49,489 nucleotides of DNA from positions 1 through 49,489 of the forward strand of contig JAUYGN010000099.1 in the NCBI GenBank assembly GCA_030690545.1, read 5' to 3'. Made by a program: the position numbers and the translations under genes. Below are positions 1 through 49,489 of this stretch, one piece after another. This DNA is from Solirubrobacteraceae bacterium (lineage in GTDB: Bacteria; Actinomycetota; Thermoleophilia; Solirubrobacterales; Solirubrobacteraceae). The notes below the pieces were generated by a model. That model was not told where the DNA came from and ran no database searches. It saw nothing but the letters and a program-made list of their open reading frames with translations. Positions within the stretch are counted from its first letter, which is position 1, and the number at the start of each line of letters is the position of its first letter.

Positions 1-1221
1 GTCGCGGGCGTCCGCGCCGGCACCCCGACGCGCCTGGCCGACGTCAGCACCGAGCGCGTCCCGCGCCTGCTGACGGGGATCGGCGAGCTCGACCGCGTGC
101 TCGGCGGCGGCCTCGTGCCGGGCTCGCTCGTCCTGCTCGGCGGATCGCCGGGGATCGGCAAGTCGACGCTGACGAACATGGCGCTCGGCAACCTCGCCGC
201 CGCCGGCCGGCGCACGCTGTACGTCTCCGGCGAGGAGTCGGCGGCGCAGATCCGCCTGCGCGCCGAGCGGCTGATCGCGGCGACGACGGGAGCGCTCGAC
301 GTGCCCGTGCTCGCCGAGACCGACCTCGACACGATCCTCGCGACGCTGCGCGCCGAGCGGCCCGAGGTCGTCGTGATCGACTCGGTGCAGACGCTGCACG
401 CCACCGACCTGAGCGGCGCGCCGGGGTCCGTCGGCCAGGTGCGCGAGGTCGCCGCGCGGATCATGCAGGTCGCCAAGGCCGACGCGATCGCGGTCCTGCT
501 CGTCGGTCACGTCACGAAGGAGGGGGCGCTCGCCGGCCCGCGCGTGCTCGAGCACCTCGTCGACTGCGTGCTGCAGTTCGAAGGCGAGCGCGAGCGCACC
601 TACCGCACGCTGCGTGCGCTGAAGAACCGCTTCGGATCGACGAACGAGGCCGGCGTCTTCGAGATGCGCTCCGCCGGGCTCGTCGAGGTGCTCGACGCGA
701 GCGCCCGCTTCGTGGCGGAGGCGACCGGCAAGCCGGGCTCCGTCGTGCTGGCCGCGATGGAGGGCTCGCGGCCGCTGCTCGTCGAGGTCCAGGCGCTCGT
801 GTCGCCCTCCGAGCTCGTCCCGCCGCGGCGCGTCGTCAACGGCCTCGATCGCAACCGCCTCGCGCTCGTGCTCGCCGTCCTCGGCCGCCACGCGGGCGTC
901 GGTGCCGGCAGCGCCGACGTGTTCGTCAACGTCGTCGGCGGCGTGCGCGTCGACGAGCCCGGCGCCGACCTCGCGATCGCGCTCGCCGTCGCCAGCGCGG
1001 CGCGCGGCGTGCCGCTGCAGGCCCTCGATGGCGGTCGGCCGGTCGCCTGCTTCGGCGAGCTCGGCCTGACCGGGGAGCTGCGGACCGTCGGCCATGCCGA
1101 CCGGCGCGCGGCGGAGGCCGCGAAGTTCGGCCTGCGCGAGGTCGTCTGCCCGCAGAGCGCGCCGACGCTGCGCCAGGCGCTGCATGCCGTGCTGCCCGCG
1201 CGTGCGCCGCAGGCCGCGTGA
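1..1221 (+). CDS. radA: DNA repair protein RadA/Sms, 5' truncated by window edge
   Basis: RecA-like ATPase with a Lon-type C-terminal domain that promotes branch migration of recombination intermediates in DNA repair. The reading frame is open from base 1, so the N-terminal zinc-finger part lies outside the window. Visible: Walker A GGSPGIGKST, the Walker B-like VVVIDSVQT, the RadA-specific KNRFG motif (LKNRFGSTNEAGVFEM), then a Lon-protease-like domain over the last third (VNVVGGVRVDEPGADLAIALA). A GTG at 97 is an internal codon and not the true start. disA follows 77 bases downstream, an adjacency that is conserved in many Gram-positive genomes. Confidence 0.95.
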   Translation, partial: VAGVRAGTPTRLADVSTERVPRLLTGIGELDRVLGGGLVPGSLVLLGGSPGIGKSTLTNMALGNLAAAGRRTLYVSGEESAAQIRLRAERLIAATTGALDVPVLAETDLDTILATLRAERPEVVVIDSVQTLHATDLSGAPGSVGQVREVAARIMQVAKADAIAVLLVGHVTKEGALAGPRVLEHLVDCVLQFEGERERTYRTLRALKNRFGSTNEAGVFEMRSAGLVEVLDASARFVAEATGKPGSVVLAAMEGSRPLLVEVQALVSPSELVPPRRVVNGLDRNRLALVLAVLGRHAGVGAGSADVFVNVVGGVRVDEPGADLAIALAVASAARGVPLQALDGGRPVACFGELGLTGELRTVGHADRRAAEAAKFGLREVVCPQSAPTLRQALHAVLPARAPQAA

Positions 1222-1285
1222 CGGGACGAGATCCAGACGAACAGACGAACTTCGCCGCGACAAACCGGATTCCCTAAGCACGCGC

Positions 1286-1291
1286 TAAAAT
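1286..1291 (+). promoter_or_regulatory. -10 element of a probable leaderless disA promoter
   Basis: TAAAAT ends exactly 7 bases before the disA ATG at 1299, and no Shine-Dalgarno sequence lies between them. A transcript from this hexamer would begin at or within a base of the start codon. No good -35 is visible. The same arrangement recurs before other genes in the window. Confidence 0.55.
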
Positions 1292-1298
1292 CGCCTGG

Positions 1299-2411
1299 AT
1301 GGTTCAGCGAGTCGGGGATGAGTCAGGAGAGCTTGAGTCACGTCAAGAGCCCCGTCTGGTCAAGGCGTTGGAGATGGTCGCACCCGGCACGACGCTGCGG
1401 GAGGGACTCGACAACATCCTCCACGCCCGCACCGGTGGCCTGATCATCGTCGGCGAGGTCGACGACCTCAGCTTCCTCTTCTCGGGGGGCATCAAGCTCG
1501 ACATCGACTACTCCCCGGCGCTGCTCTACCAGGTCGCGAAGATGGACGGCGCGATCGTGCTGAACGTCAACGCGACGAGGATCGCGATGGCCAACGTCCA
1601 GCTGATGCCCGACCCGACGATCCTGTCGGTCGAGACGGGCACGCGCCACCGCACCGCCGAGCGCGTCTCCAAGCAGACCGACGCGCTCGTGATCGCGATC
1701 TCCCAGCGCCGCGAGGTCGTCTCGCTCTACGTCGATGGTGGCAAGTACATCCTCGAGGACATCCCGGTCGTGCTCGCGAAGGCCAACCAGGCGCTCGCGA
1801 CGCTCGACAAGTACCGCACCCGCCTGGACCAGGTCTCGACGCGGCTGACGGCACTCGAGTTCGAAGGCGGCGCGACGCTGCACGATGTGCTGACCGTCCT
1901 GCAGCGCTCTGAGCTCGTCACGCGGATGGCCGTCGAGATCGAGCGCTACATCGTCGAGCTCGGCAACGAGGGCCGCCTGATCGAGATGCAGCTCGAGGAG
2001 ACGATGGTCGGCACCGCCGCCGACAAGGCCGCGCTCGTGCACGACTACCTCGCCGAGAACACCGACGAGGAGTTCGCCGGCGCGCTCGACCAGATCGGCC
2101 GCCTGGCGCATCACGACCTGCTCGACTTCGGCCGCCTCGCCGAGCTGCTCGGCTACGACCGCAAGCTCAACACGCTCGACTACCCCGTCTCGCCGCGCGG
2201 CTTTCGCATCCTCGGGCGCATCCCGCGCCTGCCGAAGCTCGTGGTGGCGCAGATCGTCGCCGACTTCGGCGGGCTCGACGAGCTGCTGGCCGCGACCGAC
2301 GCGGAGCTCGAGACCGTCGATGGCGTGGGCGAGATCCGGGCGAAGGACATCCGCGAGGGCCTTCGCCGGCTGCAGGAGATCAATCTCGTGGACCGCTATC
2401 TGCAGACCTGA
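1299..2411 (+). CDS. disA: Diadenylate cyclase DisA (DNA integrity scanning protein)
   Basis: 370 residues. It condenses two ATP into the second messenger c-di-AMP and scans DNA for branched structures. The N-terminal DAC domain carries both signature motifs: DGA at about residues 83-85 and GTRHRTAERVS at about 114-124. A helical linker follows, and the C-terminal part has a helix-hairpin-helix DNA-binding domain (LETVDGVGEIRAKDIREGL). The length matches the family. The ATG at 1299 is chosen because a TAAAAT -10 element sits 7 bases upstream, consistent with a leaderless message. Its position directly after radA fits the known functional link in which RadA modulates DisA at recombination intermediates. 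Confidence 0.96.
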   Translation: MVQRVGDESGELESRQEPRLVKALEMVAPGTTLREGLDNILHARTGGLIIVGEVDDLSFLFSGGIKLDIDYSPALLYQVAKMDGAIVLNVNATRIAMANVQLMPDPTILSVETGTRHRTAERVSKQTDALVIAISQRREVVSLYVDGGKYILEDIPVVLAKANQALATLDKYRTRLDQVSTRLTALEFEGGATLHDVLTVLQRSELVTRMAVEIERYIVELGNEGRLIEMQLEETMVGTAADKAALVHDYLAENTDEEFAGALDQIGRLAHHDLLDFGRLAELLGYDRKLNTLDYPVSPRGFRILGRIPRLPKLVVAQIVADFGGLDELLAATDAELETVDGVGEIRAKDIREGLRRLQEINLVDRYLQT

Positions 2412-2446
2412 GCACGACCGTCCGGCCGCCGCCGGCATCAATCCGC

Positions 2447-2454
2447 AAGGAGGG
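2447..2454 (+). promoter_or_regulatory. Strong Shine-Dalgarno that decides the carD start
   Basis: AAGGAGGG lies four bases upstream of an ATT codon at 2459 that opens the carD frame. No ATG, GTG or TTG in this frame occurs before the GTG at 2540, which falls inside the conserved first beta strand, so the ribosome-binding site points to a non-canonical start. Confidence 0.7.
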
Positions 2455-2458
2455 CATC

Positions 2459-3019
2459 ATTTCCGAAGCCGAAGAGCAGCTGCTGGAGGATCTGGACCGT
2501 ACGCTCGAGAACATCGAGTTCGAGCTCGGCGACAACGTCGTGTATCCGCATCACGGGGCTGGTCAGGTCCTCAAGAAGGAGCGGCGCAAGATGTTCGGTG
2601 AGGAGCGCGAGTACCTCACGATCAAGATCCTGCACAACGACATGACCGTGATGGTCCCGTGCGAGAACGCCGCGCTGGCCGGACTGCGCCGCGTGATCGA
2701 CGAGGAGACCGTCAAGAAGGTGCTCGACGTCCTGGCCGACGACGTCTCCGAGATGCCCAAGAACTGGAATCGCCGGTTCAAGCACAACCGCGACAAGATC
2801 AAGACGGGGGACATCTACGAGCTGGCCGAGGTCGTGCGCAACCTCGCGATCCGCGAGCACGAGAAGGGTCTGTCGACAGGCGAGAAGCAGATGTTCACAC
2901 GCGCGAAGAAGATCCTCGCGTCCGAGCTGATGTACGCGCTCGACAAGGACGAGGAAGAGGCCGAGCAGCACCTCGACGACCTGCTCGCCGACAGCGCCGG
3001 CGTGACGGTGACGAAGTAG
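2459..3019 (+). CDS. carD: CarD-family RNA polymerase-binding transcription regulator
   Basis: About 186 residues. CarD binds the RNA polymerase beta subunit and stabilises open promoter complexes, chiefly at rRNA and housekeeping promoters. The N-terminal Tudor-like RNAP-interaction domain holds the hallmark FELGDNVVYPHHGAG and LTIKILHNDMTVMVPCENA. The C-terminal helical DNA-binding part contains NWNRRFKHN and EKGLSTGEKQM, as in mycobacterial CarD. The next in-frame GTG (2540) would delete FELGDN, so translation must start upstream. The best candidate is ATT at 2459, preceded by AAGGAGGG, which adds an acidic helix (SEAEEQLLEDLDRTLENIE). ATC at 2456 is the alternative. It is probably co-transcribed with ispD, whose frame overlaps its stop. 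Confidence 0.88.
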   Translation: MSEAEEQLLEDLDRTLENIEFELGDNVVYPHHGAGQVLKKERRKMFGEEREYLTIKILHNDMTVMVPCENAALAGLRRVIDEETVKKVLDVLADDVSEMPKNWNRRFKHNRDKIKTGDIYELAEVVRNLAIREHEKGLSTGEKQMFTRAKKILASELMYALDKDEEEAEQHLDDLLADSAGVTVTK

Positions 3020-3021
3020 CG

Positions 3022-3672
3022 ATCGCGCTCGTCGTCGCGGCTGGAAGCGGACAGCGCCTTGGGCTCGGGGAGCCCAAGGCGTTCGTTGCGCTCGCCGGAC
3101 GTCCGATGCTCGAGTGGAGCATCGACGCGTTGCGTGACGTCGCCGCCGTCGAGGCGATCGTCGTCGCGCTGCCCGCGGGCCGCAGCGCGCCCGCGGGCAC
3201 GATCGGGGTGCCGGGCGGCGCGCATCGCTCGCAGTCGGTGCTGGCGGCGCTGCACGCCGCCGCCGGCGACCCCGTCATCGTGCATGACGCGGCGCGCCCG
3301 CTCGTCACGGCGCAGGCCTTCCAGACGGCACTCGACGAGCTCGAGCGACACGGCTGCGATGCGGTGATCGCCGCCGCCGCGGTGACGGACACGATCAAGG
3401 AGGTGTCCGGCGACGGTGCCGTGCTGCGCACGCTGCAGCGCTCCGCGCTGTGGGCGGTTCAGACGCCGCAGGTCTTTCGCCGCGCCGCGCTGGAGCAGGC
3501 GCTGAGCGCGCCCGAGGACGTGCTCGCCGCCGCGACCGACGACGCCTGGCTGATCGAGCGGGCGGGCGGGTCCGTGCGCGTCGTCGCGTCGGCGCCCGAG
3601 AACCTCAAGATCACGACCCGCGGCGACCTGCAGGTCGCCGAGCTGGCGCTGCGCGAGCGCGCCAGTGGCTAG
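3022..3672 (+). CDS. ispD: 2-C-methyl-D-erythritol 4-phosphate cytidylyltransferase
   Basis: Third enzyme of the MEP isoprenoid pathway: it joins CTP and methylerythritol 4-phosphate to give CDP-ME. Seen: the nucleotide-binding loop AAGSGQRLGLGEPKAF at the extreme N-terminus, VHDAARPLV, TDTIKEV, WAVQTPQVFRR and the C-terminal PENLKITTRGDLQ. The start is unresolved. The first beta strand (IALVVAAGSG) follows directly on the carD stop, and no ATG, GTG or TTG lies in frame between 3010 and 3060. ATC at 3022 is used here as a placeholder, with GTA at 3016 the other option. ispF, acting two steps later in the pathway, lies 1.8 kb downstream. Confidence 0.93.
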   Translation: MALVVAAGSGQRLGLGEPKAFVALAGRPMLEWSIDALRDVAAVEAIVVALPAGRSAPAGTIGVPGGAHRSQSVLAALHAAAGDPVIVHDAARPLVTAQAFQTALDELERHGCDAVIAAAAVTDTIKEVSGDGAVLRTLQRSALWAVQTPQVFRRAALEQALSAPEDVLAAATDDAWLIERAGGSVRVVASAPENLKITTRGDLQVAELALRERASG

Positions 3673-3675
3673 CAT
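3670..3675 (+). promoter_or_regulatory. -10 element, near-leaderless promoter
   Basis: TAGCAT overlaps the ispD stop codon and ends 8 bases before the ATG at 3684. This follows the TANNNT-N7/8-start pattern seen repeatedly in this window. No Shine-Dalgarno is present. Confidence 0.4.
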
Positions 3676-3683
3676 CGGCGCGC

Positions 3684-4598
3684 ATGACTGCGATTCGCTT
3701 CCGGCTTCGATCCCGACGCGCGCTCGGGCTGGCCCTCGTTCTCGCCGCCGTGACCGGTGGCGTCGCCCTCGCTCAGACCGACGCGACGCCGCCGCCCGTC
3801 GGCAACTACGGCGGCGGCGCGATCGCCGTGCCGGTCAGCGAGCGGACGGTGGCCCGGGACATGCTGCTCTCGGTCCGTGCGCAGGCCGGCGGCAGGGTCG
3901 GCGTCAACGGCACGATGTTCGCCTCCTGTGGCCTGGGACTGATCAAGGGCGACACGCGGCTGGCGGCCGACGGCAGCTTCACGCTGCGCGGTTCGACGAC
4001 GCGCCGGCCGCTCGTCGGCGTCGCGGAGACCGCGACGTTCACCGTGCGCGGTCGCCTGACCGCGGACGGCGGCGAGGGAACGGCGAGCCTGCGGCTGCGC
4101 GTGCGCGCGAGCGGCAACCCGACGCGGACGTGCGCGAGCCGCACCGTGAACTGGACGGTGCGCCGGCCGATCGCCACCGGGGCGGCGCCGGCACCCGCTC
4201 GCGCCGGTACGACATTGCTGGGACTGACGTCGCAGAGCGCGCCGCGCAGCAGGCACGCGATCGCCCTGCGGGTCTCCGCCAGCGGGCGCACGATCGAGCG
4301 TGCGACGCTCGGCTTCCGCGCGCCGTGCGCTGACGGACGCCTCGTCGCGCCGCACGACGTCAACGTGTCGCCCGAGTTCGACATCGCGGAGGACGGCTCG
4401 TTTCGCTTCGTGGAGCGCTTCAGGACGACCTTCCCCGACGTGATCCAGCGGACGACCGTGGTCGTCCGCGGCCAGTTCGACGAGGCCGGTGGGGCGACGG
4501 GCGCGTCAGCGGTCACGCAGCGCTACCAGAACCGCCGCACGGGCAAGCGCGTCGACATCTGCGCCAGCGGCACGCGGACGTGGTCGGCGCGGCCCTAG
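3684..4598 (+). CDS. Secreted protein with two internal beta-rich repeats, function unknown
   Basis: 304 residues beginning with a typical Sec signal peptide (basic MTAIRFRLRSRR, hydrophobic LGLALVLAAVTGGVALA, likely cut near AQT). The mature part contains two similar units of about 100 residues. Each has a cysteine near its start (FASCGLGL; FRAPCADG), a DGSFTLR or DGSFRFV turn, a strand-rich centre and a closing cysteine followed by an arginine-threonine-tryptophan end (RTCASRTVNWTVRR; DICASGTRTWSARP). This suggests a tandem duplication with one disulfide per domain. I do not recognise the family. The ATG at 3684 is chosen because it opens the signal peptide and has a TAGCAT element 8 bases upstream. 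Confidence 0.75.
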   Translation: MTAIRFRLRSRRALGLALVLAAVTGGVALAQTDATPPPVGNYGGGAIAVPVSERTVARDMLLSVRAQAGGRVGVNGTMFASCGLGLIKGDTRLAADGSFTLRGSTTRRPLVGVAETATFTVRGRLTADGGEGTASLRLRVRASGNPTRTCASRTVNWTVRRPIATGAAPAPARAGTTLLGLTSQSAPRSRHAIALRVSASGRTIERATLGFRAPCADGRLVAPHDVNVSPEFDIAEDGSFRFVERFRTTFPDVIQRTTVVVRGQFDEAGGATGASAVTQRYQNRRTGKRVDICASGTRTWSARP

Positions 4599-4623
4599 CC
4601 GCGCCGCCCTGGCCGCGCTGCCC

Positions 4624-5454
4624 GTGCTGACCGACTATCACCTGCACCTGCGCCCCGACGAGCCCGGCACCGCCGCGGCCGAGTACTTCACCGCCGCCAA
4701 CGCCGAGCGCTACCGCGCCGTCGCGCAGGAGCGCGGGATCGGCGAGCTCGGCTGCTCGGAGCACGTGTACCGCTTCGCCCGGGCGCTCGAGGTCTGGCGG
4801 CATCCGCTGTGGCGCGCGAGCGCGACGGACGACCTCGACGGCTACGCCGGCTTCGTGCGCGAGCAGACCGACCTCAAGCTCGGCATCGAGGCGGACTTCA
4901 TCGCCGGCCGCGAGGACCGGATGGCGAACCTGCTCGACGCGTACGACTGGGACTACGTCGTCGGCTCGGTGCACTTCGTCGGCGAGCACGCGGTCGATCA
5001 CGACGGCTACGAGGTCTTCGACCACCGCTCGCAGCGTCCCGACGAGCTCTGGCGGCGCTACTTCGTCGCGCTCGGCGAGGCCGCGCGCAGCGGGCTCTTC
5101 GACATCCTCGCGCACCCCGATCTCGTGAAGATCTGGGGATCGCGGCGGCCGGTTCCCGAGGGCGACCTGCGCCGCTTCTACGAGCTTGCGATCGACGGGA
5201 TCGCGGAGTCGGGCATCGCCGTCGAGGTCTCGACGGCGGGGCTGCGCAAACCGGTCGGCGAGCTGTACCCGGCACGCACGTTTCTCGAGATGTGCGTCGA
5301 CGCGGGCTGCCCGGTCGCGCTGTCCAGCGACGCCCACGTGCCGGGCGACGTCGGCCGCGACTACGAGCAGGCGCGCGAGCTGCTGGAAGCGGTCGGCGTG
5401 ACCGAGCTCGCGGTCTTCGAGCGTCGCGAGCGGCGGATGGAGGCGATCGGGTGA
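4624..5454 (+). CDS. PHP-domain phosphoesterase, histidinol-phosphatase (HisJ/HisK) type
   Basis: 276 residues. PHP-family metal-dependent phosphatase; the nearest characterised relatives dephosphorylate histidinol phosphate. Metal-binding motifs appear in order: DYHLHLR at the N-terminus, GCSEHVYRF, LKLGIEADF, VVGSVHFV, ILAHPDLVKIWG and SSDAHVPGDVG near the end. The GTG at 4624 is chosen because it sits just before the first metal motif, as in relatives; the open frame extends further upstream only through overlap with the previous gene. Its stop overlaps the ispF start (GTGA). Function as the actual histidine-pathway enzyme is inferred, since no other his gene lies nearby. Confidence 0.85.
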   Translation: MLTDYHLHLRPDEPGTAAAEYFTAANAERYRAVAQERGIGELGCSEHVYRFARALEVWRHPLWRASATDDLDGYAGFVREQTDLKLGIEADFIAGREDRMANLLDAYDWDYVVGSVHFVGEHAVDHDGYEVFDHRSQRPDELWRRYFVALGEAARSGLFDILAHPDLVKIWGSRRPVPEGDLRRFYELAIDGIAESGIAVEVSTAGLRKPVGELYPARTFLEMCVDAGCPVALSSDAHVPGDVGRDYEQARELLEAVGVTELAVFERRERRMEAIG

Positions 5455-5960
5455 GCCCGGGCGCCGGCGGTGGCGTGACGCGGACCGGCCTGGGCTGGGA
5501 TTCGCATCGCTTCAAGGCGGGCCGTCCGCTGATCCTCGGCGGCGTCGAGCTCGAGGGCGCCGAGCTCGGCCTCGACGGCCATTCCGACGCCGATGTCCTG
5601 ACGCATGCCGTGATCGACGCGCTGCTCGGCGCGGCGGGCCTGGACGACATCGGCGCCCACTTTCCCGACACCGACGACGCCTACGAGGACGCCGACTCGA
5701 TCTCGCTCCTGCGCGAGGTCGTCGCGATGCTCGCGGCGCGCGGGCTGGCGGTGGGACACGTCGATACGACGGTCCTGATGGAGCGGCCGAAGCTCGGTCG
5801 CCACCGCGTCGCGATACGCGAGCGGCTGGCGGACGCGCTCGGGCTCGACGCGGCAAGCGTCAACGTGAAGGCGTCGACGGGGGAGGGGATGGGGTTCGTC
5901 GGTCGGCTCGAAGGCGTCGCGGCGCTGGCGGTGGCGACGGTGCGCCAGAGCGCGGCCTGA
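5451..5960 (+). CDS. ispF: 2-C-methyl-D-erythritol 2,4-cyclodiphosphate synthase
   Basis: 169 residues. MEP-pathway enzyme that cyclises CDP-ME 2-phosphate with release of CMP; trimeric, with a zinc ion in each active site. Seen: metal ligands in GWDSHRF, the loop LDGHSDADVLTHAVIDALLGA, HFPDTDDAYEDADS, and the C-terminal VNVKASTGEGMGFVGR. The GTG at 5451 overlaps the previous stop as GTGA and implies translational coupling. A second GTG at 5475 would give an N-terminus closer to that of other IspF proteins and remains possible. Confidence 0.95.
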   Translation: MSPGAGGGVTRTGLGWDSHRFKAGRPLILGGVELEGAELGLDGHSDADVLTHAVIDALLGAAGLDDIGAHFPDTDDAYEDADSISLLREVVAMLAARGLAVGHVDTTVLMERPKLGRHRVAIRERLADALGLDAASVNVKASTGEGMGFVGRLEGVAALAVATVRQSAA

Positions 5961-6006
5961 CCGGCCGCTGTCGCCGCCCGCGGCGCGACCCGCGGTCAGG
6001 CGTCCG

Positions 6007-6237
6007 TCAGGCGTCCGTCGTCACCGGACCGCTGGCGCGGAGCGTGGCGTGAGGAGCGTCGACGTCGGCCGACGTCTCGGTCTCGTCCTCGGTCAGGGTG
6101 TCGTCTCCCGTGTCCGGGGTGAGCGCCGCCAGCTTGCGTGCGTCCTTGCGGGCCTGCTTGTCCATCCGGCGCTCTCGCATCCGGCGCTCGCGGTCGAGCT
6201 TTGCCATCGTGGTCTTCTTCTTGCCGCTGGAGGCCAT
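6007..6237 (-). CDS. Small charged hypothetical protein
   Basis: 76 residues. The N-terminal half is strongly basic (MASSGKKKTTMAKLDRERR, then MRERRMDKQARKDARKLAAL), consistent with a helical nucleic-acid- or ribosome-contacting segment. The C-terminal half is acidic and threonine-rich (PDTGDDTLTEDETETSADVD), likely disordered. A purine-rich GAGGGAG ribosome-binding site lies a few bases before the ATG at 6237, which supports it as a real gene. I do not recognise a family. It stands alone, convergent with ispF. Confidence 0.6.
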   Translation of the reverse strand: MASSGKKKTTMAKLDRERRMRERRMDKQARKDARKLAALTPDTGDDTLTEDETETSADVDAPHATLRASGPVTTDA

Positions 6238-6470
6238 GCGTGCTCCCTCTGGTGGATTGCGGGGCGGCGGTGACGCGGGCGGAGGCGTTGGCTCGCATCG
6301 GCTGCAGATTCCTGCAGGTTCCCGCCGGGCGGGGCTGGTGCTGCGCGAAGGTGTTGAGAGACCTGCCGCGTCCGGACCACGCGTGGCGCTCGCAGCCCTG
6401 TTCGGGGTCGAGCGCCGCGCGCGCTGTGCGACGAGTCTACCCCGACGCGCCCGGCGGACCGCGCCGGGGC

Positions 6471-6968
6471 CTAGTTCCGCGCTGCCGCGCGGCGCGTCGC
6501 AGCTGCTGCGCGGGCTTGCTCGTGCTCGACCTGGCGGCGCAGCTCCTGCAGCGAGCGGCGCAGGTTCTTGCGCACCGCGGGCGCGGCGACCTGCTCGGCG
6601 ATCCAGCCGAGGATGCCCGCTCCGGCGACGCCGTACTGCAGGCGCAGCTCGACGCGGGTCCGCTCGCCCAGGTGGCCGGGCCCGATCTCGCGCAGGCGCC
6701 AGCGGCCGCGCTGGTCGATGCCCGAGATCGAGGTCCAGGCGAGGTCGCGCGGCGCGTCGCACTCGACGATCTCGACGAGGCCGCCGATCTCGGCCGAGCC
6801 GACGCGCATCAGCGTGCGGTAGCGCGCACCGAGGCCGCGCGCGTGCTCGCCCGCGATCTCCCAGCGGGTGATGCCGCTCATGAAGTGCAGGTAGCGAGCC
6901 GGGTCGCTGACGAGCTCCCAGATCGTCTCGGGCGGCGCTGCGACCTCGATCGCGGCCTGGACTCTCAT
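6471..6968 (-). CDS. SRPBCC-family (START-like) protein
   Basis: 165 residues. Polyketide-cyclase/dehydrase-type hydrophobic-pocket fold. Seen: N-terminal VQAAIEVAAPPETIWELVSDPARY, the characteristic opening of SRPBCC proteins, then alternating strands including TRWEIAGEHARGLGARYRTL and WRLREIGPGHLGERTRVELRL, and the long C-terminal helix with EQVAAPAVRKNLRRSLQELR. The substrate is unknown; the family binds lipids, aromatic polyketides or coenzyme-like ligands. The start ATG overlaps the stop of the upstream acyltransferase (ATGA), so the two are translationally coupled and may act on the same lipid. Confidence 0.82.
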   Translation of the reverse strand: MRVQAAIEVAAPPETIWELVSDPARYLHFMSGITRWEIAGEHARGLGARYRTLMRVGSAEIGGLVEIVECDAPRDLAWTSISGIDQRGRWRLREIGPGHLGERTRVELRLQYGVAGAGILGWIAEQVAAPAVRKNLRRSLQELRRQVEHEQARAAAATRRAAARN

Positions 6969-7933
6969 CCGACGATCGGCAGTCGCCGCTCGGCGGCGAG
7001 CGCGTCGAGCGTCTCCTGCATCGTCGCGGTGACGTGGGCGTAGACCTCGTCGACGTCGGGCTGCGCGCCGAACTGCTCGCGCAGGTGGATCGCCGGCAGC
7101 ACCTCGATCGTGATCTTCGCCGGCAGCGGGATGTGGCCGAGCCCGTCGCCGACGTTCAGGCCCCACGGCGCGGCGATCGAGATCGGCAGCACCTTGACGC
7201 GCAGCAGCCGGTCGAGCATCAGCCTGCGCGCGAGACCCTCGCCGCGGCTGAGGAAGAGCGCCGTCTCCTGTCCGCCGATCGCGACGACCGGGACGATCGG
7301 CACGTCATGCTCGAGCGCGAGCCGCACGAAGCCGCGGCGGCCGTCGAAGCTCACCCTGTTGCGCTCCCAGCTCGGCCGGTGAACCTCGTGGTCGCCGCCG
7401 GGGTAGACGAGCACGGCGGCGCCCGACGACAGCGCGCGCTCGGCGTTGTCAGGTGAGGCCGCGACGATGCCGTACTTGCGCAGGAAGCCGAGCCCGGGCC
7501 AGGACAGCACGAGGTTGTGCGCGAGTTGGTAGAAGCGCCGCTCGACGCCGAAGTACGTGCTGAAGGCGAGCGTGAAGACGAGCGTGTCCGGGGTCATGTT
7601 GCCGCCGGAGTGGTTGCCGACGAGCAGGACCGGGCCGTGCTCGGGAACATGCCCCAGACCGCGCACCTCGCCGCGAAACCACAGGCTCGCGAGCAGCCAC
7701 TGCGCGGGCAGGCTCTCGCGGATGAAGTCCGGGTCGCGCTCGTCGAGGTCCGCAGCCGGCACGCGGCCGCGGATGACGGTGGCGGCGGCGTCGACGAGCC
7801 GCTCGAGCGGCCCGCGGCGCGGTTGCGCGGGGGGCCGTTCGCCGGCCTCGTGCTCATCGAAGTCGCGGGCGAACGGGTCACCGTCGGCGGCGTGGCCATC
7901 GCCCGACGAGGCCCTCGCGGTCTGCGCCTGCAT
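6965..7933 (-). CDS. PlsC-like lysophospholipid/glycerol acyltransferase
   Basis: 322 residues. Membrane-associated acyltransferase that would move an acyl chain to a glycerol-type acceptor. The catalytic motif is a variant: GNHSGGNMTPD, where the usual NHxxxxD has the aspartate displaced. The second block reads LVYPGGDHEVHRPSWERN rather than FPEGTR, a form common in diacylglycerol-acyltransferase-like members, and a later block is VPIVPVVAIGGQE. The first 50 residues are low-complexity and acidic. The ATG at 7933 is the first in-frame start after the upstream gene, whose stop is 10 bases away. It forms an operon with the hydrolase upstream and the SRPBCC protein downstream. Confidence 0.85.
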   Translation of the reverse strand: MQAQTARASSGDGHAADGDPFARDFDEHEAGERPPAQPRRGPLERLVDAAATVIRGRVPAADLDERDPDFIRESLPAQWLLASLWFRGEVRGLGHVPEHGPVLLVGNHSGGNMTPDTLVFTLAFSTYFGVERRFYQLAHNLVLSWPGLGFLRKYGIVAASPDNAERALSSGAAVLVYPGGDHEVHRPSWERNRVSFDGRRGFVRLALEHDVPIVPVVAIGGQETALFLSRGEGLARRLMLDRLLRVKVLPISIAAPWGLNVGDGLGHIPLPAKITIEVLPAIHLREQFGAQPDVDEVYAHVTATMQETLDALAAERRLPIVG

Positions 7934-7943
7934 CGCCTCGAGT

Positions 7944-9188
7944 CTACGCGGCCCTCGGCGCGTCGACGGCGGGCGGCCCGAGCGCGTCCACGTCGGCGAA
8001 GAAGCGCACGAGCAGGTCGCTCGTCTGCTCGGCGCACTCGACCTGCGGCACGTGGCCGCAGCCGTCGAGCACGATCTGCTCCGCCGACGGCAGCCAGCGC
8101 GTGACATGGCGCGCGAATGCCGCCGGGATCACGCGGTCGTGCGATCCCCAGACGAACAGCGCCGGCGCCTGCAGCTGCGACAGGCGACCGTAGAAGCCGG
8201 TCCGCCCGTAGGGTGCCTCGAGGTAGATGTTGCGCGCCGACGAGAGGAACGCGATCCGCCCGCCGGCACTCGCGTAGATGCGCTGGAACTCGTCGACGAC
8301 GAGATCGGCCACAGCCGGGTCGATCATGTCGGGGTCGGCGAACAGCGACGAGAGATGCTCGGCGACCTTGGCGCGCACGAGGCGGTGTGGCAGCAGCCCG
8401 AGCTCGGGCCGCATGAGCCGGACGGCCGGGTGGTACGTGCGCTTCAGGAAGGCGACCGCGGGACACAGCAGCGCGAGGCCGGCGACGCGCTCGGGATGGC
8501 GCAGGCCGAGCTCGATCGCGACGCGGCCGCCCATCGAGTTGCCTGCGACGTGCGCGCGCTCGATGCCGAGCTCGTCCATCGCGCCGCGGACGGTCTCGGC
8601 GAACCAGCGCGCCGTGTAGGGCGCGACGGCCGGCTTCGAAGACGCGCCGAAGCCGGGCAGGTCGAGCGCGTGGACGCGGTAGTGGCGCGCGAGCGCGGCC
8701 GCCGCGGCGAAGAACGAGCTCTTCGCGCCGCCGAGCCCGTGCAGCAGCACGACGTCGGGGCCCGCGCCCATCGTCAGCGCGGAGAGATCGAGGCCCGGCA
8801 ATCCGATCGCGTGGAAGCGCAGCAGGGGATCGCGCCCGTCCTCGAGCGCGAAGAACCCCGCGAAGGCGATCGCCAGGTCGAGGTTGCCGCGGACGTCGAG
8901 CAGCCGCTGGCCGAACGCGTCGATCGCTGACAGCTCGCCACGGCGCAGCGCGATCCAGGTCGCGGCGTCGGTTCCGACGACGGCGTCCGGATCGCGGCTC
9001 GTGGCGCCCTTGCGCACGCGTGCGCGATCCGCGGTGACGCGCACCTCCCAGCTGTGGCCGACATCGCCGAGGACGATCCGCCAGCTCGCGTCGAAGCCCG
9101 GATCAGCGCCGAGGAAGCGCTCCGCAAGCGAGCGAAAGCTCGCTTCGACGGTGGCCAGTCGCGCGACGTGCGGGGCAGGAGCGGCCAT
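7944..9188 (-). CDS. SCP2-like domain fused to an alpha/beta hydrolase
   Basis: 414 residues. Residues about 1-120 resemble a sterol-carrier-protein-2-type lipid-binding domain (FDASWRIVLGD, then RDPDAVVGTDAATWIALRRGE and a LDVRGNLDLAIAF end). Residues about 140-400 are an alpha/beta hydrolase: oxyanion region VVLLHGLGG, nucleophile elbow GNSMGG, acid in WGSHDRVIP and histidine in GCGHVPQVE, so the catalytic triad is complete. The architecture suggests the SCP2 domain presents a lipid ester or thioester to the hydrolase. A TAGGTT hexamer lies 9 bases before the ATG, so the message may have almost no leader. It is the first gene of the three-gene lipid operon. Confidence 0.85.
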   Translation of the reverse strand: MAAPAPHVARLATVEASFRSLAERFLGADPGFDASWRIVLGDVGHSWEVRVTADRARVRKGATSRDPDAVVGTDAATWIALRRGELSAIDAFGQRLLDVRGNLDLAIAFAGFFALEDGRDPLLRFHAIGLPGLDLSALTMGAGPDVVLLHGLGGAKSSFFAAAAALARHYRVHALDLPGFGASSKPAVAPYTARWFAETVRGAMDELGIERAHVAGNSMGGRVAIELGLRHPERVAGLALLCPAVAFLKRTYHPAVRLMRPELGLLPHRLVRAKVAEHLSSLFADPDMIDPAVADLVVDEFQRIYASAGGRIAFLSSARNIYLEAPYGRTGFYGRLSQLQAPALFVWGSHDRVIPAAFARHVTRWLPSAEQIVLDGCGHVPQVECAEQTSDLLVRFFADVDALGPPAVDAPRAA

Positions 9189-9448
9189 CCTGTGGCCAAC
9201 CTACCCGGCGCGTCTGATTGTGGCACTTCTCACATGAACGCCATCGGACAGGCACCGAGAACCTTGAGCTCGCGGCGACCGACGAGTGTCGTGAGTCAGA
9301 AGTTCGCACGCATCTCGCGGCGCAGGATCGCCACGTGCCGAAGGCGGCCGTGCCGCTGGCACCGTCCACCTTCGGCCCGTGGCGGGCGGGCGGGTCCGCA
9401 TCCGCGATCTGCGCACATCTGACGGCACCGGCCGCGGAATCAACCATC

Positions 9449-9454
9449 TAGGGT
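9449..9454 (+). promoter_or_regulatory. -10 element of a probable leaderless cysS promoter
   Basis: TAGGGT ends exactly 7 bases before the ATG at 9462. The same bases (AGGGTGA) could also act as a weak Shine-Dalgarno, so the two readings compete. The recurrence of the 7-base spacing elsewhere favours the promoter reading. Confidence 0.45.
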
Positions 9455-9461
9455 GAACTCG

Positions 9462-10825
<1,364 letters not shown>

Positions 10826-10829
<4 letters not shown>

Positions 10830-11524
10830 TCCTCTACGGACGCAACCCGGTGCGCGAGGCGCTGCGTGCGGGGCGCCGCCAGGTCGCCCACGTCTGGGCG
10901 ACGGAGCGCACGATCGCACGCGAGCCGTGGCTGCGCGATGCCGGCGCGCGGGCCGCGAGTGCCGAGGAGATCGCGCGCCGCAGCGACTCACCCGACCACC
11001 AGGGCGTCTGCGCCGACGCCGGCGGCTACCCGTACGTCTCCGGACGGGAGCTGCTGATGCCAAGCGACCCGTTCGTCGTCGCGCTCGACGAGCTGCAGGA
11101 TCCCCAGAACCTCGGGGCGATCGCGCGCAGCGCCGAATGCGCGGGCGTGACGGGGCTCGTCATCTGCGAGCGCCGCGCAGCGGCCGTGACGCCGGCTGTC
11201 GCGAAGGCCTCGGCGGGCGCGGTCGAGCACCTGCGGATCGCGCGGGTGCGCAACATGGCCGACTTCCTTGCCGAGGCCAAGCAGGCCGGCGCGTGGTGCT
11301 ACGGCGCCGATGGCGACGCTGGCATCGCCTACGACGCGCCGGACTACCGCGGCTCCGTCGTGCTCGTGATGGGGGCCGAAGGGGCGGGTCTGCGGCCCCG
11401 CGTGGCGAAGTCCTGCGACGCGCTCGTCGCGCTGCCGCTGCGGGGGCGCATCGAGTCGCTCAACGCCGGCGCGGCGGCGGCGGTGCTCATGTACGAGATC
11501 TTGCAGCGTCGCGGCTCGGCTTGA
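10826..11524 (+). CDS. rlmB: 23S rRNA 2'-O-ribose methyltransferase, TrmH/RlmB family
   Basis: 232 residues. SPOUT-fold SAM-dependent enzyme that methylates a ribose 2'-OH in 23S rRNA. The N-terminal substrate-binding domain starts ILYGRNPVREAL. The catalytic knot has all three motifs: DELQDPQNLGAIARSAE, VLVMGAEGAGLR and LPLRGRIESLNAGAAAAVLMYE. The GTG at 10826 overlaps the cysS stop (GTGA), the same coupling found in many actinobacteria, where cysS and rlmB form a pair. The exact rRNA position is not determinable from the sequence. Confidence 0.93.
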
Positions 11525-11550
11525 CAGGACTTCATAACTCGGAGTACTGT
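11521..11550 (+). promoter_or_regulatory. Sigma-70-type promoter for the SigH-like gene
   Basis: A perfect -35 TTGACA (11521-11526) overlaps the rlmB stop and is followed after 18 bases by TACTGT (11545-11550). The leader to the GTG at 11670 is about 110 bases and contains a perfect 8-bp palindrome GGTTAACC at 11564-11571, which could be an operator. This contrasts with the leaderless-type promoters elsewhere in the window. Confidence 0.6.
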
Positions 11551-11669
11551 GCCCGCAAGTCAGGGTTAACCTGAGGTAGAGGATCGACAACCGCAAGACG
11601 CAGTTGGCGCCCTGGGAGGGGACCGCCACTGAGCACATCCGGTCATCGCTGGCCGGGAAAGGACTGCTC

Positions 11670-12320
11670 GTGGCAAGAATCTCGCAGAAGGCTCATTCTC
11701 AGGCTCAGGTTGATGACTACTTCCTCATCGCCTTGGCGAAGACCGGCGACCGCACGGCCTATGACCGCATCGTGCGGCGCTACTACGGCTTCGTGCGCCT
11801 CAAGGCCTCGTCGTACTTCCTCGCCGGGGGCGACGCCGACGACCTCGTCCAGGAGGGTCTCGTCGGCCTCTACAAGGCGGTCCGCGACTATCGCTCCGAC
11901 CGCGAGTCGTCGTTTCGCAACTTCGCCGAGCTGTGCATCACGCGCCAGATCATCACCGCCGTCAAGACGGCGACGCGCAACAAGCACACGCCGCTGAACC
12001 AGTACGTGTCGTTCTCGGCCACGCCCGCGGGGTCGAGCGGCGACAGCGAGCCGACGCTCGAGGACGTCATCCCGGGATCGACGGTGCACGACCCGGTCAA
12101 CCAGGTGATCTCCTCCGAGGAGCTGCACTCGCTCGTCGGCTGCCTGTCGACCGCGCTGTCCGATCTCGAGGGGCGCGTGCTGGCGTTGTACCTCGACGGT
12201 CGTCCCTACGAGGAGGTCGCGCAGCGTCTGGGCTGTGACGCCAAGACCGTCGACAACGCGCTGCAGCGCGTCAAGCGCAAGGTCGGCTCGCACCTGACGC
12301 AGCGCGCGGTCCTCAACTGA
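11670..12320 (+). CDS. SigH-like RNA polymerase sigma factor
   Basis: 216 residues. Sigma-70-family factor of the type annotated as sporulation sigma H in Firmicutes. Region 2 is clear (YDRIVRRYYGFVRLKASSYF, then GGDADDLVQEGLVGLYKAVRDY and FRNFAELCITRQIITAVKTA). Region 4 carries a helix-turn-helix (LYLDGRPYEEVAQRLGCD then AKTVDNALQRVKRKV). The GTG at 11670 is chosen because AAAGGA sits about 6 bases upstream and the resulting length matches SigH. The open frame continues upstream to a TTG at 11604. No anti-sigma gene is adjacent. In a non-sporulating actinobacterium the regulon is unknown. Confidence 0.88.
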   Translation: MARISQKAHSQAQVDDYFLIALAKTGDRTAYDRIVRRYYGFVRLKASSYFLAGGDADDLVQEGLVGLYKAVRDYRSDRESSFRNFAELCITRQIITAVKTATRNKHTPLNQYVSFSATPAGSSGDSEPTLEDVIPGSTVHDPVNQVISSEELHSLVGCLSTALSDLEGRVLALYLDGRPYEEVAQRLGCDAKTVDNALQRVKRKVGSHLTQRAVLN

Positions 12321-12350
12321 GACCTGGCTGCCCGCCGTTTGCGCGGGCGA

Positions 12351-12356
12351 TAGCAT
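12351..12356 (+). promoter_or_regulatory. -10 element of a probable leaderless promoter
   Basis: TAGCAT ends exactly 7 bases before the GTG at 12364. No Shine-Dalgarno is visible in the gap. Confidence 0.45.
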
Positions 12357-12363
12357 CGCCGTC

Positions 12364-12753
12364 GTGACCCTGATCGCCATCTCCACACTCGGCATCGTCC
12401 TCGCCGTCGTCCTCGTCCTGGTCGTCGCGCTCGCCTGCGGCGGCTACGTCGCGATGACCAAGCGCGCCCGCAGCGACGAAGGCGCGCTGCAGCGCGAGCT
12501 TGCCGAGGTCGAGGACGCGCTCGCTCAGGCGCACGCGCTCGACAAGGGCTGGGAGCGCAGCACGCTCGAGGCGGCCGCGCGCGCCGTCGCCGCGGAGCGC
12601 TTCGGCGACGCGGTGAGCGACCTCCGGCTCGTGCAGGTGATCGATCGGCCGGGCGTCGACGAGGACCAGGCGGTCTTCCGCTGCGAGGACGCCGACGGGC
12701 AGGAGCACCGCATCACGCTCGGGCGCGCCGGCGGCGTCTGGGGCGCCGCCTAG
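12364..12753 (+). CDS. Membrane-anchored hypothetical protein
   Basis: 129 residues. One N-terminal transmembrane segment (LGIVLAVVLVLVVALACGGY) is followed by a basic stop-transfer and a probable coiled coil (ALQRELAEVEDALAQAHAL). A small mixed domain at the C-terminus ends RITLGRAGGVWGAA. The topology suggests the soluble part is cytoplasmic. No family is recognised. GTG start supported by TAGCAT 7 bases upstream. It is convergent with the FKBP genes. Confidence 0.7.
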   Translation: MTLIAISTLGIVLAVVLVLVVALACGGYVAMTKRARSDEGALQRELAEVEDALAQAHALDKGWERSTLEAAARAVAAERFGDAVSDLRLVQVIDRPGVDEDQAVFRCEDADGQEHRITLGRAGGVWGAA

Positions 12754-12766
12754 CACCAGATGCGGT

Positions 12767-12784
12767 GCCGGCCGAGTCGCCGGC
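12767..12784. terminator. Possible bidirectional terminator hairpin
   Basis: GCCGGC, a 6-base loop and GCCGGC lie between two convergent genes. The stem is perfect but short, and there is no T tract on either side, so intrinsic termination is only suggested by position. Confidence 0.25.
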
Positions 12785-12811
12785 CGTGGCCTGGTTCGTC
12801 GTCGTGAGCGC

Positions 12812-13372
12812 TCAGCCCGACGCGGGCGTCGCGTTGAGCAGGTCGACGACGAAGACGAGCGTCGCGCCCGGCGGGATCGAGCCCTGGCCCTGATCGCCGT
12901 AGGCGAGGTCGGGCGGAATCGTGAGCTGACGCCGGCCGCCGACCTTCATGCCCTCAAGGCCCTGATCCCAGCCGGGGATGACGTTGCCCTGGCCGAGCGT
13001 GAACGGGAACGTCTGGCCACTGTCCCACGAAGCGTCGAACTGCTCGCCCGTCTCGAACAGGACGCCGACGTAGTTGACGACGAGCTGATCGCCTGCCTGC
13101 ACGGCACGACCCTCGCCGGCGACGATGTCCTCGGCCTCGAGCTCCGTCGGCGGATCGCCGGACGGCTCCGGGATCTCCGGCTTCGTCGACGTGTCCGTCG
13201 AGACGGACCCTGAGGCAGAGCTTGAGGTCGAGGTCCCGGTGGTCGGAGTGGTCGGGGTGGTCGCCGGCGCCGCCGGGATCGCCGACTCCATCGGTGCGTC
13301 GTCCTCGTCGTCGCCGCATGCGCCGACGCCGACTGCCGCTGCCGCGACCAGCGCGATCACACGTCCGCGCAT
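12812..13372 (-). CDS. FKBP-type peptidyl-prolyl isomerase, probable lipoprotein
   Basis: 186 residues. The N-terminus has a signal peptide ending in a lipobox-like GVGAC (cysteine 19), so the protein is probably exported and lipid-anchored. A Thr/Ser/Pro-rich spacer of about 45 residues (ATTPTTPTTGTSTSSSASG) follows. The C-terminal FKBP domain (from about residue 80) has VVNYVGVLFETGEQFDASWD, FPFTLGQGNVIPGWDQGLEGM and LAYGDQGQGSIPPGATLVFVVDL in short order, including the active-site aromatic and tyrosine positions. It lies 5 bases after a cytosolic paralogue, so the pair arose by duplication and they are co-transcribed. Confidence 0.92.
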   Translation of the reverse strand: MRGRVIALVAAAAVGVGACGDDEDDAPMESAIPAAPATTPTTPTTGTSTSSSASGSVSTDTSTKPEIPEPSGDPPTELEAEDIVAGEGRAVQAGDQLVVNYVGVLFETGEQFDASWDSGQTFPFTLGQGNVIPGWDQGLEGMKVGGRRQLTIPPDLAYGDQGQGSIPPGATLVFVVDLLNATPASG

Positions 13373-13377
13373 ACGGC

Positions 13378-13773
13378 TTATCCGACCTTGAGGAGATCGA
13401 CGACGAAGACGAGCGTCTCGTTGGGCCCGATCGGGCCGACACCGCGCTCGCCGTAGGCCATCGACGGCGGGATCACGAGCGTGCGGCGGCCGCCCTCGCG
13501 CATCCCCGTGACGCCCATGTCCCAGCCCTGGATGACGCGCCCCGCGCCGAGCGGGAAGTCGAACGCCTGGCCGCGATCCCAGGAGGAGTCGAACTGCTTG
13601 CCGGAGTGAAACGACACGCCGACGTAGTGCACGGTGACGTGGACGCCGGGCTTGGCGGCGGCGCCCGCGCCGACGACGACGTCGTCGGTCGTCAGCTCCG
13701 TCGGCGGCACGCCGCTGGGCGCGGGGACCTCGGGCTTGGCGCCGAGGTCGTCTGAGATGTCGAGCTTGGTCAT
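13378..13773 (-). CDS. FKBP-type peptidyl-prolyl isomerase, cytosolic
   Basis: 131 residues without a signal peptide. A proline-isomerase/chaperone fold with the motifs VHYVGVSFHSGKQFDSSWD, FPLGAGRVIQGWDMGVTGM and MAYGERGVGPIGPNETLVF. The N-terminal PEVPAPSGVPPTELTTDDVV closely parallels the linker of the downstream lipoprotein paralogue (PEIPEPSGDPPTELEAEDIV), which shows recent duplication. The ATG at 13773 has TAGGCT 7 bases upstream, the leaderless arrangement seen elsewhere in this window. Confidence 0.93.
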   Translation of the reverse strand: MTKLDISDDLGAKPEVPAPSGVPPTELTTDDVVVGAGAAAKPGVHVTVHYVGVSFHSGKQFDSSWDRGQAFDFPLGAGRVIQGWDMGVTGMREGGRRTLVIPPSMAYGERGVGPIGPNETLVFVVDLLKVG

Positions 13774-13780
13774 GCCGTGA

Positions 13781-13786
13781 AGCCTA
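13781..13786 (-). promoter_or_regulatory. -10 element of a probable leaderless FKBP promoter
   Basis: On the minus strand TAGGCT ends exactly 7 bases before the ATG at 13773. Confidence 0.45.
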
Positions 13787-13990
13787 GGGGTGGTGCGCCG
13801 ACCGTGACCCCGACCCCGGGGCCGCCTCGCCGGCCGCGGCCCGGAACCTGGGCGAGCTCTTCATCCCCGACATGAACAACGCGACCCGCTGTCGGGTCGA
13901 CTCGGCCGCTGTCGGGTCGGGCCGTCAGCCGAGCCCGTCCAGCGGCACGGCCCCGACGAGGCCCGGCCGACCGACGTCCCGGCTCGGCGC

Positions 13991-16732
13991 TCAATGCCCG
14001 TTTGGCCGGAAGTCGCCGAACGTCCAATGGACGTTGTAGCCGCCGAACGTGCCTGCCGGTCCGGAGCGCAGGGGCGCCAGCACCTCGTCGAGCATCAGCT
14101 CCTCGATCAGCGCCGAGCGCAGGTCGAAGTCCTCGATCTCGGGCAGGTACTCCTCCTGGTTGGAGGGGACGAGCAGCGTGTCGAGCGTCTCGCGCACGAC
14201 GATCTCGTGCGTCTGGGTCGTCACGTCGCCGAAGAAGTGGCTGCGCAGCGCGTTGCCGACCTCCTCGCCGGTGTGCGGGCGCGGCAGGATGCGGCGGTTG
14301 GCGCGCTCGTCGTCGATCAGCGGCACGTCGCCCGTTGCGCGCAGGCGCGCGGCGGCAAGCGCGTCGCGCTGCAGCTGGCTGGCCGGCTGCAGCTCGCCGA
14401 GCAGCAGCTTCTTCCAGTGCGCGCGCACCATCCGGTTGGGATAGTGAAACGGCACCGCGTAGGGTCCGGGCACGCCGAGGTCCGGCGCGTTCCACAGCAG
14501 CCGGCCGCCGGGCGCCGTGATGCCGGCCAGCGACGCGGCGACCCGCTCGAGCGCGCGCGGCGGGATCAGGTGAAAGACCATGCTCGACATGACGACGTCC
14601 ATCTGGACGCCGCCGGTCACCTCGTGCAGCGGGCGAAAGCGCCCGTCGGCGCCGATCAGCGAGTGGCACTGCGTCCACGAGGACTCCTGCACGAGCGCGT
14701 GGCCCTGCGCGAACCAGCTCGACGGGATGTCGATCAGGTGCAGCTCGAAGTCGACGCCGCGGCGCGCCAGGCGCTGCTCGAAGCCGCGTTCGCGAAACGC
14801 CTTGAGCAGCTCGATCGCGGCCAGCGCGGTGCCGGTGCCGTAGTCGAGCACGCGCAGCGCGTCGCCCGGTCCGAGCGCCTCGACGCGCTCTTCGAGGGTG
14901 TCCATCGTCTGCGTGATCAGCAGGCTCGTCGAGGCCGACGCCCACAGCCGCGGGTGACGGACGTCGCCCTGCTCGAAGACGAGCTCGTGCAGACCGCGCC
15001 CGTCGCGCAGGTCCGTGCCGGGGTCGGGACGCCAGGTGTCGCGCCGCGCAGCGTCGGGATCGCCGCGCGCGATCAGCCCGCCCGCGTCGCTGAGCATGTG
15101 GTTGAGGCTGACGGCGACGAACGGGCGCGTCGTCGGGTAGCGCCGCTCGCCGGTCGCCGCTTGGCGCAGGCCGGCGCGGCGGCAGGCCGCGATGAACGCC
15201 GGCCGCTCGACCGGGTACTGGCCCGCGTAGCCGTTGTAGGCGTCGAACGCGAGGCTGTGCAACGCGCCGAGGTGGCGGGCCGTGACCTGCGACGCGACGC
15301 AGTGCGCTTCGAGCACGAGCAGCCCGTGACGCGCCACGTACGGCGTCCAGCGCGCCAGGTGCGCGGTCAGCTCGGCTTCGATCTCGGCGCCGGTCAGCGG
15401 CGCGCCGTCCGCGGCGATGTACGCGCCGCTCGACATGATCGTGCCGCCGTCCGGCGCGCGGGCGCCGTCGTGGCGCCGGTCGTGGTCGACGAACGCGTGC
15501 ACGTGCAGCCCGTCCTCGATCGCGAGGCCGTGCGCGGCGAGCGTCTCGCGCAGCGCGTCGGGATCGGCGGTGTCGCCATGCAGGACGAGCCCGTCGACGC
15601 CGGCATCGGCGAGCGTCCGACGCGCGCTGCGGACCGCCACCTCGCTGCGGTCGAGGCCGATCATCCGCAGCGGATGCTCGTCGAGGTGGCGTCCGCGGCG
15701 CGTGGCCGCTCGCACGCATGCGTCGATGCGGACGAGCCAGCGCCCGTCGTCGCAGCCGCTGACGACGACGAAGCGCGGCTGCTCGGCGAGCGGCTCACGG
15801 TCGAAGATGCTCGCGACAATCGGATCGGCGTCGGCGAAGTAGCGCCCGTGCGCGACCGAGCGGGCGCGCAGATCGACCTCGTCGTCGATGTGCCAGCCGC
15901 CGGCGTCGTCGCGCTCGTCGGACGCCGCGGTCAGCTCGCCGCGATACAGCTCGGGCAGGCGGGCGAACATCGGCAGGTAGGAGCCGACGAGGCCGAGATG
16001 CGCGACGAAGTCCAGCCCGTGTCGTCCGGCGTCCGTCCAGCCGCCTGCCTCGTCGGTCCAGCCGAGCGCTGCCAGCAGGCGGGCGGCGTGCTGCCCGACG
16101 TCATCGTCGGGCAGCAGCGGGCCGTCGCCGTGCAGGGCACCGGTCGCGTCGAGCCAGAGCAGCAGCGGCAGGGCGAGCGCGCCGTCGAGCTGGGTCCCGA
16201 GCTGGTCGCGCAGCTCGGGCGCCAGATCGTCGAGCCGCCAGCGCGCGACCGCCGGCTCGACGAGGGCCGCGAACCGCGCGGCGCGCTCGCCCGTCCAGGG
16301 CTCGGTCCAGCCGGCGGACGCGTTGTCGGTGAAGGTCGCGAGGAAGTCGCCGAGCTCGATCAGGCGTGCGTGATGGCGGGCAGCGGCGCGACCGGCCTCC
16401 GTCCAGACCGGCGTCGTGAGCTCTGGCGCCAGCGCCGGGCCGTCGCGCAGCCAGCCGGCCTGGGCGAGCGAACGCAGGCCGACGCGCAGGTGGCCGAAGC
16501 CGGTCGGCGTCAGGTCCGGGCACAGCTGTGCCACGGTCGCGTCGCGCTCCAGCGAGGGCGCGAGCAGGTCGATCGCGTCGATGCCGCGCACGGTCGCGCA
16601 CAGCACGATCCCGTCCTGAAACAGAAAGCTCGACCGGCGCAAGGCGTCCCTGCCGACAGCTCGATCGGTGATCGCCACGGCCGCATCTTCGCCGATCGCC
16701 GTGACGGACGCGCGGGTGACGAGCTCGTCCAT
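13991..16732 (-). CDS. Large double SAM-methyltransferase, AprA-MT1-like N-terminal part
   Basis: 913 residues. Residues about 1-300 form a helical region (FLFQDGIVLCATVRGIDAID, then TPTGFGHLRVGLRSLAQAGW). A first Rossmann domain follows with a degenerate motif I (VVVSGCDDGRW, 322-332), an acidic turn GLDRSE (359-364) and a conserved-looking strip HVHAFVDHDRRH (410-421) through DAYNGYAGQYPVE (497-509). This strip resembles, from memory, the AprA-MT1 class of iron-dependent methyltransferases that act on malonyl-ACP in polyketide synthases. A second, canonical class I domain has VLDYGTGTALAAIELL (628-643), LIDIP and VVMSSMVFHLIPP. No polyketide synthase is adjacent. The substrate is unknown. 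The ATG at 16732 overlaps the upstream stop by one base, so it is translationally coupled to the acetyltransferase. Confidence 0.8.
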   Translation of the reverse strand: MDELVTRASVTAIGEDAAVAITDRAVGRDALRRSSFLFQDGIVLCATVRGIDAIDLLAPSLERDATVAQLCPDLTPTGFGHLRVGLRSLAQAGWLRDGPALAPELTTPVWTEAGRAAARHHARLIELGDFLATFTDNASAGWTEPWTGERAARFAALVEPAVARWRLDDLAPELRDQLGTQLDGALALPLLLWLDATGALHGDGPLLPDDDVGQHAARLLAALGWTDEAGGWTDAGRHGLDFVAHLGLVGSYLPMFARLPELYRGELTAASDERDDAGGWHIDDEVDLRARSVAHGRYFADADPIVASIFDREPLAEQPRFVVVSGCDDGRWLVRIDACVRAATRRGRHLDEHPLRMIGLDRSEVAVRSARRTLADAGVDGLVLHGDTADPDALRETLAAHGLAIEDGLHVHAFVDHDRRHDGARAPDGGTIMSSGAYIAADGAPLTGAEIEAELTAHLARWTPYVARHGLLVLEAHCVASQVTARHLGALHSLAFDAYNGYAGQYPVERPAFIAACRRAGLRQAATGERRYPTTRPFVAVSLNHMLSDAGGLIARGDPDAARRDTWRPDPGTDLRDGRGLHELVFEQGDVRHPRLWASASTSLLITQTMDTLEERVEALGPGDALRVLDYGTGTALAAIELLKAFRERGFEQRLARRGVDFELHLIDIPSSWFAQGHALVQESSWTQCHSLIGADGRFRPLHEVTGGVQMDVVMSSMVFHLIPPRALERVAASLAGITAPGGRLLWNAPDLGVPGPYAVPFHYPNRMVRAHWKKLLLGELQPASQLQRDALAAARLRATGDVPLIDDERANRRILPRPHTGEEVGNALRSHFFGDVTTQTHEIVVRETLDTLLVPSNQEEYLPEIEDFDLRSALIEELMLDEVLAPLRSGPAGTFGGYNVHWTFGDFRPNGH

Positions 16733-17517
16733 CAGCGCCGCTCGGCGGGGCGCGCGCCGAGGTCCGGCGCGAGCGGGCGGATCTCGCGCGCGGGGGAGCC
16801 GGCGTAGAGAACGCCGCCGGGGTACTCGCCGCCGCGCACGAGCGACGAGCCGCCGAGCATGCCGTTGGGTCCCATCCGGACGCCGCGCAGCAGCAGCGAG
16901 TTCGCGCCGAGGAACGTGTTCGCGCCGATCACCACGGGCGCAATCGCGACGGGCTGCTCGTAGTTCGTCGTGCTGCTGCCGTCGTGGCGATGGTCGGAGT
17001 CGAAGATGCTGACGCGCTCGCCCGCGGCCGCGTCGTCGCCCAGCTGCACGCGCTGCAGCGCGTGCAGCGCCACCTGGGCGCCGAACTGGACGCGCGCGCC
17101 GAGCACGATCTCGCCGCCGTCCATCGCGTCGAGCAGGCAGTAGTCGCGGATCGTCGAGTCCTCGCCGATGCGCACGCTGCCGCCGCGCAGCTGGATCCGC
17201 GTGCCGGCGCGAAACGTGACGCGGTCGCCGAGCGCCAGCGTGTTGTCGGCCGCCGCCCAGACGTCGAGGATCTGGCCGCGGCCGAGCTGGACGTGCTCGC
17301 CGAGGCGGATCGTGAGCGTGCCGGCCTTGCCGCCGTAGGGATGGACCTCGACGGCGGGCAGCTCGTAGAAGTGCGCGCCGTGCGGAGCGTCGAGCTTCAG
17401 CCGCCCGCCGGCGCGGCGCAGGCGGGCGTCCAGGCGCCGCGCCCACAGCTCGAAGCGGGCGCGCTCGCCACGCAGGCGCAGCGCGCGCGCGGTCGATCGC
17501 AGTCCGGAGGCGCTCAT
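16732..17517 (-). CDS. Left-handed beta-helix (hexapeptide) O-acetyltransferase
   Basis: 261 residues. The centre consists of hexapeptide repeats (IRLGEHVQLGRGQIL, VTFRAGTRIQLRGGSVRIGE, IVLGARVQFGAQVALHALQR) typical of acetyl-CoA-dependent O-acetyltransferases of the maltose/galactoside type. The loop FDSDHRHDG carries the probable catalytic histidine, and the end has the usual VIGANTFLGANSLLLRGVRMG then YAGSPAREI. The N-terminal 45 residues are basic and helical. It is the middle gene of a three-gene operon: the stop of the acyltransferase-3 gene is 10 bases upstream and the methyltransferase start overlaps its stop. It probably acetylates a sugar or polyol. Confidence 0.88.
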   Translation of the reverse strand: MSASGLRSTARALRLRGERARFELWARRLDARLRRAGGRLKLDAPHGAHFYELPAVEVHPYGGKAGTLTIRLGEHVQLGRGQILDVWAAADNTLALGDRVTFRAGTRIQLRGGSVRIGEDSTIRDYCLLDAMDGGEIVLGARVQFGAQVALHALQRVQLGDDAAAGERVSIFDSDHRHDGSSTTNYEQPVAIAPVVIGANTFLGANSLLLRGVRMGPNGMLGGSSLVRGGEYPGGVLYAGSPAREIRPLAPDLGARPAERR

Positions 17518-17527
17518 GCGAGCCCCA

Positions 17528-18946
17528 TCATGGCAACGAGCGTTCGGTCGGCGGCTCGACGGCGACGATCTCGCTGGCGCCCGGATCGCTCCCGGCGGGC
17601 GGACCGGACGTCGTGTGACCGGCCGGTCCGGCTGTGGCGATCGCGGTGGCCGCGGCCGCCGGTGCCGGAGCGGGCGCGCCGGGGCCCGGCCGCCGCTCGC
17701 CGAGCGCCCAGCGCACGCGGCGCTCGAGGAACGGCCGCTCGACGAAGCGCCAGGAGAGCGCCGCCAGCGCGAGCGTGGCCGGCAGGCCGAGCGCGATCAT
17801 CGCGATCACGAGCGTCGTCGTGCCCGCGTCGGCGCCGACGAGGTCGATGACCTCGAAGATGATCCAGACGTGCAGCAGGTAGAAGGCGTAGGAGCGTGCT
17901 CCGAGGTAGCGGATCGGGCGGTTGGTCAGCCAGCGCGGCGCGCGCTCGGTGCCGAGCTGCCAGACGATCACCGCGGCGAGCGCGGCGCCGGCGCAGATCA
18001 CGGCCATCAGCGCGCGCCGGCCGAGCGCCCCGTGCAGCGCCGTCGTCTGGACCGCGTAGTCCCAGCTGGCGTAGGCCGCCCAGGAGAGCGCGACGAGCGC
18101 GACGAGCGCCCACGCCAGGCGACGGGCGCGGCGCGGGTTGCCGCGCAGCAGCGGCGCGGCGAGCGGCTCGGCGGCGGCGAGCATGATCCCCGGCACGAAG
18201 GCGTAGAAGATCAGCGGCGGGCTCGTCAGCGCGGCGAACGAGCCGCCGCCCTGACGCAGGTAGATGCTGACCAGCCCGGCGCCGCCGATCACGGCGAGCG
18301 CCGCGTACGCGCGGGCGCGCGTGGTGCGGACGCGCCCGCCGAGCCGGTGGCCGAGCAGCGCGGCGAGCGGCAGCAGCGCGTAGAAGGCCATCTCGGCGTT
18401 CAGCGACCAGGCCTGGCCGTAGGGCAGCGTCGCCGAGCCGCCGGTGTAGCTCTGCGTGAACGTGAAGATCGAGACGACCTGCCACCACTCCGACGGCGGC
18501 GCGGTGCCGGACGGGTTGTCGGGCGTCGGGCCGATCGCGCCGTCGAGGCCGAAGCGCAGCAGGACGAGCGCGGCGATGACGTAGAAGGCGGGCACGATCC
18601 GCAGCGCGCGGTTGCGCGCGAAGCGCGGCACGGACGGGCGCTGCGTGCCGAGGATGTACGAGCGCACGAACGGGCGCGCGATGAAGTAGCCCGACAGCGC
18701 GAAGAACAGTCCCAGCCCGAGGTCGAGGCGGCCGACGACCTCCTTCGCCCAGCCGTAGCTCTCGAACGCCTCGCCGGGATCGGCGTTGACGAAGACGTGG
18801 CCGAGGAAGACCATCAGCGCCGCGATCGCCCGCAGGCCGTCGCCGCCGTCGAGCGTGCCGATCAGCCCGTCGCCGACGGCGGGCTGCGCGCCCGCGCGCT
18901 CGTCCGTGGCCGTGGCGTCCGTCATGCGCGTGCAAGCCTGCCACAT
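17528..18946 (-). CDS. Acyltransferase-3 (OafA/YrhL-like) membrane protein
   Basis: 472 residues. Integral-membrane acyltransferase of the type that O-acylates surface polysaccharides or glycolipids. The family opening is present (LDGGDGLRAIAALMVFLGH, with the conserved histidine at the end of the first helix), then GLGLFFALSGYFIARPF, FARNRALRIVPAFYV and further hydrophobic helices, about ten in all. The last 40 residues are Ala/Pro-rich and cytosolic. Start: ATG at 18946, with GAGG about 9 bases upstream; an ATG at 18925 is also possible. It is the first gene of the operon with the acetyltransferase and double methyltransferase, and divergent from the tRNA-Thr gene. Confidence 0.9.
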   Translation of the reverse strand: MWQACTRMTDATATDERAGAQPAVGDGLIGTLDGGDGLRAIAALMVFLGHVFVNADPGEAFESYGWAKEVVGRLDLGLGLFFALSGYFIARPFVRSYILGTQRPSVPRFARNRALRIVPAFYVIAALVLLRFGLDGAIGPTPDNPSGTAPPSEWWQVVSIFTFTQSYTGGSATLPYGQAWSLNAEMAFYALLPLAALLGHRLGGRVRTTRARAYAALAVIGGAGLVSIYLRQGGGSFAALTSPPLIFYAFVPGIMLAAAEPLAAPLLRGNPRRARRLAWALVALVALSWAAYASWDYAVQTTALHGALGRRALMAVICAGAALAAVIVWQLGTERAPRWLTNRPIRYLGARSYAFYLLHVWIIFEVIDLVGADAGTTTLVIAMIALGLPATLALAALSWRFVERPFLERRVRWALGERRPGPGAPAPAPAAAATAIATAGPAGHTTSGPPAGSDPGASEIVAVEPPTERSLP

Positions 18947-18982
18947 CCTGTACTAGCCTCAGCCGCGACGGCGCGCGCGCCC

Positions 18983-19055
18983 GCCCGCCTAGCTCAATTG
19001 GCAGAGCACTTGATTTGTAATCAAGAGGTTGCCGGTTCGATTCCGGCGGCGGGCT
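18983..19055 (+). tRNA. tRNA-Thr (anticodon TGT)
   Basis: 73 nt. The acceptor stem GCCCGCC (18983-18989) pairs with GGCGGGC (19048-19054). D stem GCTC/GAGC, anticodon stem CTTGA/TCAAG with loop TTTGTAA giving anticodon TGT, and T arm GCCGGTTCGATTCCGGC. Discriminator T; CCA is not encoded. The 3' half, from within the anticodon stem to the last base, is the integration site of the adjoining prophage, which leaves the gene intact on the left. Confidence 0.97.
19012..19055 (+). repeat. attL core (44 bp, inside tRNA-Thr)
   Basis: Identical for 44 bases to 38315-38358. It covers the anticodon loop through the discriminator base, so the crossover regenerates a complete tRNA-Thr on the left. Identity stops sharply on both sides: T at 19011 against C at 38314, and T at 19056 against C at 38359. 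Confidence 0.95.
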
Positions 19056-19114
19056 TGAAGGAATAGCCTGCATTTATGGGGTTTCTGGTCGGGACGGCAA
19101 GCGAGGGGGGCGTA

Positions 19115-19170
19115 GGGAGTAGCGCTAGGGAGTAGCAATTAGCGTCGAGGGGCGCTACTCTCGGCGCTAC
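19115..19170. repeat. Integrase arm-type sites, left arm
   Basis: Two direct copies of GGGAGTAGC (19115-19123, 19128-19136) are followed by inverted GCTACTC (19154-19160) and GCTAC (19166-19170). The second copy extends to GGAGTAGCAATT (19129-19140), a 12-mer found again near attR at 38222-38233. Position next to the core and repetition at both ends fit integrase N-domain binding sites. Confidence 0.65.
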
Positions 19171-19262
19171 GCCCTGCCGATAGGACGGGCGACAACCCAA
19201 TACAAAAGCGCCCCCGCGCTGCTGACACAGCCGGGGGCATGGCACAAGGGAGAAGCCCCCTC

Positions 19263-19349
19263 ATGCTCGACCATCGTACGTTCCCGCTTGCGCTCACGCT
19301 CGCCGGAATGGTCCTCATCGTCGCCGGCCTTATGGGGCTGGCGGCATGA
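19263..19349 (+). CDS. Tiny single-span membrane peptide
   Basis: 28 residues, mostly one hydrophobic helix (FPLALTLAGMVLIVAGLMGLAA) after a short polar MLDHRT. GGGAGAAG lies about 7 bases upstream of the ATG. An ATG at 19239 would add eight residues. The stop overlaps the next start (ATGA), the first of three such overlaps, which supports its being translated. A holin-like or toxin-like role is possible by size and topology but not shown by the sequence. Confidence 0.5.
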   Translation: MLDHRTFPLALTLAGMVLIVAGLMGLAA

Positions 19350-19567
19350 CCCCAGTCGAGGCGATGCTGCTCGACGCGATCGAGCGAATGGAAACGATGG
19401 CCGCGGCCTTCGAGGTCCGCGGCCGGACCGACATCGCCGAAGAGCTGACGGCAGGCGCGCAGGTGCTCGCCAACCAGCTCGACGGCCGGGCCGGCGCTGA
19501 CGTGATCGCCAGCGCCGCGCTCGCGCAGGTCCAAGCGTTGGAGCGAATCTCCAGGAGCCTTGCATGA
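19346..19567 (+). CDS. Small helical prophage protein, unknown
   Basis: 73 residues, predicted almost fully alpha-helical (MTPVEAMLLDAIERMETMAA; then ADVIASAALAQVQALERISR). No recognised domain. It overlaps the preceding and following genes by ATGA, so it is part of a translationally coupled set downstream of attL. Confidence 0.6.
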   Translation: MTPVEAMLLDAIERMETMAAAFEVRGRTDIAEELTAGAQVLANQLDGRAGADVIASAALAQVQALERISRSLA

Positions 19568-19797
19568 CGACCGGCGTCGAGATCTATGACCGCCTGCTCG
19601 ATCGCGTCGAGGCTGGCCTGCGCGTTGTCGTCTGCCCGATGCGGGCGCCGGATGGGCGCTGCACGGTCGTCGGCGATGTACAGGCCGTGCCGCAGACCGT
19701 CGAAGGGCTACTGGTCTGTATGCGGCCCGACCTCGCCGCACTCAGTCATGCCGCCAGCGTGCAGCGCCTCGCGCTCCGTCGCGGGTACCGGTCATGA
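19564..19797 (+). CDS. Small prophage protein, unknown
   Basis: 77 residues with three cysteine-bearing or strand-like segments (LRVVVCPMRAPDGRCTVVGD, VEGLLVCMRPDL). No recognised family. ATGA overlaps on both sides couple it to the 73-residue protein and to the pilin-like protein. Confidence 0.6.
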   Translation: MTTGVEIYDRLLDRVEAGLRVVVCPMRAPDGRCTVVGDVQAVPQTVEGLLVCMRPDLAALSHAASVQRLALRRGYRS

Positions 19798-20285
19798 GCC
19801 TCGTCGAGGTCGTCGTGGCCGCGGCACTCATGCTCATCGTCAGCTTCGGGCTGCTTCGGACGCTCGACGCGACGACGGCGCAGGGAGCGCAGAACGCCGC
19901 ACGCGCTGAGGCCGTAGCTGTCGCTCGCGAGGCGACGGAGCGGCTGCGCGGGCTGCCAGACACGACGCTGGCGAGTTCGACCGGCATCGCGGCGGCTCTC
20001 GCTGCGCCGATGGGCGGCGCAGCAGCGCAAGATGCCGGCTTCGTGATCGACAGGACCGGCCGCGTCTTCGCACTCGCGTTCGAGACGTGCGGAGCGAACA
20101 TCGACGGGGCGGGTACATCGACGAGCTGCACGCCGGAAGCTGTCGGCCACGTGCAGCAGGTCGACGTGATCGTGAGCTGGGATCGGCCGCGAGCGGGGAG
20201 CTTCCAGCTCCGAAGCGTGCGCCTCGTAGGCGCGACGCCGGCAGTGCAGGCAGTTCAGGGGCAGGGGGAGGCTGTCGATACTTAG
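19794..20285 (+). CDS. Type IV pseudopilin-like protein lacking a leader
   Basis: 163 residues. The N-terminus (MSLVEVVVAAALMLIVSFGL) looks like the mature start of a PilV/GspI-type pseudopilin: glutamate at position 5 followed by a hydrophobic helix. A helical stretch (ARAEAVAVAREATERLRGLP) and a beta-rich globular end (VQQVDVIVSWDRPRAGSFQL) with two cysteines (ETCGAN, TSCTPE) complete it. There is no positively charged leader or -1 glycine: the ATG itself occupies mature position +1, and the codons just upstream in frame encode no leader. It may therefore bypass prepilin peptidase or simply be a one-span membrane protein. Its place in a prophage, next to attL, is unusual. ATGA-coupled to the gene before it. 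Confidence 0.6.
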   Translation: MSLVEVVVAAALMLIVSFGLLRTLDATTAQGAQNAARAEAVAVAREATERLRGLPDTTLASSTGIAAALAAPMGGAAAQDAGFVIDRTGRVFALAFETCGANIDGAGTSTSCTPEAVGHVQQVDVIVSWDRPRAGSFQLRSVRLVGATPAVQAVQGQGEAVDT

Positions 20286-20369
20286 TCGAGGGCGAAACGC
20301 GACCCTCGACGGGTCGCGTCCGCGACTGGAACGGTCGCGCTGACGAGCTCCCTAACGAAAGGCAAACCC

Positions 20370-20522
20370 GTGGCCCCACTGACGCTGACTGACGCCGACC
20401 TGCACTCGCTCGCGCGAGTGCGCGAGGCGCTGGTAGAGGCAGCTCGCGAGAGCGGGACTCTAGGAAGCCTGTACTGGCGCATCCATGGCAGCCTGCGCGA
20501 ACTCGAAGAGCAGAGCGCCTAG
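20370..20522 (+). CDS. Small prophage protein, unknown
   Basis: 50 residues, helical (LTDADLHSLARVREALVEAA; ending LYWRIHGSLRELEEQSA). AAAGG lies about 6 bases before the GTG. The stop is 7 bases before the integrase ATG at 20530, which suggests co-expression. Possibly a recombination accessory protein by position; no family recognised. Confidence 0.55.
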   Translation: MAPLTLTDADLHSLARVREALVEAARESGTLGSLYWRIHGSLRELEEQSA

Positions 20523-20529
20523 CAAGGCG

Positions 20530-21768
20530 ATGCCTGCCGCAACCCCAGCCGGCGCCCTCGTTGTCGTACCCGCGAAGGACGGCTCCGGCCGCCTGTACTT
20601 CGAGGCGACTTGGAGGCACGCGGGCCGCGCGATGAAGCGCCGGCTGGGGCCGGCTTGGGTCCGTCCGCGAGCGGCCCCGGCCGACGTGAAGGGCTGGCAG
20701 CGTAGCTACGAGAAGCGCCCCGGCAACCCTCGCAGTGGCGAGCTGACGCCCCAGCAGGCCACCGCGGCCATGCGCGACCTCATCGAGCAGGTCGCGACGT
20801 CGGCGCCCGTTAGCGGCGCCCCCAGGACGTTCAGAGAGGCCGCCCGTGCGTGGCTTGACGATCCGCACGAGCGTGCGCACACGTGGACGCCCGAGACGTA
20901 CGCCTTCAACCGGGGACTGCTCCGCGAGCCCGACGAGCGCGACGAGCGTCGCGGCCGGATCATGGCGGCATTCGGCGACAAGCGTGTCGACCGGATCACC
21001 GTCGAGGACATCCGCAAATACCTGCGAAGGCTCGACGGCAAGGTATCGGCACGGACCGTCAACGCCCATCGACAAGTCATGAGTAGCGTCTTCGCCGACG
21101 CAGCAGCCCGCGGTTGGCGCACGGGGAACCCTGCCGCGGCCGTCGCCAAGCGTCGCCAGCCCGCCGCGCCCGAGCTGAGCATGTTCACGGTCGAGCAGGT
21201 CGAGGCGATAGCCGCGCAGGCCGGCGGCGAACCGGGCGCGCTCATCATCGTCGCTGCGATGACCGGTCTACGGCGCGGCGAGCTCGTCGCGCTGCGCTGG
21301 CGCGACATCCACTTCCGGCAGGCCGCGATCCACGTCGGGCGCGCCGTGTCGGCTGGCGAGGTCAAGCGGCCGAAGTCCGGCAAGGGGCGCGTCGTGCCGC
21401 TCGCCGAGCGCCCCGCTGAGGTTCTGCGCGAGCTGTCCCGTCGCGAGCGCTGGACCGGCCCGGATGATCTCGTCTTCCCGCGCGCCGACGGTGGTCGTCG
21501 CGATCCCGACGCCGTGAGCCACGCGTACGTCGAGGCTCGCAACCGTGCGACGTCCCCAGCGATTCCGCTGGCCGACGCGGCCGGAGTCCCGCCGCTGCGC
21601 TTTCACGACCTGCGCCACACGTTCGGGACGCTCTGCGCCCGTGGCGGCGTGTCGGGCTTCGACATCCAGGCGTGGATGGGCCACTCCTCATACGCGACAA
21701 CCCAACGCTACCTTCACCACGCGCCGCGCGCCGATGACGCGGCGCGCTTGTCTGCGGTCCTTCGCTAG
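20530..21768 (+). CDS. int: Tyrosine-family phage integrase
   Basis: 412 residues. Catalyses site-specific recombination between the phage and tRNA-Thr attachment sites. Architecture: N-terminal arm-binding/AP2-like part (LYFEATWRHAGRAMKRRLG), SAM-like core-binding domain (about 100-200) and C-terminal catalytic domain. Catalytic residues visible: Arg248 in TGLRRGELVALRW, Lys in KSGKGR (272-277), His359-x-x-Arg362 in FHDLRHTF, His385 in WMGHSS and the nucleophile Tyr394 in TTQRYLHH. All are present, so the enzyme should be active. The ATG at 20530 is preferred; an in-frame ATG at 20485 would overlap the preceding gene. It ends 16 bases from the convergent collagen-like gene. Confidence 0.95.
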   Translation: MPAATPAGALVVVPAKDGSGRLYFEATWRHAGRAMKRRLGPAWVRPRAAPADVKGWQRSYEKRPGNPRSGELTPQQATAAMRDLIEQVATSAPVSGAPRTFREAARAWLDDPHERAHTWTPETYAFNRGLLREPDERDERRGRIMAAFGDKRVDRITVEDIRKYLRRLDGKVSARTVNAHRQVMSSVFADAAARGWRTGNPAAAVAKRRQPAAPELSMFTVEQVEAIAAQAGGEPGALIIVAAMTGLRRGELVALRWRDIHFRQAAIHVGRAVSAGEVKRPKSGKGRVVPLAERPAEVLRELSRRERWTGPDDLVFPRADGGRRDPDAVSHAYVEARNRATSPAIPLADAAGVPPLRFHDLRHTFGTLCARGGVSGFDIQAWMGHSSYATTQRYLHHAPRADDAARLSAVLR

Positions 21769-21784
21769 CCGGACCGGGCCTGCG

Positions 21785-22393
21785 TCACGCCGCCCGGAAG
21801 AAGATGCCGGAGAGGGCGAGGTAGCCGACAGGGTTCGACGCGCCGCCGACCTGTAGGAAGAGCTGGCCGTTGGTCTGCATGTCGACACGGGTAGCAGCGT
21901 TGGCGGGGTTGGTGCCCACGTGGAATAGCCGGTCTGATGGCGGGCGGTAGCCGACGGGCAGGGTGAGGATGACGCCGGTAACCCAGTTGCCGCCCGCTCG
22001 GTCGAGCAGACCCTCTAGGTAGACGATGCCGTTGTGCTTGTAGTACCCGGCGTGACCCCAAGGCGGGGTGCCCGTGCCGCCTCCAAACACGCGCCAACTG
22101 TTACTGAACGTGAAGGCGATCCGCGACTCCAGCGGCGGCGAGGCACCGGGCGGTCCAGTCGGACCCATCGGCCCGGTCAGCCCAGTCGGGCCAGCGGGGC
22201 CGGTCGCCCCCGTCGTTCCGGTCGCCCCCGTTGGTCCAGTCGGGCCGGTTGGTCCGGCGGGGCCCGTTGGCCCAGTCGGCCCCGGGGGTCCCGCCGAGCC
22301 GCCGCCGGGGACTGCGCGCTCCAACGTGCTTACCCGTCGGCCGAGAGCGCCGAACTCACTGGCCACGGTCGGGGCTTGCTCGTAGCTGCTCAT
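21785..22393 (-). CDS. Collagen-like tail tip/fibre protein
   Basis: 202 residues. A short N-terminal part (STLERAV, probable trimer-nucleating helix) precedes about 17-18 uninterrupted Gly-X-Y triplets at residues 31-88, mostly GPT with GAT, GPA and GPP. A C-terminal beta-rich domain (about 90-202; WGHAGYYKHNGIVYLEGLLD, then QTNGQLFLQVGG) is probably the trimeric receptor-binding head. Collagen-type stalks in phage fibres form triple helices that extend receptor-binding domains. It is the last gene of the late operon; its ATG overlaps the stop of the tip protein gene. The many threonines in the Y position are potential glycosylation sites. Confidence 0.85.
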   Translation of the reverse strand: MSSYEQAPTVASEFGALGRRVSTLERAVPGGGSAGPPGPTGPTGPAGPTGPTGPTGATGTTGATGPAGPTGLTGPMGPTGPPGASPPLESRIAFTFSNSWRVFGGGTGTPPWGHAGYYKHNGIVYLEGLLDRAGGNWVTGVILTLPVGYRPPSDRLFHVGTNPANAATRVDMQTNGQLFLQVGGASNPVGYLALSGIFFRAA

Positions 22394-23496
22394 GCCGCGA
22401 TCTCCGCTGAGACGGTGCCGGTCAGCGACGCGTCTTCGTCCGTGCTGTCTGGAGCTTGGAAGCGTTCGCGGCCGTCCTCGTCAAGGACGATCGTGATGGC
22501 GTTGATTCGCACGTTGACATCCTCCTCGATGGCGGCTCTGCGCACGAGGACACGCACGGTGTCGCCGAGCCAGTAGTCGTCAAACGGCTTCGGGGCAAGG
22601 GACGCGTCAGGTAGAAACTCGACAACGCGGACCGGAGCGGGGCGTAGTGCTGCGGTTGCGAGTACGTCGAGCCGCGGTTGCTCTTCCACGTCGGCGTGTC
22701 CAGCCAGCGTCGCCCACCGGCCGTGCGCGGCGATGGCCGTCTGTGTGCTGACGAGCGCGTCCTTGCCGATCGCGTGGCTGACGCTGATCGGCGGGCTGAT
22801 CGTGCGCGTGAACTCGGTGACGTTCGCACGTGTCTGTTCGCCATGCTCGAACCGGACCGTTGCGGTCCGGTTGATGCCCTGCGCGGCCACGATGTGCAGC
22901 TCGGCGAGTGCTGTTCCGGTGTCGATTGGGCGCTCGAAGAAGTCGAAGCCGCCGGACAGTTCGGAGAGGTCCACGATCGCGCGCCCGATGTTCGTTCCGG
23001 CCGCGTAGGTGATGTCGCGGGCGACGGTGGCTTCCGTCGCGCCCGTTGTCGTGAGCCCGGTTGCGCCGAGCGCGTTCTCTGTGTCTACGAGCTGCTTAGC
23101 GATCTGCGCGGCCTGCACCCCGACGAACGGCGCGGGCGCAGGGAACATGAACCGTCCCGTGCGTGAGCCGTCGCCCAGCAGGCGCCAGAACGGGGACCGG
23201 AACGTTGCCGTGATGGTGGCGTCGTGCTCGGCGTGATCTCGGACGAGCGCCAGGTGGCCGCGGAACCGTAGGGTGCCGTTTGCTGCGCTGTCGGCGTGTC
23301 GGTGAGCGCGAAGCTCCGGGACGCCGCGCTTGAGTGCGTGGTGCAGCAGTCCGGCGGCGGGGTCTTCGGCGCTGAGCGTCAAAGTGACTTCGGCGTAGTG
23401 GTTGCGTCGCCATGACAGCGACACATCGCGAGCGGTCGTGAGCTGCGCGAGAGGGGCGCCGCCAGGTTGGCAGAGCTGTAGGGACCAGTCAGCCAT
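22390..23496 (-). CDS. Phage tail tip / Gp37-like protein
   Basis: 368 residues. By position (after the distal tail protein) and content it resembles the ReqiPepy6 Gp37-like family of actinophage tail proteins, which are related to the baseplate hub. Visible: an N-terminal strand-rich part (VSLSWRRNHYAEVTLTLSAE), a central domain with a FDFFERP segment, and a C-terminal module with DDYWLGDTVRVLVRR and VRINAITIVLDEDGRERF, typical of hub beta domains. Its start overlaps the stop of the preceding gene by one base. There is no visible peptidoglycan hydrolase motif. Confidence 0.72.
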   Translation of the reverse strand: MADWSLQLCQPGGAPLAQLTTARDVSLSWRRNHYAEVTLTLSAEDPAAGLLHHALKRGVPELRAHRHADSAANGTLRFRGHLALVRDHAEHDATITATFRSPFWRLLGDGSRTGRFMFPAPAPFVGVQAAQIAKQLVDTENALGATGLTTTGATEATVARDITYAAGTNIGRAIVDLSELSGGFDFFERPIDTGTALAELHIVAAQGINRTATVRFEHGEQTRANVTEFTRTISPPISVSHAIGKDALVSTQTAIAAHGRWATLAGHADVEEQPRLDVLATAALRPAPVRVVEFLPDASLAPKPFDDYWLGDTVRVLVRRAAIEEDVNVRINAITIVLDEDGRERFQAPDSTDEDASLTGTVSAEIAA

Positions 23497-24890
23497 CAGT
23501 ACGCGTCCCTATGGATGACGGTGAGTCGCGGGTTCTGGGAGGAGTGCGCCGACGCGAGGCGAAGCTGTGTCGTCCCGGTGGGCAGATCGGTCCAGCGGGA
23601 GTTCGCAGAGTCGATCATGTGCCGCAGTGAGATGCGTTGGCCGGGCCGGACGAGATCTACCGTCCTCGTCCGCACGTCAATCTCAATCCACCCTGTCGCC
23701 GCTTCGCTGGACAGCTGTCCACGAAGGGAAACGATGCAGCCGTCAGGCGAGAAGACGGCCGGGTTGAAGACGCCCCATGTCGCCGCGCCACCGATCCGCA
23801 GTATGGCCGGTGTCTCTCGCTCGCCTGCGTTCGTGACGTTCACGAGGCCGCCCGCGGCGTCTCCGGTGGATGAGAGTGAGTTGTGCACGGTACCCTGCCA
23901 TCGACAGCCCGGCGAGTCCCCGTCGAAGTACGGCGCATCGGCGGGGGCGCTGGGCGTGATCTTTGCGGCATCGACGTAGACCGGTCCGGTCGAGCCGGTC
24001 AACGCGCTACGCACGGCCAGCGACACAATGCTCGACGAGCCCAGTGTGAAGGCGACCGACAGCCGCCGGAACTCCGGGAACTGGTCGAACGTGTGGGCAG
24101 CGACAATAGGGCTACCGGACGGGCCGGCCGCAAGCTGGACTTGGTAGCCGAGCGGACCTGCTACCCACACGTCGGCGCGGTATGTGCCGGCGGCTAGGGT
24201 TATCGTGGAGGTCACGATCCCCTGCCCCGCCGGGCTGGTCGTATGCGTGAAGCTCCCGACGTACTGGCCGGACGGTGCAGTGAGGCCGCCCGGAAGTTCC
24301 GAGTCATGAGCGCGGGTGAGTGTCGCTGCGCCGCTGAGATGCGTTCCCGACGTCGACCAGCCGGTCGTATTGATCTCGAAGCTCGGATTCAGCACGCGGT
24401 TTACCATGCTCGCTGATGTCGTCGCGGCTGCACCGACGACAGTCGTTTCGGTTTGACGGTAGGCACGCGGATCGGACGCGGCGAGGATTGCTTGGTAGCG
24501 CAGTAGCGCTTGCGCTTCCTTCAGCGTCGGCGAAATGCCGCTGGCGAGCTTGACGAGCCGCTGAAGCTGAAGGCCTGATGCGCCTTCAGTCCACTTCAGC
24601 ATCGCGGGCTGGCCGTCGAGTGTGGCGACCAGCGGTGATGTGATCGCGCGCAGCTCGGCGTACGCGGCTTCCGGCGTGCCGCCGAACACGTCGCCGACGA
24701 TCTCGATTAGCTGCTCGTCGGTGTAGCGCGTCTCGTCAATCGTGCCATGCCCGGTCGGGCGCGGACGGACGCTGCGACGCACGGGCGAGCTGCCCTGCAA
24801 GCCCTTGACCTCCACGACCTCGCGGCCAGCGGTGTTCATGAGCGCGACGGGGGACCCCGCTTGGTTGTCGATGGTCAATGCAGAGAGCAT
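23496..24890 (-). CDS. Distal tail (Dit-like) protein with an inserted carbohydrate-binding-like domain
   Basis: 464 residues. The N-terminal about 150 residues resemble a siphophage Dit/tail-tube-cap domain (VEVKGLQGSS, DETRYTDEQLIEIVGDVFGG). A central jelly-roll-like domain starts at about 165 with LNPSFEINTTGWSTSG, the opening typical of CBM4/9-type modules, and runs to about 310. The C-terminal part (from about 350) resumes the Dit-type scaffold (GWIEIDVRTRTVDLVRPGQ). Inserted CBM domains in evolved Dit proteins are known to help phages bind host surface glycans. Its role as host-binding protein here is inferred from architecture and location after the tape measure. Confidence 0.75.
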   Translation of the reverse strand: MLSALTIDNQAGSPVALMNTAGREVVEVKGLQGSSPVRRSVRPRPTGHGTIDETRYTDEQLIEIVGDVFGGTPEAAYAELRAITSPLVATLDGQPAMLKWTEGASGLQLQRLVKLASGISPTLKEAQALLRYQAILAASDPRAYRQTETTVVGAAATTSASMVNRVLNPSFEINTTGWSTSGTHLSGAATLTRAHDSELPGGLTAPSGQYVGSFTHTTSPAGQGIVTSTITLAAGTYRADVWVAGPLGYQVQLAAGPSGSPIVAAHTFDQFPEFRRLSVAFTLGSSSIVSLAVRSALTGSTGPVYVDAAKITPSAPADAPYFDGDSPGCRWQGTVHNSLSSTGDAAGGLVNVTNAGERETPAILRIGGAATWGVFNPAVFSPDGCIVSLRGQLSSEAATGWIEIDVRTRTVDLVRPGQRISLRHMIDSANSRWTDLPTGTTQLRLASAHSSQNPRLTVIHRDAY

Positions 24891-24901
24891 CCAGTTTCCC
24901 C

Positions 24902-26788
24902 TTATCCGAACCGAAGGCTGTAGGCGAGTTCGCTTGCGGCGATCCGGGCCGCGCGCTGCGAACCGACCGGTGCGTTGAAGTTGACTACCGTGTCGCCGCC
25001 GACTGGCACGTCGTGCGAGCGCTGGCCCGACGACAGCAGACCGCGTGTCTTGGATGCCGTATGCACGAACGATCCCGCCTGTAGTTCGACAAGCTCGGGA
25101 CCCTCTTCACCGACGAGGGTGAGTCCGCCGCGTGACAGCCCGCCGCGGGCTTTGCGGTCGATCGCTCCGACAGCGCCGCCGATGATGGTCTTGCGCGTGA
25201 TCTCGTGCACGTCGATCGTGACGCTCTTGTGCGCCGGGATGCCGTTGATCTGATCCTTCCAGCCACGCGTCGCCTCGCGTGCCCTGTCGATGCGCTCAGA
25301 CGCGTCAGACGCCCAGCCGAAGCCGGGGACCTTCCCGAGCCCACCGAACAGCGTGCTGACGCCGCCAGCGAGCTTGTCGAACGCGCCGATCACGAGGTTG
25401 AGCGCTGCGAGTCCGGCGCCCTTGAGCAGGTTGAACAGCCCATCGACGGCGCTGCGGAACGTCTCGGAGTTCTTGTAAGCGACAACAATGGCACCGGCCA
25501 GGAGCGCCAGCGCGGTCACGACAATGCCGATCGGGTTGGCTCGCATCGCCGCGTTGAGCCCCCAGAACGCTGCCGTCCAACCGCCCGTCACGAATGTCAC
25601 AGTCGCCACGGTCGCGCCGTACGTGATCGCCGTAGCCTTTGCCGTGAGCAGGGCTCCGACGACGACCATGATCGCGGTCTTGTTCTCGTCAAGAATCCTG
25701 ACTGCCGTCAGCAGCACCGGGATCAGATCGACGCCAACGCCGATCGCGAAGGCGTTGACCTTCTGCTTGAGCTTCTCCCATTGAAGGGCAACGCTCTTTG
25801 ACTGCTCAAGAAAGACCGTGTTCGTGGCACCGGACACGTCGCCGAACGCCTTCAGGTCGGCTGCCGCCGCCTTCGTGTTGTTGCCCGTCAGCGACAGCAC
25901 GCCGCCGAGCGCACGCACGTTCGGAAACAGCGTCGCGAGCGCTTCCTTGGTACCGTCAGACGTTCCGGCGACGGCTTCCATCGCGCCTTGCAGGCCGCGG
26001 GACTTGATCAGCGCCTCGCCGGACTCAAATCCAGTCGCCCGGATCGCCTCGCTCATGTCCGTCGACGGCTTGATGAACGCCGACATCACGGCCTTCAGCC
26101 GTGTAGTCGACTCGGCCCCCGAAAGTCCCTGCTTGGTCATCGTGGCGATCGCCGCGCCGACCTGCGTGATGTCGATTCCAAGCGAACTGGCGTATGGCAG
26201 GACATCACCGATCGAACCGGCCAATTCCTCGAAGCTGACGACGCCGAGATCGACGGTCTTGAAGAGTGCGTCGGTGACGTGAGCGGCCCGCGTGGCTGGC
26301 AGTCGGTAGGCATTCAGCGTGGCCGCGATCGCCTTCGTACTCACGTCGGTCGTGGTCAGGCCGGCTGTCGCTGCCTTTGCGCTAGACGCCAAGATCACCA
26401 TTGAGTCCTTGGCGTTGAAGCCGGAACCGACGAGATCGTTGAGGCCCATCGCCAAAGTCTTGGGCGCTTGCCCGACGTCGCCCGCGAGGCTTAGGACCTC
26501 CTTCTGGAGCGCCTTGAAGCTGTCCTCGGACAGGCCGGCTAGCGAGTTGACGCTGCGCATTTCACGGTCAAACTCGATCGTGTTGCGAGCCACGGTCGTG
26601 AGGGCACGACCGACGCCGACGATGCCGACAGCGCCCGCCGCGAACTTCGCGAAGGACTTGACCGCGCCGCCGATTGATGCCTTCGTCTTCACGCCGAACC
26701 GCTCGGTCGCCGAACCGGCCGCGCCCATTGACCGCTGAAAAGAGGCAGCATCACCGATGAGCTGTACTTCGATCACTCTCTTAGCCAC
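24902..26788 (-). CDS. Tail tape measure protein, TP901 type
   Basis: 628 residues. Sets tail length and is ejected ahead of DNA. The TP901 core is seen at about residues 70-330 (TIEFDREMRSVNSLAGLSED, ALQKEVLSLAGDVGQAPKTL, GVVSFEELAGSIGDVLPYAS, TMTKQGLSGAESTTRLKAVM). Hydrophobic stretches at about 375-450 (IMVVVGALLTAKATAITYGA; GIVVTALALLAGAIVVAY) are probable membrane-insertion segments. The C-terminus has GLSRGGLTLVGEEGPELVEL, common in tape measures. Using the usual length rule of about 1.5 angstrom per residue, the tail would be near 90-100 nm. The GTG at 26788 overlaps the tail-chaperone extension frame. Residues about 45-60 are encoded by DNA duplicated at 37886-37933. Confidence 0.93.
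   Translation of the reverse strand: MAKRVIEVQLIGDAASFQRSMGAAGSATERFGVKTKASIGGAVKSFAKFAAGAVGIVGVGRALTTVARNTIEFDREMRSVNSLAGLSEDSFKALQKEVLSLAGDVGQAPKTLAMGLNDLVGSGFNAKDSMVILASSAKAATAGLTTTDVSTKAIAATLNAYRLPATRAAHVTDALFKTVDLGVVSFEELAGSIGDVLPYASSLGIDITQVGAAIATMTKQGLSGAESTTRLKAVMSAFIKPSTDMSEAIRATGFESGEALIKSRGLQGAMEAVAGTSDGTKEALATLFPNVRALGGVLSLTGNNTKAAAADLKAFGDVSGATNTVFLEQSKSVALQWEKLKQKVNAFAIGVGVDLIPVLLTAVRILDENKTAIMVVVGALLTAKATAITYGATVATVTFVTGGWTAAFWGLNAAMRANPIGIVVTALALLAGAIVVAYKNSETFRSAVDGLFNLLKGAGLAALNLVIGAFDKLAGGVSTLFGGLGKVPGFGWASDASERIDRAREATRGWKDQINGIPAHKSVTIDVHEITRKTIIGGAVGAIDRKARGGLSRGGLTLVGEEGPELVELQAGSFVHTASKTRGLLSSGQRSHDVPVGGDTVVNFNAPVGSQRAARIAASELAYSLRFG
26607..26654 (-). repeat. 48-bp segment duplicated in inverse orientation at 37886-37933
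   Basis: Within the tape measure gene, encoding FAKFAAGAVGIVGVGR. The reverse complement matches 37886-37933 at 47 of 48 positions; the one change (ATC to GTC) converts Ile to Val. Flanks do not match. Confidence 0.8.
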
Positions 26789-26936
26789 GATTCAGCTCCT
26801 TCAGATCATCGGCGACTGCATTCATCTCGGAAAGCGTCATCGCGGCCAGCTCCCACGGCCGGATGCCGTAGACCCGCGCAAGCGTCGGCGTCCAGAGATC
26901 GCGCGGGTCATCACCTAACCTCCAGCGGGAACGGCG
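26781..26936 (-). CDS. Tail assembly chaperone C-terminal extension (T frame), reached by -1 frameshift
   Basis: No own start is needed: this frame is open from the C CCA AAC slip site to a TAA that overlaps the tape measure start. It encodes 51 residues including DDPRDLWTPTLARVYGIRPW and ELAAMTLSEMNAVADDLKEL, the short WE/M-rich pattern usual for the second tail-chaperone reading frame. Slippage would give a G-T fusion of about 142 residues. Position just before the tape measure gene is where G/GT pairs always lie in siphophages. Confidence 0.82.
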   Translation of the reverse strand, partial: RRSRWRLGDDPRDLWTPTLARVYGIRPWELAAMTLSEMNAVADDLKELNRG

Positions 26937-27208
26937 TTTGGGTCGGCGCTCACTTCGTCTGCCGGCTCGAACGCGTCGAGCGCCAGGTCGTCGACGTAAT
27001 TCATGACGCGCATGTGCTCCCAGTCAAGGTTCGCTCGGGCGACGCAAAGGTATGCCAGGCCGGCGATGACGTTCGGGTCGCCCGGCTGCATATCCGAGAG
27101 GTCCCGGATGTCGAAGTGCTCGCGGAGAAGGCGCGCTTGCCCCAGCGTGAGCTGGGGCAGCTCGTGAAGCTCACCGTGGATCTTGATTCGGTATGCGGGC
27201 TCGCTCAT
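26915..27208 (-). CDS. Tail assembly chaperone (G-type)
   Basis: 97 residues from ATG 27208; an ATG two codons upstream (27214) sits too close to the AGGAG ribosome-binding site, which spaces 7 bases from 27208. The protein is small, acidic and helical (YRIKIHGELHELPQLTLGQA, REHFDIRDLSDMQPGDPNVI, LALDAFEPADEVSADPN), like other siphophage G proteins that coat the tape measure before tube polymerisation. Its last codons contain the C CCA AAC slip site, so a fraction of ribosomes should extend into the 26781-26936 frame. Confidence 0.85.
   Translation of the reverse strand: MSEPAYRIKIHGELHELPQLTLGQARLLREHFDIRDLSDMQPGDPNVIAGLAYLCVARANLDWEHMRVMNYVDDLALDAFEPADEVSADPNAVPAGG
26936..26942 (-). promoter_or_regulatory. 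Programmed -1 frameshift slippery heptamer
   Basis: On the minus strand the heptamer reads C CCA AAC in the zero frame of the upstream chaperone gene (codons GAC CCA AAC), which fits X_XXY_YYZ with X=C, Y=A, Z=C. After slipping, the -1 frame is open for 51 codons; the zero frame stops 21 bases downstream. Conserved G/GT programmed frameshifting in phage tails is established knowledge. Confidence 0.85.
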
Positions 27209-27210
27209 AT

Positions 27211-27639
27211 TCATGCTCCTGTCGTCGTGATGGTTGAGTCGATGCGGTCAAGGACGTCGTTGAGCTTGCGGGTCATCTGCACGTCGACGCCAGCAACCGC
27301 CCGCGAGAGGTAGCCACTGGCGCGGGCGCGAGTGATGATCGCCCCGCGACCGACGCGCCCGCCACGATCTTGCACGTAGGCGTGAGCGGCGTTGGAGTAC
27401 ACGCTGACACCCTTGTCTGTGACGCTGACACGCAGACTGCCGGCCAGCGGCGGCGTGGCAGAGCGCTTCGGTCGTGGCCCGACCGGCGCGTTGGACCTTG
27501 CGCCATCGCGCACAGAGTTGCCCAGCTCGCGCAAGTCACGCCGAAGGTCGCGCAAGGCGTCCCGATCCGCTCGGCGCATCGAGGCTTGCAGCGGACGCAG
27601 GCCGCGCACGACCAGCGTATTTTCGCTGACGAGCTTCAC
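27211..27639 (-). CDS. HK97 gp10-like neck/tail-completion protein
   Basis: 142 residues. N-terminal helices rich in Arg/Asp (ADRDALRDLRRDLRELGNSV), then the beta part with SNAPVGPRPKRSATPPLAGS, LRVSVTDKGVSVYSNAAHAY and a VQDRGGRVGR segment, the pattern expected for gp10-like proteins (NxAPxxTGxLRxS then YAxxxxxG). These close the head-tail joint or cap the tail. Here it sits between the tail tube and chaperone genes rather than before the tube gene. The start codon overlaps the tube gene stop by one base. Confidence 0.72.
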   Translation of the reverse strand: MKLVSENTLVVRGLRPLQASMRRADRDALRDLRRDLRELGNSVRDGARSNAPVGPRPKRSATPPLAGSLRVSVTDKGVSVYSNAAHAYVQDRGGRVGRGAIITRARASGYLSRAVAGVDVQMTRKLNDVLDRIDSTITTTGA

Positions 27640-28616
27640 TACGCCGTCGTGTCGGTGTTCACGATCGTCACGACGATCGGGCCATCCGTGTCCTCGTCAT
27701 CGACGACCTTGAACGGAACTTCGACGGGGATCAGGCCGACGCCATCGACAGCCGGTGTCGTGCCGTCAAACCGCGCCGCCGGAATGTCGATCGTCAGGCT
27801 GTAGGGAATCGCCGACTCGATGACACTGCCGGTCATCGCGATCTGAATAGACGCCTGCGTGTCTGAGACGAACCGCTCATAGGCGACCAGTGAAGGGAAC
27901 GCCAGCGTCAGCTTGCCGGTGATCTCGCGCAGCTCGTTACCTTCCAACTGCTGGCGCTTGATATTCGAACCAACGTAGTAGCGCTCGGTGTTCAAGCCAT
28001 TCGAGCCGCTGATCTCCCACTCGGAGCACTCGACTTCTGCGCCCGCGATGCTGACGACGGTCTGCGTCGAGAAGTAGTCCTCGGTCGCCGGGTAGCTGGC
28101 GGCTGCGAGCGCCGTGCCGGTCGTCGCAGTCATGCCGTCCAGCGTGAGAGCGAACACCGGGTGCTCGTTCTCCTTGCCGCTGAGCTTCCAGCTCGCGACC
28201 TTGACGCCGGCAACGGTCTTGGCACGGCTAGTACCGGTGTCGTCGGCCATGCCGACCTGCACAGTCAACGCCTTGCCGTCGAGATCGCCAACCGTGCACT
28301 TGTGCTCACGTGCGTCGGTCGCGCCGCCAGGCGTAGTCGTCGCGACAGCGCCCAGCGCATGCTTGAACCAGACTGCCTGCCCTTCGTTTTGCAAGACCAG
28401 CTCTACATCACCGTTCGCAGAAACGCGGCCGATGGCATAGTTGGCTGCGCCCAGCAGCCTGCGGCCGGGGCGAAGACCGGAGTGCTCGACGCGCTCCAGG
28501 TCGTGCGTCAGTGATTCCTTCTCGAACTCGACAAAGCGGTTCGGCGTTACAGGGGTGCCAGGCGTCGACTCTTCGGCGAAGCCGAGCTGTGCGTTGATTC
28601 CGCCGGCTGCGGGCAT
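27639..28616 (-). CDS. Major tail tube protein
   Basis: 325 residues. A beta-sandwich tube protein duplicated from two tube-like halves is suggested by length. The N-terminus INAQLGFAEESTPGTPVTPN resembles Gp44/phage-tail-tube proteins that start with a turn on GTxxTP. Further blocks: RRLLGAANYAIGRVSANGDV, VAGVKVASWKLSGKENEHPV, VVSIAGAEVECSEWEISGSN and LTIDIPAARFDGTTPAVDG. The ATG at 28616 is favoured because AGGAAAG lies 7 bases upstream; a GTG at 28622 is also in frame. By position it is followed by the chaperones and tape measure, as usual. Confidence 0.8.
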   Translation of the reverse strand: MPAAGGINAQLGFAEESTPGTPVTPNRFVEFEKESLTHDLERVEHSGLRPGRRLLGAANYAIGRVSANGDVELVLQNEGQAVWFKHALGAVATTTPGGATDAREHKCTVGDLDGKALTVQVGMADDTGTSRAKTVAGVKVASWKLSGKENEHPVFALTLDGMTATTGTALAAASYPATEDYFSTQTVVSIAGAEVECSEWEISGSNGLNTERYYVGSNIKRQQLEGNELREITGKLTLAFPSLVAYERFVSDTQASIQIAMTGSVIESAIPYSLTIDIPAARFDGTTPAVDGVGLIPVEVPFKVVDDEDTDGPIVVTIVNTDTTA

Positions 28617-28618
28617 GC

Positions 28619-28801
28619 TCACACTTTCCTATCTGCGGGCTTCGCCGCGTTGTGGTTGGCGGGCGCAGGGCGCGCCCAGAACTGCTGCTGGAGAACCGCG
28701 TTAGCGGTCGCTGCCGGGAAGACGACGGGCTCGCCGCGCTTGCAGACGACACCGGCCAGCGTGACGCTGCGATGCGGCCCGCTGTAGATGATCTCGGGCA
28801 T
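28619..28801 (-). CDS. Small virion-module protein, unknown
   Basis: 60 residues (begins MPEIIYSGPHRSVTLAGVVC, then KRGEPVVFPAATANAVLQQQ). A strand-rich start and an R-G-E-P-V-V-F turn followed by a helix. It is similar in size and layout to the 62-residue protein at 30085-30273 (both have a valine-rich strand, a small turn and a Pro/Ala-rich basic end), so the two may be paralogous accessory or decoration proteins. It lies 2 bases before the tail-tube start region and 1 base after the tail-terminator gene. Confidence 0.6.
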   Translation of the reverse strand: MPEIIYSGPHRSVTLAGVVCKRGEPVVFPAATANAVLQQQFWARPAPANHNAAKPADRKV

Positions 28802-28802
28802 G

Positions 28803-29222
28803 TCAGACCTTGCTTTCGACGGTGACTTCAACGACGATCGAGACGGCGCGAGCGGCATCGGCAATGTGTCCTTCCGGCGTCTTGCCAGTGACGTAGGCAG
28901 CCGTGACACCCTGCGCACCGTTCAGCGACGGATGAGCTAGGACGGCGGCCTCGACGGCCGCGACGAGCTGCCAGGCGCGCTCTTCGGCGCTCTGGTGGTC
29001 GTCGCCCTGCGCGTGCACCATCACGACAACCGGGATCGTGAACTTCTCCCGATGGCTGACTTGCCCGATGCTCGGACGCTCCGTACCGACCGCATCGTCA
29101 AGCCACAAGCACTCCGACTCGATCAGTTGGCCGGGGTAGCCCCAAGTGACCTGCACGTCGGGCAATGCCTCTACGCAGATCGCAAGAAGGTTCGCCTTAG
29201 CGTATGGAACGGCGCTGCTCAT
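28803..29222 (-). CDS. Tail terminator-like protein
   Basis: 139 residues. Fits the gpU/tail-terminator fold expected at this position: an N-terminal helix (YAKANLLAICVEALPDVQVT), a strand pair (WGYPGQLIESECLWLDD), FTIPVVVMVHAQGDDHQSAEE with a following helix that ends AAVEAAVLAHPSLNG, and a closing ARAVSIVVEVTVESKV strand. The terminator caps the tail tube and joins the head connector. Start overlaps the stop of the connector gene (ATGA). Confidence 0.7.
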   Translation of the reverse strand: MSSAVPYAKANLLAICVEALPDVQVTWGYPGQLIESECLWLDDAVGTERPSIGQVSHREKFTIPVVVMVHAQGDDHQSAEERAWQLVAAVEAAVLAHPSLNGAQGVTAAYVTGKTPEGHIADAARAVSIVVEVTVESKV

Positions 29223-30082
29223 GCGATTGCCAGTCCGTCACGGACGCCGTACACGGCAACGCACGCGTTGACTTCGGGCACGTCGAACAGCGCCTCGCGG
29301 CCGTGATTCAGGCGAGTTACGCCAGCCGTGACGAACCGCTCGGTGTTCCCGTCGACCGTCGTCAGCGATGTTGTGCGGTCATTGATCGGCGAGTCCACGA
29401 GCATCCGCTTGGTCAGCAAGATCGCGGCGCGCTTGACGCGCTCGGGCGGTACCGGGTAGCCGTGCATGCCGGTGAACGTCAGCAGTCCAGTCGGCCATCC
29501 GCGCGGCAGATGCGCGGTGCCGTAGTCGCCCGGCTCAAGGCCGGTCAAGTCGATCTCCTCGCCATCGCCACGGGTTGCCGACTCGACGGTCAGCAGCCGT
29601 GACGTGACCCAAATCGACGGAGCCCCGTGGCTGACGACGCGGACCGTGAACGGTGACGGCGTGAAGCTCACGCCGCACGCATCCTCGATCGACGACTGTG
29701 CGACCTCGCGCGCTGCCTCGATCATTTCAGACGGGTACTTCGTCGCGTTGCCGAGCGGACTGACAGCACGGGCGTCCTCGACGGTGAACCACTTTGCGGG
29801 GCCAGCCGCAAAGCCCGTCGGATTGACGATGAGCGGCTCAGTTACAGACTCGTCCCATACGGGGTCGTACCAGACAAGCACGTATGTCGTCGCCTCCGCG
29901 ACAACGGGCGCCACGCGGGTGGCGGTGTACGACCCGGGGGCGGACTCCACAATTCCGTCCGTGGAGAAGGCCTCGACGGACGTGTCGTCGGGAAGCTCCA
30001 ACCCAAGCCCGATCTCACCAACCGCACCGGGACGGGCGCCAGAGACGAGCGCCCAGTACGGCTTTCCACTGGTCGCTTTCAC
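29219..30082 (-). CDS. Head-tail connector with an N-terminal beta-sandwich domain
   Basis: 287 residues. N-terminal 110 residues form a strand-rich domain (KPYWALVSGARPGAVGEIGL, then GSYTATRVAPVVAEATTYVL and a WYDPVWDE segment). The C-terminal 170 residues resemble gp6-like connectors (YPSEMIEAAREVAQSSIEDA, CGVSFTPSPFTVRVVSHG, PPERVKRAAILLTKRMLVDS). Fusion of a beta domain to a gp6-like connector is unusual in textbook siphophages but occurs in actinophages. GTG start at 30082; GGTCTAG precedes it, a weak ribosome-binding site, so translation is probably coupled to the gene 2 bases upstream. Confidence 0.72.
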   Translation of the reverse strand: MKATSGKPYWALVSGARPGAVGEIGLGLELPDDTSVEAFSTDGIVESAPGSYTATRVAPVVAEATTYVLVWYDPVWDESVTEPLIVNPTGFAAGPAKWFTVEDARAVSPLGNATKYPSEMIEAAREVAQSSIEDACGVSFTPSPFTVRVVSHGAPSIWVTSRLLTVESATRGDGEEIDLTGLEPGDYGTAHLPRGWPTGLLTFTGMHGYPVPPERVKRAAILLTKRMLVDSPINDRTTSLTTVDGNTERFVTAGVTRLNHGREALFDVPEVNACVAVYGVRDGLAIA

Positions 30083-30084
30083 GG

Positions 30085-30273
30085 CTAGACCTCCAGGCCC
30101 TCGAAGTCGAGCGGCCGTTCCGGGCCAAACGCCGCAGGGTTGCGCTTGACGAGCGGGTGATCGGCACGCAGGCGATGACCGGGACGCAGCACAACGGCCT
30201 GCCCGCCGGCCACCATGCAATGCATGACAGCCAGCGGGGTGACGACCTTCGGCCGACCGACAGACCGTGGCAT
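30085..30273 (-). CDS. Small head-module protein, unknown
   Basis: 62 residues (MPRSVGRPKVVTPLAVMHCM, then VAGGQAVVLRPGHRLRADHP). A basic start, a valine-rich strand and a Pro-rich basic end. By location between the capsid and connector genes it could be a decoration or head-stabilising protein. The ATG lies 2 bases from the capsid stop, so it is translated by coupling. Confidence 0.6.
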   Translation of the reverse strand: MPRSVGRPKVVTPLAVMHCMVAGGQAVVLRPGHRLRADHPLVKRNPAAFGPERPLDFEGLEV

Positions 30274-30275
30274 CT

Positions 30276-32285
30276 CTACGCCGCGGTGACGGCCAGCTTG
30301 CGGAACGCCTGCGCGTCCACGACACCGGCACCGACGCGCCAGTGACACATGAGCCCGCGCTGCCCCGTCGGTCGGCCATTCGCACCGAACAGGTTCGGGA
30401 CGACCTCGACGGTCGAGCCGATCCGGTCAACGATGACGTAGCGGCTGAAATCGCCGTGGACGGCGATCACCGCATCGTCAACCAGCGTGCCGGCGATGTC
30501 CGGCGACTGGTAAACCGGGTAGCCGAGCAAGTGGTAAGCGAGCTGCTTGTTGGTGCCGGTTGCCGGGCTGAGCTGAGCGTCCGGGCCGAAGGCCCGGTCG
30601 GTGCCGGCGAGCACGCGGATGCGATTGGCCGTGACGCGGTTTAGCACGATGCTGGCATTCGCCTGATGGCGCGCCGGCAGAGCGTTGTCCAGCGAGTAGA
30701 CATCCGCGAGTGCCAGCGCGTTCGCGGCGGCCGTCGGGATCGCCGCGACCGAAGCGCCGACGAGGATGCCCTGCGGCTCGGTGGTGCCGTCGCCGTGCGT
30801 CATCTCGGTCGCTTCGAGCTGATCCTTCGCCTCAGCGATCAGACCGCCGAGATCGCTCAGCAGGTTCGGGTAGTCCTCGCCCAGCTCGTAGCTGAACGGC
30901 ACGAAGGCCCGGGCGGTGAAGCACGTAATGCTCGGCTGCGCGTAGGTCGGCGAGTCGTCGCTGACCTGCGAGCCCTCGGTATCGAACGATGCCGTGACCG
31001 CACCGGATGCCACGCCACGCCAGGAGTTCGTACCGGAGACGGTGACCGTGCGCGCGATGTCACGGTACGGGTTGATCGCCAGCGCGCCGGTCTTGATGAT
31101 CGTCGGATCGAGCTGGAACGGGAGCGTCGCGAATCCGCCGCTAGCCCCCGTGAGGCTCATCGCCCGGATCTCGTCGCCCGTGAGCGGCTGACCCATGATC
31201 GTCTTACGGAAGGCCGAGCGATAGTTCGGCGATCCGGTCGTCAGCAGATGCCGCGCGACGGCCGGGTTGTCCTCGATCAGCGCCTCGACGCCGGAGCGCA
31301 CGCGGTCCTCGTCGCCGGCCGTGGCGGCGAAGCTCGCGGACTCGATCGAGCGCATCGCGCGGTCCCGGAGCTCGCCGGCCATCCGCGAGTCATCGAGCGC
31401 AGAACCGCGGATCGTTGAGAGGTCGTAAATGTCGTCGCCTCGGACCGATGTGCTGCGCCTGATCTGCGGGGCGCTGCGCTCGTGCTCGACAGCCTCGGGC
31501 TCAGCAGCGATGCTGGCGAGCCGGTCCTGCCGCGCGCGAAGCTCATCGACGAGCCCGGTCTTCTCCTGAATCGCCGCGTAGGAGTCATCCCATTCGGTCT
31601 GCGCCTCGGGCGACATCGAACGGCCCTCGTACTCACTGTCGATCTCGCTCATCCGCGAGCGCAGCCCGCGGATCTCCGCGAGCAGGTCCTCAATGGTCTG
31701 CATGCAGTTATGCCCTTCCGTGGACGCCGGCTCACGCGCGGCGGTTGTCTCGTCTGCGCATCGCACAGACGCCGTTGAACCCGCGTAGGCGGGAAATGTG
31801 GTGGGCCCTATCTCCAGCACGTCAGCGCGGGTCACTGTGACCTCGGGCAGCCCGTCCGGGTTGTGCTCGCTGCGGCCGGGCCGGCGGCTGATCGTCGCGC
31901 CGCCCTTCGGTACCCGGAAGCGGAAGCTCGATCCAAGCTGCCCGGCGCGCAGCGCGGGCAGCAGGTCCAGCGCGTACGGCGCGTCGAGCAACTCGGCCTC
32001 ATAGAAGGCGCCCCGCCCGTCGTCGGTGAGGCTGCGCAGCGCCGCGATCGGCTTCATGCCGACGCTGGCGTCGCGGCCGTGATCGTAGACGACCTTCACA
32101 CGCCCGGCGGTGATCGAGTCATCGAAGCTGCCGGGGGCGAAACGCTCCAGGTACTCGCCGCCGATCTGCGTCCACTCATTCCAGCGGACGGCATAGCCGG
32201 ACAGGGTGCGCCCGTCGGCTGGCGAGGCAACGTCGAGCACCAGCGCTCGCTCGCGGACTCGATCGTCAATCGTCAGTTCACGCAT
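30276..32285 (-). CDS. Prohead protease-major capsid protein fusion (HK97 type)
   Basis: 669 residues. Residues about 1-185 are a U35-type prohead protease: LSGYAVRWNEWTQIGGEYLE, RFAPGSFDDSI, catalytic-type His in VVYDHGRDASVG and Ser in LGSSFRFRVPKGG. Residues about 195-265 form the delta/scaffold coiled coil (MQTIEDLLAEIRGLRSRMSE; DELRARQDRLASIAAE). From about 350 to 669 is the HK97-fold capsid protein (GGFATLPFQLDP, EDYPNLLSDLGGLIAEAKDQ, GDGTTEPQGIL, HGDFSRYVIVDR). ATG 32285 is favoured by AGGAG 5 bases upstream. A second ribosome-binding site at 31713-31719 could start the capsid part alone at 31703. Confidence 0.93.
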   Translation of the reverse strand: MRELTIDDRVRERALVLDVASPADGRTLSGYAVRWNEWTQIGGEYLERFAPGSFDDSITAGRVKVVYDHGRDASVGMKPIAALRSLTDDGRGAFYEAELLDAPYALDLLPALRAGQLGSSFRFRVPKGGATISRRPGRSEHNPDGLPEVTVTRADVLEIGPTTFPAYAGSTASVRCADETTAAREPASTEGHNCMQTIEDLLAEIRGLRSRMSEIDSEYEGRSMSPEAQTEWDDSYAAIQEKTGLVDELRARQDRLASIAAEPEAVEHERSAPQIRRSTSVRGDDIYDLSTIRGSALDDSRMAGELRDRAMRSIESASFAATAGDEDRVRSGVEALIEDNPAVARHLLTTGSPNYRSAFRKTIMGQPLTGDEIRAMSLTGASGGFATLPFQLDPTIIKTGALAINPYRDIARTVTVSGTNSWRGVASGAVTASFDTEGSQVSDDSPTYAQPSITCFTARAFVPFSYELGEDYPNLLSDLGGLIAEAKDQLEATEMTHGDGTTEPQGILVGASVAAIPTAAANALALADVYSLDNALPARHQANASIVLNRVTANRIRVLAGTDRAFGPDAQLSPATGTNKQLAYHLLGYPVYQSPDIAGTLVDDAVIAVHGDFSRYVIVDRIGSTVEVVPNLFGANGRPTGQRGLMCHWRVGAGVVDAQAFRKLAVTAA
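31703..31719 (-). promoter_or_regulatory. Internal ribosome-binding site and start for the capsid domain
   Basis: On the minus strand GGAAGGG (31719-31713), 9 bases, then ATG at 31703 in frame, at residue 195 of the fusion, exactly where the protease ends and the delta-domain coiled coil begins. A separate capsid polypeptide of 475 residues would result. Confidence 0.6.
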
Positions 32286-33606
32286 CGTTCTCCTCATCTG
32301 ATGGGCCGCTCTCGTCGTCTACCGTTTCGGGCAGAACCTGCGCGGATAGGACGCCCGTGTGGACGAGACGCGAGAGGTCGCCGCTCGTGATGGCCTCTAC
32401 TGCACTCTCGGGCGTGAAGCCCGCCATGAACAGGGAACCGAGAGTCGCCGCCTCGGCGTGCTGGATATCCGCCTGATCCTTCGTGTCTTCCTGAAAGTGC
32501 GAGATCTCGCGCGGGTCGTACGTCAAGAACGCGTCCGCGTCGGGCTTGTCAAGCAACGTCTCCAGCGCTTCGGCGAGTGATCCGAGCAACGGACGGAGCG
32601 TGTAATCAGCAAACCGACGACGGCTCGCGTCGTACGCGGCATAACTCGTAGAGCTGAGCCCCTCGGAGAATCCTGCGATGACGGGCGGCACGCCACCCGC
32701 GGCGGCGATGCGCGTCTCACTCCCACCCTGCAAGACCTTCATTTCGGTGCTCTGCGGGTCGGCCCCGATCGTCTTCATATCGGCGCCATATCGCAGGAAG
32801 AGCGGCTTGTGCGCGTTCTCGGGCGAGCCGTGCGCGGCCTGGAACTTGGCAACCGCTACGTCAAACGCCTCGCCCACGACGCCATCGGGCATGGTGAGGA
32901 CCGTCGAGACCGTGGCGCCATTGCGGAAGAATCGCCCCTTGTACTCGCTGATCTCGCCGTCGGCGACGACCTCGACGAGCACGCTTCGCAGCCACGACAT
33001 CCCACGAAACCGTGCGCCAGGATCGGGCGTCGGCATCCAGTGGGCGACCTCTTCGGGGAGGAGGTTCACGATCTCGTCGGTACTAGAGCCGACACCGTTA
33101 GGGTGATACTGGTAGCCGACCACAGACGCGTCGATCGCATTCGGATCACCGCCGTCAGCAGCCACGACGACAACCACCCGATCCGGCCGCAGTCGACGCA
33201 GCCCGGCGCCGGAACGCACCACGTACGCGTTCCCCGCGAGGTCGACGTCCTGCACGAGTCGGTGAATCAGGTCGCGCGTATGCGCGCCCCGCCAGGGGCT
33301 CTGAAGCCGCGCCAGCTCGCCCGTGTCGAAGAACTTACCCGGCCGGCCGTCGACCATCGAACGCCACTGGAACCGCGCCTCACCGAGCGCCTTCGAGCGC
33401 ACATCGCAGACCGCGAAAACCGCGGGGTTCGTCTGGAGTGCGTAGGCCAGATCACCGTAGGCGGCGGGGCGCTCGACCGGGCCGGTCGACGCGAGGGACG
33501 GCTGAAGCATGTACTCGTGCCCGCCGTAGCCGAAGTACGCCGAGCGCTCAGCGGCGGGCGCAGGCTCGCGCCGCCGACTGAATCCTAGATTCCACTTGCG
33601 CGCCAC
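32278..33606 (-). CDS. HK97-type portal protein
   Basis: 442 residues. Forms the dodecameric DNA entry ring. Visible: VFAVCDVRSKALGEARFQWR, RDLIHRLVQDVDLAGNAYVV, VVGYQYHPNGVGSSTDEIVN, EEVAHWMPTPDPGARFRGMS and a stem/crown region with FRNGATVSTVLTMPDG and ISHFQEDTKDQADIQHAEAA. GTG start with a near-perfect AAAGGAGGT 6 bases upstream. Its stop overlaps the capsid-protease start. The length fits the family. Confidence 0.93.
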   Translation of the reverse strand: MARKWNLGFSRRREPAPAAERSAYFGYGGHEYMLQPSLASTGPVERPAAYGDLAYALQTNPAVFAVCDVRSKALGEARFQWRSMVDGRPGKFFDTGELARLQSPWRGAHTRDLIHRLVQDVDLAGNAYVVRSGAGLRRLRPDRVVVVVAADGGDPNAIDASVVGYQYHPNGVGSSTDEIVNLLPEEVAHWMPTPDPGARFRGMSWLRSVLVEVVADGEISEYKGRFFRNGATVSTVLTMPDGVVGEAFDVAVAKFQAAHGSPENAHKPLFLRYGADMKTIGADPQSTEMKVLQGGSETRIAAAGGVPPVIAGFSEGLSSTSYAAYDASRRRFADYTLRPLLGSLAEALETLLDKPDADAFLTYDPREISHFQEDTKDQADIQHAEAATLGSLFMAGFTPESAVEAITSGDLSRLVHTGVLSAQVLPETVDDESGPSDEENDA

Positions 33607-33627
33607 CGGCGCACCTCCTTTGGGGTC

Positions 33628-35010
33628 CTATCCGAATGCGAATTGAAAATCCGGCGGCGGGGTGTCGCTCCCGTAAGCGGCCAGGGTGCAGGCGACGAGC
33701 GGCGTGATGTCGACCGACGACGCCTTGCGAGCCCAAGCCCACGCGTCGCCCAGCGAGCGGGTCGCGGCCCCCGCCATCGCGGCGTCCAGCTCCGGTGAAC
33801 CCGGATGACGCAAGCGGTGCTGAGTGGCGGCGTCGAAGAACTCGCCGCAAGCGCTCGCGTATTCGCGGGCGCTGATCGGAACGACGACCACGGCGCGTGA
33901 GGCGAGCGCGGCGAAGAGGCTTGCGGCCGGGCCGATGGCGTCGGCCCGCACTGCCCCGATGTCGTGATCTTTGACGAGCTGTGCGACGCGCTCGACTACC
34001 CAACCTGTCCCGTCGCGCGCGTCGACGATCTCGACATGCCGCAATCCGTCGCCTCGTCGGCCATGGACCGCTATCGACGCGCGACCGCGGTTTGGGGCGA
34101 CGTCGAACGCGAGCGTCAGGCGCCCCACCGGCTGCGAACCTGGATCGAGCATCGCCGCACGAAGACCGGGCGGCAGCAGGCTCGTCACTTCGGGGGCCGT
34201 CAGCGGCCAGTCGCCAACGCCTAGCCGCTCGACGGCGAACGTCCGCGGAGCCAGCGCTAGCCGCTCGCGCTCTACGAAGCCTCGCGAGATACGGACGTCA
34301 AGCGCTGGATTCGCCTGCCTCCAGAGCTCGGGATCGGCCATCCGTTCGACGTCGCTCAGCAGCTCGTGCAGCTCAGCGTCGGCGGCGAACTCGACGAACG
34401 CCAGCGAGGCATCGTGGGCTTGCCCGCGCTCGCGCACTCGGGCCAGTACGACCCCGTGCTCGTGCACGTTCTGGTCGACTGCCGACCCCGTGTAAATCAC
34501 CTGCGCGTTCGGCCGCGCCGAGAGCGTCGGGAGCAGCGCGCCCAAGGCCGCTTCCGACAGGATCATCGCCTCGTCAAGAATGAGCAGGTCCGCCGAGAGG
34601 CCCCGGCCGCCGCTCTTGGTCCTCGTCTTGAAGACGATGCGTGAGCAGTCGTGGAGAGTGACTCCTTCCTGACCGTGGCTCCACTTGACGCTCTCGACCT
34701 GCTCGGCGAGCTCGGGGACGGCCTCGATCAGGTCGAGCAATCGGCGAAACGCCTCAAGCGACGTGGCGAACTCGTGCGCGGAGTGGACGATCAGTCGGCA
34801 ATCCGGGTCCAGGTACAGTCCCGCCAGCGCGCGAGCTTCCAGTAAAGTGCCCTTGCCGTTCTGCCGCGGCACGATCGCCGCGACCTCGAAATGGCTCCAG
34901 CGCCCGTCCTCGCGGCGATCAAGCGACTGGCGAAGTAGGTCGGCCTGCCATGGATCAAGCCGTAGGCCGGCGCGCGCGGCGAGTTCTACGGCCTCGTCGG
35001 CGATCACCAC
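33628..35010 (-). CDS. Terminase large subunit
   Basis: 460 residues. Packaging motor ATPase and nuclease. Walker A variant VPRQNGKGT (about 47-55), Walker B LLILDEAMI (142-150) with catalytic glutamate, C-motif region VIYTGSAV. The RNase H-like nuclease begins LTLAFDVAPNRGRASIAVHG, with RADAIGPAASLFAAL further on. The length is slightly short of the family average but both domains are complete. The start overlaps the HNH gene stop. No small terminase subunit is recognised in the prophage. Confidence 0.93.
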   Translation of the reverse strand: MVIADEAVELAARAGLRLDPWQADLLRQSLDRREDGRWSHFEVAAIVPRQNGKGTLLEARALAGLYLDPDCRLIVHSAHEFATSLEAFRRLLDLIEAVPELAEQVESVKWSHGQEGVTLHDCSRIVFKTRTKSGGRGLSADLLILDEAMILSEAALGALLPTLSARPNAQVIYTGSAVDQNVHEHGVVLARVRERGQAHDASLAFVEFAADAELHELLSDVERMADPELWRQANPALDVRISRGFVERERLALAPRTFAVERLGVGDWPLTAPEVTSLLPPGLRAAMLDPGSQPVGRLTLAFDVAPNRGRASIAVHGRRGDGLRHVEIVDARDGTGWVVERVAQLVKDHDIGAVRADAIGPAASLFAALASRAVVVVPISAREYASACGEFFDAATQHRLRHPGSPELDAAMAGAATRSLGDAWAWARKASSVDITPLVACTLAAYGSDTPPPDFQFAFG

Positions 35011-35357
35011 CGACGGCTACCGGGCTGGCGCCGGCCGGAAGTCGCGCGGTTACAGCGGCGATGCTCGGCGCCAGCGTAGGCCGCCTTGCCGGACCCGTCA
35101 ACGTGGCCTAGATCCCAAGCGTCGCCGGCCTCGATGCGCTCGCCGCACCGGGCGCATACGACGAGGCCGGCCGTCACTAGCGGAGCCATCTGCTCGCGCA
35201 GCCGACGATGCCCGGCGCCGTAGCCGCGTGCTGTAGCGGACGGTCGACGCGCGTCTCGCGCCGCCTCGCGAGCGGCCCGACGGCGGTCCTTACAACCGTC
35301 ACACACTCGACGGCGAGGGTCGGGCAGCACGACTCCGCACTTGTTGCATCTGCGCAT
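35004..35357 (-). CDS. HNH endonuclease
   Basis: 117 residues. N-terminal zinc ribbon (CNKCGVVLPD then RRVCDGCKDRR), a basic helix, then the HNH core: VCARCGERIEAGDAWDLGHV, then YAGAEHRRCNRATSGRR. HNH enzymes next to terminase genes are widespread in HK97-type phages and cooperate with TerL in cos-type cleavage. It opens the late operon in this prophage. The stop overlaps the TerL start. Confidence 0.92.
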   Translation of the reverse strand: MRRCNKCGVVLPDPRRRVCDGCKDRRRAAREAARDARRPSATARGYGAGHRRLREQMAPLVTAGLVVCARCGERIEAGDAWDLGHVDGSGKAAYAGAEHRRCNRATSGRRQPGSRRW

Positions 35358-35767
35358 CGCCCCTCCAAGGGCCGTAGGACCCCGCTCGCAGCCGCTCTAC
35401 GGCGCTGCGGCGGGCTGGACGACGAATCCCTCGCGGGGATCTCAAAGGGGCCTCAGAGCGCGCCTGAGGAGTTGTTACACCGGGGAGAGAAACGGGGACG
35501 GGCGGGTGCTCTGGCCTCACTCATCGCCTGAAATCTGGAGCGGCCCCCGGCCCACCGGCACCACGGCTCGCGAGAAGCGAGCGAGCAGACGCGAACGCGG
35601 CATCGCAACCAGTCGACGGCGACGGCGGTGGCGACCTCCAGGAGCGGGCTTGCCACGCGTCGCGGGGTGCGGCCCATCCGGCATTCCCGCAAGCGACGGA
35701 ACGCTGCAAGGCCAGATGCTCCGCCGGCCCCTTTGGAGGCCCGGGCGAAGGCACGTGCTCGTAGGTC

Positions 35768-35859
35768 GGTCGCGGGGGCGGCAGCTCTCGCTCACCTTCC
35801 ATGCGCCGTGTCGTCCTACGGTCGCGGGGGCGGCACCCGACAGGGGTCGTGGGGGCGGC
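35768..35859 (+). repeat. Three copies of a 15-mer GGTCG(C/T)GGGGGCGGC
   Basis: At 35768-35782, 35820-35834 (identical) and 35845-35859 (C to T at position 6). Spacing of starts is 52 and 25 bases. They lie in the non-coding stretch upstream of the HNH-TerL genes, so they may be iterons, operators or part of a packaging site. Confidence 0.55.
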
Positions 35860-35956
35860 CCCGCCGGAATGCGTGCCGCCGTAGGCTGCCCCGCTTTCAG
35901 CAGCCCCCGTCCATTCTCTCGACCGGGGCGAGTTCAGCGGCCCCCGTTCAAATAGC

Positions 35957-36004
35957 GGAAGGTGAGGGCGCAAGGCATCCCTGCTCTCGCAGCCCTCACC
36001 TTCC
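35957..36004. repeat. Perfect 13-bp inverted repeat hairpin
   Basis: GGAAGGTGAGGGC (35957-35969) and GCCCTCACCTTCC (35992-36004) around a 22-base loop. No T tract follows on either strand, so it is not a typical intrinsic terminator. It may be a regulatory RNA hairpin or protein-binding site. Confidence 0.6.
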
Positions 36005-36191
36005 CGTGTTCCGCGTCCGCCCCCAACTACAACGGCACGGAACTTCGAGCGCCACGGGTGACCCAGGTCCGTACGCGCCCTGCTCAGCGGGACTAGCTAG
36101 TTAGCTAGTGGGAGTGGGCTTCCCCGGCTCCCGGCGCTGAGCCCTCGGGGCAAGGACGGACTAGGAGAACATCCTCGCCCCGAAGCTCTGA

Positions 36192-36217
36192 GGGGTGACC
36201 CTCCTAGGGGTCACCCC
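36192..36217. repeat. Perfect 10-bp hairpin
   Basis: GGGGTGACCC, loop TCCTAG, GGGTCACCCC. No T tract follows. Could terminate minus-strand early transcription or act as an operator. Confidence 0.5.
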
Positions 36218-36450
36218 AATCTCGAAAATCTCAAGTGCTGCAACGACATGAGCCACGCGAGCGAGCGAGCGTGGCACGGGGACTGCGACTCCATTCCCGT
36301 GCGGTCCCGTGTGGCTCGCAGTTCGATGCGACCACGCTTGCCGCGAGCCGGCCTCTAAAGCCGGCTCGCCCTGTTCTGGAACTTAGCTCCATACAAGCCT
36401 CGCCTAGAGCCTTCGGCTCGGCTCGGCTTGGCTTGGCTTGTACGCGGTAC

Positions 36451-36486
36451 GTGACCGGTAACGTGACCGGTAACGTGACCGATCAC
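36451..36486. repeat. Three tandem 12-bp repeats, GTGACCGGTAAC
   Basis: Two perfect copies (36451-36462, 36463-36474) and a third with changes near its end (36475-36486, GTGACCGATCAC). Each unit is itself nearly palindromic around ACCGGT. The array ends 5 bases from the stop of the 120-residue early gene. The arrangement resembles repressor operators or origin iterons. Confidence 0.65.
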
Positions 36487-36491
36487 GCGAG

Positions 36492-36854
36492 CTAGAAGGG
36501 GACCTCGCCCGCAGACGGCGATGCCTGCTGCCGCTGTCGCCAGCGCGCCACGTTCTCGGCCTTCCGCCGCGCTTCCGCTTCCCGCTTCTCTCGGGTCGGG
36601 TTGTGAGCAAGGAACTCGGGCACAACCCATTCCTCACCTTCGAGCTCGACGAGGCCAGCCTCGACGAGCGCCCGCAACGGCGAGTCGTCATCATCGAGCC
36701 ATCGCCGCCCGACGGCGCCCGGTATCTCGCCGTCGGTCATATGCCGAGCGGAATAGCTGAAGCACGCCGCATACAGACCGAGCGCCGCCAGGCCCGCCCG
36801 GACGATCCGCGGGTCGTCATAGAGCTCATCGGGCAGCAGCGCGTACGGCATCAT
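36492..36854 (-). CDS. Prophage early protein, winged-helix-like, possible replication initiator
   Basis: 120 residues. The first 80 residues (YALLPDELYDDPRIVRAGLA, ALGLYAACFSYSARHMTDGE, IPGAVGRRWLDDDDSPLRAL) resemble the N-terminal wing-helix domain of actinophage replisome-organiser proteins that assess ploidy-type DNA substrates. The C-terminal 40 residues are a basic helix (REKREAEARRKAENVARWRQ). The repeat array directly behind its stop could be its binding site. ATGA overlap with the 72-residue gene couples the two. Function is inferred from similarity of pattern only. Confidence 0.6.
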   Translation of the reverse strand: MMPYALLPDELYDDPRIVRAGLAALGLYAACFSYSARHMTDGEIPGAVGRRWLDDDDSPLRALVEAGLVELEGEEWVVPEFLAHNPTREKREAEARRKAENVARWRQRQQASPSAGEVPF

Positions 36855-37069
36855 TCGCCGCCTGCGCGCTCTGCGGCCTCCTCGCAGACGATCGTCAGAA
36901 GCTCGCGGAGCTGCTGCGCCTGCTCGGCGTCGAAGTGCAGGCGCAGCGTTGGGCCGAATTGGTCCTCGGGCGGAACGGTCACGTGGACGTGCCCCGGTAC
37001 CTGCGGACAGGCCCGGAGCAAGACCACGTGCCCGTCATCGTCGTGGAGGTCGTACGTCCTGCGCCTCAC
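36851..37069 (-). CDS. Small prophage protein, unknown
   Basis: 72 residues. Strand-rich start (YDLHDDDGHVVLLRACPQVP) and a C-terminal helix with DAEQAQQLRELLTIVCEEAA. No family recognised. Overlaps by ATGA with both neighbours, so it belongs to one early operon with the helix-turn-helix gene upstream. Confidence 0.6.
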   Translation of the reverse strand: MRRRTYDLHDDDGHVVLLRACPQVPGHVHVTVPPEDQFGPTLRLHFDAEQAQQLRELLTIVCEEAAERAGGE

Positions 37070-37248
37070 TGCCGGGCCTTGCTCTCTATGTAGTCGAGCA
37101 CTTCCCGCCGCCGGAAGCGGCGAATGCGCCCATCTCCCAGAAAAATGCTCGGGAGGTCGCCTCGACGTGCCAGCGAATCGACCGTACCCGGGCGGACCCG
37201 AAGGATCGCCGCTACGTCGACGGCGGTTAGTAGCTCATCGCCATCCAT
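37066..37248 (-). CDS. Excisionase-like helix-turn-helix protein
   Basis: 60 residues, a single MerR/excisionase-type (HTH_17) domain: LLTAVDVAAILRVRPGTVDS, a wing with FLGDGRIRRFRRREVLDYIE. Proteins of this size are typical recombination directionality factors or early regulators. It is the first gene of a three-gene early operon. A TATAGA -10 element and an AGGAAAGG ribosome-binding site precede the ATG at 37248. Confidence 0.85.
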   Translation of the reverse strand: MDGDELLTAVDVAAILRVRPGTVDSLARRGDLPSIFLGDGRIRRFRRREVLDYIESKARQ

Positions 37249-37274
37249 GCCGATTCCTTTCCTGCGTTGCTCTA

Positions 37275-37280
37275 TCTATA
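37275..37280 (-). promoter_or_regulatory. -10 element for the early operon
   Basis: TATAGA on the minus strand, 27 bases before the ATG at 37248, with an AGGAAAGG site between. No convincing -35 at 16-18 bases. This promoter has a real leader, in contrast to the chromosomal leaderless pattern. Confidence 0.4.
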
Positions 37281-37405
37281 GGCGGTCCCGTCTGCTTTGA
37301 CTTCGCCGGCCTAGATCGTCCTTCGGATTTCTTCGTTCGACCCCTCACTACCTAGTGGAACTGAGGTGTTATGGCTGAATCCCCCTGCAAATAGCGCTCT
37401 TTTGC

Positions 37406-38038
37406 CTAGCTGGACTTTGAAGGTTTCTCACCCGGCGCCTTGCCCGCCCGGTGAGCGCGCGCCATGCGCTCCCCCGGGGTCTCCCGCATGAGGCCGTAGA
37501 CGGCCGTCGGCGAGCAGCGGAGAGCGTCGGCGATCGTGGCGCAGGGAACGTCGCCCCATAGGGGGCGCAGCGCGTCGCGGAGCGCGCGCCGCTTCGCGAC
37601 GCGCTCGATCGTTGGGCGCCCGGAAGCGAATGCCCCGGCCAAGGACGGGACGCGAGCTGTATGTCGAGCGCGATTCAGGGCGCGCGTCACGCGGCGTCGG
37701 TCCTGCTGCCGCTGCCTATCCCTGTCGTCGCCGGTCGGCTGGCGCGGCGCGGTCGAGCTACTAGCCGGCCGGTCTCGCTGCCGCTGCTCCCGTATGTCGA
37801 GCTTCCGGCGTGCGTTCTTCTGCTCCCGTCTGCCGCCGACCCTCCCGTCTGCGAGCGCCCGTAGGCGGGCCTCGCCGGTTGGCCGCTTCGCGAAGTTCGC
37901 GGCGGGCGCTGTCGGCGTCGTCGGCGTCGGTCGCTCGTCGGGCTCGCGGGGAGGGTCCGGCGGCGAGTCCCAGTGATAGACGTCGGTATCCGCGGCGCCT
38001 ATCACTACGCGCCGCCTTGTTCGAGAGTGCCCGGGCAT
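37406..38038 (-). CDS. Prophage DNA-binding protein candidate, low-complexity N-terminus
   Basis: 210 residues. Residues 1-130 are Arg/Pro/Asp-rich and probably disordered. The C-terminal 65 residues contain a likely helix-turn-helix (LRPLWGDVPCATIADALRCS, then PTAVYGLMRETPGERMARAH). It could be a lysogeny regulator by position at the right end, but no known repressor family is visible. The frame's internal 37886-37933 is an inverse copy of tape measure DNA, which on the opposite strand keeps the tape measure reading frame. This weakens confidence that the whole frame is an old gene. Confidence 0.5.
   Translation of the reverse strand: MPGHSRTRRRVVIGAADTDVYHWDSPPDPPREPDERPTPTTPTAPAANFAKRPTGEARLRALADGRVGGRREQKNARRKLDIREQRQRDRPASSSTAPRQPTGDDRDRQRQQDRRRVTRALNRARHTARVPSLAGAFASGRPTIERVAKRRALRDALRPLWGDVPCATIADALRCSPTAVYGLMRETPGERMARAHRAGKAPGEKPSKSS
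37886..37933 (+). repeat. Inverse copy of a 48-bp tape-measure segment
   Basis: 47 of 48 bases equal the coding strand of 26607-26654. On the plus strand it encodes FAKFAAGAVGVVGVGR, inside an open plus-strand frame 37536-37976. The partner lies 11.2 kb away in opposite orientation. Confidence 0.8.
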
Positions 38039-38208
38039 CCGGCACTAATGATCGCCCCAAGAGCGGCGGCTGGATATGGGATACAAGGAGCGAAGTGCTA
38101 CGAAACCCCAGCAAACGATCGGGTTTCTCGGACGTTCGTCCAAGAGCACTAGCCACCTGCCCCCGCCGCCGTGATGGCCGCCGTTGGCGGCACGCTAGGC
38201 GCGGCTGC

Positions 38209-38242
38209 GGGAGTAGCAAAAGGAGTAGCAATTGCTACTCCC
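38209..38242. repeat. Integrase arm-type sites, right arm
   Basis: GGGAGTAGC (38209-38217), GGAGTAGCAATT (38222-38233) and inverted GCTACTCCC (38234-38242). The 12-mer is identical to one at 19129-19140 in the left arm. A looser shared element GGGGTTT(C/G)TGG occurs at 19078-19088 and 38282-38292. Confidence 0.65.
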
Positions 38243-38314
38243 GAAGGCGCACGAAGACGCACCCTAACGTCAGTAAACATCGGGGTTTGTGGGCTGCTGG
38301 ACCCCCCAGATAGC

Positions 38315-38358
38315 GATTTGTAATCAAGAGGTTGCCGGTTCGATTCCGGCGGCGGGCT
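38315..38358 (+). repeat. attR core (44 bp)
   Basis: Identical to the 44-bp attL core in tRNA-Thr. It contains the anticodon loop to the discriminator but no 5' half, so it is not a tRNA gene. Confidence 0.95.
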
Positions 38359-38432
38359 CTGGGATCGTCCTGCTGACGCGGGGCTTCTCGCCGTTCTAGT
38401 CTCATTCGGAGCATCTCTGTAGGAAGGCAGGA

Positions 38433-38484
38433 CCCTAACCTCAGCAAACATTGGGTTCTGTAGGATGCTGCACCCTCGAAGATC
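38433..38484 (+). repeat. Degenerate copy of the prophage right arm
   Basis: Similar (roughly three quarters identical by eye, one short gap) to 38262-38314, which precedes attR. Both run from CCCTAAC to the att core. The copy lies outside the present attR and precedes a third att-like sequence. Confidence 0.7.
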
Positions 38485-38529
38485 GACTTGTAAATCAAGA
38501 GGTTGCCGGTTCGATTCCGGCAGCGGGCT
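38485..38529 (+). repeat. Third, degenerate att copy
   Basis: Differs from the 44-bp core by two substitutions and one inserted A (GACTTGTAAATCAAG for GATTTGTAATCAAG, and GCAGCG for GCGGCG). Together with the copied right arm it marks the right boundary of an older related element at the same tRNA. Confidence 0.75.
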
Positions 38530-38822
38530 TGGGCTGAAAGACCGCAGATTCAGGCTACGAGTCGGCTGAGCATGAGGCGCGGGTACGATGAGCCGTTGCG
38601 CTTGTGCCGCAGCTCAGCGGCACTGGCGAGCAGAACGCGGTTGACGGCTGTGCTGGCTGTCAAATCGCAGAGGGGCGTGGCCATTGAGGTGGGTCGCCCT
38701 GGCCGGCGCAGACATGACAGATCAGGACCGCTGAGGACATGAGCAGCGATCCTCCCTCGCGGGTCATCTCAGTCGGGTCGCTCGGTCGCGGTCGTTCTCA
38801 CCACGGACACCTATCGCCGCTG
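38530..38822. other. Intergenic DNA, nothing recognised
   Basis: Flank beyond the third att copy and before the Fic gene (its 3' end). I see no gene, repeat or hairpin worth listing. The first bases are probably the original chromosomal continuation of the tRNA-Thr locus. Confidence 0.5.
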
Positions 38823-39908
38823 TCAATCGCGAGATCGAACCTGCTGGCGAAGCTCTTCCGAGGCGACGTACTTCGTGCTGCGGGTGCGGCCGTGCCGGGC
38901 GATCAGTCCGGCGTCCACGAGCCGCCGCAGGTCGGTGGTCGCAGTGGCAGGCGAGACGTCAGCCTCAACGGCGTACGCCTTGCGTTCGATGCCTTCGAAG
39001 AGGCTCTGCTCGAGGGCGATCACGAGGCGGTCGGGCCAGCCGCGCGGTTCGACGAGCTTCTCGAGCGCGGCCCAGCGCGTCGTGGCGATGGCGATCTGGT
39101 CCAGACGGGCGCGAGCCTGGTGGATGTGCGCGGTGACGCAGAAGTGGACCCACGGGGCGGCGTCGCGGTCGGGTTGGTAGCTGCCACCCTGGACTTGCTG
39201 GAGCACTCGGTAGTAGTCGCCGGTGTTGCGGCCCAGGTACTCCTCGATCGAGCTGAACTCAGGTGCGAGCAACCCGGCGCGGGCAAGCACGAGCGACTGT
39301 GCGATCCGCGCGACCCGCCCGTTGCCGTCGGCGAACGGGTGGACGGACACGACGTGCAGATGGGTCATCGCGGCTCGAACCACGACGTGGGCGTCGCGGT
39401 CGCCGTCCTGCAACCAGTCGACGACCTCGCCCATGAGCTCAGGGACGTCGTCGGCATCCGGGCCGGTATAGGCCGGCGGGCCGCCGCTCGGGCTCGTGAC
39501 GTAGATCGGGCCGGTGCGCCAGAGGCCCGGGGAGCGGTCGCGCTGAAAGGCGCACGTGTCGAAGTGCAGGTCGAGAATCACGCGGTCCGACCAGCGGAAG
39601 TGCGGGTCGACGGCCATCGTGCCGACGTGGTCCATCGCGCGCGCATAGCTGGCCAGCGCCATGGGGCCCGTGTCTGCTGTGTCCGGAACGGTCGTGCCGG
39701 AGACGATTCCCGGACCCTCGCCAGCAGGCACATGGAAGCCCTCGATGGAGACGGAGCCCTCCATCGTGCTCGCCCGCACCTGCCGGCGCAGCTCGCCCAG
39801 CGACGGTCCGGCGACCCCGGTCGCATCGCCGAGACGCGCCCGCAGGGCATCGAGCTCGCGCAGCTGCGGGGCAAGCGCGTCGCTGGGAGTCGGAGTCGTG
39901 AACAACAC
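38823..39908 (-). CDS. Fic/DOC-family protein with class II inhibitory motif and C-terminal winged helix
   Basis: 361 residues. The catalytic signature HPFADGNGRVAR (190-201) is complete, so AMP-transfer (Fic) activity is expected. The N-terminal region contains an inhibitory helix motif [S/T]xxxE[G/N] as SVSIEG (52-57), placing it in class II. The family-typical spacer PGLWRTGPIYVTSPSGGPP precedes the core. The C-terminus has a winged-helix domain (VSPATATTDLRRLVDAGLIA). The GTG at 39908 is chosen because TAATCT lies exactly 7 bases before it. An interrupted palindrome overlaps this promoter, so autoregulation is plausible. It lies just outside the prophage scars. Confidence 0.9.
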   Translation of the reverse strand: MLFTTPTPSDALAPQLRELDALRARLGDATGVAGPSLGELRRQVRASTMEGSVSIEGFHVPAGEGPGIVSGTTVPDTADTGPMALASYARAMDHVGTMAVDPHFRWSDRVILDLHFDTCAFQRDRSPGLWRTGPIYVTSPSGGPPAYTGPDADDVPELMGEVVDWLQDGDRDAHVVVRAAMTHLHVVSVHPFADGNGRVARIAQSLVLARAGLLAPEFSSIEEYLGRNTGDYYRVLQQVQGGSYQPDRDAAPWVHFCVTAHIHQARARLDQIAIATTRWAALEKLVEPRGWPDRLVIALEQSLFEGIERKAYAVEADVSPATATTDLRRLVDAGLIARHGRTRSTKYVASEELRQQVRSRD

Positions 39909-39915
39909 TCCAGCC

Positions 39916-39921
39916 AGATTA
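39916..39921 (-). promoter_or_regulatory. -10 element of the fic leaderless promoter
   Basis: TAATCT on the minus strand ends 7 bases before the GTG at 39908. Confidence 0.5.
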
Positions 39922-39939
39922 GTCGAGTATTCGCCTAAT
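39918..39939. promoter_or_regulatory. Palindromic operator candidate over the fic promoter
   Basis: Arms ATTAGTCGA and TCGCCTAAT (one mismatch) separated by GTAT. It overlaps the -10 element, so a bound regulator would block transcription. The C-terminal winged helix of the Fic protein itself is a candidate binder. Confidence 0.5.
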
Positions 39940-40027
39940 CGCCAAGTCCGCACAGGTGGACGACAGCGAAGCTGACCCTGGCCGCTCGCGCTTCGAATAT
40001 CCGTCCAGCCGCCGGGCCGCCCGCCCG

Positions 40028-40033
40028 TACGAT
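40028..40033 (+). promoter_or_regulatory. -10 element of a probable leaderless promoter
   Basis: TACGAT ends exactly 7 bases before the GTG at 40041. Confidence 0.45.
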
Positions 40034-40040
40034 CTTCCAC

Positions 40041-41318
40041 GTGGTTCCCGGTTCGCCGTGGCGGTTCCTTGCGCTCGCTGCGTCCCTTGTCGCCCTGCTC
40101 GCCGTCCCGGCATCGGCGCGAGCGCAGACACCGCTGCCGACCTCGGGCTGCGACGTCGGCCCGGCGACGAACTTCCTCGCCGCCGACGCGACGCAGGCGG
40201 GCGTCGTCAGCCTCGTCTTCTTCGGTGCGCGGGGCGCGGTCGTCGAGTTCTTCGAGTGCGTCGATGGCAGGCTCGTCGCGCTCGGCCGGTTGGCCGGAGA
40301 TCCGGACGCCGGCACCCTCATGCAGGATGCGACGACGTGGGACTGCGCGCGGCCGACACGCAGCTTCGTGGCGCGCGCGACGCTGCCCGACGGACGTCGC
40401 GTGGCGGGCGCCTACAGCGTGCGGACCGGGTCCTGCGCGAGCCGCTTCGAGGTCCGCGTCCCGCAGCGCGTCGCGCGCGGCAAGGTCGGTCGCGTGCAGA
40501 TCGTCGATTCGTGGGGCGTCGGCGACATCAAGCCGGTGCTCTGCGTCTCACCGCCGCGCGGCGACCGGATCTGCTCGACCGTCGGCTTCAGGAAGGCGGT
40601 CTCGACGAGGACGCGTCGCTTCCGGGCGACGACGACCGGCCGCTGGCGCGTCGAGCTGCGGGTCGGATCGCATCGCATCCGCCGCACGGCGACGGTCGGC
40701 GGCGGGAAGGCCCCGAAGGCACCTCCGCTCGTGCTCACGACCGGCGACTCGACGATGCAGGGCGTCGACAGCTTCCTCGCCGACGAGCTCGGCAACGCCG
40801 CCACGGTGCGCAGCGACATCCGCGTCGGCACCGGGATCAGCAAGTCCGACTGGCTGGCGATCGCGCGAGCTCAGGTCAGGCGTCACAAGCAGAAGGTCAC
40901 GGTGATGTCCGTCGGCGTCAACGAGGGCTTTGCGATGACGACGCCCGCCGGCGCGAAGCTCGAGTGCTGCGACGGGGCCTGGCTGACGGAGTACGTGCGC
41001 CGGCTGGGCGCGATGATCGACAGCTACCGGCGCGGCGGCGACGGTCGCGTCATCTGGCTGACGCTGCCGCTGCCGCGCGGCGGCCCGCTGATGCCGATCG
41101 TCAGCGCCGTCAACGCTGCGATCGTCCGTGCCGGCCGGGGTCGGCGCGGCGTCGCCGTCCTGCGCATGGACCAGCTCTTCAGCCCCGACGGGTTCACGGA
41201 GGTGATCCGCTACCGCGGTCGCTACGTGCGCGTGCGCGCCGCCGACGGCATCCACCTCAGCGTGTCGGGCACCGCGATCGCCGCCCGGGTGATCGCGGCG
41301 GAGCTGCGCAAGCGGTAG
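40041..41318 (+). CDS. Secreted SGNH/GDSL-type hydrolase
   Basis: 425 residues. N-terminal signal peptide (WRFLALAASLVALLAVPASA then RAQ). Residues about 30-230 form a beta-rich domain of unknown function with several cysteines. The C-terminal SGNH domain starts PLVLTTGDSTMQGVDSFLAD (nucleophile Ser in GDS), has SVGVNEGF (block III Asn) and VRAADGIHLSVSGTAIAA, which supplies the catalytic Asp/His. Such enzymes remove acyl groups from polysaccharides or lipids; the substrate is not evident. GTG start supported by TACGAT 7 bases upstream. Divergent from fic. Confidence 0.87.
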   Translation: MVPGSPWRFLALAASLVALLAVPASARAQTPLPTSGCDVGPATNFLAADATQAGVVSLVFFGARGAVVEFFECVDGRLVALGRLAGDPDAGTLMQDATTWDCARPTRSFVARATLPDGRRVAGAYSVRTGSCASRFEVRVPQRVARGKVGRVQIVDSWGVGDIKPVLCVSPPRGDRICSTVGFRKAVSTRTRRFRATTTGRWRVELRVGSHRIRRTATVGGGKAPKAPPLVLTTGDSTMQGVDSFLADELGNAATVRSDIRVGTGISKSDWLAIARAQVRRHKQKVTVMSVGVNEGFAMTTPAGAKLECCDGAWLTEYVRRLGAMIDSYRRGGDGRVIWLTLPLPRGGPLMPIVSAVNAAIVRAGRGRRGVAVLRMDQLFSPDGFTEVIRYRGRYVRVRAADGIHLSVSGTAIAARVIAAELRKR

Positions 41319-41482
41319 GACGCGGCCGGGCGGCCGACCATGAGCCGGTGGCCGTCCGCGCAGCGCTTGGCGGGGCCGCGGAGCTCGACGACCGCGGTCT
41401 GTCGGCCGCCGCACGAAGCGACGGTCGGCTCGTCGAGCTGTGGCTCCTCCGGACGCCAGCCGCTGTCGGGGGTACGCCCCAC

Positions 41483-43324
41483 TCAGCGGACCCGGCGGGT
41501 GACCACGCGCCCCGCGCGCGGTCCGAGGTCGCGGTTGCCGTTGAAGGTGGCCGACACGCGCACGAGCGTGTCACGGCCGGCGGGCACGTGGAGCGCGGTG
41601 GCAGCGCGGCACGGATCGGTCCTCAGCGTGGCGTTGCGGACGTGCGGCCGGCGCGACGTCCGCACCACGAAGGTGACGGTGCCCGCACACGGCCGCGAGC
41701 TCATGCGGGCGCTGAGCGCGAGCCGTACCCCGCTGCCCGCCCGGCGCATGCTCACCCCGATCGGCGGGCGCGGCGGCGTGCGCGCCCGCGCACCATGCCC
41801 GGAGCGTCGCGCGTCGACGAGCGGGAGCGAGCCGAAGGCGCCGTAGACGCTGACGCGACCCCTCGAGCGCTGCAGCTCGTAAGTCGCCGCGCCGGGCGAG
41901 ATCTGCAGGCGATAGGACGAGCTGCGGCCACCGCGCAAGGCGACCGACTCCAGCGAGCGCTCGACCGTGCGCAGCCGGCCGTCGAGGGTGACCGGGATCG
42001 GCGTCGCCTGCCCGCCGGCGACGCGCTTGGCGTCGGCGTCGAGCACCTGTGCGTAGAGGTGGGTGCGAGCGGGCGTCGCGCGCCCGCGGTAGTGCAGTCG
42101 CACGCGCGGCGCGCCGAGCACGTCGGCGCCACCGCGCGGGGCGGGGAAGCGCGCCTCGACGGCGTTGCTCGCGGGCACGGACGTGCGCGCGAGGCCGCGC
42201 TGCGGCGTGTCGCGCGCCGCGATCGTCAGCGAGCCCGATCCGACGGCGTCCAGCGTGCCGGCCGTGGCGAGCGGGAAGTCGGGACCCGCGCGCCACCTCG
42301 TGTCGTCGGCCTGCCACTCGAAGGCGGGACCCGTGTCGACCGACGAATCGGCTCGCAGCCAGCGATTCAGCCAGGTCAGCCCGGCGCGCGCGAGGTGGCG
42401 CGGATCACCGGCGTTCGTCGGGCAGGCGACGTGGCCGCCGCAGTACCAGATCATCTTGGCCGGAACGCCGTTGCTCCGCAGCGCGGCGAAGTTCGCGGCC
42501 GCCTCGTCGAGCGAGAAGAGCGTGTCCGACGTGCCCTGCGTGATCAGCGTCGGCGCGCGGATCTGCTTGATCAGGCCGCCCGGGCCGTGGTCGGCGAGCC
42601 AGGTCCTGCTGGCCGGCGACAGCGACCCGGCCACGCCCTCGACGCACGCCGTCTTCAGCGCCGGGCCCGTCGTCGGCGGGCGCACGTCGCCGATGCCCGC
42701 CTTGCCGTCGACGGCGCCGGCGACGCCGTCCAGGCCGCACAGCGGCGCCAGCCAGCCCGTCTTCACGGCGCCGTCGCGCGCGAGCGCCGTGACGAGCGAG
42801 TGCCAGCCCATGTCGGGGACGATCGCGTCGATCCGCTGGTCCAGCGCGGCAGCGAGGTACTGGATTCCCGCGCCGTAGCTCGTCCCGGACATCCCGATCC
42901 GCGGATCGCCGGGCGCGTCGAGCAGCGCCTCCGGCTGGGCGGCGACGAAGTCGACGATCGAGCGCATGTCGCGACCCTCGAAGGCCGGCGAGTCGAACAT
43001 CACGCTGCCGCCCGAGCCGCCCAGCCCGCGCGGGTCGAACGTCAGCACGTTGTAGCCCGCGCGGCGCAGCGTCGCCAGGCCGATGCGGTCGCTGCCGTCG
43101 GCGTCGGGCCGGGTGTCGCCCGGGCTCGGATACGTCGAGCCGACGACGACCGTCGGCGCGCGGCCGCCCGGGGGCGCGGCCAGCGGGCCGTAGAAGTGCA
43201 CGACGATCGGCGTGCCGTCGAACGAGGTCACGACGGCGTCGCGCGCCTGGGCGCCCGCGGCCGGCAGGCAGGTCAGCGCGGCGACGCTCGCAAGGACGGC
43301 GATCAGCGCCCGTCGCATCGGCAT
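41483..43324 (-). CDS. Secreted CocE/X-Pro dipeptidyl-peptidase-type hydrolase
   Basis: 613 residues. Signal peptide (MRRALIAVLASVAALTCLPA) then an S15/CocE alpha/beta hydrolase: GYNVLTFDPRGLGGSGGSVM, nucleophile elbow GMSGTSYGAG, acid in TQGTSDTLFSLDEA and histidine in WYCGGHVACP. From about residue 330 follow a jelly-roll-like region and a C-terminal beta domain with paired cysteines (SRPCAGTV; RTDPCRAA). The domain order fits acyl-ester or peptide hydrolases of this class. Convergent with the SGNH hydrolase gene; the 164 bases between hold GC-rich inverted segments but no clear terminator. Confidence 0.87.
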   Translation of the reverse strand: MPMRRALIAVLASVAALTCLPAAGAQARDAVVTSFDGTPIVVHFYGPLAAPPGGRAPTVVVGSTYPSPGDTRPDADGSDRIGLATLRRAGYNVLTFDPRGLGGSGGSVMFDSPAFEGRDMRSIVDFVAAQPEALLDAPGDPRIGMSGTSYGAGIQYLAAALDQRIDAIVPDMGWHSLVTALARDGAVKTGWLAPLCGLDGVAGAVDGKAGIGDVRPPTTGPALKTACVEGVAGSLSPASRTWLADHGPGGLIKQIRAPTLITQGTSDTLFSLDEAAANFAALRSNGVPAKMIWYCGGHVACPTNAGDPRHLARAGLTWLNRWLRADSSVDTGPAFEWQADDTRWRAGPDFPLATAGTLDAVGSGSLTIAARDTPQRGLARTSVPASNAVEARFPAPRGGADVLGAPRVRLHYRGRATPARTHLYAQVLDADAKRVAGGQATPIPVTLDGRLRTVERSLESVALRGGRSSSYRLQISPGAATYELQRSRGRVSVYGAFGSLPLVDARRSGHGARARTPPRPPIGVSMRRAGSGVRLALSARMSSRPCAGTVTFVVRTSRRPHVRNATLRTDPCRAATALHVPAGRDTLVRVSATFNGNRDLGPRAGRVVTRRVR

Positions 43325-43343
43325 CGCGCGATCGCCGCTTCCG

Positions 43344-43874
43344 TCAGCCCGGCGTGACGGCGTGCTCGAGCCGGCCGTGCCCGTTGCTGGAGACGACGTG
43401 CTCGTAGGACGGCAGCTCGGGATCGGGCGGTGCGTTCAGGCGCCGCTCGAGCTCGCCGAGGACGACGCCGAAGAGCAGGTGGCGCCAGGTCCCCTGCGCG
43501 AACGCGCGCGGGCTGGCTGCCAGCCGCGGCAGCTCGTCGCGCGCCGGATGGAGACGATCGACGGCGACCGTCAGGGGCCATGTCGCGAGGTGCTCGGCAA
43601 GGCCCGCGAGCGGTCCGCGACTCCACGACGGCAGCGCCATCCGCGGCGCGACGTTGGCGTAGACGGCACCGAACAGCGCGCCGTTGCCGAGATGCGCGAC
43701 CGCTCCGACGACCGGCCACGCGGGCCCGCGCGTGAACGCCTTGCCGAGCAGCTCGCTGTCGTCGTAGTCGACGCCGAAGATCGGCTTGTCGAGCGGCTGC
43801 TGCGCAAGCCACACCCCTGCGGCGACCGCCCCGGCGACTGCTCCGCGGACCGTCTTGGCACGATCGATCAGCAT
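43344..43874 (-). CDS. Membrane protein, conserved hypothetical
   Basis: 176 residues. Hydrophobic Gly/Ala-rich segments (TVRGAVAGAVAAGVWLAQQP; WPVVGAVAHLGNGALFGAVY; TWRHLLFGVVLGELERRL) suggest three to four membrane helices in a small integral membrane protein. No catalytic motif. The ATG at 43874 is chosen: TACAGT lies 12 bases upstream and an AGGCAGG-type site between, so it has a short leader. It is followed by the secreted hydrolase gene 19 bases downstream on the same strand. Confidence 0.72.
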   Translation of the reverse strand: MLIDRAKTVRGAVAGAVAAGVWLAQQPLDKPIFGVDYDDSELLGKAFTRGPAWPVVGAVAHLGNGALFGAVYANVAPRMALPSWSRGPLAGLAEHLATWPLTVAVDRLHPARDELPRLAASPRAFAQGTWRHLLFGVVLGELERRLNAPPDPELPSYEHVVSSNGHGRLEHAVTPG

Positions 43875-43923
43875 GACCTGCCTCGCACTGTAACGCCCGT
43901 CGCGACGGCGGGTATCCGATGGC

Positions 43924-45639
43924 ATGGATCGAAGCCGACTGCTGGAGCGTGCCCGGGGCCGTGGCGTCAACCACGTCGTCTACTGGCTCGCGCGCGCCGT
44001 CCTGCAGCCGTTCTTCCTCCTGTACTTCCGCATGAAGCGGGTCGGCATGGAGCATGTCCCGGCCGACGGGCCGCTGATCATCGCCAGCAACCACCGCTCG
44101 TTCATGGATCCCTTCGTGATCGGCATGCTGCTGCGGCGCCCGACGTACTTCGTCGCCAAGACCGAGCTGTTTCACAACCGCTTCGTCGCCTGGCTGCTCA
44201 GCTCGCTCGGCGCCTTCCCGGTCGAGCGCGGCCACGGCGACCGCGACGCGATGATCACCGCCCGCGCGATCCTCGAGCGCGGCGACGTCGTCGTGATCTT
44301 CCCCGAGGGCACGCGCACCCGCCCGGGAGCGCTCGGCGCGCCCAAGCGCGGCGTCGGCCGGCTCGCGCTGGAGACCGGCGCCCCGGTGCTCCCGGTCGCG
44401 CTGATCGGCACCGGGGCGATCCGCAGGGGCTGGCGGATCCGCCCGCACAAGGTCCGCATCCGCGCCGGCCGGCCACTGCGCTTCCCGCATGTCGAGGAGC
44501 CCTCGCCGGCGCTCGCGCGCGCGGTCACCGCGCGCATCTGGCCGTGCATCGAGCTGCAGTGGGAGTGGCTCGGCGGAACGCCCGCGCTGCGTCGCGCCGC
44601 GATCATCGGCGCCGGCTCCTGGGGGACCGGCCTGGCGGTCGCGTTCGCGCGCGCCGGACTGGAGGTCGAGCTCGGCTGCCGGACCGAGAGCCAGGCCTCG
44701 CAGCTGCAGCGCACACGCGTCAACCACCACTACCTGCCGGGCGTCCGGCTGCCCGAGGCGGTCCGCGTCGCGAAGGCCGGCCGGCTCGCGCTGGAGCGCG
44801 CCGACATCGTCTGCTTCGCCGTTCCCGCGGCCGCGCTGCCGGCCGCCGTCGGCGCCCACGCCGAGGCGCTGCACGACGGCAGCGGCGTGCTCGTGCTCTC
44901 CAAGGGCTTGATCGCGCCCAACGGCATGCTGCCCAGCGAGTACGTCGCCGAGCGGACCAACGTGCGCGCGGTCGCCTGCGTCGGCGGGCCCGGCCACGCG
45001 GCCGACGCGCTGGCCTGCGGCGCCTCGCTCGTCGTCGGCTGCGCCGACGCGGTGTTCGCGACGCAGGTCGCGCGCGTGCTCAAGACGGCCGGCTTCGACG
45101 CCGACACGACGACGGACGTCGCCGGCGTCGAGCTCGCCGGCACGGCGAAGAACGCCGCCGCGCTGGCAGCTGCGGTGGCGGGCGTCAGCGGACCCAACGC
45201 CGCCGGCGCCGCGGCAGGCAAGGTGTTCGCCGAGGTCGACGCGTTCGCGCGCAGCCGCGGCGGCCACGAGGAGACGTTCGCCGGACTCGCCGGCGCCGGC
45301 GATCTCGTCGCGACCGTCGTCGCCGCGGGGAGCCGCAACCGCCGCGCCGGCGAGCTGCTCGGCCAGGGCGTGCCGGCGGCGAGCATCGGCGACGAGCTCG
45401 GACAGTCCAGCGAGGCGCTCGACGGCGTCGGGCTGCTGGCCGCGACGATGCGCCGCGAGGGCGTTCCGGCACCGACGCTCGACCGGCTCGCGGCGCTCGT
45501 CGACGGCCGGATCGACGCCGACGCCTTCACCGCTGCCGTGACGGCGCCCGGCGGGCGCTTCCGGCGCCGTGCTGCCGGCGCGCCGCCACTCGTGTCGGCC
45601 GCCTCCGGCGGCGCCGACCGGAGCGCGGGACCGGGGTAG
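43924..45639 (+). CDS. PlsC acyltransferase fused to NAD(P)-dependent glycerol-3-phosphate dehydrogenase (GpsA)
   Basis: 571 residues. Residues 1-215: PlsC-type 1-acylglycerol-3-phosphate acyltransferase with NHRSFMD (56-62) and FPEGTR (126-131). Residues 222-550: GpsA with the NAD-binding GAGSWGTGLAVAFARAG (229-245), LSKGLI, the active-site lysine in GTAKNAAALAAA and GAGDLVATVVAAGSRN. The usual SGPSFA block reads GGPGHAADA, a deviation. Both domains look complete, so one polypeptide would make glycerol-3-phosphate and acylate a lyso-intermediate in phospholipid synthesis. The ATG at 43924 opens the PlsC domain. Confidence 0.93.
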   Translation: MDRSRLLERARGRGVNHVVYWLARAVLQPFFLLYFRMKRVGMEHVPADGPLIIASNHRSFMDPFVIGMLLRRPTYFVAKTELFHNRFVAWLLSSLGAFPVERGHGDRDAMITARAILERGDVVVIFPEGTRTRPGALGAPKRGVGRLALETGAPVLPVALIGTGAIRRGWRIRPHKVRIRAGRPLRFPHVEEPSPALARAVTARIWPCIELQWEWLGGTPALRRAAIIGAGSWGTGLAVAFARAGLEVELGCRTESQASQLQRTRVNHHYLPGVRLPEAVRVAKAGRLALERADIVCFAVPAAALPAAVGAHAEALHDGSGVLVLSKGLIAPNGMLPSEYVAERTNVRAVACVGGPGHAADALACGASLVVGCADAVFATQVARVLKTAGFDADTTTDVAGVELAGTAKNAAALAAAVAGVSGPNAAGAAAGKVFAEVDAFARSRGGHEETFAGLAGAGDLVATVVAAGSRNRRAGELLGQGVPAASIGDELGQSSEALDGVGLLAATMRREGVPAPTLDRLAALVDGRIDADAFTAAVTAPGGRFRRRAAGAPPLVSAASGGADRSAGPG

Positions 45640-45642
45640 TCT
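45637..45642 (+). promoter_or_regulatory. -10 element, near-leaderless promoter
   Basis: TAGTCT overlaps the stop of the PlsC-GpsA gene and ends 8 bases before the GTG at 45651. Confidence 0.35.
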
Positions 45643-45650
45643 GATGCGCT

Positions 45651-46175
45651 GTGGACCCAGCGGACAAGGCGCGCCTCGACGGGGCGTTCTCCGACCTCTA
45701 TCGCGCCCATCTGCGCGACGTCTACAGCTATGCGTACTACCGCGTCGGCAACCACCACGACGCCGAGGACCTGACCGAGCAGACCTTCCTGCAGGCCTAC
45801 CGGCACTTCGAGCGCGCACAGGCGGAGTCCGACGGACGGCCGCTGCGACCCTGGCTGATCCGCATCGCCCACAACCTCGCCGCGAACCTCTACCGCGACC
45901 GCACGCGGCGGCCGCAGACGCCGCTCGACGACACGACGATGCTCAGCGCGATGCACACGACCGAGGATCTCGTCGAGGGCCGCGATGAGCTGGCGCGCAT
46001 CATCGCGGGGATCCAGCAGCTGCCCGACGAGCGTCGCGAGGCCCTCATCATGCGCTTCGCGCTCGGCATGGACAACCGCGAGATCGCGCGCTCGATGGGC
46101 AAGACCGACGGCGCGACCAAGGTCCTGCTGCACCGTGCGATCAAGCAGCTGCAGGGAATCGTGACGCCGGCATGA
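45651..46175 (+). CDS. ECF-type RNA polymerase sigma factor
   Basis: 174 residues. Region 2: LYRAHLRDVYSYAYYRVGNH, DAEDLTEQTFLQAYRHFERA, WLIRIAHNLAANLYRDRTRR. Region 4: LPDERREALIMRFALGMDNR then EIARSMGKTDGATKVLLHRA, a helix-turn-helix for the -35 element. No region 3, as in ECF factors. Coupled to the next gene by an ATGA overlap, which encodes a possible membrane-bound regulator. TAGTCT 8 bases before the GTG suggests a leaderless or near-leaderless message. Confidence 0.92.
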   Translation: MDPADKARLDGAFSDLYRAHLRDVYSYAYYRVGNHHDAEDLTEQTFLQAYRHFERAQAESDGRPLRPWLIRIAHNLAANLYRDRTRRPQTPLDDTTMLSAMHTTEDLVEGRDELARIIAGIQQLPDERREALIMRFALGMDNREIARSMGKTDGATKVLLHRAIKQLQGIVTPA

Positions 46176-46528
46176 GCTCCGACGCCACATCGGCCGACCT
46201 CGAGCGGATGCTGCGCCTCGCGCTCGCCCCGATCGAGCCGCCCGAGACGCTCAAGACGCGCGTCGAGACGACGCTGCTCAAGCTCACCGACGCCGCCGCC
46301 GACGAGCTCGAGGGCTGGGAGCTGTCGGCGATGCGCGATCCGCGCAACTGGGTGCGCCCAGCTGCCGCGGTCGTCGTCGGCGCGTCGGCCGGCACGGCGC
46401 TCGTGGTCCTGCGCGTGCGTCAGCAGCAGCGCCGCCGCGCGGCGCAGTCGCGCAACCCCCTGGACCTCGCGCAGCGCACGCTGCGCGCGGCCGCAGGCGA
46501 GGCGCGCAAGCTCGCGCGCCGCGACTGA
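46172..46528 (+). CDS. Single-span membrane protein, possible anti-sigma partner
   Basis: 118 residues. N-terminal cytoplasmic helical part (LERMLRLALAPIEPPETLKT), one transmembrane helix (WVRPAAAVVVGASAGTALVV) and a basic C-terminal tail (LRVRQQQRRRAAQSR, AAAGEARKLARRD). It has no zinc-binding HxxxCxxC anti-sigma motif, so if it restrains the sigma factor it must do so differently. Tight coupling with the ECF gene is the main reason for the suggestion. Confidence 0.6.
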   Translation: MSSDATSADLERMLRLALAPIEPPETLKTRVETTLLKLTDAAADELEGWELSAMRDPRNWVRPAAAVVVGASAGTALVVLRVRQQQRRRAAQSRNPLDLAQRTLRAAAGEARKLARRD

Positions 46529-46561
46529 TCCGCTCGAGCGACGCGACCGTACCCCCGGCAC

Positions 46562-47170
46562 ATGTCACGCTTGCGCAAGAACGCCGATCACAGCCCGAGC
46601 GAGCTGCGCGATCTCGCCGACGAGGACCTCATGCAGCTCGTGCGCCGCGCGGATGCCCAGGCCTTCGAGGTCGTCTACGAGCGCCACTGCAGCGCGGCCT
46701 TCTCGCTCGCCTACCGGATGTGCGGCACCCGCGCCGCCGCCGAGGACGTCGTGCAGGAGGCCTTCCTGTCGCTGTGGCGCAGCGGCGCGCGCTACGACCG
46801 CGCCCGCGGCTCGGTGCGCACGTGGGTGCTGGGGATCGTCCACAACCGCGCGATCGACTCGCTGCGACGCTCGGTCGTGCACGACCGCCGGCGCGCGAGC
46901 GACGAGGGGATCGAGGAGCGCTTCGAGGCACGCGAGCGCACCGACGTCGAGGTCGCGCGGCTCGACGAGGCCGAGGAGATCCGCCAGGCGCTGCTGACGC
47001 TGCCGGCCGAGCAGAGCCGCGTCATCGAGCTCGCCTACTTCGGCGGCTTCACGCAGAGCGAGATCGCCAGCATGATCGACACGCCCATCGGTACCGTGAA
47101 AGGCAGGATGCGGCTGGGGTTGGAGAAGATGCGCGCCCAACTCGGGGGCCTGCGCGAGGTCATGCCATGA
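46562..47170 (+). CDS. ECF-type RNA polymerase sigma factor (SigK-like)
   Basis: 202 residues. Region 2: LVRRADAQAFEVVYERHCSA, GTRAAAEDVVQEAFLSLWRS, VRTWVLGIVHNRAIDSLRRS. Region 4: LPAEQSRVIELAYFGGFTQS then EIASMIDTPIGTVKGRMRLG. The SigK/SigL group of ECF factors pairs with RskA-type anti-sigma proteins, as seen here with the downstream gene. Stop overlaps the anti-sigma start (ATGA). Confidence 0.94.
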   Translation: MSRLRKNADHSPSELRDLADEDLMQLVRRADAQAFEVVYERHCSAAFSLAYRMCGTRAAAEDVVQEAFLSLWRSGARYDRARGSVRTWVLGIVHNRAIDSLRRSVVHDRRRASDEGIEERFEARERTDVEVARLDEAEEIRQALLTLPAEQSRVIELAYFGGFTQSEIASMIDTPIGTVKGRMRLGLEKMRAQLGGLREVMP

Positions 47171-47886
47171 GCTACGACACCTGTCCGCGGATCGACGACG
47201 CGGCGAGCTACGTGCTGCGCGCGATGCCCGACGAGGAGTGGGAGCAGTACGCCGCGCACGTCGGCGACTGCGGCGTCTGCGCCGCGAAGATCGCCGAGCT
47301 GGGGTTCGTCTCCGACGCGCTGCTCAACGCGGTGCCGCAGCTCAGCGCGCCGCCGGAGATCCGCTCCCGCGTGATGGCGGCCGTCAACGCCGAGGCCGAG
47401 CTGCTGCAGGCGGCCGGCCCGATGGCCGACCGGCCGATCGAGCGTGAGTCGCGGCGCTTGCGCCTGCTGCGGTTGCGTCCGTGGCCTGCCGCGGTGCTCG
47501 CGACGTCGCTGCTCGCGCTCGGGGTCGGCAGCGGCGTGCTGCTCGTCGGCACGACCGACGAGGGGAGCGCGCCGCAGTCGATCGCCTGCGCGCAGGTGCC
47601 CGCCGGAGCGTCGTGCCGGATGCAGGTTGCCGACGGAAGCGCAAAGCTCGTCGTGGCCGGGCTGCAGTCCCCGCCGGAGGGGCGCATCTACCAGGTCTGG
47701 CTGGATCGCGACAACGGCACGGCGCCCGAGGCGACCGAGGCGCTCTTCTCGGTGCGCAAGGGGCGCGCGACCGTCACCGTGCCCGGCGACCTCGAGGACG
47801 TCAAGCAGGTGCTCGTCACGCACGAGCCGCTCGGCGGCAGCGAGGTCCCGACGCGCCAGCCGATCATCGCCGCGCAGATGGCGTAA
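47167..47886 (+). CDS. RskA-type anti-sigma factor with zinc-binding N-terminus
   Basis: 239 residues. N-terminal anti-sigma domain with the zinc motif HVGDCGVC (His31, Cys35, Cys38). A transmembrane helix at about 98-120 (WPAAVLATSLLALGVGSGVL) and an extracytoplasmic RskA C-terminal domain (LVVAGLQSPPEGRIYQVWLD). Signals in the envelope would trigger release of the sigma factor, often by regulated proteolysis. A rhomboid protease gene lies 47 bases downstream, which could take part, though that is speculation. Confidence 0.92.
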   Translation: MSYDTCPRIDDAASYVLRAMPDEEWEQYAAHVGDCGVCAAKIAELGFVSDALLNAVPQLSAPPEIRSRVMAAVNAEAELLQAAGPMADRPIERESRRLRLLRLRPWPAAVLATSLLALGVGSGVLLVGTTDEGSAPQSIACAQVPAGASCRMQVADGSAKLVVAGLQSPPEGRIYQVWLDRDNGTAPEATEALFSVRKGRATVTVPGDLEDVKQVLVTHEPLGGSEVPTRQPIIAAQMA

Positions 47887-47933
47887 CGCCGGGGGCCGCG
47901 TCGCGGCCTGCGGCTGGTAGCGTCACCCGCCCC

Positions 47934-48764
47934 GTGGAGGCCTCGACCGCAACGACCTGCTACCGGCACCCCGATCGCGAGACCGGGGTGTCGTGCTCGT
48001 CCTGCGGCCGGCCGATCTGCCCGGACTGCATGACGGCGACGCCGGTCGGGATGCGCTGCCCGGAGTGCTCGCGCCAGAAGACGAAGGTGCACACCGCCGC
48101 GTCGATCCACGGCGATCCGCGGCTGAGCTACACGCTGATCGCGATCAACGTGATCGCGTTCCTGGCGATGTCCGCCGGCGGCGGCGGACTGGACGGCCGC
48201 GGCGGCTCGGTCTGGGTCAACGGCGCGCTGTTCGGCCCGAGCGTCGCGGACGGTGACTGGTGGCGGATCATCAGCGCGGGCTTCCTGCACGCGGGTCTGC
48301 TGCACCTCGCGTTCAACATGTACTTCCTCTACTTCCTCGGGACGATGCTCGAGCCCGTGATCGGCAAGCTGCGCTTCGCGGCGATCTACTTCGTGTCGAT
48401 GCTCGGCGGCTCGCTCGGAGCGCTCGTCGTGTCGCCGGGCGCCGTGACGGTCGGTGCGTCCGGCGCGGTCTTCGGGATGATGGGCGCCGCGATCCTCGCG
48501 CTGCGCGCGCGCGGCATCGACCCGTGGCAGTCGGGCCTGGGCATCACGCTCGTCCTGAACCTCGGCATCACGTTCCTGATCCCGGGCATCTCGATCGGCG
48601 GTCACATCGGCGGTCTGATGGCCGGCGGGGTCGTCGGCTACCTGATGTTCGAGGTCGCCGATCGGCGGCGTCTGGCGATCCAGCCGATTCTCGCTGCCTG
48701 CGTCGTGCTCGGCATCCTGCTGGCGATCAGCTGCGTCGTGGTGGCGGGCACGACCCGCATCTGA
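47934..48764 (+). CDS. Rhomboid-family intramembrane serine protease with N-terminal zinc finger
   Basis: 276 residues. Residues 1-50 hold a B-box-like zinc finger (CYRHPDRETGVSCSSCGRPI; CPDCMTATPVGMRCPECSRQ). The rhomboid core has six helices: WWRIISAGFLHAGLLHLAFN with His119/His124/Asn128, the catalytic Ser176 in VGASGAVFG and His224 in ISIGGHIGGLMAGG, so the Ser-His dyad is complete. GTG start at 47934 begins just before the zinc finger; TAGCGT lies 10 bases upstream. Such proteases cut transmembrane segments of membrane proteins; the target is unknown. Confidence 0.93.
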   Translation: MEASTATTCYRHPDRETGVSCSSCGRPICPDCMTATPVGMRCPECSRQKTKVHTAASIHGDPRLSYTLIAINVIAFLAMSAGGGGLDGRGGSVWVNGALFGPSVADGDWWRIISAGFLHAGLLHLAFNMYFLYFLGTMLEPVIGKLRFAAIYFVSMLGGSLGALVVSPGAVTVGASGAVFGMMGAAILALRARGIDPWQSGLGITLVLNLGITFLIPGISIGGHIGGLMAGGVVGYLMFEVADRRRLAIQPILAACVVLGILLAISCVVVAGTTRI

Positions 48765-48835
48765 CCCGAAACCGTGACGTGGTCGCCTGACGGCGTCACA
48801 CGCTCGCGCTGGTCGCGGTCAGCCCGACGCCTGGG

Positions 48836-49357
48836 TCAGCGAGGAGCGAGTTGCCGCAGGGCGTCGCCCACCGGGTCGCTGGCTCCGCTTGCAACGCCCT
48901 CCACGAGCGCTCGGATCGTCGCGGGCGAGTGGTCGAGCGCAGCGTTCGCCTCGTAGAGCGCGCCGCCGACGGCGTCGTCAAGGTCGGGTTCCAGGGCGGC
49001 AGCCAGCGCCTCGCACGCGCGCGCCCGGGCGAACGCGCGCTCATACCGAGCGGTGAGCGCGAGTTGACGATCTCGTGTGCCCCCGGTCTCGAGGATGTCG
49101 TCGAGCTCGATCTGAGCTGCCGCGGCTTCGTCGTCGAGCTCGTCGACCAGTACCTGGAGATGATCGCTGATCGCCGGATCGACTGGCGTGGTGCCGAGCG
49201 CCGCCCACGCTCGACCCAGCCGCGGATCGTCGACCGGGATGACTCGCAGAGCCAGCTGCGCCGCCGCGCGCGAGAGTACCCGCTGCTGGCCGCGGTCCAT
49301 GGCGTGCACGCGTGCGGTGAGCCCCGGAACGTCCTGCTCGAGGACCGCGAGGATCAT
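48836..49357 (-). CDS. Helical hypothetical protein upstream-coupled to a glycosyltransferase
   Basis: 173 residues. Almost fully alpha-helical with repeated acidic/alanine stretches (LVDELDDEAAAAQIELDDIL; ARYERAFARARACEALAAAL), possibly a coiled-coil scaffold. No recognised family. Its ATG overlaps the stop of the partial glycosyltransferase gene (ATGA), so the two are translated together and it may assist that enzyme. Confidence 0.65.
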   Translation of the reverse strand: MILAVLEQDVPGLTARVHAMDRGQQRVLSRAAAQLALRVIPVDDPRLGRAWAALGTTPVDPAISDHLQVLVDELDDEAAAAQIELDDILETGGTRDRQLALTARYERAFARARACEALAAALEPDLDDAVGGALYEANAALDHSPATIRALVEGVASGASDPVGDALRQLAPR

Positions 49358-49489
49358 CTCAGCAGCTCATCGTAGAGCGCGTGCGTCTGCGCGAGCAGGC
49401 GCGCGGGATCAAAGCGCGCCTGCGTCGTCGTCGCGGCGGCCGCGCCAAGCCGCTCGCGCGCGGCGGGGTCGGCGCGCAGCCCGGCGAGC
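49354..49489 (-). CDS. Glycosyltransferase (GT4-like), C-terminal end only
   Basis: The last 44 residues before the stop run to the window edge. They include LRADPAARERLGAAAATTTQ and FDPARLLAQTHALYDELLR, matching the end of GT4-type glycosyltransferases (the ARERLG / RFDPxRxAxQTLxLY pattern). The N-terminal and catalytic domains lie beyond the window. Confidence 0.7.
   Translation of the reverse strand, partial: LAGLRADPAARERLGAAAATTTQARFDPARLLAQTHALYDELLR

What the first reader, a model, noticed from the sequence alone, without database searches (positions are those of the whole stretch)
13991..18946. Operon of acyltransferase-3, beta-helix acetyltransferase and a standalone AprA-like double methyltransferase
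Three genes with 10-base and 1-base junctions encode a membrane O-acyltransferase, a soluble O-acetyltransferase and a 913-residue protein with two methyltransferase domains. The first domain's VDHDRRH...GQYPVE strip resembles, from memory, AprA-MT1, which methylates malonyl-ACP in a polyketide synthase. Here there is no polyketide synthase, and the second domain is a normal class I methyltransferase. The set may decorate a surface glycan or an unknown small molecule, a candidate undescribed pathway.
Basis: partly seen in the sequence, partly recalled or inferred. Interest (0 to 1): 0.68.

Follow-up and report, generated by a model that had tools for sequence, protein, structure and literature searches.

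The report
Stand-alone AprA-type double methyltransferase operon
A soil actinobacterium carries, next to two acyl-group-attaching enzymes, a free-standing two-part methyltransferase related to enzymes that normally sit inside antibiotic-type assembly lines, and a sister species has such an assembly line, ending in a relative of one of those attaching enzymes, at the same chromosomal spot.

Summary
Three minus-strand genes (18946-17528, 17517-16732, 16732-13991) encode an acyltransferase-3, a hexapeptide-repeat (LbH) acyltransferase and a 913-aa protein with two methyltransferase domains. The first is a homologue of AprA-MT1 and SxtA-MT (PF23525 E 3.7e-78; PDB E 3e-54 and 6e-58) with the AprA winged helix. 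The second is a divergent class I MT whose nearest sequence relatives are assembly-line MTs, AprA-MT2 among them (weak, E 0.05-0.9). The protein occurs in 5 of 7 congeneric genomes, no other sampled Thermoleophilia, and Streptomyces cattleya beside a large PKS. "No polyketide synthase" holds only locally: at the same tRNA-Thr/FKBP interval a congener carries AT3, a glycosyltransferase and a 3,073-aa PKS ending in an LbH domain 39% identical to gene 2; two others have both the MT gene and the PKS-LbH. Best model: a branched short acyl thioester is made without a PKS and LbH and AT3 put it on a glycan; chemistry inferred. Caveat: in the window's subclade the first domain keeps the presumed metal residues, but its SAM motif is degenerate (VSGCDDG), so it may not methylate. 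New variant of a known kind.

The parts
17528..18946 (-). Gene 1: membrane acyltransferase-3 (472 aa)
   Evidence: PF01757 1.9e-29, 103 bits against cut-off 31; orthologues 78-82% (G400, G395) and 51-55% (G230, at the same interval)
16732..17517 (-). Gene 2: left-handed beta-helix (hexapeptide) O-acyltransferase, LbH (261 aa)
   Evidence: PF00132 8.1e-9; WbbJ-like NCBIfam 7e-14; 39-41% to the C-terminal domain of the congeners' PKS; conserved DSDHxHDGS motif in most relatives
13991..16732 (-). Gene 3: 913-aa AprA-like double methyltransferase
16445..16642 (-). AprA_N-like N-terminal domain, residues 31-96
   Evidence: PF23526 24.8 bits, just under cut-off 27; 27.5 bits, just over it, in the S. 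cattleya homologue
15938..16186 (-). AprA winged-helix domain, residues 183-265
   Evidence: PF23589 29.3 bits against cut-off 27
15095..15895 (-). MT1-like domain, residues 280-546
   Evidence: PF23525 3.7e-78; PDB 7uci (SxtA MT) and 6b39 (AprA MT1)
15743..15760 (-). Degenerate SAM motif I of the MT1-like domain (SGCDDG, residues 325-330; MGCGDG in AprA and SxtA)
15479..15487 (-). Asp416-His417-Asp418, aligned with DHD of AprA/SxtA; presumed metal ligands
   Evidence: ligand assignment from recollection
15302..15304 (-). His477 (LEAHC; LEVHS in AprA), presumed metal ligand
   Evidence: ligand assignment from recollection
13994..15076 (-). C-terminal MT2-like region, residues 553-913; Rossmann core about 600-770
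   Evidence: Methyltransf_25 29.3 bits; nearest PDB sequences are PKS C-MTs; fold Z 10-11 to class I MTs including AprA-MT2
14828..14848 (-). Intact SAM motif I of the MT2-like domain (LDYGTGT, residues 629-635)
14570..14572 (-). His721, aligned with the His of the NVLHA motif of PKS C-MTs; invariant in 6 of 6 homologues
12812..13773 (-). Two FKBP-type isomerase genes that bound the variable interval on one side (not part of the pathway)
18983..19055 (+). tRNA-Thr(TGT) that bounds the variable interval on the other side

Best explanation
Gene 3 is a free-standing version of the methylating part of an AprA-type PKS loading module (MT1-like plus MT2-like domain, without GNAT, ACP or KS). It works in trans on a malonyl-type acyl thioester carried by a free-standing ACP: the MT1-like domain binds the malonyl group at a metal site, and the MT2-like domain, with methylation by MT1 where its SAM site is intact (G081, G175), turns it into a short alpha-methyl-branched acyl group (propionyl, isobutyryl or pivaloyl). 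The co-transcribed LbH acyltransferase, and possibly AT3, transfer this acyl group to a hydroxyl of a cell-surface glycan or glycolipid. In sister species a type I PKS with methylmalonyl-type AT motifs makes a branched short acyl chain and hands it to its own fused LbH domain, so the operon looks like a PKS-free route to a similar decoration. Shown: homologies, domain order, conserved gene order, the shared interval, PKS-LbH fusions. Inferred: substrate, product, ACP partner, acceptor, and that LbH uses the MT product.
For: MT1 homology to AprA-MT1 and SxtA-MT; SxtA MT methylates malonyl-ACP with iron and AprA dimethylates (PMC10784701). MT2-like domain nearest to PKS/NRPS MTs including AprA-MT2. 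Overlapping genes and AT3-LbH-MT order conserved in related species. LbH relatives fused to PKS in G081, G175 and G230, with glycosyltransferase 2 adjacent in all three, and AT3 too in G230. G230's PKS lies in the same tRNA-Thr/FKBP interval. AT motifs YASH (methylmalonyl type) and a KSQ loading domain. LbH relatives in glycan loci of G280, G256 and G399. Full-length homologue in S. cattleya beside a modular PKS.
Against: The MT1 SAM motif is degenerate in the window's subclade, and its SAM half has dN/dS 0.54-0.59 against 0.30-0.33 for the metal half and 0.22 for the MT2 core. The S. cattleya homologue has DQA in place of DHD. No ACP gene lies in the operon. G081 and G175 keep the MT gene without AT3 or LbH beside it, so the link to acyltransferases is not universal. 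MT2 assignment rests on E-values of 0.05-0.9 and a poor model. The stand-alone LbH is closer to another stand-alone LbH (G399, 51%) than to the PKS-fused ones (39-41%).
Confidence: 0.38

Rival explanations
1. Only the C-terminal domain is a methyltransferase; the MT1-like part is a pseudo-domain that serves as scaffold or binds substrate. Gene 3 methylates an acyl-ACP or another acid or sugar intermediate, and AT3 plus LbH acetylate the same surface glycan (ordinary glycan tailoring).
For: Degenerate motif I and faster evolution of the MT1 SAM half in three species; MT2 core is the most conserved part; LbH NCBIfam hits are WbbJ/WcaF-type O-acetyltransferases; LbH relatives in glycan loci.
Against: Presumed metal residues and the FDAYxGxxxQYPVE strip stay conserved, and the metal half is under clear constraint, which an inert scaffold need not show; the nearest relatives of the MT2-like domain act on carrier-bound substrates.
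Confidence: 0.3
2. Gene 3 acts in trans on a PKS encoded elsewhere in the genome, supplying a starter or C-methylating its ACP-bound intermediate; the two acyltransferases are unrelated neighbours in a variable tRNA-flanked island.
For: S. cattleya homologue sits beside a modular PKS; G081 and G175 have the MT gene alone at the interval and the PKS-LbH elsewhere; the own genome has a TE-KS PKS fragment at the end of C47.
Against: A KS as close as the C47 one was not found in G175 or G400, which have the MT gene (G400 is only 70% complete); the PKS-LbH was not found in G000 or G395; the conserved coupling of LbH and MT in the near subclade would be coincidence.
Confidence: 0.2
3. The second domain is an O-methyltransferase that forms a methyl ester of a malonyl-type thioester (as BioC or Art28 do), so the product is a protected ester primer, not a branched acyl.
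For: The Foldseek list for the poor model includes carboxyl O-MTs of the SABATH family and BioC is in the VIA list (Z 9.6); malonyl-ACP O-methyl esterification is a known way to start a polyketide (abstract of PMC8302727).
Against: Sequence searches name PKS/NRPS MTs, not SABATH or BioC; the structural ranks are tied and the model is poor (mean pLDDT 49.6).
Confidence: 0.12

Closest known systems
AprA of apratoxin biosynthesis (MT1, pseudo-GNAT, MT2; PDB 6b39, 6d6y)
   Same: MT1-like domain with AprA N-terminal and winged-helix domains, then a second, dissimilar MT; DHD and H residues aligned
   Different: No GNAT and no carrier domain, free-standing; MT2 similarity only weak; SAM motif of MT1 degenerate in the window protein
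SxtA N-terminal methyltransferase (PDB 7uci)
   Same: Best PDB match over residues 78-546, E 5.7e-58
   Different: By prior knowledge SxtA goes on to GNAT, ACP and an aminotransferase domain; the window protein goes on to a second MT
S. cattleya pSCATT double methyltransferase (L018:14971-17550)
   Same: Full-length 41-44% homologue with both MT domains
   Different: Lies beside a modular type I PKS; DQA replaces DHD; SAM motif I intact; no LbH or AT3 gene recognised among the ORFs read in its flanks
Congeners' PKS-LbH (G081 AT-ACP-KS-AT-DH-ER-KR-ACP-LbH; G230 KSQ-AT-ACP-KS-AT-DH-KR-ACP-LbH)
   Same: LbH domain 39-41% to gene 2; in G230 the same tRNA-Thr/FKBP interval with an AT3 51-55% to gene 1
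   Different: Acyl chain made by a PKS instead of the double methyltransferase; glycosyltransferase 2 present
Burkholderia stagnalis 713-aa AprA-MT-like protein (L020:11056-13197)
   Same: AprA-like domain outside a PKS polypeptide (PF23525 1.3e-35, partial)
   Different: No second MT recognised; set among AMP-ligase and KAS-III-type genes

Membership tests
AprA-MT1/SxtA-type MT family (PF23525) | Sequence homology over the whole MT domain | tested here: met
   PF23525 residues 280-544, profile 2-268 of 268, E 3.7e-78; PDB matches
AprA-MT1/SxtA-type MT family (PF23525) | AprA N-terminal domain and winged helix before the MT | tested here: met
   WH_AprA over its cut-off, AprA_N just under it
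AprA-MT1/SxtA-type MT family (PF23525) | Mononuclear metal site | tested here: inconclusive
   DHD and H477 aligned with AprA/SxtA; which residues bind metal is from recollection; metal binding not testable here
Active malonyl-ACP C-methyltransferase of that family | Intact SAM-binding motif I | tested here: not met
   VSGCDDG in the window protein against DMGCGDG in AprA; intact or nearly so in L011, L012 and L018. So it is filed as a homologue, not as a proven active MT1
Active malonyl-ACP C-methyltransferase of that family | Methylates malonyl-ACP with Fe(II) and SAM | not testable with these tools
   needs enzyme assay
AprA-type PKS loading module | GNAT and ACP domains in the same chain, feeding a KS | tested here: not met
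   No such domain in the 913 aa, none in the neighbouring ORFs
AprA-MT2 / PKS C-MT | Class I fold with significant sequence similarity to PKS C-MTs | tested here: inconclusive
   All PDB hits below E 10 are PKS C-MTs but E is 0.05-0.9; structural Z 10.7 to AprA-MT2 tied with other MTs
AprA-MT2 / PKS C-MT | His-Glu catalytic dyad (PMC9821293) | tested here: inconclusive
   His721 aligned and invariant; at the expected Glu position (counted from recollection of CMeT) the sequence is NAPD, invariant in six homologues
LbH (hexapeptide) acyltransferase | Hexapeptide repeats and conserved His motif | tested here: met
   PF00132 over cut-off; DSDHxHDGS in most relatives
Acyltransferase-3 | Acyl_transf_3 domain | tested here: met
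   PF01757 103 bits against cut-off 31

The most novel reading that the evidence does not exclude
A PKS-independent pathway in which a free-standing AprA-type double methyltransferase builds an alpha-branched (isobutyryl or pivaloyl) acyl-ACP from malonyl-ACP, which a dedicated LbH acyltransferase places on a cell-surface glycan; within one genus this system and a PKS ending in a homologous LbH domain alternate at one chromosomal interval. In the window's subclade the MT1-like domain may have become a metal-dependent malonyl-binding or decarboxylating domain without methyl transfer.
Probability: 0.25. Interest if true: 0.68.

Novelty: new variant of a known kind. Interest (0 to 1): 0.5.

Why it matters
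AprA/SxtA-type metal-dependent methyltransferases are best known as parts of PKS loading modules. A free-standing double methyltransferase coupled to glycan-type acyltransferases would show that this chemistry also serves outside assembly lines, and offers small, separable enzymes for making branched (even t-butyl) acyl groups. The genus gives a natural comparison: one chromosomal interval filled either by a PKS-acyltransferase fusion or by the methyltransferase-acyltransferase operon.

Tried and rejected
Structure prediction of the C-terminal domain and of the whole protein with five homologues gave poor models (mean pLDDT 49.6 and 45.6); metal-site geometry was therefore not measured, and the Foldseek and VIA ranks were used only to say 'class I MT fold'. 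SABATH carboxyl-MTs rank high in Foldseek but were not found by sequence. The window protein's own C-terminal region has no PDB hit by phmmer; profile and relatives were needed. The original AprA and SxtA papers are not in the library, so metal ligands and the mono/dimethylation switch could not be checked against them. Using Streptomyces as a centre for a wider survey failed. No plasmid record has a gene 2 relative at E 1e-20. The idea that gene 2 was recently split off a PKS was dropped: it is closer to a stand-alone LbH of G399 (51%) than to the fused ones. The 937-aa plus-strand ORF opposite gene 3 was treated as a high-GC shadow ORF.

Full report
Observation. AT3 (18946-17528) is followed after 10 bases by LbH (17517-16732), whose stop codon shares one base with the start of the 913-aa gene 3 (16732-13991). 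Two FKBP genes lie downstream, and a tRNA-Thr (18983-19055) lies just upstream of AT3.

What gene 3 is. Pfam finds the AprA-like methyltransferase domain PF23525 over its full length (residues 280-544, E 3.7e-78), the AprA winged helix (over its cut-off) and the AprA N-terminal domain (just under it). Against the PDB, residues 78-546 match the SxtA methyltransferase (7uci, 5.7e-58) and residues 178-546 match AprA-MT1 (6b39, 3.1e-54). The PDB calls 7uci only 'polyketide synthase-related protein'; that it is SxtA is my reading, from recollection and PMC10784701. Pfam calls the domain 'AprA MT2-like', but the PDB chain it corresponds to is named AprA Methyltransferase 1. SxtA's domain is an iron-dependent C-methyltransferase on malonyl-ACP and AprA dimethylates (PMC10784701). 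The DHD and LEAH residues that I take from recollection to be metal ligands are aligned and conserved.

The second domain (residues 553-913, core about 600-770) has an intact LDYGTGT motif. As a profile its only PDB hits are four PKS C-methyltransferases (citrinin synthase 0.12, CurJ 0.13, DisA 0.88, AprA-MT2 0.93). The S. cattleya homologue's domain alone hits DisA (0.045) and AprA-MT2 (0.054), and its nearest relatives on plasmids, other than itself, include two NRPSs and a very large protein annotated as an SDR oxidoreductase that I take to be a type I PKS. These are weak but consistent. The predicted model is poor; structural search says class I MT, with PKS C-MTs tied with others. His721 aligns with the His of the PKS C-MT NVLHA motif, but NAPD stands where I expect the Glu of the dyad. 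So the protein resembles AprA's MT1 and MT2 without GNAT and ACP.

Is it active? In the window protein and in L009 and L010, motif I of the MT1-like domain reads V-S/T-G-C-D-D-G or similar instead of D-x-G-C-G-D-G; L011 keeps the canonical form, and L012 nearly so. By Nei-Gojobori counts the SAM half of MT1 evolves faster (dN/dS 0.54-0.59, window against L009/L010) than the metal half (0.30-0.33) and the MT2 core (0.22). In S. cattleya the reverse is seen: intact SAM motif, DHD changed to DQA. Each lineage has thus altered a different half of the presumed MT1 site. I therefore do not file the window protein as an active malonyl-ACP methyltransferase, only as a member of the sequence family.

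Distribution. Over 399 Thermoleophilia genomes PF23525 exceeds its cut-off only in the window's genus; within the genus 5 of 7 genomes have the full protein, and one of the two without it is only 77% complete. A sample of 396 Actinomycetota adds only weak, partial hits. The second domain alone is also confined to the genus in a sample of 199. S. cattleya pSCATT has a full-length homologue (41-44%) divergent from a large modular PKS. A Janthinobacterium PKS carries the AprA-like domain in its loading region, with GNAT and ACP, and a Burkholderia protein carries part of it outside any PKS.

Neighbourhood. The genes lie in a variable interval between FKBP and tRNA-Thr(TGT), seen whole in four genomes. 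Window: MT, LbH, AT3. G081 and G175: MT only. G230, the most distant by RlmB (70% against 83-85%): AT3 (51-55% to gene 1), glycosyltransferase 2 and a 3,073-aa PKS. G400 and G395 share the window's gene order as far as contigs reach, with extra genes before the FKBP pair and no tRNA on the piece. The C-terminal 230 residues of G230's PKS, and of the PKSs of G081 and G175 at other places, are 39-41% identical to gene 2. Domain orders: G081 AT-ACP-KS-AT-DH-ER-KR-ACP-LbH; G230 KSQ-AT-ACP-KS-AT-DH-KR-ACP-LbH; G175 ER-KR-ACP-LbH to the contig end. The extender AT motifs in G081 and G230 are YASH, which by established knowledge points to methylmalonyl, so these PKSs should make short alpha-methyl-branched chains handed to the fused LbH. 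No PKS-LbH was found in G000 or G395. Stand-alone LbH relatives in G280, G256 and G399 lie among glycosyltransferase and, in G280, apparent polysaccharide genes (read from sequence, not scanned), which points to a glycan acceptor.

Explanation. The most economical reading is that both kinds of locus supply a short branched acyl group for an LbH acyltransferase: by a PKS in one case, by methylation of a malonyl-type thioester in the other. The operon order, the LbH-PKS fusions and the shared interval are shown; the chemistry and acceptor are inferred. Against a firm link, G081 and G175 keep gene 3 without adjacent acyltransferases, and gene 2 is closer to a stand-alone LbH than to the fused ones. 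Rivals are ordinary glycan tailoring with a partly dead MT, and trans action on a PKS elsewhere.

Verdict. 'No polyketide synthase' holds for the window but not for the wider picture. New variant of a known kind; interest 0.5.

Noticed in passing
window 19012-38358: A prophage is integrated in tRNA-Thr(TGT): integrase-like gene 20485-21768, phage-type genes to about 37 kb, and a direct repeat of about 44 bases between the tRNA 3' part (19012-19055) and 38315-38358, the likely attL/attR.
   Followed up: partly
L043 (own genome C47:43000-59086): Siderophore-like cluster: ACP, PPTase, fused ABC exporter, Fe-type binding protein and a thioesterase-KS protein cut by the contig end.
   Followed up: partly
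L072:8479-16424 (G395 C73): Cluster with a KS-AT-ACP-aminotransferase (alpha-oxoamine-synthase-like) PKS and, read from sequence, a free ACP, an adenylate ligase, a thioesterase and a PPTase.
   Followed up: no
L044:2-3664 (own genome C35): 1,220-aa open frame with a divergent KS and weak FAS-I helical-domain similarity, cut by the contig end; perhaps a type I FAS-like protein.
   Followed up: no
L096, L099, L070: LbH relatives of gene 2 lie near, or beside, an apparent LigD-type DNA ligase gene in several Solirubrobacteraceae, a conserved neighbourhood of unknown meaning.
   Followed up: no
PF23525: Pfam labels the family 'AprA MT2-like' although the matching PDB chain (6b39) is named AprA Methyltransferase 1.
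   Followed up: partly
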